Shown here in pieces: positions 1 through 64,000 of a stretch of DNA of 64,000 nucleotides; position 1 is the stretch's first letter; every line of letters starts with the position of its first letter. Source of the DNA: a virus. Position numbers and translations under genes: made by a program. The stretch is taken from positions 47,531 to 111,530 of the IMG/VR virus record IMGVR_UViG_3300028044_000003, one strand, 5' to 3'. Under the pieces are notes generated by a model. It was not told the origin of the DNA and made no database searches. It was given only the letters and a program-made list of their open reading frames with translations.

Positions 1-234
1 AATATATTTCCTTTAAGTACTAAAGTTTATTGTATACATAATAGTTTTTTTACTAGAGAGAGTACTAAAAATACGACTATTAAAATAGGTCGTGTTTATA
101 GTTATAAAAGATTTCATAACGACATCTTACCTGTAATTAAAGAGGTTGGTATTAAAAATGAGCTCGATGCTAAGTCTTATAAGATTACCAACGATTTTAA
201 AGAAGCTTATAATTGGTTGAAAGATAGCTTCTAA
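1..234 (+). CDS. 3' end of an unknown protein (truncated by window start)
   Basis: Frame 1 is open from the first base to a TAA at 232-234, giving the last 77 residues of a protein that begins outside the window. The segment is rich in Lys, Asn and Thr and ends in a short helix-like stretch (EAYNWLKDSF). I do not recognise a family. It is read in the same direction as the following early genes and is separated from the next start by 28 bases, so it probably belongs to the same transcription unit. Confidence 0.7.
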   Translation, partial: NIFPLSTKVYCIHNSFFTRESTKNTTIKIGRVYSYKRFHNDILPVIKEVGIKNELDAKSYKITNDFKEAYNWLKDSF

Positions 235-262
235 AAAAAAGACCTGGAAAATTGGTGAGTAT

Positions 263-502
263 ATGGCCGGTGGAGTACTTACTGTAGAAATTAAAAACAA
301 TACTGTAACTATTATTCAAAAGGAATGGGATTATTCAAAAGGTTCTCGTAGAAGTTCTGATCAGAGTTCTGCTAAAGAATTAGATCGTAAATCTTTTGGA
401 ATTAATAATTACAACGCGAGAAACGATATGTATATGTATCTTTCCAGTATGACAACGTCTTATTATTCAGAAGAAGTTTTGGATTGGATTTTTAAAAAGT
501 AA
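263..502 (+). CDS. Small hypothetical protein (79 aa)
   Basis: This is a complete 79-residue ORF with an ATG start at 263; no earlier in-frame ATG follows the preceding stop codon. The N-terminal third looks beta-rich (VLTVEIKNNTVTIIQKEW), followed by a polar Ser/Arg-rich linker and a helical C-terminus. No family was recognised. The next gene starts 2 bases after its stop, indicating co-translation within a packed early operon that leads to an SF2 helicase. Confidence 0.65.
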   Translation: MAGGVLTVEIKNNTVTIIQKEWDYSKGSRRSSDQSSAKELDRKSFGINNYNARNDMYMYLSSMTTSYYSEEVLDWIFKK

Positions 503-504
503 CT

Positions 505-813
505 ATGAAAAAATATGAATCTGTACCTGACAGTTCTAAAGAATTAAGAATTGAGGTAAAATATGATATTGGAGGTATGAATTACTTTACAGGTAGACCG
601 CAGGAAAGAGGGTATTATTTACACGTATCTCCTGTTAATAGAAGTCATAGTAACGGAATCACTGTGGAAAGTTATGAAGGATTTTCAGGTGTTAAAAAAC
701 TTATTTTACCTGTTAAAAGACAAAGTAATACTCAGTATACTCAAGCCGTTAAACTTTCTGAAAATTCTCTTCAAGAACTTAAGGATCACGTTTTAAATAC
801 TATGAAAAAATGA
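505..813 (+). CDS. Hypothetical protein (102 aa)
   Basis: The 102-residue product is predicted soluble, with alternating beta-strand-like segments (LRIEVKYDI, GYYLHVSPV) and a C-terminal helix. No motif that I can name is present. Its TGA stop overlaps the ATG of the downstream helicase gene (ATGA-type junction), so the two are probably translationally coupled. An accessory role to the helicase is possible but is based only on position. Confidence 0.65.
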   Translation: MKKYESVPDSSKELRIEVKYDIGGMNYFTGRPQERGYYLHVSPVNRSHSNGITVESYEGFSGVKKLILPVKRQSNTQYTQAVKLSENSLQELKDHVLNTMKK

Positions 814-1895
814 TAAATCAATTAAAAGGGGGAATACAAGATGAAGCATTATTTATAATAGGTAATAAATTTCGTTGCGGTATAGCTATATCTATGGGTG
901 TTGGTAAAACTTATATTGCTTTACAACACATGGTCAGAAACTATACCGACTATTCTCGGTTTTTAGTTGTGGCTCCAAAAGTAGATATTTTTCAAACGTA
1001 TCTTGAAGAGATGGATAAGTTTAATTTGTCTTTTCTAAAAGAGAATGTTGAATTTTCTACTTACCGTTCTTTACCAAATCAAGATCTTAATTATGATATA
1101 GTTTATCTAGACGAATGTCATTCTTTATTATCTAGTCATTCAAAATGGTTAAAATCTTATTCTGGTAAAATTTTAGGTTTAACAGGTACACCTCCCAGGT
1201 TTAAAAAATCTGAGAAAGGTATTTTAGTAGATACTTATTGTCCTATAGTTTATGAATATATGGTAGACGAAGCTGTAAACGATCGTATTTTAAACGATTA
1301 TCGTATTATAATTCATAGTCTATCGTTAGATTCTGATAGAAACATAAAAATGACAAATAAGTCTGGTAAAACATGGTATACCAGTGAGGTAAATAGTTAT
1401 AATTTTTGGACTAATTTAACAGGTACTGAATCTGGTAATAAGTTACTCAAAGCTCGTTTAATGCGTATGAAAGCGTTGATGGGGTTTAACTCAAAAATTA
1501 TATACGCTAAACAATTATTTGAATCGTTTACAGATAAGTCAATAGTTTTTACTAATACAAAAGAGCAGGCAGATCTTCTTTGTAATAAAAGTTATTATTC
1601 AGGTCATCCGGAAGGAGACGAAAATTTAAAGAATTTTAAATCTGGTGTAATAACTAAACTTAGTTGCGTAGTAAAACTTAATGAAGGTATAAATATTCCT
1701 GGTTTAAAATCGGGGGTAATCCTTCATGCTTACGGTAACGAAAAAAAGGCCAGTCAAAGAATAGGTCGATTATTAAGACTCAACCCAGATGACTGTTCTA
1801 ACATACACGTTCTTTGTTACAAAAATACAATAGACGAAGAATGGGTAAAATCTGCTTTACAAGATTTTGATCAAACAAAAATTACTTACAAATGA
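810..1895 (+). CDS. Superfamily 2 DNA/RNA helicase (SNF2/DEAD-like)
   Basis: The 361-residue protein carries SF2 helicase motifs in order: Walker A GVGKT (residues 30-34), Walker B as DECH (101-104), motif III-like LTGTPP (about 124-129), and a C-terminal RecA-like lobe with SIVFTNT and the motif VI-like QRIGRLLR (about 320). These are ATP-driven nucleic-acid translocases. It is shorter than most SNF2 proteins and has essentially only the two motor lobes, as in compact phage helicases. It probably assists replication, recombination or displacement of bound proteins. crAss-like phages commonly encode such a helicase in the early block. It overlaps both neighbours by 4 bases. Confidence 0.88.
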   Translation: MINQLKGGIQDEALFIIGNKFRCGIAISMGVGKTYIALQHMVRNYTDYSRFLVVAPKVDIFQTYLEEMDKFNLSFLKENVEFSTYRSLPNQDLNYDIVYLDECHSLLSSHSKWLKSYSGKILGLTGTPPRFKKSEKGILVDTYCPIVYEYMVDEAVNDRILNDYRIIIHSLSLDSDRNIKMTNKSGKTWYTSEVNSYNFWTNLTGTESGNKLLKARLMRMKALMGFNSKIIYAKQLFESFTDKSIVFTNTKEQADLLCNKSYYSGHPEGDENLKNFKSGVITKLSCVVKLNEGINIPGLKSGVILHAYGNEKKASQRIGRLLRLNPDDCSNIHVLCYKNTIDEEWVKSALQDFDQTKITYK

Positions 1896-2212
1896 GCAAA
1901 TCAAATTATGTTTTTGAAAAAGGGATTGTATATACCAAAGTTGGTAGAAGCAGTAACGAATCACTTAATGAATTTATTGATAATATTTTTAAATTAGAAG
2001 TTGTGGATGATCATTCACTATTTTTACCTGTTACGAATTTTAATGAAAAATTTGCTAGAAATTTAATAAGCAGTGCTCGTAGACGTTATTCTAGAAATGT
2101 AAAGAATACCGATTCAAAAAAAGAAAAATTACCCGAATTGGTTTTTGTTTACTCTAAAGTTTATGATAATAAAAAGAAATATTTAGGTACAAGAATTTGG
2201 AGAAAAGTTTAA
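1892..2212 (+). CDS. Hypothetical protein (106 aa)
   Basis: The start overlaps the helicase stop by 4 bases (ATGA), so coupled translation is likely. The product is basic toward its C-terminus, with clusters such as SSARRRYSR and DSKKEKL, compatible with nucleic-acid binding, but no known fold was recognised. A helicase accessory role is possible from context only. Confidence 0.65.
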   Translation: MSKSNYVFEKGIVYTKVGRSSNESLNEFIDNIFKLEVVDDHSLFLPVTNFNEKFARNLISSARRRYSRNVKNTDSKKEKLPELVFVYSKVYDNKKKYLGTRIWRKV

Positions 2213-2228
2213 ATTTGTAAAAAAATTT

Positions 2229-2513
2229 ATGGCAACTACGTCATTATCTATTAAAAAAAACGAGGTTAAAACTAACCTTATGATTTCTACTATTCAAAGT
2301 GCTTCTGATGATTTACACATCGATATTATTTTATGCGATGAAGAGTTTTCTCCTAAAAAAGTAATACTAACTTTAGCTAAAAACGCTGAAGAACAGGAGT
2401 ATCATAAAACTCTTAGAGAAGAGTCTTTAGAAAAAGGTCACTTTGTTAAAGAATTTTCTACATTATTAGATCATGAGCCGGAACCTTTAGAAAATGTCGA
2501 GGAAAATAATTAG
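2229..2513 (+). CDS. Hypothetical acidic-tailed protein (94 aa)
   Basis: The 94-residue product has Lys-rich N-terminal and very acidic C-terminal segments (HEPEPLENVEENN). No family was recognised. The start is preceded by TAAATTTG at 2210-2217, which fits the Bacteroidota -7 consensus TAnnTTTG, but no convincing -33 element sits at the right distance, so I do not call a promoter. The 3' end overlaps the next gene by 20 bases in another frame. Confidence 0.6.
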   Translation: MATTSLSIKKNEVKTNLMISTIQSASDDLHIDIILCDEEFSPKKVILTLAKNAEEQEYHKTLREESLEKGHFVKEFSTLLDHEPEPLENVEENN

Positions 2514-2814
2514 ACTTATCGTTCCTTTCCAGGTGATATGTATCAATGATAAAGACAAACCTGAAACAATACCTAATAGTAAATGGGTTAAAGAAGGTGA
2601 GTTATATACTGTTGTACATGTTAGTAATTTAAAGTTTCATGACGGTCTTGCAGTAAAACTTAAAGAGAAAGATCTTTCTGATTGTGTTCCTTATACGTTC
2701 TTTGATTTATCTAGGTTTATGGTTTTAGTAGATGAAGACTTTGGAGATGATTCCGAAGAAGTAAATGACATTATAATTGATGAAAACGATACTACTCCAA
2801 TAGACGATTTGTAG
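2494..2814 (+). CDS. Hypothetical protein with SH3-like beta pattern (106 aa)
   Basis: The product begins MSRKIIRLIV and contains a run of probable beta strands (GELYTVVHVSNL, GLAVKLKE), followed by an acidic tail of about 25 residues rich in Asp and Glu. The pattern resembles small SH3-like phage proteins, but I cannot name a family. It is the last gene before the 527-base structured non-coding region and ends with TAG. Confidence 0.6.
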   Translation: MSRKIIRLIVPFQVICINDKDKPETIPNSKWVKEGELYTVVHVSNLKFHDGLAVKLKEKDLSDCVPYTFFDLSRFMVLVDEDFGDDSEEVNDIIIDENDTTPIDDL

Positions 2815-2891
2815 TGTTAAAGATACCTCTTGATAAAACCGCTGAGGGATGAGTTGAGGCTACACATGTGAGACCGATGAGACTCTCGAAA

Positions 2892-2916
2892 GTATAGCGA
2901 TGCTGATACAACGGAA
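2892..2916 (+). repeat. Hairpin element, copy 1
   Basis: GUAU (2892-2895) pairs with AUAC (2906-2909) around a GC-containing internal segment, then AACGGAA follows. A near-identical element lies at 3244-3270, differing by one base in the hairpin and a few in the tail. The flanks differ between copies, so the conservation is specific to this hairpin. Confidence 0.6.
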
Positions 2917-2940
2917 CCGGAAACATTACATTATTAAAAC

Positions 2941-3044
2941 GGTTAGCTACTATCCGGGGAAAACCTTCTTAAAGAAATTATTGGTAAAAGCGCCTCCCTA
3001 GTCGTGACCTGCAGCCGCGCAAAAGAGGAGGGTAGTAGTTAACT
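2941..3044 (+). other. Long-range RNA helix enclosing a multi-stem domain
   Basis: Bases 2941-2955 (GGTTAGCTACTATCC) can pair with 3030-3044 (GGGTAGTAGTTAACT) over 15 consecutive positions with three G-U wobbles. The 74 enclosed bases contain smaller possible stems: ACC/GGT around a TTCT/AGAA mini-hairpin, and CCTC (in 2991-2997) with GAGG (3025-3028). A helix this long is unlikely in unselected AT-rich sequence and supports a functional RNA. Confidence 0.6.
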
Positions 3045-3050
3045 TATTAT

Positions 3051-3130
3051 AGTCAGGTGGCGGAATTGGGTCAAGCTATGGTACTTCTTAGCAATACTTA
3101 AGCATACAGGTTCGAATCCTGGACTGACTA
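3051..3130 (+). tRNA. tRNA-like element 1, Leu-like D arm, degenerate anticodon arm
   Basis: The acceptor strands AGTCAG and CTGACT pair over 6 bp, followed by a mismatch. The T arm has a 4-bp CAGG/CCTG stem with the canonical loop TTCGAAT. The D region TGGCGGAATTGGG closely resembles tRNA-Leu. The central part cannot be folded into a normal anticodon arm. The best stem (GTACT/AATAC, 3081-3097) has a C-A mismatch and gives the loop TCTTAGC without U33, so no anticodon can be assigned. It may be a decayed tRNA, a precursor that needs editing or splicing, or a tRNA mimic. Confidence 0.5.
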
Positions 3131-3157
3131 CGCACAAGGATCTGACTAGAGTCCTTT

Positions 3158-3185
3158 AGTTACTTTAAGCAGAATAGAAGTAACT
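3158..3185 (+). other. Perfect 8-bp hairpin
   Basis: AGTTACTT at 3158-3165 and AAGTAACT at 3178-3185 form a perfect 8-bp stem with a 12-base loop. It lies just downstream of tRNA-like element 1. No T-run follows, so it does not look like an intrinsic terminator. Confidence 0.55.
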
Positions 3186-3198
3186 CCTAAACCATACG

Positions 3199-3215
3199 GG
3201 TTGAACGCGTTAACC
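3199..3215 (+). other. 6-bp hairpin nested in a CTCCT/AGGAG stem
   Basis: GGTTGA (3199-3204) pairs with TTAACC (3210-3215) with one G-U pair and the loop ACGCG. The hairpin sits between CTCCT (3184-3188) and AGGAG (3223-3227), which can pair to enclose it; the outer stem competes for two bases with the preceding 8-bp hairpin. This is consistent with a compact folded RNA. Confidence 0.5.
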
Positions 3216-3243
3216 AAATAACAGGAGATGGTACAATACGGGC

Positions 3244-3270
3244 GTATAGCGTGCTGATACGACAGCGGAA
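3244..3270 (+). repeat. Hairpin element, copy 2
   Basis: This is the second copy of the element at 2892-2916. Here the stem is extended to CGTAT (3243-3247) with ATACG (3257-3261), around AGCGTGCTG. The copy ends immediately before the acceptor strand of tRNA-like element 2, suggesting a processing or recognition role in front of tRNA-like RNAs. Confidence 0.6.
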
Positions 3271-3325
3271 GGTGTAACAAGGAGAGTTTGTCTTAGACAT
3301 TCGTAGTTCGATTCTACTTACACCA
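3271..3325 (+). tRNA. tRNA-like element 2, short, no normal D arm
   Basis: GGTGTAA (3271-3277) pairs perfectly with TTACACC (3318-3324), followed by A as discriminator. A T arm with stem GTAG/CTAC and canonical loop TTCGATT lies in the expected place. Only about 26 bases separate the acceptor and T arm, too few for both a D arm and an anticodon arm; a TGTC-TTA-GACA mini-stem fills the gap. Like element 1 it contains TCTTAG centrally. This is a tRNA-like minihelix or decayed tRNA rather than a standard tRNA. Confidence 0.4.
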
Positions 3326-3341
3326 CAAAAAACAAATAACT

Positions 3342-3605
3342 ATGGGTAAATTTAAACCACAAGCTAGTTATACTTCAGACGAAAGTATTAGAAATTATCG
3401 TAACGGTCAATCTAAAAGTTCTAGTGTTACTGAAGTATTTAAAGACTACGCGACTTTAAAAAAAGAACTTAATAGAATGGTAAGTTTAAGTGTAGACAAC
3501 TGCGTATTCGTTTCGAGAAGTAGAAGAGGTGAATGGGGAGAATGGTTCGAAAGATGGCAAAGAGTAAATGATAAAATTAAAATAACAAAAGAAACCTGGA
3601 TGTAA
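3342..3605 (+). CDS. Hypothetical basic protein (87 aa)
   Basis: The ATG at 3342 follows an A-rich leader (ACAAAAAACAAATAACT) of the type used in place of Shine-Dalgarno sites in Bacteroidota and their phages. The product is rich in Ser, Arg and Lys and ends in a Trp-rich segment (GEWGEWFERWQRV). I recognise no family. It is the first gene after the structured RNA region. Confidence 0.6.
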   Translation: MGKFKPQASYTSDESIRNYRNGQSKSSSVTEVFKDYATLKKELNRMVSLSVDNCVFVSRSRRGEWGEWFERWQRVNDKIKITKETWM

Positions 3606-3607
3606 GT

Positions 3608-4006
3608 ATGAGTAGCCAATTATTACAAACAAAACTTGTTAAAAAAAATGGTAAAATGGTTCATATTTCTGATGTAAAAAATGAGATTTATGAAAAATTT
3701 ATTGATAAGTTAGAGGAAGGTCAAGAGATATCTGTAATGTTTGACGCTAGTCCGGACAACGGAACTTTAGCTCAATTATCAAAAATACATGCTTGTATAA
3801 GAGAATTATCAATAGAAACTGGTCAGTCGGTAGAAGATTTAAAACTTGAGATAAAGAAAAAAGTTGGATTATGTTTTGTAAAAACAGTTGATAACGAAAG
3901 ATTTATGTTTTGTAAATCTCTTGGTGATGCTTCTAAAGACGAACTTAATTTAGTAATTCAACAAATAATTGAAATAGGTGATTTTGTAAACTTAAACTTA
4001 AGATAA
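3608..4006 (+). CDS. Possible NinB-like recombination protein (132 aa)
   Basis: The layout is N-terminal beta strands, then SPDNGTLAQLSKIHACIREL, a helix (SVEDLKLEIKKKVGL), and a late Lys-Ser-x-x-x-Ser-containing segment followed by a final helix. This order recalls NinB/Orf family ssDNA-binding recombination proteins, where a residue cluster before the LWA-like helix and a late K-S segment are typical. The match is by pattern only. Position in an early phage operon fits a recombination function. The stop overlaps the next ATG (TAATG). Confidence 0.4.
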   Translation: MSSQLLQTKLVKKNGKMVHISDVKNEIYEKFIDKLEEGQEISVMFDASPDNGTLAQLSKIHACIRELSIETGQSVEDLKLEIKKKVGLCFVKTVDNERFMFCKSLGDASKDELNLVIQQIIEIGDFVNLNLR

Positions 4007-4311
4007 TGGAAAATGTATCGACAAAACTTATTAACGGATTTATATCCGAACTTTCTGATTTAGATTTTAGATATCTATGTGCTCAATCTCAAATAATAGC
4101 TAGTATCAAAGATTTACATTCTAATTATAAAATAGATAAGAAAGACTTTTGTGAGAATATAGGTATCAAACCTTCCGAGTACAAAAAATTTATTAGTGGT
4201 AATTATATGTACAAGTTATCTCATTTAGTTGGTATTAAACACTACGGTATTAAACTCCATAGCTTACAACAACAATCTAAAGATATAATTACTTTTGAGT
4301 ATAAAAAGTAA
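4006..4311 (+). CDS. Small protein with possible helix-turn-helix (101 aa)
   Basis: The start overlaps the preceding stop. Residues 43-75 (KKDFCENIGIKPSEYKKFISG and following) resemble an XRE-type helix-turn-helix, in which a helix, a short Gly-containing turn and a recognition helix precede a third helix. If real, the product would be a DNA-binding regulator of the early genes. The stop codon abuts the stop codon of the leftward gene at 4312. Confidence 0.4.
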   Translation: MENVSTKLINGFISELSDLDFRYLCAQSQIIASIKDLHSNYKIDKKDFCENIGIKPSEYKKFISGNYMYKLSHLVGIKHYGIKLHSLQQQSKDIITFEYKK

Positions 4312-4617
4312 CTATTCTTTTTGATCCTCGGGAATCATTCCTGGGTCAAATTCTTGTACAGTTATTTTACCTTGTTCTTTCGCGCTAGTTTCTATAGCGT
4401 AGATTAAGGGTAACAAAGCGTGTATACAGGCTTCTGAAGCATCTCTTGGAGAAATATTTTCTTTTATTTTTTCAAGAGATTCTTTAAAATCATCAGGTGT
4501 TTTAGTCTCCGAAATCATTAATAATGCTTCGGTTAGTCTTTTATAAAATCCTCCTGAGATTTTTACTTCTATAATAGCTTCAGGTAATATTGTATCGTAT
4601 TTAATTTTCTCACTCAT
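4312..4617 (-). CDS. Hypothetical protein on the opposite strand (101 aa)
   Basis: This is a complete leftward ORF inside the rightward early region, back to back with the gene at 4006-4311 and only 21 bases from the divergent glycosylase gene. The product is helical and acidic (TPDDFKESLEKIKENI) with no recognised domain. The upstream bases read TAACTTTACAATATG, a TAnnTTTACA pattern also found before two other leftward genes in this window and one base from the Bacteroidota -7 box. This suggests independent expression. Confidence 0.6.
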   Translation of the reverse strand: MSEKIKYDTILPEAIIEVKISGGFYKRLTEALLMISETKTPDDFKESLEKIKENISPRDASEACIHALLPLIYAIETSAKEQGKITVQEFDPGMIPEDQKE

Positions 4618-4638
4618 ATTGTAAAGTTATAAAAACCT

Positions 4639-5349
4639 ATGAAAACAATTGATATTAACGATGTAAAAAGTAAACTTAACGAACGACTAAAATCTTCCGG
4701 TTGGAGTAATAAGTTAAAATCTTTTATTTTGAGTTCTGATTTTGATAGAATATTAGAATTTTTAGTAAAAGAAGTAAATGATAGTAAAAGATTTACTCCA
4801 AAATTAAAACAAGTATTTAGAGCCTTTGAAGAGTGTCCTTATGATGATGTTAAAGTTGTTTGTATAGGTCAAGACCCATACCCAACTCCGTCTGTAGCCG
4901 ATGGTATAGCTTTTTCTTGTAGTAATACAATGAAAGAACAACCTTCTCTTACGTATATGTTTGACGAAATCGAACGTACTGTATATCCTGGAGAAAGTTA
5001 TACGCGGGACGTTGATCTATCGCGTTGGTCTCACCAAGGAATATTACTTATTAACTCTGCGTTTACAACCACAATCAATAGGTCTGGAAGCCACTTTGAT
5101 ATTTGGAGACCGTTTATTACTTTTTTGCTTGATACTATCGGTAACGATCGCCGTGATATAGTTTATATGTTTCTTGGTAAACAGTCTGTTAGATATCATG
5201 AGTTAATTCCTGAAGATTCAATTAATTTTTACGCTCCTCATCCGGCATCCGCTGCTCATAATAATTTAAAAAACTGGGAGTCAAACGAGTTATTTATTAA
5301 GGTAAATGAGGCCCTTATCGGACTTAACAAATTACCTATTATTTGGTAA
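4639..5349 (+). CDS. ung: Uracil-DNA glycosylase, family 1
   Basis: The 236-residue protein has the signature motifs of UNG: the water-activating loop GQDPYP (residues 77-82, with D79), the mid-protein segment LLINSAFTT corresponding to LLLNxxLTV, and the minor-groove intercalation loop HPASAAH beginning at H201. UNG removes uracil from DNA. A dUTPase is also encoded at 10639, so this phage appears to exclude uracil from its genome both at the nucleotide-pool and DNA level. Length matches the family. The last 11 bases overlap the convergent membrane-protein gene. Confidence 0.95.
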   Translation: MKTIDINDVKSKLNERLKSSGWSNKLKSFILSSDFDRILEFLVKEVNDSKRFTPKLKQVFRAFEECPYDDVKVVCIGQDPYPTPSVADGIAFSCSNTMKEQPSLTYMFDEIERTVYPGESYTRDVDLSRWSHQGILLINSAFTTTINRSGSHFDIWRPFITFLLDTIGNDRRDIVYMFLGKQSVRYHELIPEDSINFYAPHPASAAHNNLKNWESNELFIKVNEALIGLNKLPIIW

Positions 5350-5746
5350 CAAATACTCCAACAGCTCCTCCTACTAAAATTAATAGTCCAGAGGCCCATA
5401 AAGAGTTTGACAATTTAGTTTTTATTTTTTGTTTTTTGAGAGCTTTTTGAAATTCTATCTCGTTTTCTTTAAACTTAGTAATAAGTTTTTGTTGCTCATC
5501 GGATAAAGATGTTTTAAAAATAATTATAGAATCTTGAGTCTCAATGAGTTTATTTTTATAAACATTTGATTGCTCAGAAACTTGTAAAAGTTGACAACAT
5601 TCTTTACCTTCGATTAGCTTAAAAGCTATCTGTCTCAGCTCTGATTTAGTATAAGTTTTACTTGAATCCAATTCCGGATTCTGAGCGAATGATACTATCG
5701 AGAATAGCAACAGAACCATCAGCAATAATGATTTTAGTTTTTCCAT
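5339..5746 (-). CDS. Secreted or membrane-anchored protein, possible outer spanin-like partner (135 aa)
   Basis: The N-terminus is a clear signal peptide (basic MEKLK, hydrophobic LLLMVLLLFSIVSFA, then AQ), with no lipobox cysteine at the cleavage region. The middle is a charged helix likely to form a coiled coil, and a second hydrophobic segment (LWASGLLILVGGAVGVFV) lies near the C-terminus. The first 89 bases overlap, in a different frame, the 3' end of the upstream membrane-protein gene, the arrangement typical of Rz/Rz1 spanin pairs. The lysis role is an inference; a periplasmic membrane pair of other function is possible. Confidence 0.55.
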   Translation of the reverse strand: MEKLKSLLLMVLLLFSIVSFAQNPELDSSKTYTKSELRQIAFKLIEGKECCQLLQVSEQSNVYKNKLIETQDSIIIFKTSLSDEQQKLITKFKENEIEFQKALKKQKIKTKLSNSLWASGLLILVGGAVGVFVTK

Positions 5747-5972
5747 TTATGTATTTAATTTTTTCTGGTAAAGATTCTAAACTATCTATCTTATGACGAT
5801 AAAACAGACTTTCTTCGAATTTTACAACATATAAAGAATCATATTTTTTGCGAAGCTTATCATATTTAGTAGTATCAGTGATGGACGGGGTTATATTGGT
5901 TTTTTTAAATAGTATAACTCCTATTAGAATTAATGTAATGATAATTAAAATGTAAATTATGTCTTTGTTCAT
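5658..5972 (-). CDS. Membrane-anchored protein, possible inner spanin-like partner (104 aa)
   Basis: I place the start at the ATG at 5972, not 6029, because the longer form would run into the divergent gene at 5991. The product has one N-terminal transmembrane helix (residues about 5-22, IIYILIIITLILIGVILF), followed by a charged helical region (KYDKLRKKYDSLYVV) expected in the periplasm. Upstream lies TATATTTACAACATG, matching the TAnnTTTACA pattern. Together with the overlapping downstream gene it looks like an Rz/Rz1-type pair, but without a visible endolysin or holin nearby. Confidence 0.55.
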   Translation of the reverse strand: MNKDIIYILIIITLILIGVILFKKTNITPSITDTTKYDKLRKKYDSLYVVKFEESLFYRHKIDSLESLPEKIKYINGKTKIIIADGSVAILDSIIRSESGIGFK

Positions 5973-5990
5973 GTTGTAAATATAAAAAAA

Positions 5991-6593
5991 ATGTCTGTTA
6001 ATGTAGATGTAAGGGAATTTTTTGATCAAATTACCTCCCAGGGAATAACGCCTAACGAATTTTATCTTTTATGTAGTATGAGGGAATCGATAGCTCCGGT
6101 TCTTATAAACACTGCTAATGAATTAAACACTCTTAAAGGTAAGAGATGGGTTGGCGATGACAATAAACTTTCAGATGACGCTGTAAGGTTTATTGAAAAA
6201 ATGGATAAATATTTTAGAATAAGTAAAAAAAAGACGTCAGCTACATTGTTGGGTAATAATTTTGAAAATAATATTGTAAAGTACTTATCGCTGTTTCCTA
6301 AAATAAAACTTCCGAACGGTAAGTACGCACGATCTGATAGAAAACAGATAGAAAACGCGTTTAGATGGTTTTTCGAAACTTATGATTATTCCTGGGATAT
6401 TATATTAGAAGCTACTGTGGTATATGTAAACGAATACCAAAGAAAAAACTGGCTTTATATGAGAACATCTCAGTTTTTTATAAGAAAACAAGAATCTGAT
6501 AAAACGTTTATGTCTGATCTTGCTGTTTATTGTGAAAACTATATGAACGGTACTGATGATAACGAATCGTTTATTAAAGAGCGTATTGTATGA
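5991..6593 (+). CDS. Hypothetical protein before the replicative helicase (200 aa)
   Basis: The start is 18 bases from the divergent membrane-protein start. The product is helical with Trp- and Tyr-rich segments (FRWFFETYDYSWDIILEA). I recognise no domain. The stop overlaps the DnaB-type helicase start by 4 bases (ATGA). Translational coupling to the helicase makes a loader or accessory subunit a reasonable guess, by position only. Confidence 0.65.
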   Translation: MSVNVDVREFFDQITSQGITPNEFYLLCSMRESIAPVLINTANELNTLKGKRWVGDDNKLSDDAVRFIEKMDKYFRISKKKTSATLLGNNFENNIVKYLSLFPKIKLPNGKYARSDRKQIENAFRWFFETYDYSWDIILEATVVYVNEYQRKNWLYMRTSQFFIRKQESDKTFMSDLAVYCENYMNGTDDNESFIKERIV

Positions 6594-7552
6594 TATTAAG
6601 AGTAAAAAGATGGAAATCTAAAGAAAACGCTTATCAAGAATCTTTAGAATATCTCAGAAGTCGGGCTTTAGGTAAAACTACAAGTTTTATTACACCTTGG
6701 TCTAAGTTTAATGATGCAGGTGTAGACGGTATAGAATGGAACTCTATGGTAGTTATAGGAGGAAGACCGGGTAGTGGTAAGACTTTATTAAAAGATCAAA
6801 TCATTAGAGAGTCATTTAACTTAAATCCTAATCAAGATTTTAGAGTCTTAGAATTTCAGTTTGAAATGATCGGACGTGTATCAGCTATTAGAGAGTTTTC
6901 CGCTTCGTTAGGAAAAACCTATAAAGAGTTGTGTAGCGCCGGTGGTTATAAACTAAATCCTAATGATTTTGAATTGTGTAAACAATACCGAGATTCTAGA
7001 TTAAATCTTCCGATCGATATTGTAGATACACCTTGTACAGTACAAGAATTTTCAGAAACTATTTCAAATTATTACGAAGAACACAAAACAAAATTTGTAG
7101 TTACTTTAGATCACTCAATTCTTTTAAACAAGTCTCATAATCATAAAGATAAATATGAAATGTTATATCAACTTGGTGAAGAGCTAACAAGACTTAAAAG
7201 AAAACTACCGGTTATATTTATAATTCTTAGTCAGCTAAATAGAAATGTTGATAGCCCTGAAAGAGCTGAAAATGGTAAGTATGGTAATTTTATTTTGGAT
7301 TCTGATATATTCGGTGGTGATGCTTTGTTACAACACGCTGATATGTTAATCGGTATTAACCGACCGGCCCAAAGAAAAATTGAATACTACGGTCCAGAAA
7401 GATTTATAATTAAAGACGATACTATTCTTGTAGCCCATTTTCTTAAATGTCGTAACGGAGATACTAGAATGAGTTTTTTTAAAGCTGTATTTGAGAATAT
7501 GAGAATCGAAGAGATGACTACCCCGCCTACACAATCAAAAATTAAATTATGA
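6590..7552 (+). CDS. DnaB-type replicative DNA helicase
   Basis: The 320-residue RecA-fold ATPase has Walker A GGRPGSGKT (residues 57-65), a DnaB-like strand with EFQFEM, Walker B-like FVVTLDHS, and a motif 3-like segment VIFIILSQLNRN. A late region GGDALLQHADMLIGI corresponds to the conserved DnaB C-terminal core. The usual N-terminal primase-interaction domain is missing or minimal, so this is a phage-type short DnaB. It should form a hexamer that unwinds DNA at the fork, working with the TOPRIM primase (9692) and family B polymerase (18439). Confidence 0.88.
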   Translation: MILRVKRWKSKENAYQESLEYLRSRALGKTTSFITPWSKFNDAGVDGIEWNSMVVIGGRPGSGKTLLKDQIIRESFNLNPNQDFRVLEFQFEMIGRVSAIREFSASLGKTYKELCSAGGYKLNPNDFELCKQYRDSRLNLPIDIVDTPCTVQEFSETISNYYEEHKTKFVVTLDHSILLNKSHNHKDKYEMLYQLGEELTRLKRKLPVIFIILSQLNRNVDSPERAENGKYGNFILDSDIFGGDALLQHADMLIGINRPAQRKIEYYGPERFIIKDDTILVAHFLKCRNGDTRMSFFKAVFENMRIEEMTTPPTQSKIKL

Positions 7553-8178
7553 ATTATCCAAAACCCATAAGCCCGCAAGAAAAAAGGGAAAACGCGGCTG
7601 AGATGAGAAAACATCATGAAAAAACATTTGAAAAACTCGGTCTTCCAAACGCTTATTTTTTACCCAAACTAGCTTTTGTAAAAAAAACTGGTGATGTGTC
7701 TAAAGTTATTTCATTTTTTATAAGCGAACTTAGAAGAGCTGAAGATATTTATATCGAATTTGCTTCTAGTAATAACACTGTAGAAGATCCTGAAAGAAGG
7801 TTATGGAAATGGAGGTATAATCCTCATTTTCAAACCGAATATGAAGCTAGACCTTTAGAGCAAACTACTGGTTTTTATTATCTTATACCTATTACAGAAC
7901 TTATTGAAATACAAGTTCCTAAAGATGAACCAGTTATAAAACAACTAGAAGTTAAAGAAAAAATTAGTACAAAAGATTTTGAAATAGGTTCTGAAAAAAA
8001 AGAAAGTATACCTGATCAAAATACAATTAAATCACCTAAATTTACACACGAGGAAACTTGTCGAATTGTAGATCTGGATGCTCGTGATTTTGCTTGCTTA
8101 TATTTGAAAGTTCCGGAAAGTTCTTACGAATGGCTTAACGATCTTATTACCAAGCATAGAAAAGAAAATTTACTTTAA
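7549..8178 (+). CDS. Hypothetical protein between helicase and RecA-fold ATPase (209 aa)
   Basis: The gene overlaps the helicase by 4 bases and the next gene by 1 base. The N-terminal half contains a basic helix (EKRENAAEMRKHHEKTFEKL) and a short beta-rich part (GFYYLIPITELIEI). A polar, Lys-Glu-rich linker precedes a C-terminal helical segment. No family was recognised. Its position suggests a replication or recombination accessory protein. Confidence 0.65.
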   Translation: MNYPKPISPQEKRENAAEMRKHHEKTFEKLGLPNAYFLPKLAFVKKTGDVSKVISFFISELRRAEDIYIEFASSNNTVEDPERRLWKWRYNPHFQTEYEARPLEQTTGFYYLIPITELIEIQVPKDEPVIKQLEVKEKISTKDFEIGSEKKESIPDQNTIKSPKFTHEETCRIVDLDARDFACLYLKVPESSYEWLNDLITKHRKENLL

Positions 8179-8951
8179 TGAACGAAATTGTATTACCAAC
8201 AACTAAGATACCGGCTTCTATAAAGAGTCCTCGTAATCTTATTATTCTTTCTAAGCCTAAAACAGGTAAAACAACTCTCTTAGCAGAATTAGATAATTGT
8301 TTAATTCTTGATCTTGAAAAAGGTACAGACGGTATTGACGCTATGAAAATTCATGCGTCAAGTATTGAAGAAATTAAACAAATAGGTGAAGCTATTAAGA
8401 AAGCTAATAATCCTTATATGTATATCGCAGTCGATACTGTAACGGCTTTGGAAGAAATGTGTATACCTTATGCTGAAAAGCTTTACGCTAAGACAAGTAT
8501 GGGTAAAAACTGGTTTAAGAAAAAACCGGATGGAACCCTGGCTGAAGATAGTGGTAAAGCTACTTATAGTAGTATACTTAATTTACCCAATGGCGGTGGT
8601 TATTTTTATCTTAGAGAAGCTTTTACTAAGGTTGTAGAATTTATCAAAACATGGGCCCCAAGAACTATTCTTGTAGGACACGTTAAAGATACTTTGCTAG
8701 ACAAAGCTGGTGTAGAAGTAAGTTCTCTTGATTTAGATTTAACTGGTAAATTAAAAAGAATAAGTACCTCACAGTCGGACGCGATAGGTTATCTCTATCG
8801 TAAAAACGGAGTTAATAAAATAACTTTTAAAACTACTGATGAAATTGCATGTGGGGCTCGCCCTCCTCATTTAAGAAACGAAGAATTTGTTATCTCTGAA
8901 TTAAAGGATGACAAACTAGTTACTTATTGGGACAAAATTTATATTGATTAA
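8178..8951 (+). CDS. RecA-fold ATPase, Sak4-like recombinase (AAA_24 type)
   Basis: The 257-residue protein has Walker A SKPKTGKTT (residues 25-33), a following strand LILDLEKGTDGIDA, Walker B-like MYIAVDTVTALEE (about 90), and a sensor-like ILVGHVKDT. This is the layout of phage Sak4/AAA_24 proteins, RecA-related ATPases that promote single-strand annealing with help from a cognate SSB. The putative SSB is the next gene, as is common for Sak4. A general NTP-binding replication factor is the alternative. Confidence 0.75.
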   Translation: MNEIVLPTTKIPASIKSPRNLIILSKPKTGKTTLLAELDNCLILDLEKGTDGIDAMKIHASSIEEIKQIGEAIKKANNPYMYIAVDTVTALEEMCIPYAEKLYAKTSMGKNWFKKKPDGTLAEDSGKATYSSILNLPNGGGYFYLREAFTKVVEFIKTWAPRTILVGHVKDTLLDKAGVEVSSLDLDLTGKLKRISTSQSDAIGYLYRKNGVNKITFKTTDEIACGARPPHLRNEEFVISELKDDKLVTYWDKIYID

Positions 8952-8970
8952 TTAATAAAAACTATACAAA

Positions 8971-9639
8971 ATGGCTTTAAGTACAAAAAATGTAAACACA
9001 GGTTCGTTATCTAAAATATTCGAACCAGGTAATTTGAAGGCTGAGATTTTATCTATAGCCCTGGCACCATTCCCTTTTAAAGAAGGTTCTTATCACATCA
9101 CATTATTTATCCAAGGTTCTGAGATCGAAGGTTTTCAAGGAATCCCTGTAGACAAAGCAAATCCTGAAGGTGAAAAATACAAAGGTCAAGTGGCTTATGT
9201 AAAATCAAACGAATACGCTTATGCTGATGGTACTACTAAAAGTGGTATTAGTGTTTCTAGAGATATGGATATCTTGAAATTCGTTAAAAATGTTTGTGTA
9301 GAAAGCGGTTCGGAAGCTATAAAATGGTTTGAAGAGCAAGATAACAAACACGATACTATCGAATCTTTAATGGATAATTTTAATACAGTAAAGCCTTTCA
9401 AAGGTGTTATGTTTAATCTATGTGTTGGTGGTAGAGAATATACTAACAAACAAGGTTATCCAGCTTTTGATTTAAACTTAGTAAGACCGGCTAAAGGTGA
9501 AAAGAATTTAGAAAACGTAGGAGCTACTAACTCTAGGTTAGTAATTTTTGACTCTTCTAAACATATTAAAAAGCAAGCCCAAAAAGAGTTTAGTCAATCT
9601 GACTCTGAACCGGCATCTGACGATACATTTTCACTTTAA
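8971..9639 (+). CDS. Putative single-stranded DNA-binding protein
   Basis: The 222-residue protein has an OB-fold-like series of beta strands, a Lys- and aromatic-rich middle, and a Ser/Asp-rich acidic C-terminus (SDSEPASDDTFSL) recalling the SSB tail that recruits partner proteins, though the canonical DDDIPF tip is not exact. It follows directly after the Sak4-like ATPase, a pairing seen in many phages. A hairpin terminator lies 18 bases after the stop. No SSB signature is strong enough for certainty. Confidence 0.6.
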   Translation: MALSTKNVNTGSLSKIFEPGNLKAEILSIALAPFPFKEGSYHITLFIQGSEIEGFQGIPVDKANPEGEKYKGQVAYVKSNEYAYADGTTKSGISVSRDMDILKFVKNVCVESGSEAIKWFEEQDNKHDTIESLMDNFNTVKPFKGVMFNLCVGGREYTNKQGYPAFDLNLVRPAKGEKNLENVGATNSRLVIFDSSKHIKKQAQKEFSQSDSEPASDDTFSL

Positions 9640-9657
9640 TCATGTTTAATTTGGAGA

Positions 9658-9679
9658 GGGGAGAACGAAAGTTTTCCCC
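9658..9679 (+). terminator. Hairpin terminator after the SSB-like gene
   Basis: GGGGAGAAC (9658-9666) pairs with GTTTTCCCC (9671-9679) around a GAAA tetraloop, including one G-U pair, followed by TTATTTTATT. It lies between the SSB-like gene and the primase gene, so it likely ends or attenuates the transcript; the U-tract is interrupted. Confidence 0.8.
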
Positions 9680-9691
9680 TTATTTTATTAA

Positions 9692-10642
9692 ATGCTTAGG
9701 ACAACACAATTAGATATTCCGTCTCAATGGATTTTTAAGCATTTTTTAAATTTAGATGTTGATTTAGTTGGTCAAAGTATAACTATCAAATCTCCTTTTA
9801 ATCTAAATGATAAGAATCCTAGTTTTTATTTAAAATACAATGATAATTTCCAGCAATACTTTTTTATAGATTACAATCGTAAAGTAGAAGGTAATGCCGA
9901 GACTTTTATAAAATTACTATTTAACGTATCCATTAACGAAGCTAATTCTATTATTAGAGAAGCATATAATAAAAGCGATGATACTAAAGTATATAATTGC
10001 GAGACTCAAATAGAATCTCGTAAAACCAAAATCATTGATTACAAACTTGGTTATTGGACAAATAAAAATTATAATTTTTGGTTAAAGTTTGGTATAAATA
10101 AATTTATCCTGGATTATTATAACGTTAAACCTCTTAGTGAATTTATCATTCAAAGTATAAATGGTGTTTTTACTATAAAAAGAGAAATTTTATATGGTTA
10201 TTTTGATAAATATGGTATGTTGTATAAGATATATATCCCGGATTCTGATTTTAAATTTTATGCCGTACAAGATTTTATTAGCGGTACTTGTCAATTAACT
10301 TATAAAACAGACTATTTACTCATTATGTCATCATTAAAAGATATGATGTCTTTTAAAAGTCTGAATATAGGTAATATAGAGTATGTAGCTCCTAACTCTG
10401 AGACTAGTTTTATACATCTAGGTCATATAAATGCTTATAAAGTACACTATAAAAAAATTGGTGTTTTGTTTGATAATGACTCGGCCGGTATAAACGGTAG
10501 TAAATCTTATAAAAACTATTATAACATTGACTATTTGAATTTACCTTTGTCAAAAGATGTATCAGATTCTGTTAAGGATTACGGGATTAAAAAAGTAAAA
10601 GAAGTAATTATACCAATCTTAATAAAACATTTTAAATCATGA
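9692..10642 (+). CDS. DNA primase, DnaG/TOPRIM type
   Basis: The 316-residue protein opens with a DnaG-like pattern, with an IKSPFNLNDKNPSFYL segment like the CPFHxxxxPS core but without its zinc-binding cysteines. A TOPRIM metal-binding motif FDNDSAG sits at about residues 260-266 (D261, D263), within VLFDNDSAGINGSKSYK. TOPRIM primases make RNA primers for replication. The missing zinc ligands suggest a reduced template-binding domain or a primase that relies on its partner helicase. It starts just after a terminator and overlaps the dUTPase gene by 4 bases. Confidence 0.8.
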   Translation: MLRTTQLDIPSQWIFKHFLNLDVDLVGQSITIKSPFNLNDKNPSFYLKYNDNFQQYFFIDYNRKVEGNAETFIKLLFNVSINEANSIIREAYNKSDDTKVYNCETQIESRKTKIIDYKLGYWTNKNYNFWLKFGINKFILDYYNVKPLSEFIIQSINGVFTIKREILYGYFDKYGMLYKIYIPDSDFKFYAVQDFISGTCQLTYKTDYLLIMSSLKDMMSFKSLNIGNIEYVAPNSETSFIHLGHINAYKVHYKKIGVLFDNDSAGINGSKSYKNYYNIDYLNLPLSKDVSDSVKDYGIKKVKEVIIPILIKHFKS

Positions 10643-11097
10643 ATATAAAAGTTGTCAAATTAGAACCAGAAAATAAGCTCCCGGTAAAGATGTTTCCTAA
10701 AGCTGGTGCTTGGGATGTATGTTGTACAGAAATTATCAGGGAGTCTGATAATTATTATCGTTGTAAGTTAGGTCTTAAGATGACTCCGCCTCCAGGGTAT
10801 AGAATTGTATTTGTACCTCGCAGTAGTATTACTAAAACACAATGGATATTACAAAATAGTCCCGCTACTGGTGATGAAGATTTTACTGGAGAGTACGAGT
10901 TAAGATTCAAATGTATTCCGTATACATCTACTGAATCTGCTTACAAAGGTACATCTTACGAAAAGTTTCCTTTTAAAGTAGGAGATCGTATTGCTCAGAT
11001 GTATTTAGAAAAAGTTGAAGAATTTGAATTTCAAGAAGTAAATAATTTAGATGAAACAGATAGAGGAAAGGGAGGTTTTGGATCCACGGGTAACTAA
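10639..11097 (+). CDS. dut: dUTP diphosphatase (dUTPase)
   Basis: All five trimeric dUTPase motifs can be seen in 152 residues: motif 1 AGAWDV (22-27), motif 2 PRSS, motif 3 in GDEDFTGEY (here Phe where many have Tyr), motif 4 GDRIAQ, and motif 5 RGKGGFGSTG at the C-terminus. The enzyme hydrolyses dUTP to dUMP and pyrophosphate, limiting uracil incorporation and supplying dTMP precursor. It complements the phage uracil-DNA glycosylase. The start overlaps the primase gene. Confidence 0.93.
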   Translation: MNIKVVKLEPENKLPVKMFPKAGAWDVCCTEIIRESDNYYRCKLGLKMTPPPGYRIVFVPRSSITKTQWILQNSPATGDEDFTGEYELRFKCIPYTSTESAYKGTSYEKFPFKVGDRIAQMYLEKVEEFEFQEVNNLDETDRGKGGFGSTGN

Positions 11098-11260
11098 TCG
11101 TATTGAACATTCTTCTAAAACATTATCAAAACTTTCTAAATTAGGTATGAAGATGTGTTCGAATTGTAATAATTTATGTAGTGATCAAGATTTTCGTTGT
11201 AAAAAATGTAAACTTCGTTTAAAATATGATAGTGACTTTAAACTGTGTAGTAAAATATGA
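11051..11260 (+). CDS. Small zinc-ribbon protein
   Basis: The product contains two CxxC pairs (MCSNCNNLC... then CKKC), a probable zinc ribbon of about 25 residues. The first ATG (11051) lies inside the end of the dUTPase gene in another frame, over its conserved motif 5. An alternative start at 11147 would give a 37-residue protein beginning right before the zinc ribbon and avoid the overlap; I cannot decide between them. Function could be nucleic-acid or protein binding. Confidence 0.5.
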   Translation: MKQIEEREVLDPRVTNRIEHSSKTLSKLSKLGMKMCSNCNNLCSDQDFRCKKCKLRLKYDSDFKLCSKI

Positions 11261-11525
11261 AAACAATTTTGCGAACGTTTACCATAACGATAATTTGTTA
11301 GCTTCTGAAAACCCGGAACATGCTGTTTTAAAAGTACCTCCGTTGTTTAAAAGAATAAACAATTTATCTGAAGATAAATGTGAGGGATTAGTTATTTATT
11401 TTGAGAAGGAGGGAGAAATTGTTACACCGATTATTTTAAATAAGTGTTACATATCTGTCGAAACATATCTTTTTAAAAATACTTTTGTACATTATAAATC
11501 GCAAACGGACGATTATCCGTTATAA
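11226..11525 (+). CDS. Hypothetical protein (99 aa)
   Basis: The ORF overlaps the zinc-ribbon gene by 35 bases. No other in-frame ATG lies near the N-terminus. The product shows alternating strands (LVIYFEKEGEIVTPIILNKCYISVETYLF) suggesting a small beta-rich domain. No family was recognised. It precedes the RuvC-like resolvase by 3 bases, implying the same transcript. Confidence 0.6.
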   Translation: MIVTLNCVVKYENNFANVYHNDNLLASENPEHAVLKVPPLFKRINNLSEDKCEGLVIYFEKEGEIVTPIILNKCYISVETYLFKNTFVHYKSQTDDYPL

Positions 11526-11528
11526 CTT

Positions 11529-12035
11529 ATGATTTCTATAGGAATTGATATAGGTAAAAAAGGAGGAATCTTTATTCAAAACGATAAAGGTGATAAAGAA
11601 TCTTATAAGATGCCAATGGTAAAAGATCAGTTAGATATTTCAGGTATTTACAAAATTCTTTCTGGCTACGAAGGTATGAGAGGTATTGTAGTTTTTGAAA
11701 AACTAGCTCCTATTTTTGGATCTTCTAAAACCACGGCTTTTAGTATGGGATTTCAAGCCGGTATTATTGAAGCTTTATGTGTAAGCTTGGCTATTCGTTA
11801 TCATATCGTACCACCTAAAGCTTGGCAAAAACAAATGTTTGAAGGGGTTGATGAAATAATCAAAACCGTTAAAGGTGTTAAAAAGAGAGATACTAAATCT
11901 ATGGCTTTAATTGCTGTAAAAAGACGTCATCCTGACGTTGTACTTAAATTTTCAAACAAAGTCACAAAAGATCACGATGGTCTTGTTGACGCTATACTTC
12001 TAAGCGATTATGGAAAACTCATCTACAAAGATTGA
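11529..12035 (+). CDS. RuvC-like Holliday junction resolvase
   Basis: The 168-residue protein has the RNase H-fold catalytic layout of RuvC: IGIDIGKKGG with D7, the second acidic residue in VVFEKL (E57), and a C-terminal DHDGLVDAILL (D148, D150, D154). Such enzymes cut four-way junctions, used by phages to resolve replication and recombination intermediates before packaging. Length agrees with the family. The last 26 bases overlap the next gene. Confidence 0.85.
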   Translation: MISIGIDIGKKGGIFIQNDKGDKESYKMPMVKDQLDISGIYKILSGYEGMRGIVVFEKLAPIFGSSKTTAFSMGFQAGIIEALCVSLAIRYHIVPPKAWQKQMFEGVDEIIKTVKGVKKRDTKSMALIAVKRRHPDVVLKFSNKVTKDHDGLVDAILLSDYGKLIYKD

Positions 12036-12462
12036 GTTTATTTCTATCGAACAGTACTATACTTTATTAAACATGCTTAACTCTCCTGACAAAGAAAATG
12101 TTACTTTGGCTCTGGGTGTTATTGATAGATTCGATTATGCTAAAAACATGATCCCTATGACTATGTTATTTAAGTATAGTAAAGTACCAGTTAATGAATG
12201 GAAAGTTTTAACTAACGGATTTTATCAGTATGTAGTTGATAAACAATTAATTAGTAGAAATTTTTCTTATACGCTTACTAAAAAACTTTATGATTTAATA
12301 GGTATAAAAAATCTAGAACATGAAGAAATTTTAGTTAAAGCTGCATTATCGGGTATTTATTCACTTATTGATAGTTTTAAATTCGGTCAGTTAAAAAATA
12401 TTATTGTCGAATACGAAGACAAATCTATTTTATTAAATAAAGAATTTGACAACAATGGATAA
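12010..12462 (+). CDS. Hypothetical protein sharing a motif with the gene at 15236
   Basis: The 150-residue helical protein overlaps both neighbours. Residues 15-38 (YYTLLNMLNSPDKENVTLAL and following, ending in FDY) have the same spacing pattern as a segment of the protein encoded at 15236-16366: Y-x-x-L, N-M-x-N-S, D-x-x-N, L-A, D-Y. The two genes flank the VWA and MoxR genes, so they may be paralogous partner proteins of that ATPase pair. No named family was recognised. Confidence 0.6.
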   Translation: MENSSTKIEFISIEQYYTLLNMLNSPDKENVTLALGVIDRFDYAKNMIPMTMLFKYSKVPVNEWKVLTNGFYQYVVDKQLISRNFSYTLTKKLYDLIGIKNLEHEEILVKAALSGIYSLIDSFKFGQLKNIIVEYEDKSILLNKEFDNNG

Positions 12463-13654
12463 AAAAACAGAATCTTTAGCAAAAGTTTGTAAAGAGTTAA
12501 TGTTAAAAGAACCTTTCTATGGATTGTTTCTTATAATGTTAAATAAATCATGGTCTAAAAAAGTACCTACTGCTGCAGTAAGTATTAATGATATAAATTA
12601 CCGTTTAGAAATAAACGAAGAGTTTTGGGAAAAGTGTAATCCTTTACAAAAAATGGGATTGCTTAAACACGAGCTTTTACACATTGGTTTTTTCCATCTT
12701 ACTAATTTTAACCATCTCTCTGATCAACGTATTCTCAATCTTGCTATGGATTGTGAGATTAACCAATACATTGATAGAGATTGGTTACCAGGAAATCCTG
12801 TATTACCGGAGTGTTTTCCAGACTTAAATCTCGATCCGAAAGAAGGTACTATTTCTTACTATGAGAAAATGATAACCGCTGCTAAGAATAATTCTTGTCC
12901 GAATTTAAAAGCTGCGTTAGAAGGTCAAGGTCAAGGTACTATACAAATAACTATGGCTGGTAATGAACCTGGAGAAATGGATATTCCGGAACACGACTGG
13001 GAAAAAGTAGAATTAGACGAGGCTACCCAAAAACTTATTGAAAAACAAACAGGTCATATACTAAACGAGTTAGCTGATCAGGTTAAAAAGTCTAGAGGTA
13101 CTATTCCTGGCGAATTTCAAAGTATTTTGGATAAGATTAATTATACCGAACCGCCTAAGTTTGATTGGAAAGGGTTTCTAAGAAGATTTTCGGGAGCTTC
13201 AGTAAAAATTTATACAAAAAAGTCTCGTAGAAAACTTAGTAAACGATACGAAGAAAACCCTGGATTAAAAATTAAACAAAAGAAACACGTTCTTGTAGCT
13301 GTAGATACTTCAGGTTCTGTAAGTAATGGTGAGTTGATTGAATTTTTTCAAGAAATAAACCATATTCACAAAACAGGAACTGATATTACTGTAGTACAGG
13401 CCGATGCTGATATAAAAGATATTAGTCCTTTTGATCCTAAAAAAGAAATAAAATTATTCGGTAGAGGAGGTACAAGTTTTGACCCGGTAGTAGAATACTA
13501 TTCAGAAAACGTTCATAAGTATACGTGTCTGATTTATCTTACTGACGGTGAAGCACCAGCCCCAGAATACAGTAGAGGAAGAATGTTATGGGTTCATTCT
13601 TCTAATTCATCTATTAATGAATCATTACCCGGAATAAAAATACAATTAAATTAG
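12455..13654 (+). CDS. VWA-like metallopeptidase (DUF2201-type)
   Basis: I use the ATG at 12455; an upstream TTG at 12446 would add only three residues. The N-terminal half carries a zinc-metallopeptidase motif HELLHIGFFH (from about residue 72), then a conserved acidic region (AMDCEINQYID). A basic linker leads to a von Willebrand factor A-like domain with the metal-site motif DTSGS (284-288) and TDGE near the end. In bacteria such proteins work with MoxR AAA+ ATPases, and a MoxR gene follows directly. The pair probably acts as a chaperone or maturation machine. The start overlaps the previous stop (ATGGATAA). Confidence 0.8.
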   Translation: MDKKTESLAKVCKELMLKEPFYGLFLIMLNKSWSKKVPTAAVSINDINYRLEINEEFWEKCNPLQKMGLLKHELLHIGFFHLTNFNHLSDQRILNLAMDCEINQYIDRDWLPGNPVLPECFPDLNLDPKEGTISYYEKMITAAKNNSCPNLKAALEGQGQGTIQITMAGNEPGEMDIPEHDWEKVELDEATQKLIEKQTGHILNELADQVKKSRGTIPGEFQSILDKINYTEPPKFDWKGFLRRFSGASVKIYTKKSRRKLSKRYEENPGLKIKQKKHVLVAVDTSGSVSNGELIEFFQEINHIHKTGTDITVVQADADIKDISPFDPKKEIKLFGRGGTSFDPVVEYYSENVHKYTCLIYLTDGEAPAPEYSRGRMLWVHSSNSSINESLPGIKIQLN

Positions 13655-13655
13655 T

Positions 13656-15203
13656 ATGTCTAAAAAACAAGTACATCTTAACAGTAATGAACTAAAAGGG
13701 TTTCTTACTCACATGATTACAAACAACAGATTTCTTGAAGTTAATAACAAGAAAAAAGTAGCCGTAGAAATTATGGGCGAATCTGGTTTAGGTAAAACTA
13801 GCGTAGCATTACAGCTTGCTAATGAATTAAATTTGAATTTTGTAAAGTTGAACTTATCTCAGATTGAAGAGTTAGGTGACCTTGTTGGTTTCCCAATAAG
13901 ACAATTTGAGTTATGTAAGTACGAAGAAACTGTAGATAGAGCTTTACCGGTAACTGAAACGGTAACTAAAACTGTACAAATACCTGTTATTAAAACAGTT
14001 AAAAAGTTTGTTCCAAAAATAGTTACTAAAACCGGAGAAAGATTAGAATTAGTTACAGAAACAGTGATGGAATCTAAAACAGTTAAAAAACAGGTTTTAG
14101 AGAATGGTCGTATGACAATGAAAGAAGTAACTACACAAGTTCCGGTGACTAAAGAAGTAGAGAAAATGGTACCTTACGAGTATACTGAAGAAGAACACGT
14201 TGAAATAGAAGTTGAAGAAACTGTAATGATAGATGATGTTGTTACTGAATCGGTAACTCTTGGAACACAGTTTATACAACCAACTTATTCAGGATGTATT
14301 TGGGTTGATGAACAAGCTACGGAAGAGTATCTTAAAAGAGGTTATAATTTTACCGGCAACAAACGTATGTCTTACTGTCCACCAGAATGGATTGCAAACA
14401 AAGAAGGTGGTGGTATATTAATCATTGATGATTATAACAGAGCGGATCTTAGATTCTTACAAGCAATAATGGAATTGGTAGACCGTGGTGAGTATATTTC
14501 TTGGAAATTACCTTCTGACTGGCATATTATCCTTACAGCTAACCCGGATAACGGTAACTATTTAGTTAACGCTATGGATAACGCTCAAACAACTCGTTTT
14601 GTAAGCGTTAACTTAAAGTGGGATTCTGATTGTTGGGCTCAGTGGGCTGAGAAAGATGGTGTTGATACAAGATGTATAAACTTTGTGTTGTTACATCCGG
14701 ATATGATCCAAGGAGATGTTAACCCAAGAAGTGTTACAAACTTCTTTAACTGTATTAGTTCTTTGGAAGATTTCTCTAAGGAATTACCTTTGGTTCAAAT
14801 GATTGGTGAAGGTTCGGCCGGTTCAGAATTTACTACAATGTTTACGATGTTTATCAATAATAACCTTGATAAGATTGTAAATCCTAAAGAAATCTTATTT
14901 GACGATAATGAAGGTAATGTGATAAAGAAAATGAGAGATTCTTTTGGTAGAGGTGTAAACTATCGCGCAGATATCGCTTCAGTAGTAACTGCTCGTCTTA
15001 TTAACTACACTCTTTATTACGCTGAGTCTAATTCTATTACGCAACCTCAGATAAATCGTTTGATAAGAGTTTGTACAGAGAGAGAAGAGTTCTTAAGCGC
15101 AGATCTTCAGTATGTAATTGTTAAAAAGTTACTAGCTGGAAACAAGCAAAAATTTCAGAAACTTTTAGTTAACCCGGAAGTTATTACAATGGCTTCTAAA
15201 TAA
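13656..15203 (+). CDS. MoxR-like AAA+ ATPase with a long repetitive insertion
   Basis: The 515-residue protein has Walker A GESGLGKT (41-48), Walker B in GGILIIDDYNRA, and a sensor 1-like segment IILTANP, as in MoxR/RavA-type AAA+ ATPases. Between the first strands and the Walker B lies a roughly 120-residue insertion (about 88-207) made of short repeats of the type V-T-x-T-V and V-x-K-x-V, alternately basic and acidic, predicted as long beta strands. This is unusual for the family. It lies 1 base after the VWA gene, so the pair is surely co-expressed. A terminator follows. Confidence 0.85.
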   Translation: MSKKQVHLNSNELKGFLTHMITNNRFLEVNNKKKVAVEIMGESGLGKTSVALQLANELNLNFVKLNLSQIEELGDLVGFPIRQFELCKYEETVDRALPVTETVTKTVQIPVIKTVKKFVPKIVTKTGERLELVTETVMESKTVKKQVLENGRMTMKEVTTQVPVTKEVEKMVPYEYTEEEHVEIEVEETVMIDDVVTESVTLGTQFIQPTYSGCIWVDEQATEEYLKRGYNFTGNKRMSYCPPEWIANKEGGGILIIDDYNRADLRFLQAIMELVDRGEYISWKLPSDWHIILTANPDNGNYLVNAMDNAQTTRFVSVNLKWDSDCWAQWAEKDGVDTRCINFVLLHPDMIQGDVNPRSVTNFFNCISSLEDFSKELPLVQMIGEGSAGSEFTTMFTMFINNNLDKIVNPKEILFDDNEGNVIKKMRDSFGRGVNYRADIASVVTARLINYTLYYAESNSITQPQINRLIRVCTEREEFLSADLQYVIVKKLLAGNKQKFQKLLVNPEVITMASK

Positions 15204-15209
15204 AATTAA

Positions 15210-15232
15210 GGGAGGGAAACCTCCCGCTTTTA
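15210..15232 (+). terminator. Hairpin terminator after the MoxR gene
   Basis: GGGAGG (15210-15215) pairs with CCTCCC (15220-15225) around a GAAA tetraloop, followed by GCTTTTATTT. It lies in the 32-base gap before the next gene and probably reduces read-through. Confidence 0.8.
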
Positions 15233-15235
15233 TTT

Positions 15236-16366
15236 ATGATTAAAAAAGAAAAGATTTTTTATATCCTTAATAAAAATGATAATACATTTTCTACTAGTAC
15301 ATTGAGTTATATTTCTGACCTGAGTTGCGATATGGTAGATAACTATTCTATTCAAAAAAATGATAGAATATTTTTCTTACCTGGCTGCACAGTACCTAGA
15401 TTTAAAATAAGAAATGTACTTAAAGATAATGATGCGTCAATATCTAGAACTTTAGATGGTTCTAATGTAGTAATTATGTCTAACGATACTTTTAAAAATC
15501 TATTTAAAACTATACTCTTACGTAGAGTATTTAAAGATAATTTTATACAATTTGTTTTAGCTAATCCTCAAAAGATTCAAAACGGTAATGAAATTATTGA
15601 TAGACTTAATCAATTTGAATTAGAAAATGGTGATACACGGTATGTTTATTTACATCGTAGTAATTATTATTCGTTTGTTAGACAAGGTATTTATAATAAA
15701 CCTCTTGAAGACGAGTGTCCTAGTTTTAATCAAATAAAAAACTTACACGAAAACGATGATGATTTTGATGAAAATCAACATCCGGATAATCCATGTGCTA
15801 GTGTAGATTTATTGTTTACTCAAGATGATTATGACATTGAAGTTTTAGCTGATAAGCTTTATTCTAATTCTCATAACTATTCTATAGTAGATCAAGATGA
15901 TCTTTTAAAAATTATTAATTGTAACAGTACTTTTATTGATGAAGCTAAGTATGAAGAGTTAAGAAACATGTGTAATAGTTCTGACAACTCAAACATGATT
16001 TTAGCTATGGAAATTATGAGTAATTGTGATTACGATGATTCTTATGTTTATTTAATATTACTGTTAGCTGAATATCATAAATCATTTTATACGGTTAAAG
16101 AACGAAATCACGTAAACTTTAAAAGTATGTTAGAGTATCTAGGTTTTAAACCTACGGATTTATCTCAACTGGGATTTAGTAGTTTTATAGAAGGTATGAA
16201 AACTAAAGGTAAGTTTACAAAAACTAATTGTGACTTATTATTAAATCGTTTAATTAAGCATTGTACCTCTTATAGCGGTAGGGACTATGTAGTCATTTCG
16301 AGCGATTATACAGATGTATTAATTTTACCAAAAGAAGAATGTTTAGACCCAGAATCTAATGACTAA
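15236..16366 (+). CDS. Hypothetical protein with a VWA/MoxR-linked motif (376 aa)
   Basis: The 376-residue protein has an N-terminal beta-rich part, an acidic middle (NDDDFDENQHPDNP) and a helical C-terminal half. One segment (LRNMCNSSDNSNMILAMEIM followed by SNCDY) matches the pattern in the protein encoded at 12010-12462. No family was recognised. It begins 4 bases after the MoxR terminator tail and overlaps the nuclease gene by 8 bases, so it may be part of the same functional cassette. Confidence 0.65.
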   Translation: MIKKEKIFYILNKNDNTFSTSTLSYISDLSCDMVDNYSIQKNDRIFFLPGCTVPRFKIRNVLKDNDASISRTLDGSNVVIMSNDTFKNLFKTILLRRVFKDNFIQFVLANPQKIQNGNEIIDRLNQFELENGDTRYVYLHRSNYYSFVRQGIYNKPLEDECPSFNQIKNLHENDDDFDENQHPDNPCASVDLLFTQDDYDIEVLADKLYSNSHNYSIVDQDDLLKIINCNSTFIDEAKYEELRNMCNSSDNSNMILAMEIMSNCDYDDSYVYLILLLAEYHKSFYTVKERNHVNFKSMLEYLGFKPTDLSQLGFSSFIEGMKTKGKFTKTNCDLLLNRLIKHCTSYSGRDYVVISSDYTDVLILPKEECLDPESND

Positions 16367-17396
16367 TCAAATCGATGTTAACGTTCTTGAAAATGAGTTT
16401 AAGAACACCCCTTTATTTCTTAGTTATTCTTCTCTTAGCAAACTTCACTATTCTCCTAAACTTTATTACAAACATTATGTACTAAAAGAAAAAGAAGAAG
16501 ATGAAGAGCGTTATACGGAAGGAAAGCTCATACACTCATTACTCCTGGATAACGGGAGTTTTGATGAAAAGTTTTTACTATCTCCGGGCACTTTACCTGG
16601 TGATAATAATAAACTGATAATTGATAATATTTATAAAATACACTTGGAAGTTAATGATGGTAGAACTTTGTTGTCTGATTACTTTAATGAGATTCTTGTT
16701 TTACTATTATCAATGAATTTACACCAATCTCTTGTAGACGATAAAAAACCAGTTAACGGTGTATCACGTACAGGTGATCAAAAACGACTTGAAAAAATAC
16801 TTACTACACAGAATGAAGAGTACTTTGAACACTTAAAAGTTAAAAAAGATAGACACATAATTGATGCCGAAACTTTAGATAGATGCGCTAAAATTGTAGA
16901 TATACTTAAGACCGAATCAAGAACTAAGGATTTATTAAAGTTGGATAATTATGATGATAATATTCAAGTGTTTAATGAGAAAGAAATAAAAATATCTCAA
17001 GAAGGATTACCATTTGGTTTTAGAGGGTTCTTAGATAATTATACTGTTGATTATGGTAAAAAGATGGTTATTGTTAACGATCTCAAAACAACTAGTAAAT
17101 CAATAGTTTATTTTGTAGAAACGATTGAAATCTATAACTACTGGATTCAGGCCGCGATATATAAAAAGCTTATTCAACACGAGTTAAAAGATATTCTTAC
17201 TAAAGAATGGACAATTTCTTTTAATTTTATCGTTGTAGATAAATTCGAACAAGTATATTCTTTTCCTGTTTCGGACGAAACTATGACTCTCTGGGAGGAG
17301 AGATTAGACGATATTATTAAAAAAGCTTCGTGGCACATAGAAAATATGTATTTTAAATTACCATACGACTATGCCCATGACCTTGTAATTCTTTAA
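16359..17396 (+). CDS. PD-(D/E)XK nuclease, RecB/Cas4-like
   Basis: The 345-residue protein has the motif order of RecB/Cas4-type exonucleases: an N-terminal LSYSSLSKLHYSPKLYYKHY segment, an EGKLIHSLLLD motif (residues 54-64), an Asp in FRGFLDN, the catalytic D-x-K in NDLKTT, and a QAAIY motif. These enzymes degrade DNA ends and create single strands, which would suit the Sak4/SSB recombination genes. No helicase domain or Fe-S cysteines are apparent. It starts inside the end of the previous gene. Confidence 0.8.
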   Translation: MTNQIDVNVLENEFKNTPLFLSYSSLSKLHYSPKLYYKHYVLKEKEEDEERYTEGKLIHSLLLDNGSFDEKFLLSPGTLPGDNNKLIIDNIYKIHLEVNDGRTLLSDYFNEILVLLLSMNLHQSLVDDKKPVNGVSRTGDQKRLEKILTTQNEEYFEHLKVKKDRHIIDAETLDRCAKIVDILKTESRTKDLLKLDNYDDNIQVFNEKEIKISQEGLPFGFRGFLDNYTVDYGKKMVIVNDLKTTSKSIVYFVETIEIYNYWIQAAIYKKLIQHELKDILTKEWTISFNFIVVDKFEQVYSFPVSDETMTLWEERLDDIIKKASWHIENMYFKLPYDYAHDLVIL

Positions 17397-17397
17397 C

Positions 17398-17985
17398 ATG
17401 AAGAGTAACTTTTCTTTGTATAGAAATTATTCCCAGAAAAGTAGGATATTTTTATATCCTGCTCTGGGGATAAAAAGAAGTAGTAGTGTAAAACCTATTC
17501 AAACTTATATTACTATTGAAGGAAGATACGGTTTGGAAGATTACTGTTTAACAGCAACTTTTCAAATCAGAACGGATGACGAATATAAACTATTTATAAA
17601 AAATGTTTTGAAAGGTAATAAATATTTTAAGGAAGCTTTTGAAATAACTAACGAAGAAAAGATTATAATTGTATTTAATTTAATAGATTTTAAAAAAGAT
17701 TGGGATAGTTTTATATTAGGTAAGTATTCTAAACTTTCGGTTTATCAGAAAAATAATATCTTAAGTTTTTATAAAACTAACCCCAATAGTTTAGCTTACA
17801 TTGAAAGTTATTTGTACCCTTACAAGTATAATCGATTGTACGCAGATGCTTTGAGTTCTTCCGAACAGGAGGCCGATAAGATGTACATATTGTTGAAACA
17901 AGTTGGAGAATTATGCTCTAAACCTGATTTAGAAAAAGAAAATTTAGTGGTAGATGTATCAAAATTAGTTTTAGTAGAAAAATAA
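17398..17985 (+). CDS. Hypothetical protein (195 aa)
   Basis: The gene starts one base after the nuclease stop. The product has a beta-rich N-terminal half and helical C-terminal half (QEADKMYILLKQVGELC). It is rich in Tyr, Lys and Asn. I recognise no domain. Context (nuclease upstream, DNA polymerase downstream) suggests a replication or recombination accessory protein. A 31-base AT-rich gap follows. Confidence 0.6.
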   Translation: MKSNFSLYRNYSQKSRIFLYPALGIKRSSSVKPIQTYITIEGRYGLEDYCLTATFQIRTDDEYKLFIKNVLKGNKYFKEAFEITNEEKIIIVFNLIDFKKDWDSFILGKYSKLSVYQKNNILSFYKTNPNSLAYIESYLYPYKYNRLYADALSSSEQEADKMYILLKQVGELCSKPDLEKENLVVDVSKLVLVEK

Positions 17986-18016
17986 TTCTTAACTTGCGCT
18001 TATTAAAACCAACACT

Positions 18017-18439
18017 ATGAGTCAAAACATGTTATTAATCTCATCTGTCTGGGAAAGAACTCCAGAGATGAAACTTCCAACTTTTAAATTAATCCCTTCA
18101 TCGCTTGATTGTCCTTATACGGAAGCGATTTTTGATCCTTTTTCCGGATACTTGGTTGTTTTGGATAAAAACAAAAAAACCTCTTTCCAAATGGTCCCTC
18201 GTTTAGATGAAAACGGTGATCGTATGGTTAACAAAAAAGACAATTCGGTAAAACAAGAAAGACGTCTTGTAGATATCTTTAATGATCATATTATGTATAA
18301 CCCTGAAGAAATCGAAAATTTCATCGAAAGATTTGCGGTTAACACTCATAATTTTGATTATAAGAAATACTTCAAAATGTCTGAAGATCTTAACAAACAA
18401 GCTTTACAAGAAGAAAAAGTAGCTGAAACAGTAGAATAA
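18017..18439 (+). CDS. Hypothetical protein preceding the DNA polymerase (140 aa)
   Basis: The 140-residue product combines a beta-rich N-terminal half (YLVVLDKNKKTSFQMVPRL) and an acidic C-terminal tail (NKQALQEEKVAETVE). Its last base is shared with the first base of the polymerase start (TAATG), so translation is coupled. I see no named family. A polymerase-associated factor is a possibility, by position only. Confidence 0.6.
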   Translation: MSQNMLLISSVWERTPEMKLPTFKLIPSSLDCPYTEAIFDPFSGYLVVLDKNKKTSFQMVPRLDENGDRMVNKKDNSVKQERRLVDIFNDHIMYNPEEIENFIERFAVNTHNFDYKKYFKMSEDLNKQALQEEKVAETVE

Positions 18440-20370
18440 TGGATTTCGTTTATGACTACGAAACCCTTTCAAATTGTTTTGTTGGGGTTTTTATTGATGT
18501 CAGATCGGATGAAAAAAAAGTTTTTGTGGTCCACGAACTAAGAAATGATTTTCAAAAGTTCGTGGATTTTTTATCAGAAGCTGTTAAATCCAAGACTTGG
18601 CAAATTTCTTTTAATGGTTTAAATTTTGATGCTCAAATCACTGAGAAGGTCTTGAAAGAAAAAGATATTCTTTCAAATAAATCTTCTGATGAAATAGCTC
18701 GTTATCTCTACGAATACGCACAGTCAATTATTGACCGTTCTAGAAACAAAATGTTTCAAGAGTTTTACGAAAGTAAAATGAAAATTCGTCAGCTAGATGT
18801 ATTTAAACTTAACCACTGGGATAACACTAATAAATTTACATCTTTAAAAGAATTACAATTCGCTACTGATTGGCATAACTTACAAAGTATGCCTATACAC
18901 CATACTCAAGAGGTAACTACTCTTGATGAAATTAATACTATAATTGAATATTGTGTTAACGATGTTATTACTACAAAAAAAGTATTGTATTTATCAAAAC
19001 CTTTGTTGGAAGTAAGGAAACAAGTTAAAAGTAAATATGGATTACCTTGTGATAACTATTCAAATACTAAACTAGGTAGTGAGTTATTACTTAAACTTTA
19101 TTGCCAGGCTACTGGTAAAGATTCTTACGAAGTTAGACAGTATCGTACTAATCGTCCTGAAATTCCTATTAAAGATATTTTGTTTGACTATATCAGTTTT
19201 AAAACAGATGACTTAAAGCAATTTCATGAGTCGCTTAAGACGAAAATTATTAGAAATACTAAGAATGATTTTACTTACAAGAAAACTTTTAAAGATTATG
19301 TTTTTCACTATGGTTCTGGGGGTATACACCAGTGTATTGAACCAGGAATATATCGCGCGGATGAAGGTTATATCATAAAAGATCTTGATGTAGCTTCTCT
19401 ATATCCGAGTATCGCGTGTATGAACGAAATGTATCCGGCCCATCTAGGAAAAGAATTTTTTACTGTATATAAAGAAGGTATTGTTGACGTGAGACTTGCT
19501 GAGAAACGCAAAGGTAAAGACGGAGATAGAGCTATTATCGAGGGCTTTAAGGAAGCAGCCAACGCATCTTACGGTAACAGTAACAGTATTTATTCCTGGT
19601 TATATGATCCTCAGTATACAATGCAAACTACTATTAACGGTCAGTTGTTAATAACGATGTTAGTAGAAGATCTTATTGTAAATATACCGGACTCACAGCT
19701 TCTACAAACTAATACAGATGGTGCCACTCTTCGTATTCCAAAAGATAAAGAAGATGTTTATTATTCTGTTTGTAAAAAGTGGGAAGAAGTAACCAAACTT
19801 TCTCTAGAGTTTGCTGATTATAAAGAGATGTTTATATGGGATGTAAATAACTACATTGCTGTATATACAGATCCTAGCAAGTCTCCAAAATGTAAAGGTA
19901 GGTTTGAGTGGGAAGACCAGGAAAAATATAAGTATACACATCTTCATAAGAACAAGAGTCATTTAATTATTCCGAAAACGATTTTTAACTTTCTAATACA
20001 CAAAACTCCTATTGAAGATTATATTCGTAACTATCGAAATATCTATCATTTTTGTGCTTTTGTAAAGGCGCCACACGGTTGGGAGTTTAAAAAACTATCA
20101 ACTATTAACGGTGATTACGTAGAAAAAAACATTCAGAAAGATGTTAGATATTATGTATCCGTTAAAGGGTCTAAAATACTAAAGTGTAATATAAACGATG
20201 GTAGAAAAATCCAGGTAGAAGCTGGTAAGTGGATGCAGACGGAGTTTAATTTATACAAAGAAAAACCGTGGGAAGAATACAATATTGATTATAAGTATTA
20301 TATCGAAGCTGTTTATAATGAATTAGAAACATTAATTCCAAAAAGTAATAACCAAATAAGTTTATTTTAA
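18439..20370 (+). CDS. Family B DNA polymerase with 3'-5' exonuclease
   Basis: The 643-residue enzyme has exonuclease motifs YDYETL (D6, E8), SFNGLNFDAQ (N59-D64), and a YCVND segment (Exo III). Polymerase motif A is DVASLYPSI (D317), motif B is KEAANASYGNS (K371, Y378), and motif C reads NTDG (425-428) in place of the usual DTDS. The second, metal-binding Asp (D427) is kept. The enzyme should be the phage replicative polymerase. It is shorter than cellular family B enzymes, typical for phages, and begins directly at the upstream stop codon. Confidence 0.92.
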   Translation: MDFVYDYETLSNCFVGVFIDVRSDEKKVFVVHELRNDFQKFVDFLSEAVKSKTWQISFNGLNFDAQITEKVLKEKDILSNKSSDEIARYLYEYAQSIIDRSRNKMFQEFYESKMKIRQLDVFKLNHWDNTNKFTSLKELQFATDWHNLQSMPIHHTQEVTTLDEINTIIEYCVNDVITTKKVLYLSKPLLEVRKQVKSKYGLPCDNYSNTKLGSELLLKLYCQATGKDSYEVRQYRTNRPEIPIKDILFDYISFKTDDLKQFHESLKTKIIRNTKNDFTYKKTFKDYVFHYGSGGIHQCIEPGIYRADEGYIIKDLDVASLYPSIACMNEMYPAHLGKEFFTVYKEGIVDVRLAEKRKGKDGDRAIIEGFKEAANASYGNSNSIYSWLYDPQYTMQTTINGQLLITMLVEDLIVNIPDSQLLQTNTDGATLRIPKDKEDVYYSVCKKWEEVTKLSLEFADYKEMFIWDVNNYIAVYTDPSKSPKCKGRFEWEDQEKYKYTHLHKNKSHLIIPKTIFNFLIHKTPIEDYIRNYRNIYHFCAFVKAPHGWEFKKLSTINGDYVEKNIQKDVRYYVSVKGSKILKCNINDGRKIQVEAGKWMQTEFNLYKEKPWEEYNIDYKYYIEAVYNELETLIPKSNNQISLF

Positions 20371-21227
20371 TGATAAAAACTAATTTTCCAAGGCCGTTAT
20401 CAGAGTTGATAGCGGCCCCATTACCTCAACAAACTGAAACATATACTGTGATTTCACACAAGTTTGTAGATGACGAGGTTAAAAGAAAGCTCCTAGAGCA
20501 TAATTTTACTATTGAGAAAACAGAGTATCGTTCTAATCACGATTCTACTGTAGCCTCTGGTATATACTTCATCCAATACGGAAACGATCCCGAATTGTCA
20601 ATGATGGTAAGTTGGGTAAACTCTTATGATAAAAGTACCAGTTTTGGTTTTACCGTAGGAGCTTATAATAAATTAAATATGGGTGCAATAGTACCTGCAG
20701 ATGCTAGTTTATGGTCCAGGGTTCACACTGGAGACGCGGTTAATGTGGTAAAAGACTATATTCATGAGCAAATAGTAAGTGCTGATAAGTTTTATAATCA
20801 ATTGATTTTGGATAAGAATAAAATGATGGGTATAAAGATCTCTAAGAGAACTTTTTCAGAGTTAATCGGAAGGTTATTCTTTGAACACAGTCTTCTAACA
20901 AACTTTTCTTTAACTACTATAAAAAAGGAGTACAAGAAACCATCGTTTGTTTATTCTAACCCAGGGTCTTTATGGTTTAATTACTGTCATATAATCTATG
21001 CACTGAGACAACACGCGCATCCTTCTGAATGGATAGAAACGATGAAGATGATTCACTTCGCTATTTGTCAAGATTTTAATTTATTTGATTATGATGAAGA
21101 AGTAAAAACTCCTTCTAATCAGATCGATCTTGAAGATATGATTGCTGAAGTTAAAAAAGAACAAGAAGAAGGTTTAGTAGTATTAGGTTCAGGTTCTGAT
21201 TTTGATATCGATAAAGAAACATTATGA
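20370..21227 (+). CDS. DUF932-like protein with an RNAP-like C-terminal motif
   Basis: The 285-residue protein resembles DUF932 phage/plasmid proteins through a core such as SWVNSYDKSTSFGFTVGAY followed by RVHTGDAV. The function of DUF932 proteins is not established. Its acidic C-terminus ends in SGSDFDIDKETL (274-285). That segment matches the catalytic loop SGSDFDVDK of the phage RNA polymerase encoded at 30965-43834, with a single conservative change in nine residues. The gene begins at the polymerase stop and overlaps the next start (ATGA). Confidence 0.6.
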   Translation: MIKTNFPRPLSELIAAPLPQQTETYTVISHKFVDDEVKRKLLEHNFTIEKTEYRSNHDSTVASGIYFIQYGNDPELSMMVSWVNSYDKSTSFGFTVGAYNKLNMGAIVPADASLWSRVHTGDAVNVVKDYIHEQIVSADKFYNQLILDKNKMMGIKISKRTFSELIGRLFFEHSLLTNFSLTTIKKEYKKPSFVYSNPGSLWFNYCHIIYALRQHAHPSEWIETMKMIHFAICQDFNLFDYDEEVKTPSNQIDLEDMIAEVKKEQEEGLVVLGSGSDFDIDKETL

Positions 21228-21625
21228 TAAAATTATTTCTAGATGATGAAAGAGTTCCGTTAGATTGTTACTCTTATATGCAAAAGCGAGATTCTGAATT
21301 ATATCATCATTATAAAGAAAATGATTGGATTATACTAAGAAATCACGATCAGTTTATTAACTGGATAACTAAAAACGGATTACCAGATTTAATATCTTTT
21401 GATCACGATTTAATTCATGAGCACTATAGTCCGTTGTGTCATATACCGAAGCAGTATAACAAGCTTTATATGACTTTCAAACAGAAAACCGGCTTACATT
21501 CAGCTCGTTGGTTATTGATATATTGTTCCAAGAATAATCTTAAAATTCCAAGATACATGGTACACACCATGAATCCGACCGGTCACGATAATATCCATTT
21601 AATGTTAAACAAAGTACTAGATTAA
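21224..21625 (+). CDS. Cyclic-phosphate-processing receiver-like protein
   Basis: The 133-residue protein begins IKLFLDDERVPLD and has ISFDHDL, a central TGLHSARWLL and an end MVHTMNPTGHDNI. This series of acidic DDE, FDHDL and conserved His residues is characteristic of the cPRR domain, a receiver-fold family predicted to process cyclic phosphate ends of RNA. The assignment is motif-based. It is the last gene of the rightward operon, overlaps the DUF932-like gene by 4 bases, and is followed by a strong terminator. Confidence 0.65.
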   Translation: MIKLFLDDERVPLDCYSYMQKRDSELYHHYKENDWIILRNHDQFINWITKNGLPDLISFDHDLIHEHYSPLCHIPKQYNKLYMTFKQKTGLHSARWLLIYCSKNNLKIPRYMVHTMNPTGHDNIHLMLNKVLD

Positions 21626-21633
21626 AAAATTAA

Positions 21634-21658
21634 GGGAACTTCGGTTCCCTTTTTTTTT
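21634..21658. terminator. Strong bidirectional-looking terminator between the two modules
   Basis: GGGAAC (21634-21639) pairs with GTTCCC (21644-21649) around a TTCG tetraloop, followed by nine T. It sits between the last rightward gene and the end of the leftward 3093-residue gene. An A-run precedes the stem at 21624-21629, so it could also act on leftward transcripts. Confidence 0.88.
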
Positions 21659-21673
21659 CCTATAGTTACTCTC

Positions 21674-24600
21674 TTAACCGCCTGCGCTACGATTCTTTAT
21701 AGAGATTTTTTGTTTGATTTTTTCTATAGGAGAAACGTTAGAACCATCTATACCTATACTTTTAGCTAATGTAGTTATAAATTTAGAACCACCTTCTTGC
21801 TGCCATTCGTAAGGACCACTATCTCTCTTGTAATAAGCTCTTTCGTTATTCATTAACGTATGATAACCAAGAGCTCCCATTTTAGAATAAGATTCTATTG
21901 TTGGACCAAAAGCTAATGATTGAAAATCTAAAAGTTTAGTATAATCGTCTAATCCAAACCCTGGTAGAGGTATAAATGTTTCGTTTTCAGATCTAACGTT
22001 CATGGCCAGGAGTAAAGCGTGATTCTCAGCCCACCCCATAAGTCTGAAAGGATGTTCAGGATCATCAGCTATAAATGGTAAAGGCAAATCACCACTTTTT
22101 TCTCTTAGTTTTTCATATTTTTCATCATCATCTTCATCCCAACCAAATAATGGTAATAATAATGATTGTATAAATATCAGACCCATTATTTCTAACGGCA
22201 TTCTTAACATATTAAATCTTTCTTCCTGGTTCATTATACCCCATTGTTCGCTTGTATTTTTTGATAACCTATAAAGATTTCTTAGAGTACTGATATAAAA
22301 TCCCATTTTTAATTCATTAAGACCCGGGTTATATCTTGGTCTTATATTTCCGGATAAAGGATCTCCAGCAAATGCAAATCTTTCTACAAACATTGTAGTA
22401 AAAAACTTCTTTAGGTAAGATATAAATCTAAAGAATAAAAATCCTTGAGCTAACGGTTGGTTCATGTTAGCGTAATTACCTTCTAAAGATTGCTGAACAA
22501 TATTAAACTTATTAAGCATGTCTTTAAACTTAGCACCAGTAGCTATAGTAAGTTCAGTACCTGGTTCTACATCATTAAAATTTTCTAAACCTAATCTTTT
22601 TTTCAATTCGTCTATAGGAATGTTGTATCTAGTAGAAATAGAATCCATCGTATCACCAGTTACAAATAAATGTGTTGTTTTTCTAGGCCCATAATCAGGA
22701 TCTATACCTTCTTTAATAGTTAAAACGCCATCACGTATTTCCCAGGCATCCATATACGCTATAGGTTTGTCATATTGATAAACCGTTTGTTTGTACATCA
22801 TGGCCCCAAATAAAGATGTTTCAGATTGACCCTGTAACCACTCTCTAAAGTTATACAACCATGACATACCTAATACATCAGATGGTAAAGATCTTGAAGC
22901 AGCTCTTGCAAAACTTTCTCTCGGATCTTTCATACTAACCTGGAAAAGTTCTGTTAATTGTACATTTAAAGTTTTAGCTCCTATTTGATAAATTTGAGGA
23001 CCCATACCTTCAGAAGCAGAACCAAAACTTTTTTCACTCATTACTTTAAATGCCCATGCTTCACCTTTAGCTATAGATTTAGGATCTATATATTTACCTC
23101 CAGACATTAATAACATCTTCTGATACTTAGAACCCAAGTAATCTTTTAAAGCGGCTGGAATATTTAAAGCAAACATTGCCATCGAAGCTCTACCAAAAAT
23201 AAATTTAGAGAATGTTTGTATTGGTTTACTATTTTTACCAAATCCTAATAGTCTTTCATCATAAAACTCTCGTTTCATTAGAGTTTCGTAAATATTACTT
23301 CTAACATTAGAATCTCCTTTAACAAACTCGATAGCGTTATTAAGAAAATTCTTTTTATCAAGTTTTTCTAACTCTTTTGGAGTGTTTGTTTTTAATACCT
23401 GGTCTAAAGCTTTGGCTATAGGATGTATCTCAATTAACTTTTCTTGTTTAATCAAAGATGATGCGTAAGCATACATGCTAGTTATAAAATCGGTAGATAC
23501 ATCATCTATCGGAATATTATAGAGACCTTGAACAGGAATAGTATCTGGTTCAATCCCTTCAGAAGTTACTCTTACTAAATCATAATCTAAATCAGGATTT
23601 AAAGTTTCTAAACCATCATCTTTAGCTTTTTGATAAAACTGTCTAATCCTTCTAATGATGTATTCGAATATAGGAAACTTTTTACCTAATGTTTTACTAA
23701 TACCCCTTTGTCTATCTTCTTTAGAAGTTATAATTTTTTCGTACAAAGAAGATTCAAAACGAGGAAAATCGTAATATAATCTAGATCTTACCGGTTTACC
23801 TTCTTGGTTTTTTAAATGAAACTCTTTTACTTTTTCTAGAAGTTTGAATAACTTACCGTCTCTGGAATCGGGACTGGCGTTTTTAAGTTCGTAGTATCTT
23901 TCATTACGAAACGGAGAATCTGGTAATTCTTTAGGTAACCATTCTTTTGTATTAGTAACAGTTTTTCCTACAATCTTTTCAGTTCTAAGTTTAACTACAT
24001 TACCGTTTTCATCAGTGTATTCTTTCTTAACTACTTTACGAATGTATTTATAATTAGGTATTCTATTAATACTTACTACATCTCCATTACTATAAGTAAC
24101 TTCTCTTTTTTTATAATACTCATCACCCACAGGAGTTTTAACGGTCCATATATTTAACCTTTTCCAAACTTCTATTTCATTATCACGATCTTTATCATAA
24201 TAAACTTCTTGATAGTGGTTTTTTTCAAACCACGCTTTAAACTCAGGACTAGCTTTAAAAAGCTCTTTTAGTACTTCGTTGTCTAAACCCAAAATATTTT
24301 CATAAAGTCTATCAACATTACTTATAGTTATTTCATTAACGTCCTGACCAAAATTTTTTAACATAAAATCGTCAGGTAATCCTTCAATATTTTTAATCTT
24401 GTCGTTTAATATATCAAGATAATATTCAGTTGGTTCTTTAGAACTCATATCTGATATCTCCTGGACTAACAGATTATAACGTTCTAAATCTTTATCATTT
24501 ATACCGGCTTTTCTTTTTCTAGCTTTAGCGGTTGCGTAAAGAGATGATATCAACTGCTGTATTCCAGGTATTCCCCGATCTAATGAACGATATAATCCTC

Positions 24601-27600
24601 TTAATTGAGCACTTTCTTTTTTAGTAAAACCGTTAACGTTTAGTATGTCTTGTCTAAGAGAGTTTATTTGTTCTTGTATATCAGCTAAAGTATCAATTTG
24701 TTCTTCAGACATTATAGTACCATCAGGAGTATTGTTATCATCCTTACTAATATTAACCATTGATATTTGTTGCTCAAGTAGTTTTGATATTTTTTCCATA
24801 GCCTCTCGTTGTTTATCACCTTGAGGCATTCTATCTTTTATAGCGTTTAACTGTTGAATCTTTTCTCTAAGAACATTATAATAAATTACTTTACCATCCG
24901 CATCTACTTTTAATCTTTGATAAGTATTTTCTTTTAACCACTCATCTTCTCTTCTTCGTATTTCTTCAGCCTGGGTTACCGGATCTAATAGCTCTACAGT
25001 TATCAATCTGTCTTTAAAAGCGTTAAACTCATTCTCAAAAACACCAATTCTCTCCCTTTCTTCATAAAAGTTTCTAGTAAGCTTTCTATGTTCGATTAAT
25101 ATATCAGTTATTTTTCTATCAAACTCGTTTTTAAAATTACCATTACGATCATAGTAACTATACATTTCTTTATATCTGATACGAAGCGCTCTTAGGTTTT
25201 CTGCTACAAGAGCTTCGTCATCAAGTGCTAAGTCAGGGTCAGTTTGGGCGTTAAGATCATTAAACCAATTATCTCTTAATTCTCTGGCAGCAGCACCTTC
25301 CGCGGAGTTTTTAAATATATCATCCTTAGCATAAAACACATCAGTATAAGGTTGGTGAAACCACTTTCTTAAATATTCTAGATACTCTGTCTTTTTTTGA
25401 TTTAGTTCTTTTTCAATTTCAGAATCACGAGTTCTATCATATTCTTCTTTTAATTGTCTTATTTCTAACTTTTTTTGAGAAATAGTATAATCAACATCTT
25501 TAAACTTATCTATAAAAGCCCATACTTCTTTAGGTTTAATTTCACCATCTTCTTCAAAACCTCTTTTATCTTTAAAACCAATTTCCCTACCCAACTTACC
25601 CTGTTGTCTTTGAGTATATCCAAGAGCATCTAAAAGAGGCTTTAATACTTCAGTTTGATTATAGTAAGTATCAAAACTTTTTACATTAACTTCTATAAGG
25701 GCATCCTTAAGAAACTTAGCAAAACCTCCAATAACTGGATCACTCTGATACATATATCCTTCCAACCATCCGTTAAAATAATTTGAATCACCGAGGTTAC
25801 CTTTTAATGTTTCTAGTATTTTTTCTTTGGTGAGAATAACACCTTCCGTATACATTTTCCTTTTTAAACGTTCTAACTGAGCTTTATCTTTTATATTTAA
25901 ACTACGCGCAGAACTTAAACGATCGTAAGTTTCTTTTTCACTAATAGTTAAACCGTAATATTCTTTATGATAAGCTTCGATTTGAGATTGAGGAGCTCCG
26001 TTTAATTGTAAAGTCCTGATAATTTCTGTATAGTATTTATCATTTCTTTCAGCCATATCTTCCCACTGTTCCCAAAGAACTTGACCCACACCTTTTAAGT
26101 AACCGGTTTCATTATCACCCTGTACTTCTTTACGGGCGTTTTCAAGGTTTTCATCAATATTATTTACAAAAGAATAAATAGGATCATCTGTTTTTAATTT
26201 CAAGTCATTATTAAAAACATTCATAGTATTCTTAGTAAAGTTCGACCAGTAGTTTATGATGTTTTCATAGTATTTTAACTTTTTAATATAATCTAAATTC
26301 TGCTTTTTAGTAAGATCTGATAAGTCTGAGTTTATAACTTTAATATGTTCTCTAAGTTTGGAAACCATGTTTTCTACACGGTTCAGAGTAACTACAAATC
26401 GATTAGCCCTGTCTTTAGTAAGCTCTAAATCTTTTTCCAGTTCTAATTTTAACTTATTAAGATTCTGTGTAAGATCGTATAAATCACCTCTCTGATACTC
26501 ATCTTTTAAAGCTTCAATCAACTCTTTGTCTTTCAAAGGATTCATAGCTCTGATAGTACCCCTGGCTTTATCGTACATGTCTTTTACTATTTCGAACACC
26601 GGTGCCGCGTTATCATTAGTAACATCCATGATACTCTTAATTAACTCAGCATTGTTATTCTGATAAGCAACAATATCACCTTGAGTTATTTTTGTAGAAT
26701 CTAGTTCAAACTGCTCATCATCTAGTAATATTTCGGCCAGGTCATATAGTGTAGAGTTTTCATTAATTCTACTTACCGGTTTGTTACCGAAAAGTTTGTT
26801 CAAGAAAGTTCTAAGACCTGTGAAAAATCTTTGTATTAGTGTAGGTAGTATGTTATCCGGTTTAATACCCTGAGCTTTTTTACTAGCTGATAATTGTATT
26901 GCTTTTACTAATACTTCTTCTTTTACAATTCCTGAGTTGTCTTGGACTCCTGAATATTCATCCAGGGTTTGTTGTAGTATCACCTGTCCTTCCGGCGTGG
27001 CTATAAACTTCTCGTATAAATCATTCATTAAACGAGGGTTTTCTACCATAAGAGCTCTTACAAAAGGGTGAGCAAACTCGTGGAACTGTGTTTCAAAGTC
27101 AATATTGTTTCCGACAAAGTATACTTTACCTCCCAAGAAGAAAGCTTTTTGACCTTTCCAAGGATTTTTTGTACCGGTGGTTAGTTCAAAAGCTTTGTCT
27201 GAAGTAATTATTTGAAAAGGTACTCTTAACTTATTTGATAATTTTTCAGCGATTTGAAATACGATACTAAGAGAACGGTCTTCTTCTGACGCATTTGGTT
27301 CTATTTCCTGGATCGAATTTTCTCTAATAAATTCTTCTCTTAATTGATCATAAACATCTTCAGAAGTTATTGTATCACTATCAACTTTATTATCTATAAA
27401 TGTATTTTTATTACTAAATGTAAAATGTCTAAACCCTTTAATATTAGCAAAACTACCATCACTTTTTCTATTAAATGGAATATAATTAGCAAAGTCTCGA
27501 ATATCTTTAGCCCTACCCATTTTTATTTTAGATTCGAAAATAGGTTCCCAATCTTGAAACCCTTTTTCGTTTTTATCTAATTCTAAATCAGATACAAAAA

Positions 27601-30600
27601 ATAAATCAATAAGATATCCATCAATACTCCCAGTTATTGTTACATCGTTTTTTTTTAATCCTTTAAAACTATTTGTTATTTTAAATGAAGGATATTCTTT
27701 TTTTATAGAGTTTAATAAAGGATGTTTTTTATAGTTTTTTGCAAGTTCTTTTTGAAATTTTTCCATCAAAAATATCTTACCTGTTTCTGAAGCCCCTTCA
27801 AATTGAGATTTTATGTCTTTATATAACTTGTTAAAATAATCACCTTGTTTATCTAAAGTCACCGTAAAATCTAAGTCGTGTAAATCTTCAGTTATTTCTC
27901 TATAAAGAGTACCTTGTTTTCTTAAACTCAAACTTCCTGTAAGTAATAAACCTAATTTTTGAAATTTTGATATTATTTCTTTGGCTTTTTCATCTTTTTC
28001 AATAGTATTGTTATAATTAGTTATTTGTTGTTCTGTATCTAAAATCGTTCCAAACTTATCAAAAGTATTATTTAACACATCGTTTGCAATATCAGATAAT
28101 AAATTTTGTAGTTCGTCATTAGTTAATTTAGTATTTAGAAATAATTTTTCTAAAAACTGTTTTACTTTAGATAAATAATATTTAATTTGTTTTTCTAACT
28201 TACTATTACCATCTATTCTCCAGTAATCGGCTTTTCGATTTTGATAACTATCTCTAGGATTTTCAAAATTATTTTTGATTGCGTCAGCTATAAAATCTAT
28301 AACTATTAATTCTTTTATAGTATAATCATTTAACTGAGGACTTCTTTTTTTATAATCTTCAAAAATTTGTTGATAGTTATTAATATTTTCAATACTATAA
28401 ACTAAATCTGTTCTAATCTTATTTTTTTTACCTAAAAAACTGTAAGCAACATAAGCCGTTTCTTTTAATAATCCTTCGTCTTTAAAATTATTTTTTATTC
28501 GAATAGTTTTATATAATAGATCTGTTACTGCTAAAGGATTAAATTCGTGTAATAATTCGTTTTTAAATTCTGTTGTAAAGTTTAAACTATTAAGGAAATC
28601 AATTAATTTAGACGATAATAAATCTTCAAAATTTATTTGTTCTTCTACTCCTGGTTTAACGTTAGTAAAAGATTGAGTAACAAACTCTCTAAATCCTTCT
28701 ATGTCTTGTTTAGAACCTAATATGTGAATTTGTTCAGGTTCAAATATAAGACCTATATCACCTGGAGTTATAATAGAATCATATCCGTTCTGTATAAATT
28801 TATCTTTATATTTTTGCTCTAAGGAATCGTACTGTAAGCTATCATCTTCAATATAAGGATTTTTTAAATTTAACAACAATCTTTTTATTTTATCTCCAAA
28901 TATACCACTCGACTTATAATAACTAAAATATATACCCGGTGTTTCTATTGCAAAATTTAAATCGAATTTTTCAAAATCCGCTTTACCTTCATGATAAACA
29001 ATATCTTTTACTTTGCTATCAGAAAATATAGTGTCTAGATATTGAGAGTATAGTTGCTGAGCTTGTTGCTTTTGTTGTGGGGTTATTTCTTTAGTGAAAT
29101 CATAACCTTCATCATTAGTAGTAAACCCTTTTGATTTTAAAAATGTTTTTAAATCATTTAATAATTCATCTCTTAATTTATCTCTATTTTCTAATGCTTT
29201 GTCTCCAATATCTTCTATGGAATGTGTTTCTGTGTAAAATGGTCTTATTAATGTAAATTTAACTGCTCCTAAAGAAATTGCTTTATTTATTTTAGGTATA
29301 AATAAATCTAACAATTCATTTATTTTATCTGCTTCAAAATCATAAATTTCTGGCTTTAAAGCTACTTGAGCATTTTTAAAATCTTTATCATCATATTCTG
29401 GAATTCTTTCATCATTAGTAATGATTGCTTTAGATTTAACTACGGTATTAAAACCTAAAGCTTCATATACAGCATTAGCTAATTCAGGATTAGAATCAAA
29501 TAGTTCTTCTACTCCTGGTTTAATTTGTCCTAATGAATAATATAAATAATTAGGGTTTGAAAAATAATCATTAAATGAAGTTTTAAAATCAATAAGGTCT
29601 CTAATATCTTTATTTCTACCTATATCCATCTTAGCTTCAAAAGTATCTTGCCATCTCATGTCTCCAAATGTATTTTTATTAGATGGAGGATTGATATTTA
29701 TAAAAAAGTCAACAGGCATACCTTTGATTATTAAAGTATGAGTTGTTTTTTCACCTTTACTAAATACTTGAGCTTGATTTGTTTTTGGATTTATTTTATA
29801 GGTTAAATCTGGAAAAGTAGATTTTACTAAATCTAACCAGTTATCTTGTAATTCTTTTGGTACTTGCCAATCTAAGTCATGCAAGTTATCATTAGATTCT
29901 CTATATACAGTTCCTTCATTTGAAAGAGCTGGAGAACCTGTAAACATAAAACCTAAAGAATTTAATTTATGATATATTTTATTTATAGTAGAATTATTTT
30001 CTAACACTTCTTTTAAAGATACAACAGTTTCTCCTTTTCTAGCTCTACTAGAATTATTAACTATTTTAGATGTATTATTAAATAATATATCATCTACAAT
30101 TTCATTTATTACAGCATCAAAAGGTCTAATGTTAACTTTATTAACACCTTTAGTTTCAATACCTCTTTGCTTTAAAAATCTATCAACAGCTTTGTAATAA
30201 TCTGATTTCCATATTTTATTAAATAAAGCTAGTATACCATTAATAATAGTTTCTAAAGTTGTTAGCTTTTTATCTTGCTTTGTTTTTTTAGTTCTATCTT
30301 TATTTTCTACTATTCTTTCAGCTAAAAGTTTACTAAGTATTTCAACTTTTAATTTTCTTTCATTGTTTTTATAGATAGGATCATTTTTATATAAATCATA
30401 ATACTGTTGGTATTTTTCCCAACTAGCTATATTTTCTAATGCTCTTCTAATTAATGGAGATGCTTCAGCGTGTTTGCTAGCACCCATAAACTCAATTGCA
30501 AAAGTAGCAACCTCTTCAGCATAATCTAAAGTGTTATATTTGTTAGAATCAAGAAATACAGCTTTGTGTAATATATCAGATACTGCAACAGCATTACTAT

Positions 30601-30955
30601 TTAATCCTTTTTCTTGTAATCTTTTTTGTAAATTATTTACAACTATAGTATCTACATTAATAGATGTTAAAAAATCTTTTAATTTATTTTCAAGGTTGTT
30701 AGCTAATTCAGGATTAGAATCAAATAGTTCTTGAACACTCGGTTTTACTCCTGGTTTTATTTCTTGTACTACTCGTTCACCAGGTTTATTAAAACCCATA
30801 TTTCTGTCAGAAATCTTTTTAATAACTTCTTCAGGAGTACGTATAACACCATCGTTCTCTAACCAATCCCTCATTGCTTCAAACTTACCGATCAAAGGAT
30901 TATTTTCTAAAGCTTTCCACTCTGGAGAATTAAAATTAGGACAAGAATTTTTCAT
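21674..30955 (-). CDS. Giant polyvalent virion/ejected protein with zincin, ART-like, nucleotidyltransferase-like and LysM parts
   Basis: The 3093-residue protein has an N-terminal helical region (about 90-270), a nucleotidyltransferase-like module with GSP (340-342) and DLD (360-362), an ADP-ribosyltransferase-like domain (about 650-765, VYHEGKADFEKFD and GIYFS), and a second helical plus nucleotidyltransferase module (GS at 1007, DLD at 1027-1029). A zinc-metallopeptidase motif HEFAH is at 1292-1296. A long coiled-coil region (about 1480-1640 and beyond) follows, with a LysM-like segment near 2758-2803 and a hydrophobic helix near 2910. Modules 1 and 2 are internal paralogues. KPGV linkers join the modules. 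Such polyvalent proteins are thought to enter the host with phage DNA. It is the last gene of the leftward module. Confidence 0.75.
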   Translation of the reverse strand: MKNSCPNFNSPEWKALENNPLIGKFEAMRDWLENDGVIRTPEEVIKKISDRNMGFNKPGERVVQEIKPGVKPSVQELFDSNPELANNLENKLKDFLTSINVDTIVVNNLQKRLQEKGLNSNAVAVSDILHKAVFLDSNKYNTLDYAEEVATFAIEFMGASKHAEASPLIRRALENIASWEKYQQYYDLYKNDPIYKNNERKLKVEILSKLLAERIVENKDRTKKTKQDKKLTTLETIINGILALFNKIWKSDYYKAVDRFLKQRGIETKGVNKVNIRPFDAVINEIVDDILFNNTSKIVNNSSRARKGETVVSLKEVLENNSTINKIYHKLNSLGFMFTGSPALSNEGTVYRESNDNLHDLDWQVPKELQDNWLDLVKSTFPDLTYKINPKTNQAQVFSKGEKTTHTLIIKGMPVDFFININPPSNKNTFGDMRWQDTFEAKMDIGRNKDIRDLIDFKTSFNDYFSNPNYLYYSLGQIKPGVEELFDSNPELANAVYEALGFNTVVKSKAIITNDERIPEYDDKDFKNAQVALKPEIYDFEADKINELLDLFIPKINKAISLGAVKFTLIRPFYTETHSIEDIGDKALENRDKLRDELLNDLKTFLKSKGFTTNDEGYDFTKEITPQQKQQAQQLYSQYLDTIFSDSKVKDIVYHEGKADFEKFDLNFAIETPGIYFSYYKSSGIFGDKIKRLLLNLKNPYIEDDSLQYDSLEQKYKDKFIQNGYDSIITPGDIGLIFEPEQIHILGSKQDIEGFREFVTQSFTNVKPGVEEQINFEDLLSSKLIDFLNSLNFTTEFKNELLHEFNPLAVTDLLYKTIRIKNNFKDEGLLKETAYVAYSFLGKKNKIRTDLVYSIENINNYQQIFEDYKKRSPQLNDYTIKELIVIDFIADAIKNNFENPRDSYQNRKADYWRIDGNSKLEKQIKYYLSKVKQFLEKLFLNTKLTNDELQNLLSDIANDVLNNTFDKFGTILDTEQQITNYNNTIEKDEKAKEIISKFQKLGLLLTGSLSLRKQGTLYREITEDLHDLDFTVTLDKQGDYFNKLYKDIKSQFEGASETGKIFLMEKFQKELAKNYKKHPLLNSIKKEYPSFKITNSFKGLKKNDVTITGSIDGYLIDLFFVSDLELDKNEKGFQDWEPIFESKIKMGRAKDIRDFANYIPFNRKSDGSFANIKGFRHFTFSNKNTFIDNKVDSDTITSEDVYDQLREEFIRENSIQEIEPNASEEDRSLSIVFQIAEKLSNKLRVPFQIITSDKAFELTTGTKNPWKGQKAFFLGGKVYFVGNNIDFETQFHEFAHPFVRALMVENPRLMNDLYEKFIATPEGQVILQQTLDEYSGVQDNSGIVKEEVLVKAIQLSASKKAQGIKPDNILPTLIQRFFTGLRTFLNKLFGNKPVSRINENSTLYDLAEILLDDEQFELDSTKITQGDIVAYQNNNAELIKSIMDVTNDNAAPVFEIVKDMYDKARGTIRAMNPLKDKELIEALKDEYQRGDLYDLTQNLNKLKLELEKDLELTKDRANRFVVTLNRVENMVSKLREHIKVINSDLSDLTKKQNLDYIKKLKYYENIINYWSNFTKNTMNVFNNDLKLKTDDPIYSFVNNIDENLENARKEVQGDNETGYLKGVGQVLWEQWEDMAERNDKYYTEIIRTLQLNGAPQSQIEAYHKEYYGLTISEKETYDRLSSARSLNIKDKAQLERLKRKMYTEGVILTKEKILETLKGNLGDSNYFNGWLEGYMYQSDPVIGGFAKFLKDALIEVNVKSFDTYYNQTEVLKPLLDALGYTQRQQGKLGREIGFKDKRGFEEDGEIKPKEVWAFIDKFKDVDYTISQKKLEIRQLKEEYDRTRDSEIEKELNQKKTEYLEYLRKWFHQPYTDVFYAKDDIFKNSAEGAAARELRDNWFNDLNAQTDPDLALDDEALVAENLRALRIRYKEMYSYYDRNGNFKNEFDRKITDILIEHRKLTRNFYEERERIGVFENEFNAFKDRLITVELLDPVTQAEEIRRREDEWLKENTYQRLKVDADGKVIYYNVLREKIQQLNAIKDRMPQGDKQREAMEKISKLLEQQISMVNISKDDNNTPDGTIMSEEQIDTLADIQEQINSLRQDILNVNGFTKKESAQLRGLYRSLDRGIPGIQQLISSLYATAKARKRKAGINDKDLERYNLLVQEISDMSSKEPTEYYLDILNDKIKNIEGLPDDFMLKNFGQDVNEITISNVDRLYENILGLDNEVLKELFKASPEFKAWFEKNHYQEVYYDKDRDNEIEVWKRLNIWTVKTPVGDEYYKKREVTYSNGDVVSINRIPNYKYIRKVVKKEYTDENGNVVKLRTEKIVGKTVTNTKEWLPKELPDSPFRNERYYELKNASPDSRDGKLFKLLEKVKEFHLKNQEGKPVRSRLYYDFPRFESSLYEKIITSKEDRQRGISKTLGKKFPIFEYIIRRIRQFYQKAKDDGLETLNPDLDYDLVRVTSEGIEPDTIPVQGLYNIPIDDVSTDFITSMYAYASSLIKQEKLIEIHPIAKALDQVLKTNTPKELEKLDKKNFLNNAIEFVKGDSNVRSNIYETLMKREFYDERLLGFGKNSKPIQTFSKFIFGRASMAMFALNIPAALKDYLGSKYQKMLLMSGGKYIDPKSIAKGEAWAFKVMSEKSFGSASEGMGPQIYQIGAKTLNVQLTELFQVSMKDPRESFARAASRSLPSDVLGMSWLYNFREWLQGQSETSLFGAMMYKQTVYQYDKPIAYMDAWEIRDGVLTIKEGIDPDYGPRKTTHLFVTGDTMDSISTRYNIPIDELKKRLGLENFNDVEPGTELTIATGAKFKDMLNKFNIVQQSLEGNYANMNQPLAQGFLFFRFISYLKKFFTTMFVERFAFAGDPLSGNIRPRYNPGLNELKMGFYISTLRNLYRLSKNTSEQWGIMNQEERFNMLRMPLEIMGLIFIQSLLLPLFGWDEDDDEKYEKLREKSGDLPLPFIADDPEHPFRLMGWAENHALLLAMNVRSENETFIPLPGFGLDDYTKLLDFQSLAFGPTIESYSKMGALGYHTLMNNERAYYKRDSGPYEWQQEGGSKFITTLAKSIGIDGSNVSPIEKIKQKISIKNRSAGG
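29475..29508. repeat. 34-base direct repeat inside the 3093-residue gene, copy A
   Basis: The 34 bases are identical to 30699-30732 and encode, on the minus strand, the linker core ELFDSNPELAN at about residue 485. They are followed by ACTCCTGGTTT (encoding KPGV), which recurs at about 28645-28659. DNA identity this long within one coding sequence points to a recent duplication or recombination. Confidence 0.9.
30699..30732. repeat. 34-base direct repeat inside the 3093-residue gene, copy B
   Basis: This is the second copy of the 29475-29508 repeat, encoding ELFDSNPELAN at about residue 76, next to a KPGVKPS linker. It marks the boundary between the N-terminal segment and the first helical plus nucleotidyltransferase module. 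Confidence 0.9.
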
Positions 30956-30964
30956 TGAATTTGA

Positions 30965-33900
30965 TTATTTAAAACAAGTTACGAAATTACTAATAACATC
31001 TTGATCTGATACAGGTTGTTGTGAAGTTACTATGTCTTTAAGTTTTTGAGATGAAGTTTCTATTATAAAACCAGGGTTATAATATCCAAAGTTTTTTAAT
31101 AACTCGTTAGATAAATAAAGAAAACCTCCCCTATAATCATCTTTATTCAAACTTTGACCATAACCACTAGAACTTAACATTAAGCTTTTATCTTGGATAT
31201 CTTCTCTAAGCTGTGTAATAAAATTATCTACATCAGTTTTTAGTTTAGGATTAGCAACCAAAATACCTTTATCATTTCTAACATCTTTAAGATTTGTTTT
31301 TAATATATCAAATTTTATTACGTTTGGTTTATTAGGTATTTTTTCTGTTACACCCACACCGTCTACTAAAAATAGAGCTCCTGGAAACATTGAGTATACA
31401 TTTTCCATCGCATTATTATCCCGGTACTCAAATATGTTTTCTTTTAGAGGTTTAACAGTGTCAAAAAAAATACTTTGATCAGTACTTACATCAGTTAATA
31501 GTTCTTTTAAAGATTGAATTTTACTTATTGGTGAAACATTAACAGGGGTTACTTTTGTAGTTACACTAGGTTGAGTAAATTGTATAGATTTAAGTTCCCC
31601 TCTAACTTCCATAAGAAGTTTGGAAAATCTACCTTTATCTTGTTCTATACCATTATATTTATGTGTAAGTTCAGCATTTCCTGTAGCTAATAACTTAGCA
31701 AGAGCATCTGGATTTTGTTGGAAAGAATCTTTTAATAATGCTTTCATAATTGTTGGAGACATGTTATCCCAAACTTTCTGATCTAATCCTTTAAACTCTT
31801 TTCCTAATTCTCTAAGTCTTTTACCATCTTTAGTATCTTTTATAACACTACCTACAGCTCGATTATTCTCATTCTTAGGAGAGAACTCAGTTTTATAATA
31901 TTGAAACGCTTGTTCTACAGAATCAAAATTTATACCTAAGTGTATAAAAGGTCTAATAGCAAAGTTACTTAACTCAGCATTCTCTCCTGTACCAGCGTAA
32001 ATATTAATCTTAATTCCTGCTGCTACTAAAGGATTTGATTCTAGAATCTTGCTTGTCATCTTCATTCCTGTCTTTAAGTCTACATTACTAATGTAAACCT
32101 CACCTGTTTCTTTGTCTACTAAATTATACAAGTCATTATCTTGTAATATCCACTTAGAAGACTGAGGAGCTTTTTCTCTTTTACCTGTAGATTTATTATA
32201 AAACTCTTTAAATCTTGTATTAGTAGTAAAAAATTCTTTAGGCATCTTACCATCAGATTTTTCTACATATTGATTGTATGCATCTATATCTGATTGAGAA
32301 ATAATTTTTACACTTTCACTTTCATCTTCTTCTTGAGGTTTTACTTCAGTACCCCAATCATATTTATTAATAAGATAATCTAAAGCTGTAGCGTGAGTAG
32401 CATAATTCTTTTCTTCATAATAAAGAATAGGACTTTTTATTATTTTACTTGATTTAATATCGTTAATAATAGCTTGTCTATATTCTTTTGTAGCATTAGT
32501 ATTACCAAAATTATTACCAGTAATCATCCACTCAATAAACTTTTTAGTAGATTTTATACCTTGTTCTTTTCTTGTACCTGTTTCATCTGCAAAATCAAAA
32601 GGATTACCTACAGTGTTTCCATCTTTATAATTTTGTAAAAATGTTTTTTTCTTGTTTCCTCTGTATGCAATTAGCATAGGTTTCTTACCAGGAAACTTAT
32701 AATCAAACATAGATTTTGCTTCTGGAACAATATCATTCCAAAAGTTTTTACCTGTATATTCTGTGTTTTCTTCTAAATCTTTAGGTAAGATAACATTTTC
32801 TGATTGTATTAAATTGTCTTTGTTTATGTCAGAATAAATTTCTTCTGCTGTTAAAATAACTTGCGGTTGAGTAGTAAGTTTAGCTGGTGTTGCGGGTATA
32901 CCTGGTTCTAAATCCGCAGCTCTTCTAAATGTAAGGGTAATAGTATAATTAGTAATAACTCTACCATCTGAAAGTTTAATTGGCGGATAAGGATTCTTCT
33001 TTATATTTCCTAATGGCGTTGTGTGAGAGAGAGCAAATCTACCTTTACCATCCATACCAAATGTATAAATAGTACCATCTTTAGTAGCAATTTCATTAGT
33101 AGGTTTTCTTCCTTGGTAATCTTCTTTATAGGCACCTTGGAAAGTTATCTTACCTTTATTATCATCCCATATACCAAGGCCAGAATTATTACCTATTGTA
33201 TAAACAACAACAGGATATCCTTTAGCAGACTTAGCTTCTGTAGTATCTCTATGCGGAGCTATACTTTGGTTATCTAAATATATGTTTCCCAATATAGAAT
33301 CATAATCAGACATATCTAGACCTAAAGCGTTTTGTATTTTATCAATTAACGGTTGTAAATCTGATATAGGAGGTAAAGGATTACCGTTTTGATCTAATTC
33401 GTGATAGTCATAAATATATTTTGACTTATCTACTGTTAATCCAGCTTTTTTTAGAGCCGCTATTTGTTGTTTAGTTTTTTCAACACCAGCAAAAGAATTA
33501 ATTAATAATGGTTTTGCTTTAAGATTTACTCTTGACCACATACGACCAAAAGAAAACTGCCAGTTAGCATTAACTCCAACATTTTCTTTATAAGCTTGTC
33601 TCTGAATTTGAGGAGCTATAAGATTTATAATTTCTTGAGTATCAACTTTTGTAGGATTTGTATCAACTTTAACAACACCGTAATCTGGAGAAACTACTTT
33701 AATTTCAGAAATAAAATCTGATGTTGCCGATATTTCAGATATTTTTTCTAAACCTTTACCAGCTAAAACTTTATTGATAGCTTCTAACTCTTTAACTTGA
33801 TATTTTCTTAACTCTTCAAGAGTTTTAAATCTTTTTAATAATTGTACTTCGTTAGTTATTGTAAAAAATAAATCTACTACCGGTAAATGGTGTAAAGAAC

Positions 33901-36900
33901 CTGTTAATACTGTATACCCACGTTTTGCAAATTCTTTTAATCTACCTCTAACTCTTTCCTTAACTTCATCATTTTTATAACTATATTTTTTTGAAAAATC
34001 TAAAATAATACCTTGAGGAGTTGTTTCGGTAGTTTTAAACTCAGGAACTACTTTATATATTTCTTCTATAGTAATGTCATCAGCGTCAATAACGCTTAAA
34101 GGGTTTTTAGATTTAAAAGTTGTTTTACCAGAGCCAGGAGTAAGGTATATAACCTTACCGCGATATTCGTCTTTTATAGTAATATATTTATCAATAATTA
34201 TATCAGTGTTGTTTGATAAAAAGTCTGCTGAATAATTTTTAGTTCTAGAACCAAAAAATCTATTTAATAAAACGTTATAGTCAGTTAATATATTTTGATT
34301 ATCAGAAATAGATCTGATATATTTATTAATTACTTTTGGATTAAGTACATCTAAATACCTTTGAGGATTTACTAATCTCGTTAAAGTGAATTGGGTACCG
34401 GATATAAAACCTGATTGTAATAACGCTACTATCTCAAACTCTTCAAAAAACTCAGATATTGCCCTATTAATCTGAACATTTTCTACTTTTTTTACTGTAG
34501 GATCTTTTAACTGATTTAACTCATAATTTAGAACTTGTAGTAAATCTTTAGTTAACTGTACGTTTTTTAAAGTCAAATTTTTATAACCGCGGAACTCGTT
34601 TATGTTTAAGATTTCTACCAGCTTATAATCATTAACCAATTTTGGATAACGGTTTTTTATATTATAAAACCTCTGAGCATAATTATTACTTTCTGTAACA
34701 TCTTCGTTTATAACTGTTTGGAATATAGCTCTTGGATTATAAGTTTTTCTAAGAGCTTGATTTTTTAACCATTTTTCGTATTTTTCTACTCTTTTTACTT
34801 TATCTTCAATGTCTTTGTACTTAGTTTCTATAGGGAACATTACCCTGAATAACTCTCTCTGTACTAAAAATTCAGCAAACTGTTTATCATTAGTAAAATA
34901 ACCCTTATAGCTTTTATCCCTATATGTTTTAATATTTTCATCAGAAATTTTATCTACCGGTTTATTATACTGTACGGTTTCTCTGTATAATTTTTTTACA
35001 GTAATAGGATCTATATAAATAGTATACTTATCCTCAGTTTTTGTAACAATTACTCCAAATTCAGAATAGTTAATTTTTTTAGCTTCTGTATCTTTTTTAA
35101 ACTTGACTTCAACTCCTTTAAAACTATTAGCTTTAGTGTAATCAAACTCTAAAATTTCTTTTTGGAAAATGTAAGTAAGTAGGTGATTCTTAAAAGTTTT
35201 TACTTTATACTCTTTATCATCTTTATTAAGAGTATTTTTTACTACATCGCTTGCTATAAAATTATTTAACTCTAGGTTATTTCTTAGAGGAAATAATTTT
35301 GAAATAAACGCTTCAAGATAATCTTTGATAAAAAAAGATTTAAGCATTGTTTCTTTTTCTAACGCTTGTATTTTATCAAGAGGTATACTATCGTCTTTTT
35401 TAATTTTATTAATTTGTTGTTCTTTTTCAATTAGCTCGTATAACGATGCTGGACGAGTAGTATCTGGATTAAAGTTTAATTTAATAGCTCTAACCTTATC
35501 TGACATTTCTTCTACTTCTAAGTAATGTAAAAAGATAAGCTGTTCGTATAATTTTTTAACTTCTGGTTCTATATTTTGCGTCTCATCATCGATTAAGTTT
35601 TGTAAAACTTCTTCTAAAACTCTACCATCATCATCTAGATTAATATTATAATCTAGATTTAATCGATCTTTAATACTACTTATTTTTACATAAGGATTTG
35701 AAATATCATTTTGCGAAAGACCTAATTCTTCACCTATTTTAAATTTTACTTCACTAGTATTTGTTTCAGATAATAAACTATTTGCAGCAATTTTACTATC
35801 GATATATTCAACAATAATCGGCTGACTCATAAAGTTAACTATAGTAGTAAACGGAACACCGGCCTGAACTAAGAATAATATTTTAGGAGCGGCCTCTTTG
35901 TTACCCTGGATATTAAAAATCCAAGGATCTTTTGCTACGTCTACCCATCCGTTAATTAACTGAGATATTACATCAGCTATACGGTTAACACCATTCACAT
36001 CCGTAACATCAGATAAAGAAATAGCTTTTTCATTATCTACTATTAGACTTCTATGTGGTATTAAAAGTCTTTGAGGAAGCCTTTTAGGAACAGTATTATT
36101 TGTTCTTGTAGGATTCATATACATCCCTACAATATTGAATAATGTGTTAAAAGTATTATCTACGGCGCCAAGCCCTAAAGCTTGTTTACCAACAGAGTTA
36201 GAAGTATGACTATGTAAATTATATCCGTATTCAAATATTTTCGTTTCAGCTATTAAAGGTTTTTCTTCTGTACCTAAAAAACCATCAATCGTTTTGTTTC
36301 TAAAAGGATTGTATTTTTTAGATTTAGAAGCCATTCTAGTAGCTTCTGGTTTAGCAATATCAGTATCGTTTGGTGTAATTAAAGATTTAAAATTACTATC
36401 TAATGCTAGTATATCTTTTACTACATTAATAAGATTGTTCTCTAAACCTTTTACAGTATTTTCTGAGGTATCATATTTTACAACACCATCTTTAATACTA
36501 AGGTTAGGCATAGTTACGTTTAACTTATCAACGTCAAAATCCGAACCTGATTTAACAACAATTTCTATCGGAGGAATAATAATATTACCTGCTTCTTTTG
36601 GTAAAAACTCTGCTACCTCCATAAACTCCATAGAGTTATGGCCTTGTACAGGAATACGTACACCAATCATAGTAATCATTTTACGATTACTACCAGTATT
36701 TAACCAAGTTTCATTCTTAATTAATTTATTAAGATTTGCTAAAGAAGCTTTATAGTTTAATTCTTTTTTAGGTTTACCGTTCTCATCTTTTACTTCATCA
36801 TAAACAGCTACTTCTTTTAGATAAAGTAGTTTTTCAAAATCACCTTGTATGGCAATTTTAACTTGCATACTTACTGTACCGTCTTTACCCTTGTGATAAA

Positions 36901-39900
36901 ACCTTAAACCGTTGGTACCGTATTTAAGTATATCTTTTTGATCGGGTTTTTTAAAACCAGATTGTTGCCAGCCTACACTAGATACCTGGATTAAACCTTC
37001 TCCCTTAACTTTTTGAGTAATTAATTTTCTAACAACAAGAGATGTAATTAATTTTTCAATTTTTTCAGCTTGAGGGGTTAAAGAAAAATCTACATTGTTT
37101 AATTCTGTAGCTGAAAAGTTTAAAAAATCTAATTCATAATCTGCGATCTCTTGACGCGTTAATTCTTTTTTTACAAACTCTACAAGGTTTATTAATTTAC
37201 CAGAAGGTTTACCGTTTTTTATCTCCCAGCCTATTTCATTAAGTAGTTCTTTTTTCTTAGCTTCAGTTAAATCATTTACTACTCGGTTATAGTCTTGTAA
37301 TAAACGATATTCTTTAGACTGTAGTTTTATTTCTTTAGGTTCAGAGTTCCATAAAGATATCCTATCTTCTAAACTTAAACCTTCGTTTATTTTATAATCG
37401 GCAGGAACCCCGTTTACCATTAAACTTTCAGCTACAAGTTTTCTTAACTGACTGGCAAATATTACTTTCTTTTTAAACTTAGGAGCAATGTCTACCTGAT
37501 TTTTAAGATACTTTAGATGTATTGTGTTTTTAGTATACTCAAAATTGTTATTGTTTGATAATGTGTTACCAGCTTCGTTTAAATATTTATCTGGATTATC
37601 TTTCCTAGAAAGAGTTCCCACCTTAGATCCGGATATAAATGTAACGTAACCTATATTTTCCCTGGTTAATTTATCGTGTAATTCTTTAAGTATACTATTT
37701 TCACCTATTACTGAAGGGATTAACGGCATTAAAGAATACTTATGAAAAGCGGTTATAGGTAAACCATTAGTTATTAAAGGCCCGTAATATTGATCTTTCA
37801 TAACCGGGAAGAACTCAAGAATATCTTCTAAATTAACAGTATCACCGTTAAGTATTTTATTGTAAAGAACATCTTGATCGTTTGACCAAGTACCTTTTAA
37901 ATAATTTAACTCGCGATATTTATCAAAAGTTATATAACCCTGAGCATTTGTAGATTCTTCTTTTCCAGTATATTTAGAAGCTTTTTTAGAACCTAAGATT
38001 TCTTCAAAAGCAGCAGCATAGTCCGACTTAACCGTTTCATCTTGTAATACAGCGGTATTCATAGTACCGTCAAATAACTCGTCATATTCTACGCCAAGTT
38101 TTTGAGCATAAGTTGAAAAACGATTATTAGGTTTAACTGTTGTTCTTAGATTATTAATAAAACTTAAAGCTTTTTTATCAGTTCTATAAATATTACCAGT
38201 AGAACCGGCACCTGCTATACGTTTATTAGCTTCTTGTTTTGTATGTTCAAAAGAAGCAACGTTACCGTAAAAAATAGTGTAAGCTTCTACGTTATTTATA
38301 AACGTATTAGCAAACATAAATCTAGAAATAACATCAAACCTTTCATAAATATTTAAGTTTGATAATTTTTTATCATTTAATAATGACTCACTAAACCCAA
38401 TACTTAGTTTCTTGTTGGTTATTAAGTCTGTTAACGGATTTAAAATATCTGCTTTGTAACCTTTATTAAAGTAATTTGTAATATCAGTTTGTATTTTACT
38501 TAATAAAACTAGATCTTTACTATTAAGATATTCTTCTAGCTCACTTGTTTTTAAATATTCTTTATTTTCTAAAAGTGTTAATAATTCTTCTTTAGTATCT
38601 TTTCTTAAGATATCTTTAAACATTAAAAAATCAGAACCTCTCTGAGCATATTTCCAATCAAATACAGCGTTAGTACTTTTGTCTAAATCCCTTAGTATTT
38701 TTATACGATCTAATTCAGCGTTTAAATAACCTATAAGGATATTGGTAAAAGTCTGAGTACCGGTATTTTTATCTTTTATAAAAGTATCCAAATCAATATA
38801 AGCTCTGGAATTACTTCCTAATACTTTGGTTAAAGAATAACTATAAGAAGTAGACTTATCTGAATGACGAGGTAGTTCAAATATTCCAAGTTTTATAGCT
38901 AAAGCTATATCAGATACTCTTTTTGTTGTAGGATCTGCTGAGGCAAGTGCAATACCTTTACTAAACTCTTCATCATCGTATATAGCTGTACCACTAAGAT
39001 TTTGTAAGTCTAATTTAACATTAGCTGCGTTTTGAAAATTAGATTCTTTTAATTTGTTACCGAAAGTTTTTAAACCGTTTTCATCAGTTATTTCTTCAAA
39101 CAATGATTTTAATACGATAGATCTTTTTGCATCCGGATTTCGTTTAATATCAAAATGACTCATCCAGGGTAACGTTATAAGCTCCTGGTAAGTGTTTACT
39201 TCATTTATCGTATTAGTTATAATCGTTAGTTCGTTATTTAAACTATGTTCAAACTGAGTCTCTCCTTCAGCGTTTAAAACCATAAACGATAAATTAGTCT
39301 CACCGTATGTAGCTTCTAGTTTAGCATAATTTTCAAATAAATAACTTAGATCTACTATATTCTCAGAATCAGATTCCTTCCAAAACTCGTCTACAGTTAA
39401 ATTATTATTTTTTAATTTACTGATTTTTGTAAGTATAGTTTTAAGATTGTCTTGTGATAAACCTATTTGACTATCACCTAGTTTAATAGAATCTTTGATT
39501 AAACTTGTATTACTTACATATACTCCTAGAGAGTGTAAAAAAGATATAGGGTTTTCTTTAACCTTATCAAGACTATTGAAATTTTTAAATATTTGACTCA
39601 AGTTAAGTACCTTGGTCGTATAAGTTTGATCATTTCTTTTTACATCAATAGAATAAATAGACTCTTTAGTTTTAAAATTATCTCGCCATAAAGATTTTAA
39701 CTTGCTAGTTTGACCATAAGATTTACCAGCAGTTACTTCCCAACCAGTAACATCTTCTCCTAACTCTGTTCTTTTTAAATTTACTTGTAGTAATTTAATA
39801 TAAGACTTGTTAAAAGATTGCCAGAAACGAGTTTGTAATTTGAATCTTTCTACATCAGAACCTATTTCATCAATACCGCCTAATCTTTCAGCTATTTGAC

Positions 39901-42900
39901 CAAATATATTAGTTAAGTCTTTATCACCACGTTTAATTATATTCTGATACATTTTATCAAAATCTAAATTATTTTGTGTAGCGGTGATAGCTTTATTCCA
40001 GGCTATGTTAAAAGGAATAAACTTTGGAGTACCGTAACGATTTACTTTTAATACTTTTCTGTCTTCTTTAATATCATAGTCTATCATAGTACCTAACATA
40101 AATTGAATTTCTTCAAAGGCCAATTCCTGGGTAGACTTATCGATACCTGTTCTGTCAGCGTACTCTGAAAAACCTTGTTCTCGTTTTTCAGCTTCTATAG
40201 CATCTTGTTCTTCTTGTGTTAGATTTTCTTTAACTGGTTGTTTAGCAGCTTCTTTACTTTTTTCCTCTAATAAATCTTTAGCTTTTAGAGGGATGATATT
40301 AGATTTTCTTATATGATAATTTATTAAACCACCTTTACTACTGTTAAGATTATCTAATATATTATCAAGATTTCCAAAATTATCAATAGCTAAAGACAAT
40401 TCTTGAAACTTATTTAATAATAAACTATAAGCATCAGTATTAGTACTAGTATTTTTAAGTTGTAAATTGGTTAACGATCTTAACAACTCAAGATCTGATT
40501 TAACTATCTGGTATGCTTTTTTTAATTTTTCAGGATCGTTTATATATGTTAAAAAATTTCCTTCATAATTTTGTTTACCAATAACTGGTTCAAGATTTAC
40601 TATACTATTGTATATTTTATCTTTATAAATTTTTTGTTCGTCTGTATCAGACGGTAAGTTATTATATTTATTTATAATTGCTTGAAGCTGGTCTTTAGTA
40701 AATGTTTTTGTAGCACTTGAATAATTAATTTCAGTATTATTAACTACTGCAGAAAAATAATAATCCATACTAGATAATATTTCTACACTAGAACCACCTA
40801 AAAGAATATTTTCTTGTTTTTGATTATCAGTTTGATAAGTCTTTGGTCCTTCGTAAGCTAATGAATCAAACCTTTTAAAGTTATTCCAGGAAAAAGGTTG
40901 TTCAAACAAAGGCCCTTTACCAGTATTTAGCTGTTCGTACATATTATAGAGATATGGTACCGATGATTGTCCTTTAGCTAAATCTATAGTAGTTAGATTT
41001 TTAAATAACTCAATTAGTAGATCTTTAATTTTTCTGAATATATCTTTCTTAGCAGGGGCTTTTACAAACTCACCTTTACCTGTTAACATGTATTTTCTAA
41101 AATCTTCAGCTAAATACTCTTCTAACTCCAGGTCTGAAGCTTTACTAAATTTTACAAAAGAACCAGTATGGGTTTTAAATACTCCAGGTAGTTTACGAGC
41201 TTCTGAGTAAAGCTTATCTTGTTGTTCTTTTGTTAATAGGGTTTGAGTAAATATATGCCAAGCTTCGTGATACAAATCAGTAGAGTCAGAACCCATGTAT
41301 AAAGTAACGCCGGCTCTATTAAACTCAGCTACTTTTTCCATGTTCATAATACTCCTCATATCGTTCATCTTCCAAATATCGGAAGCCATTCGTGCTGCTG
41401 GATGATTAGCAAACCATTTATTAGCTCTTTCTTCGTATTGTTTTAAATCAGAACCTAACTGATTTTCAAGAGCTTTCTGAGTATTGTTTTTATCAAGTCC
41501 TAATAGTTCACTTAATAAATCTTCATCTTCATCAGGTTTTACCTCTAGTATAGTTTTATTCTCAAAAGTTATGTAGGGATTATAGAACTTAACTTTATTA
41601 TCAATAGAAGTATAAAAAGGTAAAGTAAAATTGTTTTTTATAAAACTACGATAAGAGATTACATTATCTATTATTTGATTCTGGTCGTTTATTTCAAAAT
41701 CATTAATCATGAAATTTCGAACGCTTTCTTTAATATGCAGTTTAGCTTTTTCTATAACATAAAATTTATCATTAAACTTAAATACATCATTTACCTTTAG
41801 TTGGCTTTCAGAAACTACTTTACCTTGTAATAAAAATTTACCTTCAGAAAAACTGTAAGGTTTATTTTTATAATTTTCTATTTGTAAATCACTTAAGTCT
41901 TCTTCTTTATCGGTTTTAGGGTTACCGTGTAGACCGTTAAAGTATTTTTGTAAAGCTTCAACAAATTTTTCTTTATTTATTTTTTCAATTTTGTTACCAA
42001 TAACTTGTTCAAAAATAAAATCGTTATTATTATTTCTCTTTAATATAAAAGATTGAAAATTAACGGTTAATAATAAGTTATTATCTTTAATAGTTAATTG
42101 AAAACCAGAACTTGCTTTAATATTAATAAACGTTTCAATTATATCTTTAATTTCTGAATTAACTAAAACCTTATCCGAACTATCTGTTACTTTTTCAGTT
42201 AAAAGTTTTGTTATGTTTTGAGCATATTTAGAATCAAAAGTTAATTCTTTTCTTTCGATAGTAACCGGTATATTTAAAGTTGCTGTCTGATGCTGAATAG
42301 TTACCTCACCGTTATTATTTATTGTATAATTAAAAGGTATTTCTACATTATTAACTTTAAAATCTATATCAGATAATAGTGTATAATCATTTTTATCATC
42401 TTTTCGTATAACAGTCCCATAACTACCACCCACTATATTAAAAGATTCTTTATAACCAACTTCTTTATTTTCAAGATATTTGAATGTTTTATAAAGATCT
42501 AGTAACTGGGATTTTATTATAGAATCAACTTCTTTTGTTTGTTCGTTTTTAAACGTACCCTTGATATTATAAACTTTACTTAATTCAATAACTACTGTAC
42601 TATATACATTAGTTTTAGAATTATTAAACACTGTATCATCTATTACATCTATACCTAGTTCATCTTGTTTAACTAAATCAGATAATTTAACTTTAGAGTC
42701 AATCCCAAAAGAACTTAAATTAAAAGGATTTGTCTTTTTAGATTGGCCCGTTTTATTACTTATATCAAACGTATCTGTGTTAAAAAGAATTTCTGTATCA
42801 TCTTCAAAAGCAAATGTAGAATAGTAGTTATTTTTTTCTTTAACAATAATTACTTTTACTTTTTTATCAAACATTAACGGAGTACCGGATACATACAAGT

Positions 42901-43834
42901 TACTTACGACACTTCTAATAGCAGCTTCGTATAAATTATTTAATAGAATATTTGGCCTTTCTACATTTATATTTGTAGTTTCTCTATTAAAACTAGGATT
43001 ATCAGAAGCTTTTTTTAAAGCTATATTATCATCTGGTATATTAGAAAGTTTTGGATTAGATTCTGTTCCGGGTAACATATAAGCCATATCGGTAAATATT
43101 ACCTTACCTTGTTTAATATAATAGTAAGGTTTAAAACCCTCTTCCCACTTAGAACTGTTTGGTAATTTAACTAAATAAGGGGCCGTTATATTAACAGTAC
43201 TTGATATATTAAATATATTATGAGGAATTACTCTGTAATTAGACGCTTTATTTTCTTGACCTAATAAAATTTGAACATCGTTTGATGGATCAATAGTTCT
43301 ATCGTAAAGACTGATATCTCTTTTTAAGTCACTTAACTGAAGAACTATTGTTTGGTTTTTTATATAACTCTTACTTAGTTCTTCTAAAGCTTTTACTGAT
43401 TTATTATCTTCATTTTTTTTTATTTCTTCTTGAAGAGCTAATTCTTCATTTACTGAATTAATATTAGCAATACTAATTACATCTTGTGATTCGCTAACAT
43501 AACTAGCAACTTCTGATAATCCATCTACAGAATCAAATTTTAGTTTAAGTTGATTTATTATGTCTAGAGATAAACCAGAAGCGTCAAATCTTTTAGTAAA
43601 CTCTTCATTAGCACCATAAACATTTAGTATACCGGAAGGTATTAACTTAACATAAGCTAGGGCTAATACTGGCGCTTTACCTTTACTAAGGTAAGCGTTA
43701 TAAATAAACTTCATAAAATCTTCTAGATCATAATTATCAGAAAGTTCATTTTGTAATAGTCCGATAATATTATCTAATGTTTTTTTTTTCTCTTGGTCTG
43801 TTAATCTAATTTCCAGACTACAATTATTACTCAT
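30965..43834 (-). CDS. Giant virion RNA polymerase fused to zincin, P-loop, AlkB-like and NADAR-like domains
   Basis: The 4289-residue protein carries the crAss-type RNA polymerase core. The catalytic loop SGSDFDVDK has its Asp triad at 2432, 2434 and 2436, and the preceding GVRIPVQGHNSMEF recalls the conserved region of the second double-psi barrel. Upstream is a zincin motif HEAWH (856-860). Downstream are a P-loop PGSGKT (3233-3238), an AlkB-like 2OG-Fe(II) domain with HRD (H3528, D3530), H3604 and a TLTFRR end, a DUF4326-like GNPFDF segment (about 3744), and a NADAR-like domain (LSNFA, SVEQAFQ, about 3940-4080). In related phages the RNA polymerase enters with the DNA and transcribes early genes. 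At almost twice the size of the single-chain crAss-type enzymes I know of, it has gained large accessory parts. Confidence 0.85.
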   Translation of the reverse strand: MSNNCSLEIRLTDQEKKKTLDNIIGLLQNELSDNYDLEDFMKFIYNAYLSKGKAPVLALAYVKLIPSGILNVYGANEEFTKRFDASGLSLDIINQLKLKFDSVDGLSEVASYVSESQDVISIANINSVNEELALQEEIKKNEDNKSVKALEELSKSYIKNQTIVLQLSDLKRDISLYDRTIDPSNDVQILLGQENKASNYRVIPHNIFNISSTVNITAPYLVKLPNSSKWEEGFKPYYYIKQGKVIFTDMAYMLPGTESNPKLSNIPDDNIALKKASDNPSFNRETTNINVERPNILLNNLYEAAIRSVVSNLYVSGTPLMFDKKVKVIIVKEKNNYYSTFAFEDDTEILFNTDTFDISNKTGQSKKTNPFNLSSFGIDSKVKLSDLVKQDELGIDVIDDTVFNNSKTNVYSTVVIELSKVYNIKGTFKNEQTKEVDSIIKSQLLDLYKTFKYLENKEVGYKESFNIVGGSYGTVIRKDDKNDYTLLSDIDFKVNNVEIPFNYTINNNGEVTIQHQTATLNIPVTIERKELTFDSKYAQNITKLLTEKVTDSSDKVLVNSEIKDIIETFINIKASSGFQLTIKDNNLLLTVNFQSFILKRNNNNDFIFEQVIGNKIEKINKEKFVEALQKYFNGLHGNPKTDKEEDLSDLQIENYKNKPYSFSEGKFLLQGKVVSESQLKVNDVFKFNDKFYVIEKAKLHIKESVRNFMINDFEINDQNQIIDNVISYRSFIKNNFTLPFYTSIDNKVKFYNPYITFENKTILEVKPDEDEDLLSELLGLDKNNTQKALENQLGSDLKQYEERANKWFANHPAARMASDIWKMNDMRSIMNMEKVAEFNRAGVTLYMGSDSTDLYHEAWHIFTQTLLTKEQQDKLYSEARKLPGVFKTHTGSFVKFSKASDLELEEYLAEDFRKYMLTGKGEFVKAPAKKDIFRKIKDLLIELFKNLTTIDLAKGQSSVPYLYNMYEQLNTGKGPLFEQPFSWNNFKRFDSLAYEGPKTYQTDNQKQENILLGGSSVEILSSMDYYFSAVVNNTEINYSSATKTFTKDQLQAIINKYNNLPSDTDEQKIYKDKIYNSIVNLEPVIGKQNYEGNFLTYINDPEKLKKAYQIVKSDLELLRSLTNLQLKNTSTNTDAYSLLLNKFQELSLAIDNFGNLDNILDNLNSSKGGLINYHIRKSNIIPLKAKDLLEEKSKEAAKQPVKENLTQEEQDAIEAEKREQGFSEYADRTGIDKSTQELAFEEIQFMLGTMIDYDIKEDRKVLKVNRYGTPKFIPFNIAWNKAITATQNNLDFDKMYQNIIKRGDKDLTNIFGQIAERLGGIDEIGSDVERFKLQTRFWQSFNKSYIKLLQVNLKRTELGEDVTGWEVTAGKSYGQTSKLKSLWRDNFKTKESIYSIDVKRNDQTYTTKVLNLSQIFKNFNSLDKVKENPISFLHSLGVYVSNTSLIKDSIKLGDSQIGLSQDNLKTILTKISKLKNNNLTVDEFWKESDSENIVDLSYLFENYAKLEATYGETNLSFMVLNAEGETQFEHSLNNELTIITNTINEVNTYQELITLPWMSHFDIKRNPDAKRSIVLKSLFEEITDENGLKTFGNKLKESNFQNAANVKLDLQNLSGTAIYDDEEFSKGIALASADPTTKRVSDIALAIKLGIFELPRHSDKSTSYSYSLTKVLGSNSRAYIDLDTFIKDKNTGTQTFTNILIGYLNAELDRIKILRDLDKSTNAVFDWKYAQRGSDFLMFKDILRKDTKEELLTLLENKEYLKTSELEEYLNSKDLVLLSKIQTDITNYFNKGYKADILNPLTDLITNKKLSIGFSESLLNDKKLSNLNIYERFDVISRFMFANTFINNVEAYTIFYGNVASFEHTKQEANKRIAGAGSTGNIYRTDKKALSFINNLRTTVKPNNRFSTYAQKLGVEYDELFDGTMNTAVLQDETVKSDYAAAFEEILGSKKASKYTGKEESTNAQGYITFDKYRELNYLKGTWSNDQDVLYNKILNGDTVNLEDILEFFPVMKDQYYGPLITNGLPITAFHKYSLMPLIPSVIGENSILKELHDKLTRENIGYVTFISGSKVGTLSRKDNPDKYLNEAGNTLSNNNNFEYTKNTIHLKYLKNQVDIAPKFKKKVIFASQLRKLVAESLMVNGVPADYKINEGLSLEDRISLWNSEPKEIKLQSKEYRLLQDYNRVVNDLTEAKKKELLNEIGWEIKNGKPSGKLINLVEFVKKELTRQEIADYELDFLNFSATELNNVDFSLTPQAEKIEKLITSLVVRKLITQKVKGEGLIQVSSVGWQQSGFKKPDQKDILKYGTNGLRFYHKGKDGTVSMQVKIAIQGDFEKLLYLKEVAVYDEVKDENGKPKKELNYKASLANLNKLIKNETWLNTGSNRKMITMIGVRIPVQGHNSMEFMEVAEFLPKEAGNIIIPPIEIVVKSGSDFDVDKLNVTMPNLSIKDGVVKYDTSENTVKGLENNLINVVKDILALDSNFKSLITPNDTDIAKPEATRMASKSKKYNPFRNKTIDGFLGTEEKPLIAETKIFEYGYNLHSHTSNSVGKQALGLGAVDNTFNTLFNIVGMYMNPTRTNNTVPKRLPQRLLIPHRSLIVDNEKAISLSDVTDVNGVNRIADVISQLINGWVDVAKDPWIFNIQGNKEAAPKILFLVQAGVPFTTIVNFMSQPIIVEYIDSKIAANSLLSETNTSEVKFKIGEELGLSQNDISNPYVKISSIKDRLNLDYNINLDDDGRVLEEVLQNLIDDETQNIEPEVKKLYEQLIFLHYLEVEEMSDKVRAIKLNFNPDTTRPASLYELIEKEQQINKIKKDDSIPLDKIQALEKETMLKSFFIKDYLEAFISKLFPLRNNLELNNFIASDVVKNTLNKDDKEYKVKTFKNHLLTYIFQKEILEFDYTKANSFKGVEVKFKKDTEAKKINYSEFGVIVTKTEDKYTIYIDPITVKKLYRETVQYNKPVDKISDENIKTYRDKSYKGYFTNDKQFAEFLVQRELFRVMFPIETKYKDIEDKVKRVEKYEKWLKNQALRKTYNPRAIFQTVINEDVTESNNYAQRFYNIKNRYPKLVNDYKLVEILNINEFRGYKNLTLKNVQLTKDLLQVLNYELNQLKDPTVKKVENVQINRAISEFFEEFEIVALLQSGFISGTQFTLTRLVNPQRYLDVLNPKVINKYIRSISDNQNILTDYNVLLNRFFGSRTKNYSADFLSNNTDIIIDKYITIKDEYRGKVIYLTPGSGKTTFKSKNPLSVIDADDITIEEIYKVVPEFKTTETTPQGIILDFSKKYSYKNDEVKERVRGRLKEFAKRGYTVLTGSLHHLPVVDLFFTITNEVQLLKRFKTLEELRKYQVKELEAINKVLAGKGLEKISEISATSDFISEIKVVSPDYGVVKVDTNPTKVDTQEIINLIAPQIQRQAYKENVGVNANWQFSFGRMWSRVNLKAKPLLINSFAGVEKTKQQIAALKKAGLTVDKSKYIYDYHELDQNGNPLPPISDLQPLIDKIQNALGLDMSDYDSILGNIYLDNQSIAPHRDTTEAKSAKGYPVVVYTIGNNSGLGIWDDNKGKITFQGAYKEDYQGRKPTNEIATKDGTIYTFGMDGKGRFALSHTTPLGNIKKNPYPPIKLSDGRVITNYTITLTFRRAADLEPGIPATPAKLTTQPQVILTAEEIYSDINKDNLIQSENVILPKDLEENTEYTGKNFWNDIVPEAKSMFDYKFPGKKPMLIAYRGNKKKTFLQNYKDGNTVGNPFDFADETGTRKEQGIKSTKKFIEWMITGNNFGNTNATKEYRQAIINDIKSSKIIKSPILYYEEKNYATHATALDYLINKYDWGTEVKPQEEDESESVKIISQSDIDAYNQYVEKSDGKMPKEFFTTNTRFKEFYNKSTGKREKAPQSSKWILQDNDLYNLVDKETGEVYISNVDLKTGMKMTSKILESNPLVAAGIKINIYAGTGENAELSNFAIRPFIHLGINFDSVEQAFQYYKTEFSPKNENNRAVGSVIKDTKDGKRLRELGKEFKGLDQKVWDNMSPTIMKALLKDSFQQNPDALAKLLATGNAELTHKYNGIEQDKGRFSKLLMEVRGELKSIQFTQPSVTTKVTPVNVSPISKIQSLKELLTDVSTDQSIFFDTVKPLKENIFEYRDNNAMENVYSMFPGALFLVDGVGVTEKIPNKPNVIKFDILKTNLKDVRNDKGILVANPKLKTDVDNFITQLREDIQDKSLMLSSSGYGQSLNKDDYRGGFLYLSNELLKNFGYYNPGFIIETSSQKLKDIVTSQQPVSDQDVISNFVTCFK

Positions 43835-43837
43835 TTA

Positions 43838-46800
43838 TTAACAAGGTTGTATGTTATCTAAAAAAACAGTTCTATTTGCAATTACTTTATTAGGTTGAAC
43901 GCTTACTATTCCAGGATCTTGAGCGTTAGTCTCATCTTGTTTAGTAATAGTTATTTCTTCAGGTTTTACTATATTTTGTGCTAATTCTAGTTTATTTACT
44001 TTCTCAGGAGTTCCTGTAATTTCAGCTATACCGTTTACAATCTTAACCTTTTGTATCATAACATTTACCGGATTTACTTTTATTATTTGATAAGTTATAC
44101 CGCCGGTTAAAGTTACATTCTTATTCTTTTCAATCATAGGAGCTACCTCTAATATTTTTACAGCTTGATCATATATTTCGTTAACGTAAGTTCTTTGTTC
44201 TTCGGTAGCGTTAGTATTATAATTTATATCACTAACTATAGCGTTAGCTTGTTCAAAAAGTTTTTCGTCTAACTTACTTTGAGCTTCTCTTAAAAGAGTA
44301 ACTATTTCATCAATTTGTTTTAAAACCTGTTCTTTTAATTTTGCTCTAGCTTCTGATAATGTTTGCTCCTGTTCTTTTGAAAGCAGTGCACCTTGGTTTT
44401 TATTTTGTTCAATATTTACTATTGCATTAGCAACTTGTTCTGGTTTAGTTGCTTCTGATAAACTATTAAACCCTTTTGTTAATTGCTTTTGACCAAGTTC
44501 AGTTAATTCTTCTTGTCTTCTTCTCTCTATATCAGCTTTAGTAGCTGTACCTGAAGCAGCTAGTTCTGCATCAGCTATATGTTTATCTAATTTAGCTTTT
44601 TCTGCTACAAAGAATGCATCTGCATCAGCTTTGTTGTTAAAAGTTATAACTTCAATTTTTGGTGCTTTTGTCTGAACACCATTTTCCATCTCACCATATT
44701 CTTTAATTTTACTTATAACTTCATAACCTAATCCATTGTCATCTGCTATTGTTTTATCAAAATTAATCGCAAGTCTTTCAACAACGCTGATAATTGCTAA
44801 TATATCATCATATTTATCTCCTATTTTAATTCCTTTAGGTGAATCCTTATGAATAGGAGTACCTTTAGTCATTTTTTTATATTGTTCTTTTTGTTTTTCT
44901 ATATTAGCTTTCTTATCAGAAACAGGAGCTGTAGGAGCTGGTGTAACAACAGAAGCTGGTGTTACAACTTCTTCTTCAGTTTTTGTTACAGGAGCTTGTT
45001 CTTCTACAACTTCTAAAGAAGGTTTAGATATTTTCTGATCGTCTGGTTTATTCTCATTGTATTTATCAATCAATTCTTGACCGGCCGGTGAGTAAAGAGC
45101 GAAATAATATCTTAAAACATTTGTTGGAGTAGTACCTTTTGGATCTTTACCGTATACTTCTTTTATATACTCACCTAATGGTTTATTATAAATAGATTTA
45201 TATATAGTATCTAGTTCTTTAAATAGTTGTACAAACTCTTGATTTATTTGTTCATCAATACGTTTAAGCTGTAAAGTTTTTGAAAGCTCATCAAGTTCTT
45301 TATCTGAAGCACCAATACGTAATTTTTTTAAAGCGGTTTTTTGGTTTTCATCTAAATCATCAAACTCGATTATAGAATAATTATTACGTTGTATTTTTAA
45401 TAAAACAGACGAATTAATATTCTTTAGTTTTTCTATAATCGATTTAGCTTCTTTTTCAGCAGCTTCTTTTACAGCTTGTTCGGCTTTAACTTCTTCTTCT
45501 AATATTTCAGCTATTATAGCCTGGGCTTCGTCATATCTTGGTGTACCAGGTTGAACTAAGGTTCTAGTATTACTATCGTAAATTTCTGTAGGTATTACGT
45601 TATTACGAACGTAGTTATTAATCTGATCAGCTAATAAAAAGAAGTTTTTCTCATCTAACTTAGTGAGTAATAGATTATTTACTTTTTCGATTCTCTTAAA
45701 CTCATCGTAACCTTTATCTATTTGGTTTTTATACTTTTCAGCAGTTCTTAAAGTTAAGAATCTTCTAGAATTAACGACATCATAAAACCATTCAGGAGAA
45801 TCTAAAATGTTAATTTGGTTAGCGAAATCTAAACTATCTTCTGTAAGAACATGGGTATCCATCAAATCAATAAAAGACTTTTTAATTTGATCGTTAAATA
45901 CGGGCTGACCTTTTCTCTTAGCGTTTTGATTTAAGTAATCCTTGTATAAGTTAAATAATAATCTTTCGTTCTCTTCTAAACCATCTATGTCGTCTTTACT
46001 TATTTGTTTTCTTTCAGCTATACCGTTCCAGAATTTATTTAACAAATCTAACTTAGATTCTAATTTTGAAACTTCTTTAGTGTCTGGTTTTTCAGCTAGT
46101 TTTAAAGATTGTATTTGGTTACCTAAAACAACCATTTCACTAGTTCCTAACATTTCATCGGCCAGGGTATTAAAATCAAAGTCCGAAAGATCCTTGAGTT
46201 TATTATCCGAGTTTAAATTACGTAGTATAGATTCTTTTCTTTCCAGGGATCTTTGAAAAGCGTTACGATTAAATAATAACATTTTAACCGCGAAGTCATG
46301 ATATCTAGAAAGTTTAATACTGTCTTCTATGGCTGGACCCTCACCAGAATCTCGAACATTTAAAATATCAGGTTTTATCCACTTTTTATTTATGTCTTTA
46401 TATTGTTGATCTAGATTACTAATCTGATTTAGAGAAGAATCTAATCTTTTACGTAGCGCAGATACATCGGCCATATCTACTTCAAACGCTTCTGATAACT
46501 CTTCATCTTTCATAGTCTTGAAAGAACTTACAGCATCAGTTAATAATTCTGTTCTACCATTTCTTAAAAGATTGAACGTATGTTCGAATAATAAATCGTC
46601 CTGAGCGTTTTGGAAAGCTCCTTGTCTACCTTCTAAGATAGCTCTGTCCATTGTCTCAGCAGCAGCTTTTACTCTAACAGCGTTTTCTAAATTATTCTCA
46701 GTAAACCCTAGAATATTTTTTAATAAAACGTTAGCTGAGTTCATATTCTCAACTTCTTTCTGTTCAGCTCTTTCTATTGTTTGTTTATACTGTTCAGGTT

Positions 46801-48496
46801 TTGTGTATTGAAATATCTTTTTAGGGATATAACTTGTTACTAAAGTTTGTGGACCCTGGATCAATCCGCCCATTAAGAACCCGCTAGCAAAAACTTCTAA
46901 CCCTTGTTTAGATATTTGTGAGTTTACAGCTTTGGACGCACTTTCTATAAACCCGGCGTAAGCTGGATCACTATAAACAGACGTATAATAATCTTCAATA
47001 CCTGCAGCTAACCCTTCTTGGTATAGTTCTTGAACACCTTCTCCTACATTAGCTTTTACATATCTTAAAGACCACGGTGTAACACCTTTTGTAATAACCG
47101 ATGTAGCTTTATCTCTAAAAGTCTTTACCCCTTGTTGGTAAAAATCTTTACCGAGTTTCCAATCGGCCGCTTGTTTAAATACATTTTGTGAAGTTTCACC
47201 GGCAATAGTTCCTGCGGTTTTAGCAAACGTAGGAAATAGTTTACTAAAGTTTGGTAATACTATTTTATTAGTGTAAAGTATTATAGGTAAATTATATAAA
47301 GTAGTATTGGCTTTAGCTTCGTTTATGTTGTTATAAATTTTATCAGCAGCTTCCCCCTCCGGCATAATACCGTTCTTTTCGTAGTAATCTGATATAAACT
47401 TATCACCTAGTTCTTTTTTAACCATTCCCCCTTCAAGAGCACCTTCACTATAAGCTACATATATGTTTCTCATATCTACATAAAACGAACCAACTCCTCG
47501 GCCCATTAACGCGTAGTTTTTAGTCAGATCTGTTGTTTTCTTTAAATCACTAAGACCTTTTATAAACTGAGTAGATTCTTCAAGAGGGTTTAAAAATTTA
47601 CCTACAGCTACTGTTCCATTTTTAGCCATATTATAAAAATCCCTGGCGTTATCTACTTTATTCAGATTCCTAACGAAGTTTAAAGATTGAGATGTTAGTT
47701 TTAAACCCTGAGCTATTTTACCAAGTCCGTATATATTTCTGGTTACTCCAGTTGTAGCTGCAGCAACGGCTGCACCTTGACCTCCAGGAATCAAACTTAA
47801 TCCAAAAGTTGTACCAGCAATCGCTAGGTTTTCAGCAGTTAACGCTGTTACTAAACCTACAGTGTAAGCTGAGTTTAGTACCAAGTTATTAGCAAAACCA
47901 GCTATACCACCTCTTGTAGAAGCTCCTTGATTATTAGCATCTATAAACTCTCTCGCCATTTGGTCTGAACCACCATCATAAGCAGCTCCGAATAAAATAG
48001 ATGATTTAAAAGCTGTACCGAATAAGTTTTTCCAAGCACCAAACGTTCTTCCGAAATCATCCCAGGCTGAAGAGTTTTCGTTGTAAAAAGTTTCATTATC
48101 TCTAAAAGGAGAAAATCCTAAATCTTTATAACGAGGATGGTTATAGAAACGATAGAAGTTTTCATTCATCTCGTTAGAACCCCACGCAAAAGGTTTAGCT
48201 TTTTCGTAAGGGTTAGCTGACCATTTATCGGCTTGACTTACGTAATCTGAAAATATTTCACCAAACGAGTTAGTATTATCAGAAGTTATTCCTGGATTAG
48301 GACCAGACATAACATCGCCCTGAAGATTTAACTTAACAGTTCCTGACCCAGGCTCACCTTCAATATTAGGTAATATAGGAACAGGCGCATTATCTGTAGG
48401 AATAATAGGTGCCGTTTGTTGTGGTATAATACCTTCGTTTTTTAGAACATCTAAAAAATCAGCAGAACCGTATATCGTATTTAATTTTTCAGACAT
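43838..48496 (-). CDS. Large virion protein with hydrophobic segments (1552 aa)
   Basis: The protein has a Pro-rich N-terminus, a conserved-looking region with WDDFGRTFGAWKNL, and a hydrophobic Gly/Ala-rich region (about 202-250) suitable for membrane insertion. Long coiled-coil segments and a linker rich in Val, Thr and Pro near residue 1180 follow. It sits directly upstream of the giant RNA polymerase gene, 3 bases apart. By position and composition it is a candidate internal or ejected protein of a crAss-like virion; it might help the polymerase cross the envelope. No enzymatic motif is visible. Confidence 0.65.
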   Translation of the reverse strand: MSEKLNTIYGSADFLDVLKNEGIIPQQTAPIIPTDNAPVPILPNIEGEPGSGTVKLNLQGDVMSGPNPGITSDNTNSFGEIFSDYVSQADKWSANPYEKAKPFAWGSNEMNENFYRFYNHPRYKDLGFSPFRDNETFYNENSSAWDDFGRTFGAWKNLFGTAFKSSILFGAAYDGGSDQMAREFIDANNQGASTRGGIAGFANNLVLNSAYTVGLVTALTAENLAIAGTTFGLSLIPGGQGAAVAAATTGVTRNIYGLGKIAQGLKLTSQSLNFVRNLNKVDNARDFYNMAKNGTVAVGKFLNPLEESTQFIKGLSDLKKTTDLTKNYALMGRGVGSFYVDMRNIYVAYSEGALEGGMVKKELGDKFISDYYEKNGIMPEGEAADKIYNNINEAKANTTLYNLPIILYTNKIVLPNFSKLFPTFAKTAGTIAGETSQNVFKQAADWKLGKDFYQQGVKTFRDKATSVITKGVTPWSLRYVKANVGEGVQELYQEGLAAGIEDYYTSVYSDPAYAGFIESASKAVNSQISKQGLEVFASGFLMGGLIQGPQTLVTSYIPKKIFQYTKPEQYKQTIERAEQKEVENMNSANVLLKNILGFTENNLENAVRVKAAAETMDRAILEGRQGAFQNAQDDLLFEHTFNLLRNGRTELLTDAVSSFKTMKDEELSEAFEVDMADVSALRKRLDSSLNQISNLDQQYKDINKKWIKPDILNVRDSGEGPAIEDSIKLSRYHDFAVKMLLFNRNAFQRSLERKESILRNLNSDNKLKDLSDFDFNTLADEMLGTSEMVVLGNQIQSLKLAEKPDTKEVSKLESKLDLLNKFWNGIAERKQISKDDIDGLEENERLLFNLYKDYLNQNAKRKGQPVFNDQIKKSFIDLMDTHVLTEDSLDFANQINILDSPEWFYDVVNSRRFLTLRTAEKYKNQIDKGYDEFKRIEKVNNLLLTKLDEKNFFLLADQINNYVRNNVIPTEIYDSNTRTLVQPGTPRYDEAQAIIAEILEEEVKAEQAVKEAAEKEAKSIIEKLKNINSSVLLKIQRNNYSIIEFDDLDENQKTALKKLRIGASDKELDELSKTLQLKRIDEQINQEFVQLFKELDTIYKSIYNKPLGEYIKEVYGKDPKGTTPTNVLRYYFALYSPAGQELIDKYNENKPDDQKISKPSLEVVEEQAPVTKTEEEVVTPASVVTPAPTAPVSDKKANIEKQKEQYKKMTKGTPIHKDSPKGIKIGDKYDDILAIISVVERLAINFDKTIADDNGLGYEVISKIKEYGEMENGVQTKAPKIEVITFNNKADADAFFVAEKAKLDKHIADAELAASGTATKADIERRRQEELTELGQKQLTKGFNSLSEATKPEQVANAIVNIEQNKNQGALLSKEQEQTLSEARAKLKEQVLKQIDEIVTLLREAQSKLDEKLFEQANAIVSDINYNTNATEEQRTYVNEIYDQAVKILEVAPMIEKNKNVTLTGGITYQIIKVNPVNVMIQKVKIVNGIAEITGTPEKVNKLELAQNIVKPEEITITKQDETNAQDPGIVSVQPNKVIANRTVFLDNIQPC

Positions 48497-48497
48497 C

Positions 48498-51380
48498 TTA
48501 TCTAACTTGTGCGTTACTTAAATCATTAAGATTATACACTTTTTTATCCTGGTTTAATAAAGAAATATTTCTAACATTAGCTTCTTGGAATTTACTTAAA
48601 ATACCTTCGATTCTATTTAAAGTTTCTTGATTAAAGTTTGTAATATTATCATTAACAGTTACGGTTCTTGGTTTACCTGTATTATAATCTATAATTCTAC
48701 CAGAAAGATAAATAGATTGGTTTTCATCTCTTTCTATTTTTAAACTCCCGGCCAAAGGATATTGATTTAATTCTATAGGACCTAGGTTTAATAAAAGTTG
48801 AGCTCTATCGTTTCTAATACCTCTTGAGAAACTATTATTAGCTGCGTCTTTAGGTATCGTTATTAAGATAGGTGCCATAGATTTTTCTTTTGTCTTACCT
48901 GTACCGTCATAAACTTTTGTCGTATAATCATTATCAGGTACAAACACATAACCTTCTAAATTAGGATCGTTTCCGATAGTACCTTTATATAAAAAGGTAC
49001 CTCTTGGACGACTTTCAGAAGTCTTACTTTTAGGATCTACAAGATCGTTGTAAAGATTTTGAGCATCACTCTTAGCTTCTTTTGAAGGTTCTATTTTATT
49101 AGCACCTTGCCCGGTAATTTCTTTACCTGTTATATCTGTAATATTAGAATAAAATTTAGCTTGAGGATTATACAAAACATCTTTTAATATTTGTACAGTA
49201 TTGTAAGCTCCTGTACCTACAACAAATTTTTTAGCATCAATATTTTGAGCTAAAGCAAAACCTGATTGATTAGTCCCTTTAGTACTATAAACCGGATTTT
49301 TTAAAAACACCGGTTTACCTCCTTCGGTAACTTGCCCTGACATATATACATCAAAAAAATTCTTTTGAAATGTATCATAAAGTTCTTTCAACTCATTATC
49401 AGATTTAAAATAATATTTACTTTTAGCTTGAGTTTTAAAATTGTTAAACTCTAACCTATTATAACCATTACTTTCTGGTTTAAAATAAACGTTTTCTAAT
49501 AAATCTTTATCTTCTTCAGATAGCTTCATCCTTGTAGATAAAACACCTTTAATTTTACCATTATTTTCTTGATGAGCTTTATTAAGTTCTGATCTTAATT
49601 TAGTTTCATCATCGTAATCTTTTATAGCCGGAGATATCTTTAAAGTAAAATCTTCATAAAGAGCTTTATAATCGTTTGTATTAACTAAAGATTTAATACT
49701 ATTTATAACATTAGCTGAATTTTCAAAAGCTTTAATTTGTTTAATATTATCAAGAGTTACATCAATTGGTGTTCCGTCAGGTTTTAAAAACTTATTATCT
49801 TTCTCATCATAACTAGTATTAAAAACAGCTTTTAATTGACTCTTAGCGTTTTTTATTTCTTCAGGGGATGAGTTATTACTGTTTATAACAGATACCATTT
49901 CGTTTACAAAGGACTTGGCGATAATATCTCCTGTACTATTAGTTTTATTAAAAGAATCTTTAATTAAGGTTTGAACATCTTTTAAGACGTTTGTTTTAGT
50001 ACCCATACCCGGATCAGGAGCAATAGGTATAAATTTTTTATCATCTTCTGTAATACCGTTATCTAATTCAAACTTTTTTTGAATTTCTTTTAATCTAAGT
50101 TTAGAATCAAATTCGCTTTTTAATAAACTATTATTAAAATCTACTTGCATCCTACCACGAGCTAACTGATCATTATACATTGCTAATCTATATTGATCTA
50201 CATCGTATTTTTCCTCATAGTTTAAATTAGCGTGTTGAGTAGCAATATTATGAAAATCTATATTTAATAGATTATTTGAATATAACCTGTCTACAGTTTT
50301 AGATAAAAATTTTCTATCACTTGTAGTATTACTAGTATTTATATAATCGTTATAAACTCCATCTACGACTTTACTGTTGTCTTGCGCTATTTTTAAATTA
50401 CCCTGAGCATCAACATAGACGTTATCAATAACATCACCTGGTACACGACCATTTTTTTTAACCTTTTGTTCTACTACTTTAATAACATTTTGAGAATCTG
50501 ATAATAATTTATCTGATCCTTGTTTAAGATTTTTTATATTAGATCCTACAAGCTTAATCATTTCTTGATTGTAATAATCTTCGGCCGCGTTTAAATCATT
50601 ATTAAAATTAGGAGCTATAGCTCTTATAGTCCGTTCTCTGTTAAGAGCAGATTTTTGATTATAAAAATCTGTTACTTTACCATCATTACCAAAAGCTCCC
50701 ATAAAAGCCTGCGTCAAAGATTCTAGAAACGTTTGACCAACAGTTCCTGTAACATCATTAGTTCTTTCAATTTTATAAAAACCTCCGTTAGACCAACTTA
50801 CTGTTTTTAAATCATACCCCATGTCTTTAGCAAACTTTAAAGCTTTAGTCTGTAATCCAGGGTCACCAGCATAAGTGGGATTGTCAAAATTTAAAGAATC
50901 ATCCATCGAAGAGTTCTTGAATCTTTCTCTCTGATAACCTAAATACTCTACTCCTTCACCAGAATAACTTACTCCTCCGCACTTTTCAGGATCAGCACAG
51001 TATTTTAATCTTTCTGCATAACCAGCTTTGTTCTGAAGATTCTTAGTCCAAGCCATATCTTTAGCCAGGTATTTATCTTCGTATAACGGTTTGAATATAT
51101 TAAGAGCTGCGTCTTTATTTTGAGCTAAGGATAAGTCAAGACCAGAAATTCTTTGAATGTCGTTATCGACCATTTTAAAAAAATCATCGCGTCTTTTAAC
51201 GTTCTCGTCTTTAGCAAGAGGCGCGTTAAGAAGGGCTCCGTAAGTTTCACTTATTTGTTTACGCGCAGCATCGTACCTACTTTGCTTAGTTTGTAAAATA
51301 CCTGATAAGAAATTATAATCAGGTTTGAAAGGTTGTATCTGAGGTATATAATCAGTTATACCGGGAATAAATGTTGCCAT
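48498..51380 (-). CDS. Virion structural/cargo protein (960 aa)
   Basis: The N-terminus MATFIPGITDYIPQIQPF and following helical region resemble proteins found next to the RNA polymerase block of crAss-like phages. The product is soluble, mostly helical and contains two closely spaced cysteines (YCADPEKCGG). No catalytic motif was found. It is separated by one base from the 1552-residue gene. A 46-base, almost pure AT gap lies upstream of its start and may hold a promoter or processing site. Confidence 0.6.
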   Translation of the reverse strand: MATFIPGITDYIPQIQPFKPDYNFLSGILQTKQSRYDAARKQISETYGALLNAPLAKDENVKRRDDFFKMVDNDIQRISGLDLSLAQNKDAALNIFKPLYEDKYLAKDMAWTKNLQNKAGYAERLKYCADPEKCGGVSYSGEGVEYLGYQRERFKNSSMDDSLNFDNPTYAGDPGLQTKALKFAKDMGYDLKTVSWSNGGFYKIERTNDVTGTVGQTFLESLTQAFMGAFGNDGKVTDFYNQKSALNRERTIRAIAPNFNNDLNAAEDYYNQEMIKLVGSNIKNLKQGSDKLLSDSQNVIKVVEQKVKKNGRVPGDVIDNVYVDAQGNLKIAQDNSKVVDGVYNDYINTSNTTSDRKFLSKTVDRLYSNNLLNIDFHNIATQHANLNYEEKYDVDQYRLAMYNDQLARGRMQVDFNNSLLKSEFDSKLRLKEIQKKFELDNGITEDDKKFIPIAPDPGMGTKTNVLKDVQTLIKDSFNKTNSTGDIIAKSFVNEMVSVINSNNSSPEEIKNAKSQLKAVFNTSYDEKDNKFLKPDGTPIDVTLDNIKQIKAFENSANVINSIKSLVNTNDYKALYEDFTLKISPAIKDYDDETKLRSELNKAHQENNGKIKGVLSTRMKLSEEDKDLLENVYFKPESNGYNRLEFNNFKTQAKSKYYFKSDNELKELYDTFQKNFFDVYMSGQVTEGGKPVFLKNPVYSTKGTNQSGFALAQNIDAKKFVVGTGAYNTVQILKDVLYNPQAKFYSNITDITGKEITGQGANKIEPSKEAKSDAQNLYNDLVDPKSKTSESRPRGTFLYKGTIGNDPNLEGYVFVPDNDYTTKVYDGTGKTKEKSMAPILITIPKDAANNSFSRGIRNDRAQLLLNLGPIELNQYPLAGSLKIERDENQSIYLSGRIIDYNTGKPRTVTVNDNITNFNQETLNRIEGILSKFQEANVRNISLLNQDKKVYNLNDLSNAQVR

Positions 51381-51426
51381 AGTTAAAAATAAAGATTTAA
51401 AATTTTACTTTTTAAACTTTAAAAAT

Positions 51427-53094
51427 TTAACGTTTAGTACCGAACATGGCTTTCATTGCTTTTACTCCAGGATCTTCGTTACTTTCAGTTAAATCTTTCT
51501 GAGCCATTAAATATAACTCAGCAAGTTTATTTATATCAATATCAGGATAGGTTTGTTTTAGAGCCACAACATCTTCAATAGCATTTTTACTCTGACTAGG
51601 TTTTATTTTATTTCTTTCTGGTGAGAAGTTTAAAAACCCACCACTAGCTGGATCTATACTATATTGAGGAAATAACTCATTAAGATTAGATGTATAAGCT
51701 CTATTTGTAACAGCGTTGACATACGTGTTAATCAAATTATTCTTCATCGCTCTCTTAGAGTTATCATACTGTTGATTAGCAATAACCCAACCCTTGTAGA
51801 GTTCGTTGTCTATATTTGAGTTTAACCTAGCGGCTTGATTTCTTCCCTGGGCGTTGAACATTTCAGTACGATTAGCTACATCTACGTTTCTCTTATCGTA
51901 TTCAGAAATAATATTGGCCGCGTTTTTAGAAGCTTCTCTCTGAGTACCTGCTATTCTTGCTGAAGTTTGCTGAGGTCCCGCGTACATAGCAATAGCGTCA
52001 GAAGCTATAGTCGCTTGTTCAGCGTTTGCTGCTAGAGCTCGGTTAGGATCGTAGAAAGTCGGATCAGCTTCGAAAAACTCTGGTTTGTTCATCCAGGGTA
52101 AATACTTGTTAATTGACATTAAATTGCCAAAGTCTCTTCCAAGAGCAATCATATCCTGTTGCCAGAAAGGTGATTTCTTTCTAACAGCGTAACCATCTTC
52201 TAAACTATAATTAGGTTTTATAGAACCAACTTCTTCATCTTTTTTCTTTTCAACAGTAGCTGCATTTCTATCGATTCTCAATATTCCTTGACCTATAGTT
52301 GTGTTACCCATCCAACCATCAATCTCAGATATTTTTCCTTTTGGTTCATCTGTAACACCGTGAGCTTCAGTACTGTATTTTTCAAGATCTTCCGAATATC
52401 TAGGATCTGTTTTTAATTTATCAAGTGCTTGCCAGTACGCTTGAGCCAAAGCGGTTTGTTCATCGTTTAACGGAGTTAATCCTAACTTATTAGCAGTAGA
52501 TATATATTCATTACGATCTTTATCCCACTTACCTTCTAAGTCAAATTTTGAAAAATCTTGTATATTTTCACCTACAGTATATACTTGGTTTTGAAACTGT
52601 TTAAAATTTTCTAAAAAATCTTCTGCTGAAGTTGCTTCTTTTAAATTATCATAAGCTTTTTTAGCAGATGGGTTTTTACTACTTTTTAATAAAGCAACAG
52701 CTTCATCTCTAAGAGCATTTTTTAATGTAAAATTATTACTGATATCTATATCCATATCTTCTAAACTCTGTCTCCAATTCCAACCAGATCTTATATCATT
52801 CCATAAACTAGGATTATAAGGTTTCTGTGTTTTGGTTCTAGAAGTAGTAGTACCAGAAGTAGTAGCAGTAGCAGTACCCGAGGTTTTAGCAGGTGCGGTT
52901 GTACCAGGTTTAGATGATGCTTGTGTTTGTTGAACACTAGATATAAAATCCTCATAGGTTTTTTTATCTACTCTTTCACCTTTTACAGCTAAATCAGGTC
53001 GACCTTCTGGATAAGAATAAACATAATATTTTTCTGTAGGAATACCACCAATATTACCTACTTCTTTTTTTACTATATATTTAGTTTTAGCCAT
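51427..53094 (-). CDS. Cargo-type virion protein, C-terminal half-like (555 aa)
   Basis: The N-terminus is a small beta domain (YYVYSYPEGRPD), then a low-complexity Thr/Ser/Ala linker (about residues 55-90). The C-terminal third contains AMYAGPQQTSARIAGTQ and SEYDKRNVDVANRTE, a pattern I associate with the C-terminal part of crAss-like cargo proteins. It starts 2 bases after the next gene upstream, which shows the matching N-terminal features, so the two may represent a split form of one ancestral protein. Confidence 0.6.
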   Translation of the reverse strand: MAKTKYIVKKEVGNIGGIPTEKYYVYSYPEGRPDLAVKGERVDKKTYEDFISSVQQTQASSKPGTTAPAKTSGTATATTSGTTTSRTKTQKPYNPSLWNDIRSGWNWRQSLEDMDIDISNNFTLKNALRDEAVALLKSSKNPSAKKAYDNLKEATSAEDFLENFKQFQNQVYTVGENIQDFSKFDLEGKWDKDRNEYISTANKLGLTPLNDEQTALAQAYWQALDKLKTDPRYSEDLEKYSTEAHGVTDEPKGKISEIDGWMGNTTIGQGILRIDRNAATVEKKKDEEVGSIKPNYSLEDGYAVRKKSPFWQQDMIALGRDFGNLMSINKYLPWMNKPEFFEADPTFYDPNRALAANAEQATIASDAIAMYAGPQQTSARIAGTQREASKNAANIISEYDKRNVDVANRTEMFNAQGRNQAARLNSNIDNELYKGWVIANQQYDNSKRAMKNNLINTYVNAVTNRAYTSNLNELFPQYSIDPASGGFLNFSPERNKIKPSQSKNAIEDVVALKQTYPDIDINKLAELYLMAQKDLTESNEDPGVKAMKAMFGTKR

Positions 53095-53096
53095 AA

Positions 53097-55043
53097 TTAA
53101 TAAAAACTTTTACGATCTATTTTAGTATCCCAGTCATATTTTTTACTAGTAACAATTGTATCTGATTTATCTACAACCGGTGTAGTATCTATAGGTTGTT
53201 GCATAGGGTAAATATTTTCAATATCAAACACAGCAGAATCTCTAGGTAAATATACAGGTGGAGTTACTCTTACTCTATAAGGTTGATTTACAGGTGTTTG
53301 ATTTGATTTTTTTGCGTTTTCTGTAGCAGCGTTACTAGCTGCCACTAAAGCTGCAGGACTTGTAGCAAAATCAACTACTTTTTTAGGAATTTCTTTTAAA
53401 GTTTTAGGAGCAAAATCTTTTCCTAATTGTAATAACTTTCCGCCAGCCCATACAAAAGGTGTAGCGGCAGTTGCTAAATAAGGAGCAACAAATTCTGCCG
53501 CTTCTTTTATATACGGTACAGTTTTAACAGCGATATCTTTAGCACCGGCCAATCCTTTACCTAAATAAGGTGCCGCTTTTAAAGAACCTTTTTGTATTAA
53601 TGATTGAAACAAAAGAGGATCTGCTAAAACGTTATACATCCAATTATAATCTGAATCAGGGTTATATCTTCTATTAGTATCCCCAAAACCTTCATAATAA
53701 CCTGTTAGTAAATTATTAATCTCATATTGAGGTAATTTTAAAACAGTTGATAAATAATCCATAAACCCTTCTGGTTTTTTATTAAATATTAATTTATCAA
53801 TTGCTTCTTTAAATCTAGGATCTATATCTTCTGGAGAAGTTCTTTGTGAAACATTTCTATTAGCCGCCCTTTCCCAAAATGATTTATAAGGATCTTTTTC
53901 AAAAGATGTTTCACTAAATGTTTTTTTCTGTTGTGTTTGAGGTTGAGTCTTTTTTTGTAAATTATATGGTTGATCTAATCTTGAATCTAAAGATTGTCTA
54001 CCTATTTGAGCTTTGGGTAATAATCTTACTCTTCTAAGCGCACCACCTTTTTTAGCTATTCCCATACCTGAATCTAGGTTACCAGGAAATTGTACCGGTG
54101 TGTATTCATTAGGTCTCAGCATATATGGAGAGTGTACCATGTAATCTCCACGATCTTGATTTTCAGCTAAAGGTCCGTATATTTTATCACCTGAAGAAAA
54201 CCGATCTAGAAAATCTTTTTCTTTATCTCTTTCGTTCATACCTGTAATAAAATCCATCCCGGCTAATGTTTTATCTGCCAAGTAAGGATCGTCAAAAAAG
54301 TTTTTTATTCTTTTTCCTGAAAATCTTCTCCAATTTTGTTCATAAGGTTCTGATTGTTCTGACTGAGCATCTGAGATTCTTTGTAATTCACCGCGGTCTT
54401 GATATTTAGGAAGATTACCGTAGCTACCTCCTTTACGGGCCATTGGTAAACCGTCTTGTGTGTACTCACTGGGAATAAACATAGAAGGATCTAGACCAGA
54501 GGTCATAACGTATGGCATAGCTACTACAGGAATACCTTGAGGAAAACCTTTCTTAGACTCTTGTAGTAAAGCTAACTTACCGAGTTTGTTTATATTATTA
54601 CTAATCATGAGCTCTGCAGTTAATCTATCAATCTCATCTGATAAAGGATCTACAAGAGTCTTTCTGTATTTGTTTATATCGTATTGATACGATAACTCAG
54701 CAGGCGTATATTTCTTTTTAGAATTAAACCCAAAGTCTTTCAATACTTCACCGGTAAGTTTCATCGAAGATGTATCGGAGAATACGAAAGAATCCGGAGG
54801 AAGGTTTAGTGGTGTTCCACCGTTACTATGACGTTTACCACCGGCTCTATAAAAAGTTGGTATAGGATCACCCTCTAAATACGTCAGTACAGTTTCGTTT
54901 TTTTCGACTTCGACATTAGCTTCATCCCTGGCTACAGGTTCTAGAGTACCCCTTACAGAAATAGAATTGTTATCTAAATCTCTGTTACCACGGGTACCCA
55001 TTACTTTAGAAAGCTCTTTAAAATTTAAACTATATGTGCTCAT
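53097..55043 (-). CDS. Cargo-type virion protein, N-terminal half-like (648 aa)
   Basis: The product contains a crAss-like virion signature: RAGGKRHSNGGTPLNLPPDS followed by a VFSDT segment and a region with TPAELSYQYDINKYR and KGFPQGIP. Short Gly-rich tags (RKGGSYGNLPKYQDRG, AKKGGALRR, LPKAQIGR) recur along the chain. A hydrophobic Ala-rich part (about 510-580) precedes a Pro-rich tail. It is likely packaged in the capsid or tail barrel and delivered to the cell; this role is inferred from context. Confidence 0.65.
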   Translation of the reverse strand: MSTYSLNFKELSKVMGTRGNRDLDNNSISVRGTLEPVARDEANVEVEKNETVLTYLEGDPIPTFYRAGGKRHSNGGTPLNLPPDSFVFSDTSSMKLTGEVLKDFGFNSKKKYTPAELSYQYDINKYRKTLVDPLSDEIDRLTAELMISNNINKLGKLALLQESKKGFPQGIPVVAMPYVMTSGLDPSMFIPSEYTQDGLPMARKGGSYGNLPKYQDRGELQRISDAQSEQSEPYEQNWRRFSGKRIKNFFDDPYLADKTLAGMDFITGMNERDKEKDFLDRFSSGDKIYGPLAENQDRGDYMVHSPYMLRPNEYTPVQFPGNLDSGMGIAKKGGALRRVRLLPKAQIGRQSLDSRLDQPYNLQKKTQPQTQQKKTFSETSFEKDPYKSFWERAANRNVSQRTSPEDIDPRFKEAIDKLIFNKKPEGFMDYLSTVLKLPQYEINNLLTGYYEGFGDTNRRYNPDSDYNWMYNVLADPLLFQSLIQKGSLKAAPYLGKGLAGAKDIAVKTVPYIKEAAEFVAPYLATAATPFVWAGGKLLQLGKDFAPKTLKEIPKKVVDFATSPAALVAASNAATENAKKSNQTPVNQPYRVRVTPPVYLPRDSAVFDIENIYPMQQPIDTTPVVDKSDTIVTSKKYDWDTKIDRKSFY

Positions 55044-55048
55044 AATAT

Positions 55049-56740
55049 TTAATCTAGATATTCTACTGTATAACCGCCTCTTCTATACTGTTCAATTTGT
55101 TCATCTGTAAGATACATATCTTTACCCCTACTACCACCAAATTTAGCCATTGCTGTATTATCAAAATTATCAGCACTAACTGGTACAGGAGGTTTTTCCA
55201 ACTCGTCAAAAGGTGTTGATACTTTCATCCAGCTAGGAAACGTTTGAGGTTTATCTACATCATTAGTTTTACTATTACCGCCCGAATAAGATCCTGGAGT
55301 CCATTTTACTTTTGCTCTAAACCTACCCACATCAGGAGAAGCTACATAACTCTGACCTTTACTATCAGTATAAGTAGCTCCTTTATATCCTTCAGCTAAA
55401 TCTTTTAAAAATCTATTCCAGTTATATCTACCTAATCCGGAACCAGCACCAGATCTTCCAGAACCTTCTCCTGATTCTCTTGGAAAATTATCTTTGTATC
55501 TATACTCATAAGGAGAGTAATAAGGGTTTGCATTCATCATTTGCCACGACCCTGGTTTATTACCTGATAGATCACGATTACTTCCAGGAACAAAACCGTA
55601 CCCAGGATACTTATCATAAAACCCTTGAAGACTTTTTAAAAGATCTCCATACCCTGTCATTATAGACTGAAGACTAGCTAATTGTTCGTTTTGAGAATTA
55701 GGTTGTGTAGAAGACTTACCTCCATCAGCACCAGGTTGTCCTAACACTTGACTATTACCAGTACCTTGCATGATTTGTAAACCTCTACGACCCATCAACA
55801 TTTGATTAGCTTCTTCTTCAGCTTGTTCTTCATACGCTCCCATACTATTACCCTGTATAGCTGATAATAGTTCTTTCATTTTATTATCAGTAAAAGTCTC
55901 AGTAGTATTAGCCGGTTGATTTTGAGTTCTTCCTTTTTGTTTAGCCCCACCTTCTTGATAAAAAGCTGGTGTTCCTTTTATAGGTTCAGTGTTATACATG
56001 TCGTTTATAACACCCTGGAAAGGAAAAGCTGGAGGAAGGTAACCACCCATTTTAGCGTACATCTCTTCCGGTGACATATCATTATCATCTTCTTCTTCAT
56101 ATTCTTCTCCATCGTACTCTTCTTCAGAACCTTGTTGTTGTTGAGCCATTGCTTGTTCTACTACAGTAGCTATTTGTTCAACGAAAGCTTGTTGTTCTTG
56201 AGGGTTTTGTAAACTCTGTAGTTGTTCGATAATAACTTGCGGATCTTCTCCGGTTATTTGAGAATACATTTGTATTAACTGCATTAGTTGTTCTTCCTGG
56301 GCACCACCTTCTTGTTTTTTCCATCTAGAAGCGTTTTTAGCAAAGTTAGCTTGTCTACGAGTAGAAGCTGAAAACTTACCTTCTTTAGCTTTGAGTACTT
56401 TATTAGCAAAACCTTGTACACTCATACCGGCCCGTTTAGCTTTAGCGGTAAACTTACCTTTATTAGCCGGGTTAATATTTATACCACCTTTTCTAAAATC
56501 ACCTATAGGTTCTACAAAAACATCTTCGTTTGGATCTATAAACTCTTCACCGTACATACCTCCACCCATTTCCATATTAGATTTTATCTTTCTCTGAACA
56601 TAATTTGGAAGAGCTTGAAACCCTGGATTATTAATACCTCCTTGTTTAAAGGATTGTGGTGTAGGATAATCTTTATAAAATAAATCTACACTACCTCCGT
56701 ATTGGGTATCTATAAAATCTAGTATTTGCTGTTTATTCAT
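55049..56740 (-). CDS. Virion protein with Gly-Gly tags and an acidic region (563 aa)
   Basis: The N-terminal part includes FRKGGININPANKGKFTAK and then a STRRQANFAKNASRWKK segment, typical of structural proteins of Bacteroidota phages. A Gln-rich helical region and an acidic block (EEEYDGEEYEEEDDND) follow, then PAFYQEGGAKQKG, a Gln/Gly-rich low-complexity region and a C-terminal GGYTVEYLD. The product is probably a cargo or head-tail protein. No enzyme motif is seen. It lies in the run of cargo-like genes. Confidence 0.6.
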   Translation of the reverse strand: MNKQQILDFIDTQYGGSVDLFYKDYPTPQSFKQGGINNPGFQALPNYVQRKIKSNMEMGGGMYGEEFIDPNEDVFVEPIGDFRKGGININPANKGKFTAKAKRAGMSVQGFANKVLKAKEGKFSASTRRQANFAKNASRWKKQEGGAQEEQLMQLIQMYSQITGEDPQVIIEQLQSLQNPQEQQAFVEQIATVVEQAMAQQQQGSEEEYDGEEYEEEDDNDMSPEEMYAKMGGYLPPAFPFQGVINDMYNTEPIKGTPAFYQEGGAKQKGRTQNQPANTTETFTDNKMKELLSAIQGNSMGAYEEQAEEEANQMLMGRRGLQIMQGTGNSQVLGQPGADGGKSSTQPNSQNEQLASLQSIMTGYGDLLKSLQGFYDKYPGYGFVPGSNRDLSGNKPGSWQMMNANPYYSPYEYRYKDNFPRESGEGSGRSGAGSGLGRYNWNRFLKDLAEGYKGATYTDSKGQSYVASPDVGRFRAKVKWTPGSYSGGNSKTNDVDKPQTFPSWMKVSTPFDELEKPPVPVSADNFDNTAMAKFGGSRGKDMYLTDEQIEQYRRGGYTVEYLD

Positions 56741-56775
56741 AATTAAGATATTTATGTAAAATTAAGATAATCATT

Positions 56776-57219
56776 TTATTTCACGTTATCAAGCCAACCA
56801 CCTTTTTTTCCACCTTCTTGATATTTATCTAACCAACCACCTTTTGTGGGTTTATTATAATTTGTAAAATTAGTTAATTGATCAAGTTGTACCAAAGAAT
56901 TTTCATCTGCTTGATTCACACCATTCTTAGCTTTCTTAGGACGTTTTCCCTTTGGATATTCTGTAATATATTCAGCCCCTTCAAATTCATAGTCTTCTCC
57001 AGGGTACATCATTTGTTCTTCTCCTGTATCTGCTATTCCTAATACAGGATAGGGTACACCTTTCATTGTTATATCACCACCCGGGACTCTTGTTACCATG
57101 CCAGGGTATTCCAACTGACCGTCAGGATCGTATATAATATCTTTACCAAAAGGATCTGTTTTCTTTGGAGGCGTACCTTTTGTATACTTAACTTTTAATT
57201 CTCTTTTATTCGAGCTCAT
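56776..57219 (-). CDS. Small virion-associated protein with GGWLD repeats (147 aa)
   Basis: The 147-residue product ends with two copies of a short motif, KGGWLDKYQEGG and KKGGWLDNVK. The first half is Pro/Gly-rich with little predicted structure. The C-terminal tags resemble those on the neighbouring cargo-type proteins, suggesting a shared packaging or docking signal. It overlaps the muzzle gene by 4 bases. The gap between it and the next gene holds TAATTTTACA (56755-56764, minus strand), one of the recurrent motif copies. Confidence 0.55.
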   Translation of the reverse strand: MSSNKRELKVKYTKGTPPKKTDPFGKDIIYDPDGQLEYPGMVTRVPGGDITMKGVPYPVLGIADTGEEQMMYPGEDYEFEGAEYITEYPKGKRPKKAKNGVNQADENSLVQLDQLTNFTNYNKPTKGGWLDKYQEGGKKGGWLDNVK

Positions 57220-60200
57220 CGTGGTGAGATTAGATTTTTAGAGTTATTAAATATTAACATCATCTTATAAGGGTTAGTACCACCCGGTGGTGGAGCTAGT
57301 CTTGTAAGTACTACGTTATTAGAGTAGTGTCTGAATTTTTTACGTTGTAAAGCGTTTTTACCAAAATTCGGATTACCAACAGATATATTAGCCGGGTTAA
57401 GCTGTCTTTGATAACCGTCCGGAGATGTTTGCCAAATAGCTCTTTCAGCAAAATTACCAGGAATACTTATATTAGGAAATTCACCACGGTCTAATGTAAT
57501 ATCCCAAAACTGATTTACGCGATAGTTATTTTCTTCTTTAGAAAATAGTACATCAATTATACCAGTAACAGAATTTAGAATAGGATAACGTAATAACTCT
57601 TGTAGATCGTTTTTAGGTTTAATATTTAATCTTAGTATACCTGAACATTGTTCAGAATTATAGACAACCATCTGATTAAAATTATAATCTAAATTATGAA
57701 ATCTATCAAAGCAATTTTCAGAATATTTATAACACTCTAATTGGTATTGAATACTTCTTAGAGTAGTTACTTGCTGAACACTGTTAAAATTAAGTTCTAC
57801 TTCGAAAGGATAATAAATACCGTAATAATTACAGTAATCATCACATCTATCATTATGTACCCAAATACCACCTTGGTTATTACGATTCTTAATAGTTAAG
57901 AAAGTATTCTTAGTGGATATTGATAAATCCGGGTGCCAGTCATGATAAGACATCCACTTATCCATTTTAGGATCGTAACTAAGTGTCCAAGAAGCATCGT
58001 CAAAATAAAATTTCCAACGATTATCTGGATCTCCTAAACTAAATCTTAAGTTATTTATAATAAATCGATTATCTCCTACATATATAACGTCTCTAGGTTC
58101 TACGCTTGATTTTAACGAATAATCTTTCTTACAGAAGTAGATTAGATTATTATCATTATCGTAAGTAATCTGACATCCAATACCTAAAACAGGATTATCT
58201 CTTAATTCAAAATCAGGGAATTGTTTTAAAAGCTGCGATGGTAAATAAGTAGATAACCACCACTTGATATCTTTCATAGAGAGTTCTTTGAGACCCTTTC
58301 CGATAGTGAATATTTTACCCTGGTCCTGACTCATCCAGTAAATACCGAAAGGAGTATTGATAACTCCAAGACGACTTTGACAAGATGCGTACTCAATCGA
58401 TCTCTCTGAGTTGTCTATGTTCTGTTGAGGTTGTGAAAACAAACCACCATCTCCAAGAGTAATCTTAACTCCTAGATCTGTTTGAAGTTGGTCAACACCT
58501 TGATACTTTACAGGACTTTCGTTTTCAAAAAAGAACATGGCCCCGTTCATATCAGTCTTTTTAATAGCAGTCGGTCTACTACGAAAATCTTTATAGTTAT
58601 TAACCAGGAACACTTTCCAGTTATCTCGTGTGAGTTCTAACTGTTGAGGTAATGAATATAATATTCTATTAGGACGATAGGTGTAACAAAACTCGGCCAC
58701 TTGAGGGTCGTAGTTACGAGGTTGTAGTAAAGACCATGATATAAAGTTACTGTACATTTTGATATGACTAAGAGAGTAGTCATACTTCATAAAATTACCA
58801 GACTTGATTATATCAACATCAAACAAAGCCTTTACATCAGTGTATCTTTTAGGATCATAGTGTCTTCTTTCAGGACGATCTTCCCAATCTCTAAGATCAA
58901 TGTTTATTTCAGACTCAACATAAAAGTCTCTGATACCTGAGTTAAATAAATAAAACCAGGCGTATTTTACGGCTAAATTAAATTTTCCAGGAGATAATGA
59001 AAAAATACCAGAACAAAACTGACCGTCTAAATTATAATAATTTTTGGGTGTAGTAATACCTCCACCAGTAATTAAATTTGCAGGAGATAAGCTTTGAATA
59101 AAATCACTTGTTTCAAATTTTTCACTATTTAACCAAAATCTTGGATATAATTTTAACATTCTTCTTGTAGAATAATCATATTCAAAACCGTCTGGTTGTT
59201 TATTTAACCAATCAAAGAAATAAAAAAAAGTATTTTTTTCAGTGTATCTTCCAATATAAGTATCACCATTAAACAATGGACCGCTATTAAGTACAGGTTG
59301 ATTTGTAATAGGTTGATTTATTATCCTTGTACACGAACTAACAGGAATTTGTCTTACTCTATCTAGTTGACCATATTGATTTTGCAACCTTTGTTTAAGA
59401 GCTGTATAATAAACATAACTATTACTATTAAAACTTTCTTTATCAGGATTAACTAAACGACTTCCAAAAACAAAATTTATATCATATAGTGAAGGTACTT
59501 CAGAAGCTAGTATTCTAGTTCGTTCTGATCCACTATTAGGATAAGGTAATTGAGGTTCGGTAGTAGGAGGAGGATTTAATTGTTGAGGGTTTGGTGTTGC
59601 GTCAATTTTTAAAGCAACAGTTCTACTTCTATAAAGATTATTAATCAAACCATTATCAAAGTTTGTTATATTATTATCTAAGTATGTTCCGTCAGCTATT
59701 GAATTACGATATAACTTAGTAGCACCTGTAAAATTTACAAAACTATTATACTCACAGTGAGAATCGTATTGTAAAGCAAACTCTCTAAATCTTAAAAACG
59801 ATCTTATTAGTTGTAAAGCACTATCTGTACCAATAGACCAATAATAAAGCATGGTTGGCGCAAGTGCGGCAAATAATCCTAAACGTGAAGTTTCACCGTC
59901 TTCAGTTTGTATTATAGGCGAACTATAACCTACACCAGGAGTATTTGCAAGAGCTGTTATACCTGTATTAGTAGCAGCCGTAATAACAGCAGAAGTTCCT
60001 GGCGCAACCATGTCTAATAAATACTGACCGGTTGTTAAAAAAACATTATTTAATATATTTAAAGCAGTATTTGTACCTAACATAGCTGCTCTTGCGGGTG
60101 CCATTAAAACTTCTGTTGTAGGTGGTACTGCAAAAGCTAAACCGGTAATATGGTTTTGAGGAGTTGAAACTCTTCTACCACCACTAGCTTTTAATGATGC

Positions 60201-62360
60201 TATACCTAAACCTGTAATAAGAGATAAAAAAAATGTACGGTTAGATATTAATTTAAGTTTAGGATGATCTTTTACTTTTTCAAATCTACCGTCTACATTG
60301 CCGTGTAATTCACCGTATACTTTTAATTCTTTAGCAGAAAGAAACGGATTATTAAACATTGTTTCGGGAGAATGGAAAGTAAGATGTCTTTGACTAAAAG
60401 GTACTGGGTTTTGTAGTTCATTATCGCTTGGTGTACCAAATAAAGGACAATTAAAAGTAGGTTTATTTATACTTAAGAATTTATCTTTATTAATATCATT
60501 GTAGGGGTAATTAGCATAATATCCAATTTTATTCTGATCTATCGCATATTGACCCATGTTATTTACTACACCCTTGGCTATAATAGTTCTATTAGCGTTT
60601 CTATCACCTCGTAATATTTCGTAACCTATTATTCCAGGGATAACAGCTCCATTATTATCCACCGGCGGGTAGATATTACCAAACTCTACACCGAGTATTC
60701 TTATAACTTGTCTTTTAAAAAGAGGATTATTTTGATCTAGTATAAGACTTTCACCAAAATGATTAAGTCTACCTAAAGGTTCTACGGTCTGGTCAGGAAA
60801 CTTATGAAGTCTTATATTTTTACCACATAGATCATAATTATTACCCACAGGAATATTTACATAAGGAGGGTTTAACCCTGGTTCTGCGTTCCATATTTCT
60901 GGTTGGTTATCAGGATATATTTCTGATGATTCAGAATAACCCATCCATCCTCTATTGATAATAAAACCACCATCATCAGTTGGTTCGTTTACACCTGGTA
61001 ATATTACTTCTGCAGTATTTTCAGCTATCCACCTTGCGTTATCATTAACATCTGTTCCATCAACTAACGGTCTATAATAAGTTGTAGGGCCTGTATCTAA
61101 TGTTCCCCTAGAAGGTCTTCCAGGAATAACATAAGAGTTAGTTTTTTCTCCAGTGTTGTACACCCAACGTATAAAAAATACGTAAGTTTCATCTCTAAGA
61201 TAACCGGTCTTATTACCACCGTTTCTATAATAATCAACCGGATACTCTGTAAGAACCCATTTAGTTTCTATAAGATTAGCTCTAGGTTGGTAGTTAAAAT
61301 TTAGTCTCGATGTTGGTCCTACTCTTAATAAGTAATTACCCATGTCGGCCATCAAATCAGATCTCTCATAAGATGGGTTAACTAAAGGTATCAATCCTAT
61401 ATCTACCGAAGGTAAGCTAGCTTCAATAATATCTATGACTATTTCACTGGTTCTTGTAGAGTATACACCAAACTTTTTAGCTACAGTATTTTGATTTATA
61501 ATACTAACAACGACTAGTTCAAACTCATCAAAGTTTTCTGAGTCAATATCGCTAAAAGTAATAGTCAATGATCCGGCAACGTTATTATGTTCAAACAACG
61601 GCTGTACGTTAGATGGTATAAAATAATCTGTAACCTTTTGACCGTCAATAAGATAAGCTGTGGTTACAAAATAAGAACCATTTAATAAAACACCTGCGTT
61701 ATCTCCTTTCTCTATACGAGCACATATTGGGGTAAGTAATTTAGCTAATCGTATTTTTTCACAATCTAGTACGTTTGTGTCTATACAAGTATTACAATTA
61801 TTAGTTAACGTACAATCTTGTTCCCAGGCAACACCTGGCCATACTTGAAATGGTTGACTAGGATTACCAGTAGCATATTGATTATTACCTAAATAATTAC
61901 CTTCCGGCCAGGTTTGAGGATTTCCTATATCAAGAACTCTATCTGGATTTAAACCATCAGAAAAATATATTCTCCAAGAACATGTACTAGTTTCTCTGGA
62001 AGCTCCTGATATCAGATTAGTTTGATTAAATCCCAAACAATTATCATTTACTATGGTCCTATATCTACAAGTGTCTTTTTCGAAAAGTCCTATTTCAGAT
62101 CTTTGATTATTTGTAGAAAATACTACCCACTTATCCTGGAAAAGATGTATGGTTCCGATTATATTATACGGAGCGTTTACACAAAATCTATTCGAAGGCT
62201 CGTTACCGATTTGTCCAAGATCTCCTGTAGAACTATTATTAATAGCGTTTCTAGCTCTGGTCCAAGAATTATCTTTAAGGTGATAATTACTTATATCATT
62301 AACTAAACCGCTATCGGTTCTTCTAGTAATTGATGATGATGTTTGATTTGACTTAGCCAT
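57216..62360 (-). CDS. Tail muzzle / P22 gp10-like stabilisation protein (1714 aa)
   Basis: The N-terminal region (SSSITRRTDSGLVNDISNY, then NSWTRARNAINNS and IIGTIHLFQDKWVVFS) is typical of the large beta-propeller-like tail protein of crAss-like phages, a P22 gp10-type needle/hub homologue that closes the tail end. The product is rich in beta strands, has several Cys in the first 200 residues, and carries a hydrophobic insertion near residues 740-830. Length is in the range of crAss muzzle proteins. The gene begins on the last base of the small ORF upstream and overlaps the downstream gene by 4 bases. Confidence 0.8.
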   Translation of the reverse strand: MAKSNQTSSSITRRTDSGLVNDISNYHLKDNSWTRARNAINNSSTGDLGQIGNEPSNRFCVNAPYNIIGTIHLFQDKWVVFSTNNQRSEIGLFEKDTCRYRTIVNDNCLGFNQTNLISGASRETSTCSWRIYFSDGLNPDRVLDIGNPQTWPEGNYLGNNQYATGNPSQPFQVWPGVAWEQDCTLTNNCNTCIDTNVLDCEKIRLAKLLTPICARIEKGDNAGVLLNGSYFVTTAYLIDGQKVTDYFIPSNVQPLFEHNNVAGSLTITFSDIDSENFDEFELVVVSIINQNTVAKKFGVYSTRTSEIVIDIIEASLPSVDIGLIPLVNPSYERSDLMADMGNYLLRVGPTSRLNFNYQPRANLIETKWVLTEYPVDYYRNGGNKTGYLRDETYVFFIRWVYNTGEKTNSYVIPGRPSRGTLDTGPTTYYRPLVDGTDVNDNARWIAENTAEVILPGVNEPTDDGGFIINRGWMGYSESSEIYPDNQPEIWNAEPGLNPPYVNIPVGNNYDLCGKNIRLHKFPDQTVEPLGRLNHFGESLILDQNNPLFKRQVIRILGVEFGNIYPPVDNNGAVIPGIIGYEILRGDRNANRTIIAKGVVNNMGQYAIDQNKIGYYANYPYNDINKDKFLSINKPTFNCPLFGTPSDNELQNPVPFSQRHLTFHSPETMFNNPFLSAKELKVYGELHGNVDGRFEKVKDHPKLKLISNRTFFLSLITGLGIASLKASGGRRVSTPQNHITGLAFAVPPTTEVLMAPARAAMLGTNTALNILNNVFLTTGQYLLDMVAPGTSAVITAATNTGITALANTPGVGYSSPIIQTEDGETSRLGLFAALAPTMLYYWSIGTDSALQLIRSFLRFREFALQYDSHCEYNSFVNFTGATKLYRNSIADGTYLDNNITNFDNGLINNLYRSRTVALKIDATPNPQQLNPPPTTEPQLPYPNSGSERTRILASEVPSLYDINFVFGSRLVNPDKESFNSNSYVYYTALKQRLQNQYGQLDRVRQIPVSSCTRIINQPITNQPVLNSGPLFNGDTYIGRYTEKNTFFYFFDWLNKQPDGFEYDYSTRRMLKLYPRFWLNSEKFETSDFIQSLSPANLITGGGITTPKNYYNLDGQFCSGIFSLSPGKFNLAVKYAWFYLFNSGIRDFYVESEINIDLRDWEDRPERRHYDPKRYTDVKALFDVDIIKSGNFMKYDYSLSHIKMYSNFISWSLLQPRNYDPQVAEFCYTYRPNRILYSLPQQLELTRDNWKVFLVNNYKDFRSRPTAIKKTDMNGAMFFFENESPVKYQGVDQLQTDLGVKITLGDGGLFSQPQQNIDNSERSIEYASCQSRLGVINTPFGIYWMSQDQGKIFTIGKGLKELSMKDIKWWLSTYLPSQLLKQFPDFELRDNPVLGIGCQITYDNDNNLIYFCKKDYSLKSSVEPRDVIYVGDNRFIINNLRFSLGDPDNRWKFYFDDASWTLSYDPKMDKWMSYHDWHPDLSISTKNTFLTIKNRNNQGGIWVHNDRCDDYCNYYGIYYPFEVELNFNSVQQVTTLRSIQYQLECYKYSENCFDRFHNLDYNFNQMVVYNSEQCSGILRLNIKPKNDLQELLRYPILNSVTGIIDVLFSKEENNYRVNQFWDITLDRGEFPNISIPGNFAERAIWQTSPDGYQRQLNPANISVGNPNFGKNALQRKKFRHYSNNVVLTRLAPPPGGTNPYKMMLIFNNSKNLISPR

Positions 62361-62482
62361 TATCCTTGTCCTCTGTATTTTGAAACTTTTTTATCTCGAG
62401 GGCCTCTAAACTTGTTAGGTTTTCCCCCTTTACGTTTTCCAAAAGATGTCTTGTTAGATGCGGTTGATGTAGTTTTTTTCAT
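62360..62482 (-). CDS. Tiny basic protein (40 aa) between ring and muzzle genes
   Basis: An ATG at 62482 opens a 40-codon frame that ends with TAA at 62360-62362, sharing its last base with the muzzle start codon. It overlaps the ring-protein gene by 29 bases in another frame. The product is Lys/Arg/Gly-rich (SFGKRKGGKPNKFRGPRDKK, then a KYRGQG tail) and contains the KGG tag seen in neighbouring virion proteins. Without it, the 93-base interval between the ring and muzzle genes would be unexplained. It could be a small virion or nucleic-acid-binding protein. Confidence 0.6.
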   Translation of the reverse strand: MKKTTSTASNKTSFGKRKGGKPNKFRGPRDKKVSKYRGQG

Positions 62483-63380
62483 ATATCGTGTTATAACTTC
62501 TAAACATATCGTAATATTTATGATACTGAGCTTTGCGATTCTTTTCCCAAACCTGTTTAAGTTCTGAGAAGTTCGGAGTATTAACCAAACTCAAAGCCTG
62601 GTTACGGGCCGCGCGAAGTCTCTGTTCGATAATTTGTATCTGAGCGTTGCTTATGTTTTCACCGTTTAAAATCAAATTCTCAATTAGTCTTTGTTTTAAA
62701 GCGTATTCGTAATACTCGTTTAGTAAATCATGATCCGGAACAAGTAACTCTCCTTGTTCATTCTCTAAGTTACCTTGATAGTTTATATAAACATTCGCAC
62801 AATCTACATTTAGATATAAGAAGTTATCTTTAATCCAAGCAGTATATGGGCTACGAACATGTATCCCGGGACAATCGCAATCAATACCTTGAGAGTTATT
62901 CAAAAATCTAACAGGTACTGATAATCTATAAACAATTCTTTCTGTATTGATAGTTTGTATTATATCGTAAGTATCACCTTTACAATCAATTTTTACACAC
63001 GGTTTTACAGATTGGTCTGTATCGCAAGCGCCCTCCCAGTCAGGGAACGGTGTATACACTTCATACCCTGGATCTGAAGGTGATACATTTTCAACGTGTG
63101 TACCTTGAGGTACCGGACGGTGTATTATTCTTTCACCACACATAAAAGCATGATTAATAGTATAAAAGTCGTCAGGTAATTTTATCTTACCTTTTTCTAC
63201 ATTTAGTACTTTTTCTTTGGTCATATTAATTCTCAGACCCAAATCGTAATTAACTTTCTTAGCTACTTTGATTAAGTTCTGCGGATCGATAGAATCAGCC
63301 ATAGCTAAGTTTCTCATATCTGAAATAGTTTCGCTTAGTAACTGATCAAAGGTTCTATATCTTAGTGTGTAATTATACAT
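62454..63380 (-). CDS. Ring/neck virion protein next to the muzzle (308 aa)
   Basis: The product begins with an N-terminal helical region (FDQLLSETISDM) and a conserved-looking core (LPDDFYTINHAFMCGERI) followed by a Cys-containing beta part and C-terminal helices. Its place immediately before the muzzle gene matches the ring protein of crAss-like virions, P22 gp4-like in position. It overlaps the gene on its upstream side by one to three bases (TAATG). Function in the portal-tail barrel is inferred from synteny. Confidence 0.65.
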   Translation of the reverse strand: MYNYTLRYRTFDQLLSETISDMRNLAMADSIDPQNLIKVAKKVNYDLGLRINMTKEKVLNVEKGKIKLPDDFYTINHAFMCGERIIHRPVPQGTHVENVSPSDPGYEVYTPFPDWEGACDTDQSVKPCVKIDCKGDTYDIIQTINTERIVYRLSVPVRFLNNSQGIDCDCPGIHVRSPYTAWIKDNFLYLNVDCANVYINYQGNLENEQGELLVPDHDLLNEYYEYALKQRLIENLILNGENISNAQIQIIEQRLRAARNQALSLVNTPNFSELKQVWEKNRKAQYHKYYDMFRSYNTIYEKNYINRI

Positions 63381-64000
63381 TATCTAGCAGGGTTTATTTT
63401 ATCATCGTTATTATCCGAAGGTACTTTATACATTGTAGATAATTCTTGAATAACCATATTATCTATTTCAGCAAATAAATATTCAGGAGTAGTTATTTCA
63501 CTTTCCTGAACTGGGTTACAAGCACACTCTTCATTGTTACATTGATAGTTAGAAATATCTTCTTCCCATAATGCGCTTATTTTAATTCCTTCCCATAATA
63601 AGTTAGGAAAATACATATATTCATTAATTACCCAAAAGTAGTTACTCTTATTAAATCTAAAGTTTGTACTCTTACTCATAGCAGAGTAAATCCTCGGATG
63701 AGTTTGTACTAGAAGTGTCGAACCATCGATTGAGGCAACATAACTAATAGTGTGACCAGAACCGTTATTAAAAATTTTAGGTAGTTTATTTTTAGTTCGT
63801 ACAATCTTACAAGATGTTCTTACATCAGTACAGCAAGCTTCTAGAAGACTTACTTCTGTTAATTCTAAACATGGGATCTCTGTAAAAAGGTCATCGTTAA
63901 CAAATAACTTACCTTCTTTTTCTAACTTCTTAAGAGCAAGTTTTGAGTATTTACTTATAACACTGTAAATAACTCTATCTGTAACAAAAGTATCTTCTTT
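63380..64000 (-). CDS. 3' part of a larger virion (ring/tail) protein, truncated by window end
   Basis: The frame is open from position 64000 down to a TAA at 63380-63382, so the true start lies beyond the window. The visible 206 residues include YMYFPNLLWEGIKISALWE and a Cys-rich loop (CNNEECAC), with the C-terminus DDKINPAR. An ATG at 63679 could mark a shorter 99-residue ORF, but the in-frame sequence upstream is coding-like without stops, so I treat it as internal. The gene is probably another ring or tail barrel protein. Confidence 0.75.
   Translation of the reverse strand, partial: KEDTFVTDRVIYSVISKYSKLALKKLEKEGKLFVNDDLFTEIPCLELTEVSLLEACCTDVRTSCKIVRTKNKLPKIFNNGSGHTISYVASIDGSTLLVQTHPRIYSAMSKSTNFRFNKSNYFWVINEYMYFPNLLWEGIKISALWEEDISNYQCNNEECACNPVQESEITTPEYLFAEIDNMVIQELSTMYKVPSDNNDDKINPAR

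What the first reader, a model, noticed from the sequence alone, without database searches (positions are those of the whole stretch)
30965..43834. Giant RNA polymerase carrying zincin, P-loop, AlkB-like and NADAR-like domains
Besides the DFDVD catalytic loop, the protein keeps an HEAWH zincin motif, a P-loop, a complete-looking AlkB-like Fe(II) site (HRD...H...R), and a NADAR-like segment. Polymerase and several counter-defence-type activities delivered as one chain would be an unusual polyvalent architecture. NADAR proteins can remove ADP-ribose from modified nucleobases, and AlkB-like enzymes reverse alkylation, so this arm may repair or unmask phage DNA/RNA in the new host.
Basis: partly seen in the sequence, partly recalled or inferred. 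Interest (0 to 1): 0.75.

Follow-up and report, generated by a model that had tools for sequence, protein, structure and literature searches.

The report
Phage polymerase carrying swappable repair domains
A phage related to the gut crAssphages encodes its probably virion-carried RNA polymerase as one 4,289-residue protein that also bears a protease-like domain and two enzyme domains resembling known removers of chemical marks from nucleic acids, and one of these (an AlkB relative) has jumped between the polymerase genes of distantly related phages.

Summary
One open frame (window 43834-30965, minus strand, 4,289 aa, no internal stop) carries: a zincin HEAWH; a crAss-like virion RNA polymerase core (profile hit to the solved phi14:2 polymerase 6VR4, E 1e-45; DFDVD aligned to DFDID); an AlkB-fold Fe(II)/2OG-oxygenase domain (AlphaFold pLDDT 79.5; the best PDB hits are all E. 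coli AlkB, E 1e-9); and a NADAR domain above Pfam's cut-off with the E/K and phage-type His catalytic positions. The P-loop is only a loose motif with no detectable relatives. The AlkB site is not fully canonical: its Fe ligands and second Arg are invariant, but the equivalent of AlkB R204 is Thr in all 15 members readable there.

The new result is that the AlkB module is mobile. It is 81-85% identical in four polymerases whose cores are only 21-28% identical to the window's. AlkB data unite the four (100/99); core data reject that grouping (p-AU 4e-8). Its position varies: C-terminal, N-terminal, or a free-standing gene in a jumbo phage. It is under purifying selection and found nothing in ~50,700 phage records.

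RNAP-NADAR chains already exist, unremarked, in deposited Crassvirales, and polyvalent virion polymerases are a described concept. This is therefore a new variant. Substrates, ejection and cleavage are inferred.

The parts
30965..43834 (-). Giant polymerase gene, 4,289 aa, single uninterrupted ORF (P0001)
   Evidence: the ORF listing and translation
40940..41434 (-). Zincin-like metallopeptidase domain, aa 801-965; HEAWH at 41255-41269, downstream LAE (third ligand)
   Evidence: HExxH...LAE[DEQG]F conserved in the window protein, 11 relatives and Crassvirales cr118_1; no Pfam hit
35798..38320 (-). Catalytic core of crAss-like RNA polymerase, aa 1839-2679; DFDVD at 36527-36541
   Evidence: Profile A7 hits PDB 6vr4 at E 1.1e-45 with DFDVD aligned to DFDID
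34118..34138 (-). Partial P-loop motif PGSGKTT, aa 3233-3239
   Evidence: Motif only; no Pfam family, no phage relatives
32864..33706 (-). AlkB-fold Fe(II)/2-oxoglutarate oxygenase module, aa 3377-3657 (H3528, D3530, H3604, R3637; T3631 in place of AlkB R204)
   Evidence: Pfam PF13532 sub-threshold in window and relatives; AF2 pLDDT 79.5, best PDB hits all AlkB; 16-member alignment; DNA homology block 32848-33702 with three other phages
32321..32680 (-). Segment aa 3719-3838, resembles DUF4326 by eye (..GNPF..); has relatives in L042, L044, L047; family not confirmed
   Evidence: blastp E 1e-12 to 6e-8; Pfam and PF14216 search negative in window
32057..32320 (-). Spacer-like segment aa 3839-3926, recurs beside AlkB in L007 (50% identity) and again near L007's C-terminus
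31562..32011 (-). NADAR domain aa 3942-4091; E3974 and K3981 (E-x6-K) and phage-type His 4058
   Evidence: Pfam PF08719 above cut-off, phrog_1017 E 1.8e-17; catalytic columns conserved in 4/4, compared with PMC11543638
21674..30955 (-). Adjacent second giant protein of the same block (3,093 aa), own HEFAH zincin motif; not part of the polymerase chain

Best explanation
This is the virion RNA polymerase of a Crassvirales-like phage, made as a polyvalent chain. Shown here: a conserved zincin-polymerase backbone, to which small nucleic-acid or nucleotide-editing domains are attached, here an AlkB-fold oxygenase and a phage-type NADAR, and the AlkB unit moves laterally between such genes. Inferred: the chain is packaged and ejected with the DNA; the polymerase starts early transcription; the attached NADAR removes ADP-ribose from guanines (as put there by DarT1-type defences) and the AlkB domain oxidatively removes base adducts, from the phage template or from transcripts/tRNA, so that the first round of transcription is not blocked. 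The zincin may release the domains by cleavage.
For: Polymerase core to 6VR4. NADAR above cut-off with E-x6-K and phage-type His (PMC11543638, PMC11125620). AlkB fold, invariant NxY, HxD, H and R, purifying selection dN/dS 0.14-0.23. All independent AlkB-module carriers but one bear it on the polymerase chain, in different places. Lateral exchange: AlkB tree 100/99 against core tree p-AU 4e-8. The exception is a free-standing jumbo-phage gene with the same ends, near Thg1, Sir2, CYTH and NT5C genes. Literature: polymerase cargo proteins in crAss001 virions (PMC10172136); DarT1 ADP-ribosylates phage DNA and blocks its replication and transcription (PMC11543638); NADARs act on guanine-ADPr in DNA and RNA (PMC11833690).
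Against: No experiment; no proteomics of this phage. The AlkB R204 equivalent is Thr throughout, so 2OG binding and activity are uncertain; D135 is Thr/Ser, so base specificity may differ. AlkB chemistry needs O2 and the host is unknown. Only 4 of the AlkB-bearing polymerase chains also carry NADAR, so the two do not act as an obligate pair.
Confidence: 0.5

Rival explanations
1. Same protein, but the C-terminal domains do not act on phage DNA: they serve RNA (tRNA) repair or destroy NAD-derived immune signals in the host just after entry.
For: Domains found on sister chains include cpYpsA SLOG, the class that PMC9503650 links to ADP-ribose signals. The free-standing AlkB gene sits by Thg1, Sir2, CYTH and NT5C, and that phage also has NADAR and DUF4326 genes. 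PMC9503650 argues phage NADARs mostly meet soluble ADP-ribose derivatives.
Against: The fold search ranks nucleic-acid dealkylases first; characterised NADARs de-ADP-ribosylate DNA and RNA bases. The choice between DNA, RNA and small molecules cannot be settled by sequence.
Confidence: 0.33
2. The AlkB-like domain is a divergent oxygenase with another chemistry (for example hydroxylating a protein or a modified base) or has lost 2OG turnover.
For: AlkB R204 is replaced by invariant Thr 3631 and D135 by Thr/Ser; sequence below Pfam's cut-off.
Against: Fe ligands, NxY, R3637 and a further invariant Arg are all kept; dN/dS 0.14-0.23; AlkB-like Y-x-Y...D loop also kept.
Confidence: 0.12
3. The giant chain is not a virion protein; it is made in the cell and the extra domains are by-products of gene fusion in a shuffling hot spot.
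For: No proteomics for this phage; NADAR occurs in other giant proteins next to polymerase subunits.
Against: Polymerase-associated proteins are virion cargo in crAss001 (PMC10172136); homologues in a Flavobacterium phage are annotated 'structural protein'; the AlkB module is under purifying selection.
Confidence: 0.05

Closest known systems
crAss-like virion RNA polymerase (Cellulophaga phage phi14:2, PDB 6VR4; crAss001 gp47/gp49/gp50)
   Same: Single-chain core with the DFDxD loop, profile E 1.1e-45; block of giant genes
   Different: About twice as long (4,289 against 2,194 residues); carries AlkB and NADAR C-terminal domains
Polyvalent proteins, including N4-like virion RNA polymerases with zincin and sometimes ART domains (PMC5512222)
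   Same: Polymerase, zincin and unrelated enzymes on one chain
   Different: The N4-like polymerase is T7-like, this one is two-barrel crAss-like; neither AlkB nor NADAR is mentioned in that paper's text
Deposited Crassvirales chains with RNAP and NADAR (cr126_1 QOR59539.1, cr130_1 gp79)
   Same: NADAR on the polymerase chain, and zincin in cr130_1; annotated only as DUF1768 or DprA-like
   Different: No AlkB module; NADAR at the N-terminus in cr126_1
E. coli AlkB
   Same: Fold; NxY, HxD, H and one Arg
   Different: R204 and D135 replaced; extra insertions; embedded in a polymerase chain
AlkB domains in plant RNA-virus replicases (PMC544882; also seen)
   Same: AlkB domain recently acquired into a viral polymerase polyprotein
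   Different: RNA viruses of plants; unrelated polymerase; no evidence of common origin here
T4 gp30.3 / YbiA / DarT1-linked NADARs
   Same: E-x6-K pair and the phage-type His
   Different: Those characterised are mostly free-standing

Membership tests
crAss-like virion RNA polymerase | Sequence relation to 6VR4 including the DxDxD catalytic loop | tested here: met
crAss-like virion RNA polymerase | Packaged in the virion and active on early genes | not testable with these tools
   Inferred from PMC10172136 and Drobysheva et al. as cited in PMC7886860
AlkB family (Fe(II)/2OG dioxygenase) | AlkB fold | tested here: met
   AF2 pLDDT 79.5, pTM 0.83; best PDB hits all E. coli AlkB, E 1.3e-9, prob 1.00, TM-score 0.73 by target length
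AlkB family (Fe(II)/2OG dioxygenase) | Fe ligands HxD...H | tested here: met
   H3528, D3530, H3604 invariant in 16/16
AlkB family (Fe(II)/2OG dioxygenase) | Both 2OG-binding Arg of RxxxxxR (R204, R210) | tested here: not met
   R210 equivalent R3637 in 15/15; R204 equivalent is Thr in 15/15. AlkB-fold oxygenase, not filed as a canonical AlkB
AlkB family (Fe(II)/2OG dioxygenase) | Pfam PF13532 curated cut-off | tested here: not met
   Window domain 28 against 31.2 bits; all six members of A4 hit the family at E <= 1
NADAR | Pfam PF08719 above cut-off | tested here: met
   42.6-48.1 bits against 35.1
NADAR | Catalytic E-x6-K and E/D/H on the last strand | tested here: met
   E3974, K3981, H4058, invariant in 4/4; reference PMC11543638
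Zincin-like metallopeptidase | HExxH plus downstream Glu | tested here: met
   fold not predicted, no Pfam hit
P-loop NTPase | [AG]x4GK[ST] and a recognisable family | tested here: inconclusive
   LTPGSGKT lacks the first Gly/Ala; no family or relatives
DUF4326 | PF14216 match | tested here: not met
   No hit in the window's record
Polyvalent proteins | Several unrelated enzyme domains on one delivered chain | tested here: inconclusive
   Architecture met; delivery not testable

The most novel reading that the evidence does not exclude
Virion RNA polymerases of crAss-like phages act as carriers for an exchangeable set of base-lesion erasers (AlkB, NADAR and others), which travel attached to the polymerase and clear host-made adducts from template or transcript during the first round of transcription; the modules are swapped between phages as host defences change.
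Probability: 0.3. Interest if true: 0.88.

Novelty: new variant of a known kind. Interest (0 to 1): 0.66.

Why it matters
It suggests an O2-dependent dealkylase-like enzyme and an ADP-ribose eraser enter the cell attached to the phage polymerase, and it gives a clean case of a single enzyme domain jumping between giant polymerase genes whose cores are nearly unalignable. If the erasers work on phage nucleic acid, they point to host defences that alkylate or ADP-ribosylate it. The modules are short, free-standing in one phage, and easy to express, so this can be tested directly.

Tried and rejected
A structure prediction from only four near-identical sequences failed (pLDDT 38); a 16-member alignment solved it. 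Direct sequence or profile search of the AlkB module against the PDB gave only RCC1-like and other chance hits. Two genome-contig scans and tblastn against phages and plasmids found no AlkB-module relatives. DUF4326 was suspected by eye and not confirmed in the window. P-loop kinase: no support. A recent common ancestor of the four near-identical AlkB carriers was rejected by the core tree. Linker repeats (TQPST) as recombination seams: enriched in some chains (L007, L037) but not all, so left as an idea. A gut/anaerobe absence argument for AlkB was dropped because aerobic Flavobacterium and Cellulophaga phages in the collection lack it too.

Full report
OBSERVATION. The finding's interval is one open frame on the minus strand, 43834 to 30965, 4,289 aa without an internal stop. 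The window is 47531-111530 of a 111,530-base IMG/VR virus record.

POLYMERASE. A nine-member alignment of aa 1830-2700 and its counterparts in relatives hits PDB 6vr4, the solved crAss-like polymerase of Cellulophaga phage phi14:2, at E 1.1e-45, with DFDVD aligned to DFDID. tblastn of the same region finds 108 phage records, among them Crassvirales, Bacteroides and Flavobacterium phages. A large neighbouring protein is closest to a Leptolyngbya phage and to Cellulophaga phages. The phage is therefore crAss-like and distant from the gut isolates.

ZINCIN. HExxH with a downstream LAE is kept in the window protein, in 11 relatives and in named Crassvirales cr118_1. It belongs to the conserved backbone.

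NADAR. It passes Pfam's cut-off. E3974 and K3981 show the spacing of the catalytic E-x6-K pair described for E. coli C7 NADAR (E88, K95; PMC11543638), and H4058 fits the histidine described for phage NADARs. All three are invariant in the four aligned domains. The assignment of H4058 rests on motif position.

ALKB. The first alignment gave a useless model. Iterated searches collected 16 members, and the model from them has pLDDT 79.5 and pTM 0.83. The best PDB hits are all E. coli AlkB (E 1.3e-9, probability 1.00), followed by ALKBH proteins. Aligned to E. coli AlkB (sequence verified against the PDB), N120, Y122, H131, D133, H187 and R210 fall on N3517, Y3519, H3528, D3530, H3604 and R3637; the first four and R210 are aligned by hhalign, while H187 to H3604 is placed by eye. 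All are invariant, but the equivalent of R204 is Thr in 15 of 15 members and D135 is Thr or Ser. The site is AlkB-like, not complete; what binds the far end of 2-oxoglutarate is open.

MOBILITY. Between the window and three other phages the AlkB module is 81-85% identical in protein and about 83% in DNA over about 850 bases with sharp ends (window 32848-33702), while the polymerase cores are 21-28% identical. Chains nearer by core (32-33%) have more distant AlkB modules (49-55%). The AlkB tree unites the four with 100/99 support; core data reject that clade, p-AU 4e-8 (long branches in that tree are a caution). dN/dS is 0.14-0.23 with dS about 0.6: selected for, and exchanged long after the cores diverged.

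ORDER OF MODULES. Window: zincin, RNAP, AlkB, NADAR. L001: zincin, RNAP, NADAR, AlkB. L002: RNAP, NADAR, AlkB, helicase. L007: zincin, RNAP, AlkB, then further domains. L043: AlkB ahead of zincin and RNAP. L047: cpYpsA SLOG and AlkB after RNAP. L050: helicase and AlkB after RNAP. In a 368-kb phage (L014) the same unit is a free-standing gene with matching ends, near Sir2, PRPP synthetase, Thg1, CYTH and NT5C genes; that phage also has NADAR and DUF4326 genes.

DISTRIBUTION. No AlkB-module match among 50,697 phage records or the plasmids, and none found in two scans of GTDB genome contigs, which use few peptide patterns and can miss relatives. RNAP+NADAR chains do exist in deposited Crassvirales: cr126_1 QOR59539.1 and, with zincin, cr130_1 gp79 (the latter has 74 in-frame stops under table 11).

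MECHANISM. Shown: architecture, folds or profiles, catalytic residues, selection, exchange. Inferred: packaging and ejection (crAss001 polymerase-associated proteins are virion cargo, PMC10172136), cleavage by the zincin (proposed for polyvalent proteins, PMC5512222), and the substrates. DarT1 ADP-ribosylates phage DNA and blocks replication and transcription (PMC11543638), and NADARs remove guanine-ADPr from DNA and RNA (PMC11833690), so a NADAR tied to the entering polymerase makes sense. For AlkB, PMC7824862 suggests resetting of methyl marks in jumbo phages; the jumbo-phage neighbourhood here leans towards RNA. AlkB domains in plant RNA-virus replicases (PMC544882) are a parallel.

NOVELTY. 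Polyvalent virion polymerases and NADAR-bearing crAss-like polymerases are precedents, the latter unremarked in the papers found. An AlkB module on a phage polymerase, and its exchange between polymerase genes, was not found in the papers searched, which are open-access only.

Noticed in passing
window 21674-30955 (P0002): Neighbouring 3,093-aa protein with a HEFAH zincin motif, sub-threshold LysM match, two 'LHDLD' nucleotidyltransferase-like repeats and an ART-like 'VYHEGKADFEKF' stretch. Short blocks 87-93% identical in DNA to L002 with a repeated 'KPGVEELFDSNPELA' linker suggest recent exchange here too.
   Followed up: partly
L005/L061 and L059 (cr126_1, cr130_1): Deposited Crassvirales polymerase chains carry NADAR but are annotated as DUF1768 or DprA-like; cr130_1 gp79 has 74 in-frame stops under table 11, so it is probably recoded.
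   Followed up: partly
L014 934-16577: 368-kb phage: Sir2, PRPP synthetase, Thg1, CYTH, free-standing AlkB and NT5C clustered; NADAR and DUF4326 genes elsewhere in the same record. A possible NAD/RNA-repair neighbourhood.
   Followed up: partly
L043 6349-7311; L015 8549-9682: By eye, an ASCH-like segment (L043) and a Macro-like 'FGSNPEGRHGAGAA' segment (L015) on sister polymerase chains; Pfam gave no match.
   Followed up: no
L007, L037 C-terminal regions: Linkers of the type TQPSTSVKPT recur between modules more often than shuffled sequence predicts (4-5 against about 0.3); possible seams for module exchange.
   Followed up: partly
BFVD A0A481YQG8 (outside the window): Pithovirus protein named for NADAR also matches the AlkB model: a possible second NADAR+AlkB fusion in an unrelated virus.
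   Followed up: no
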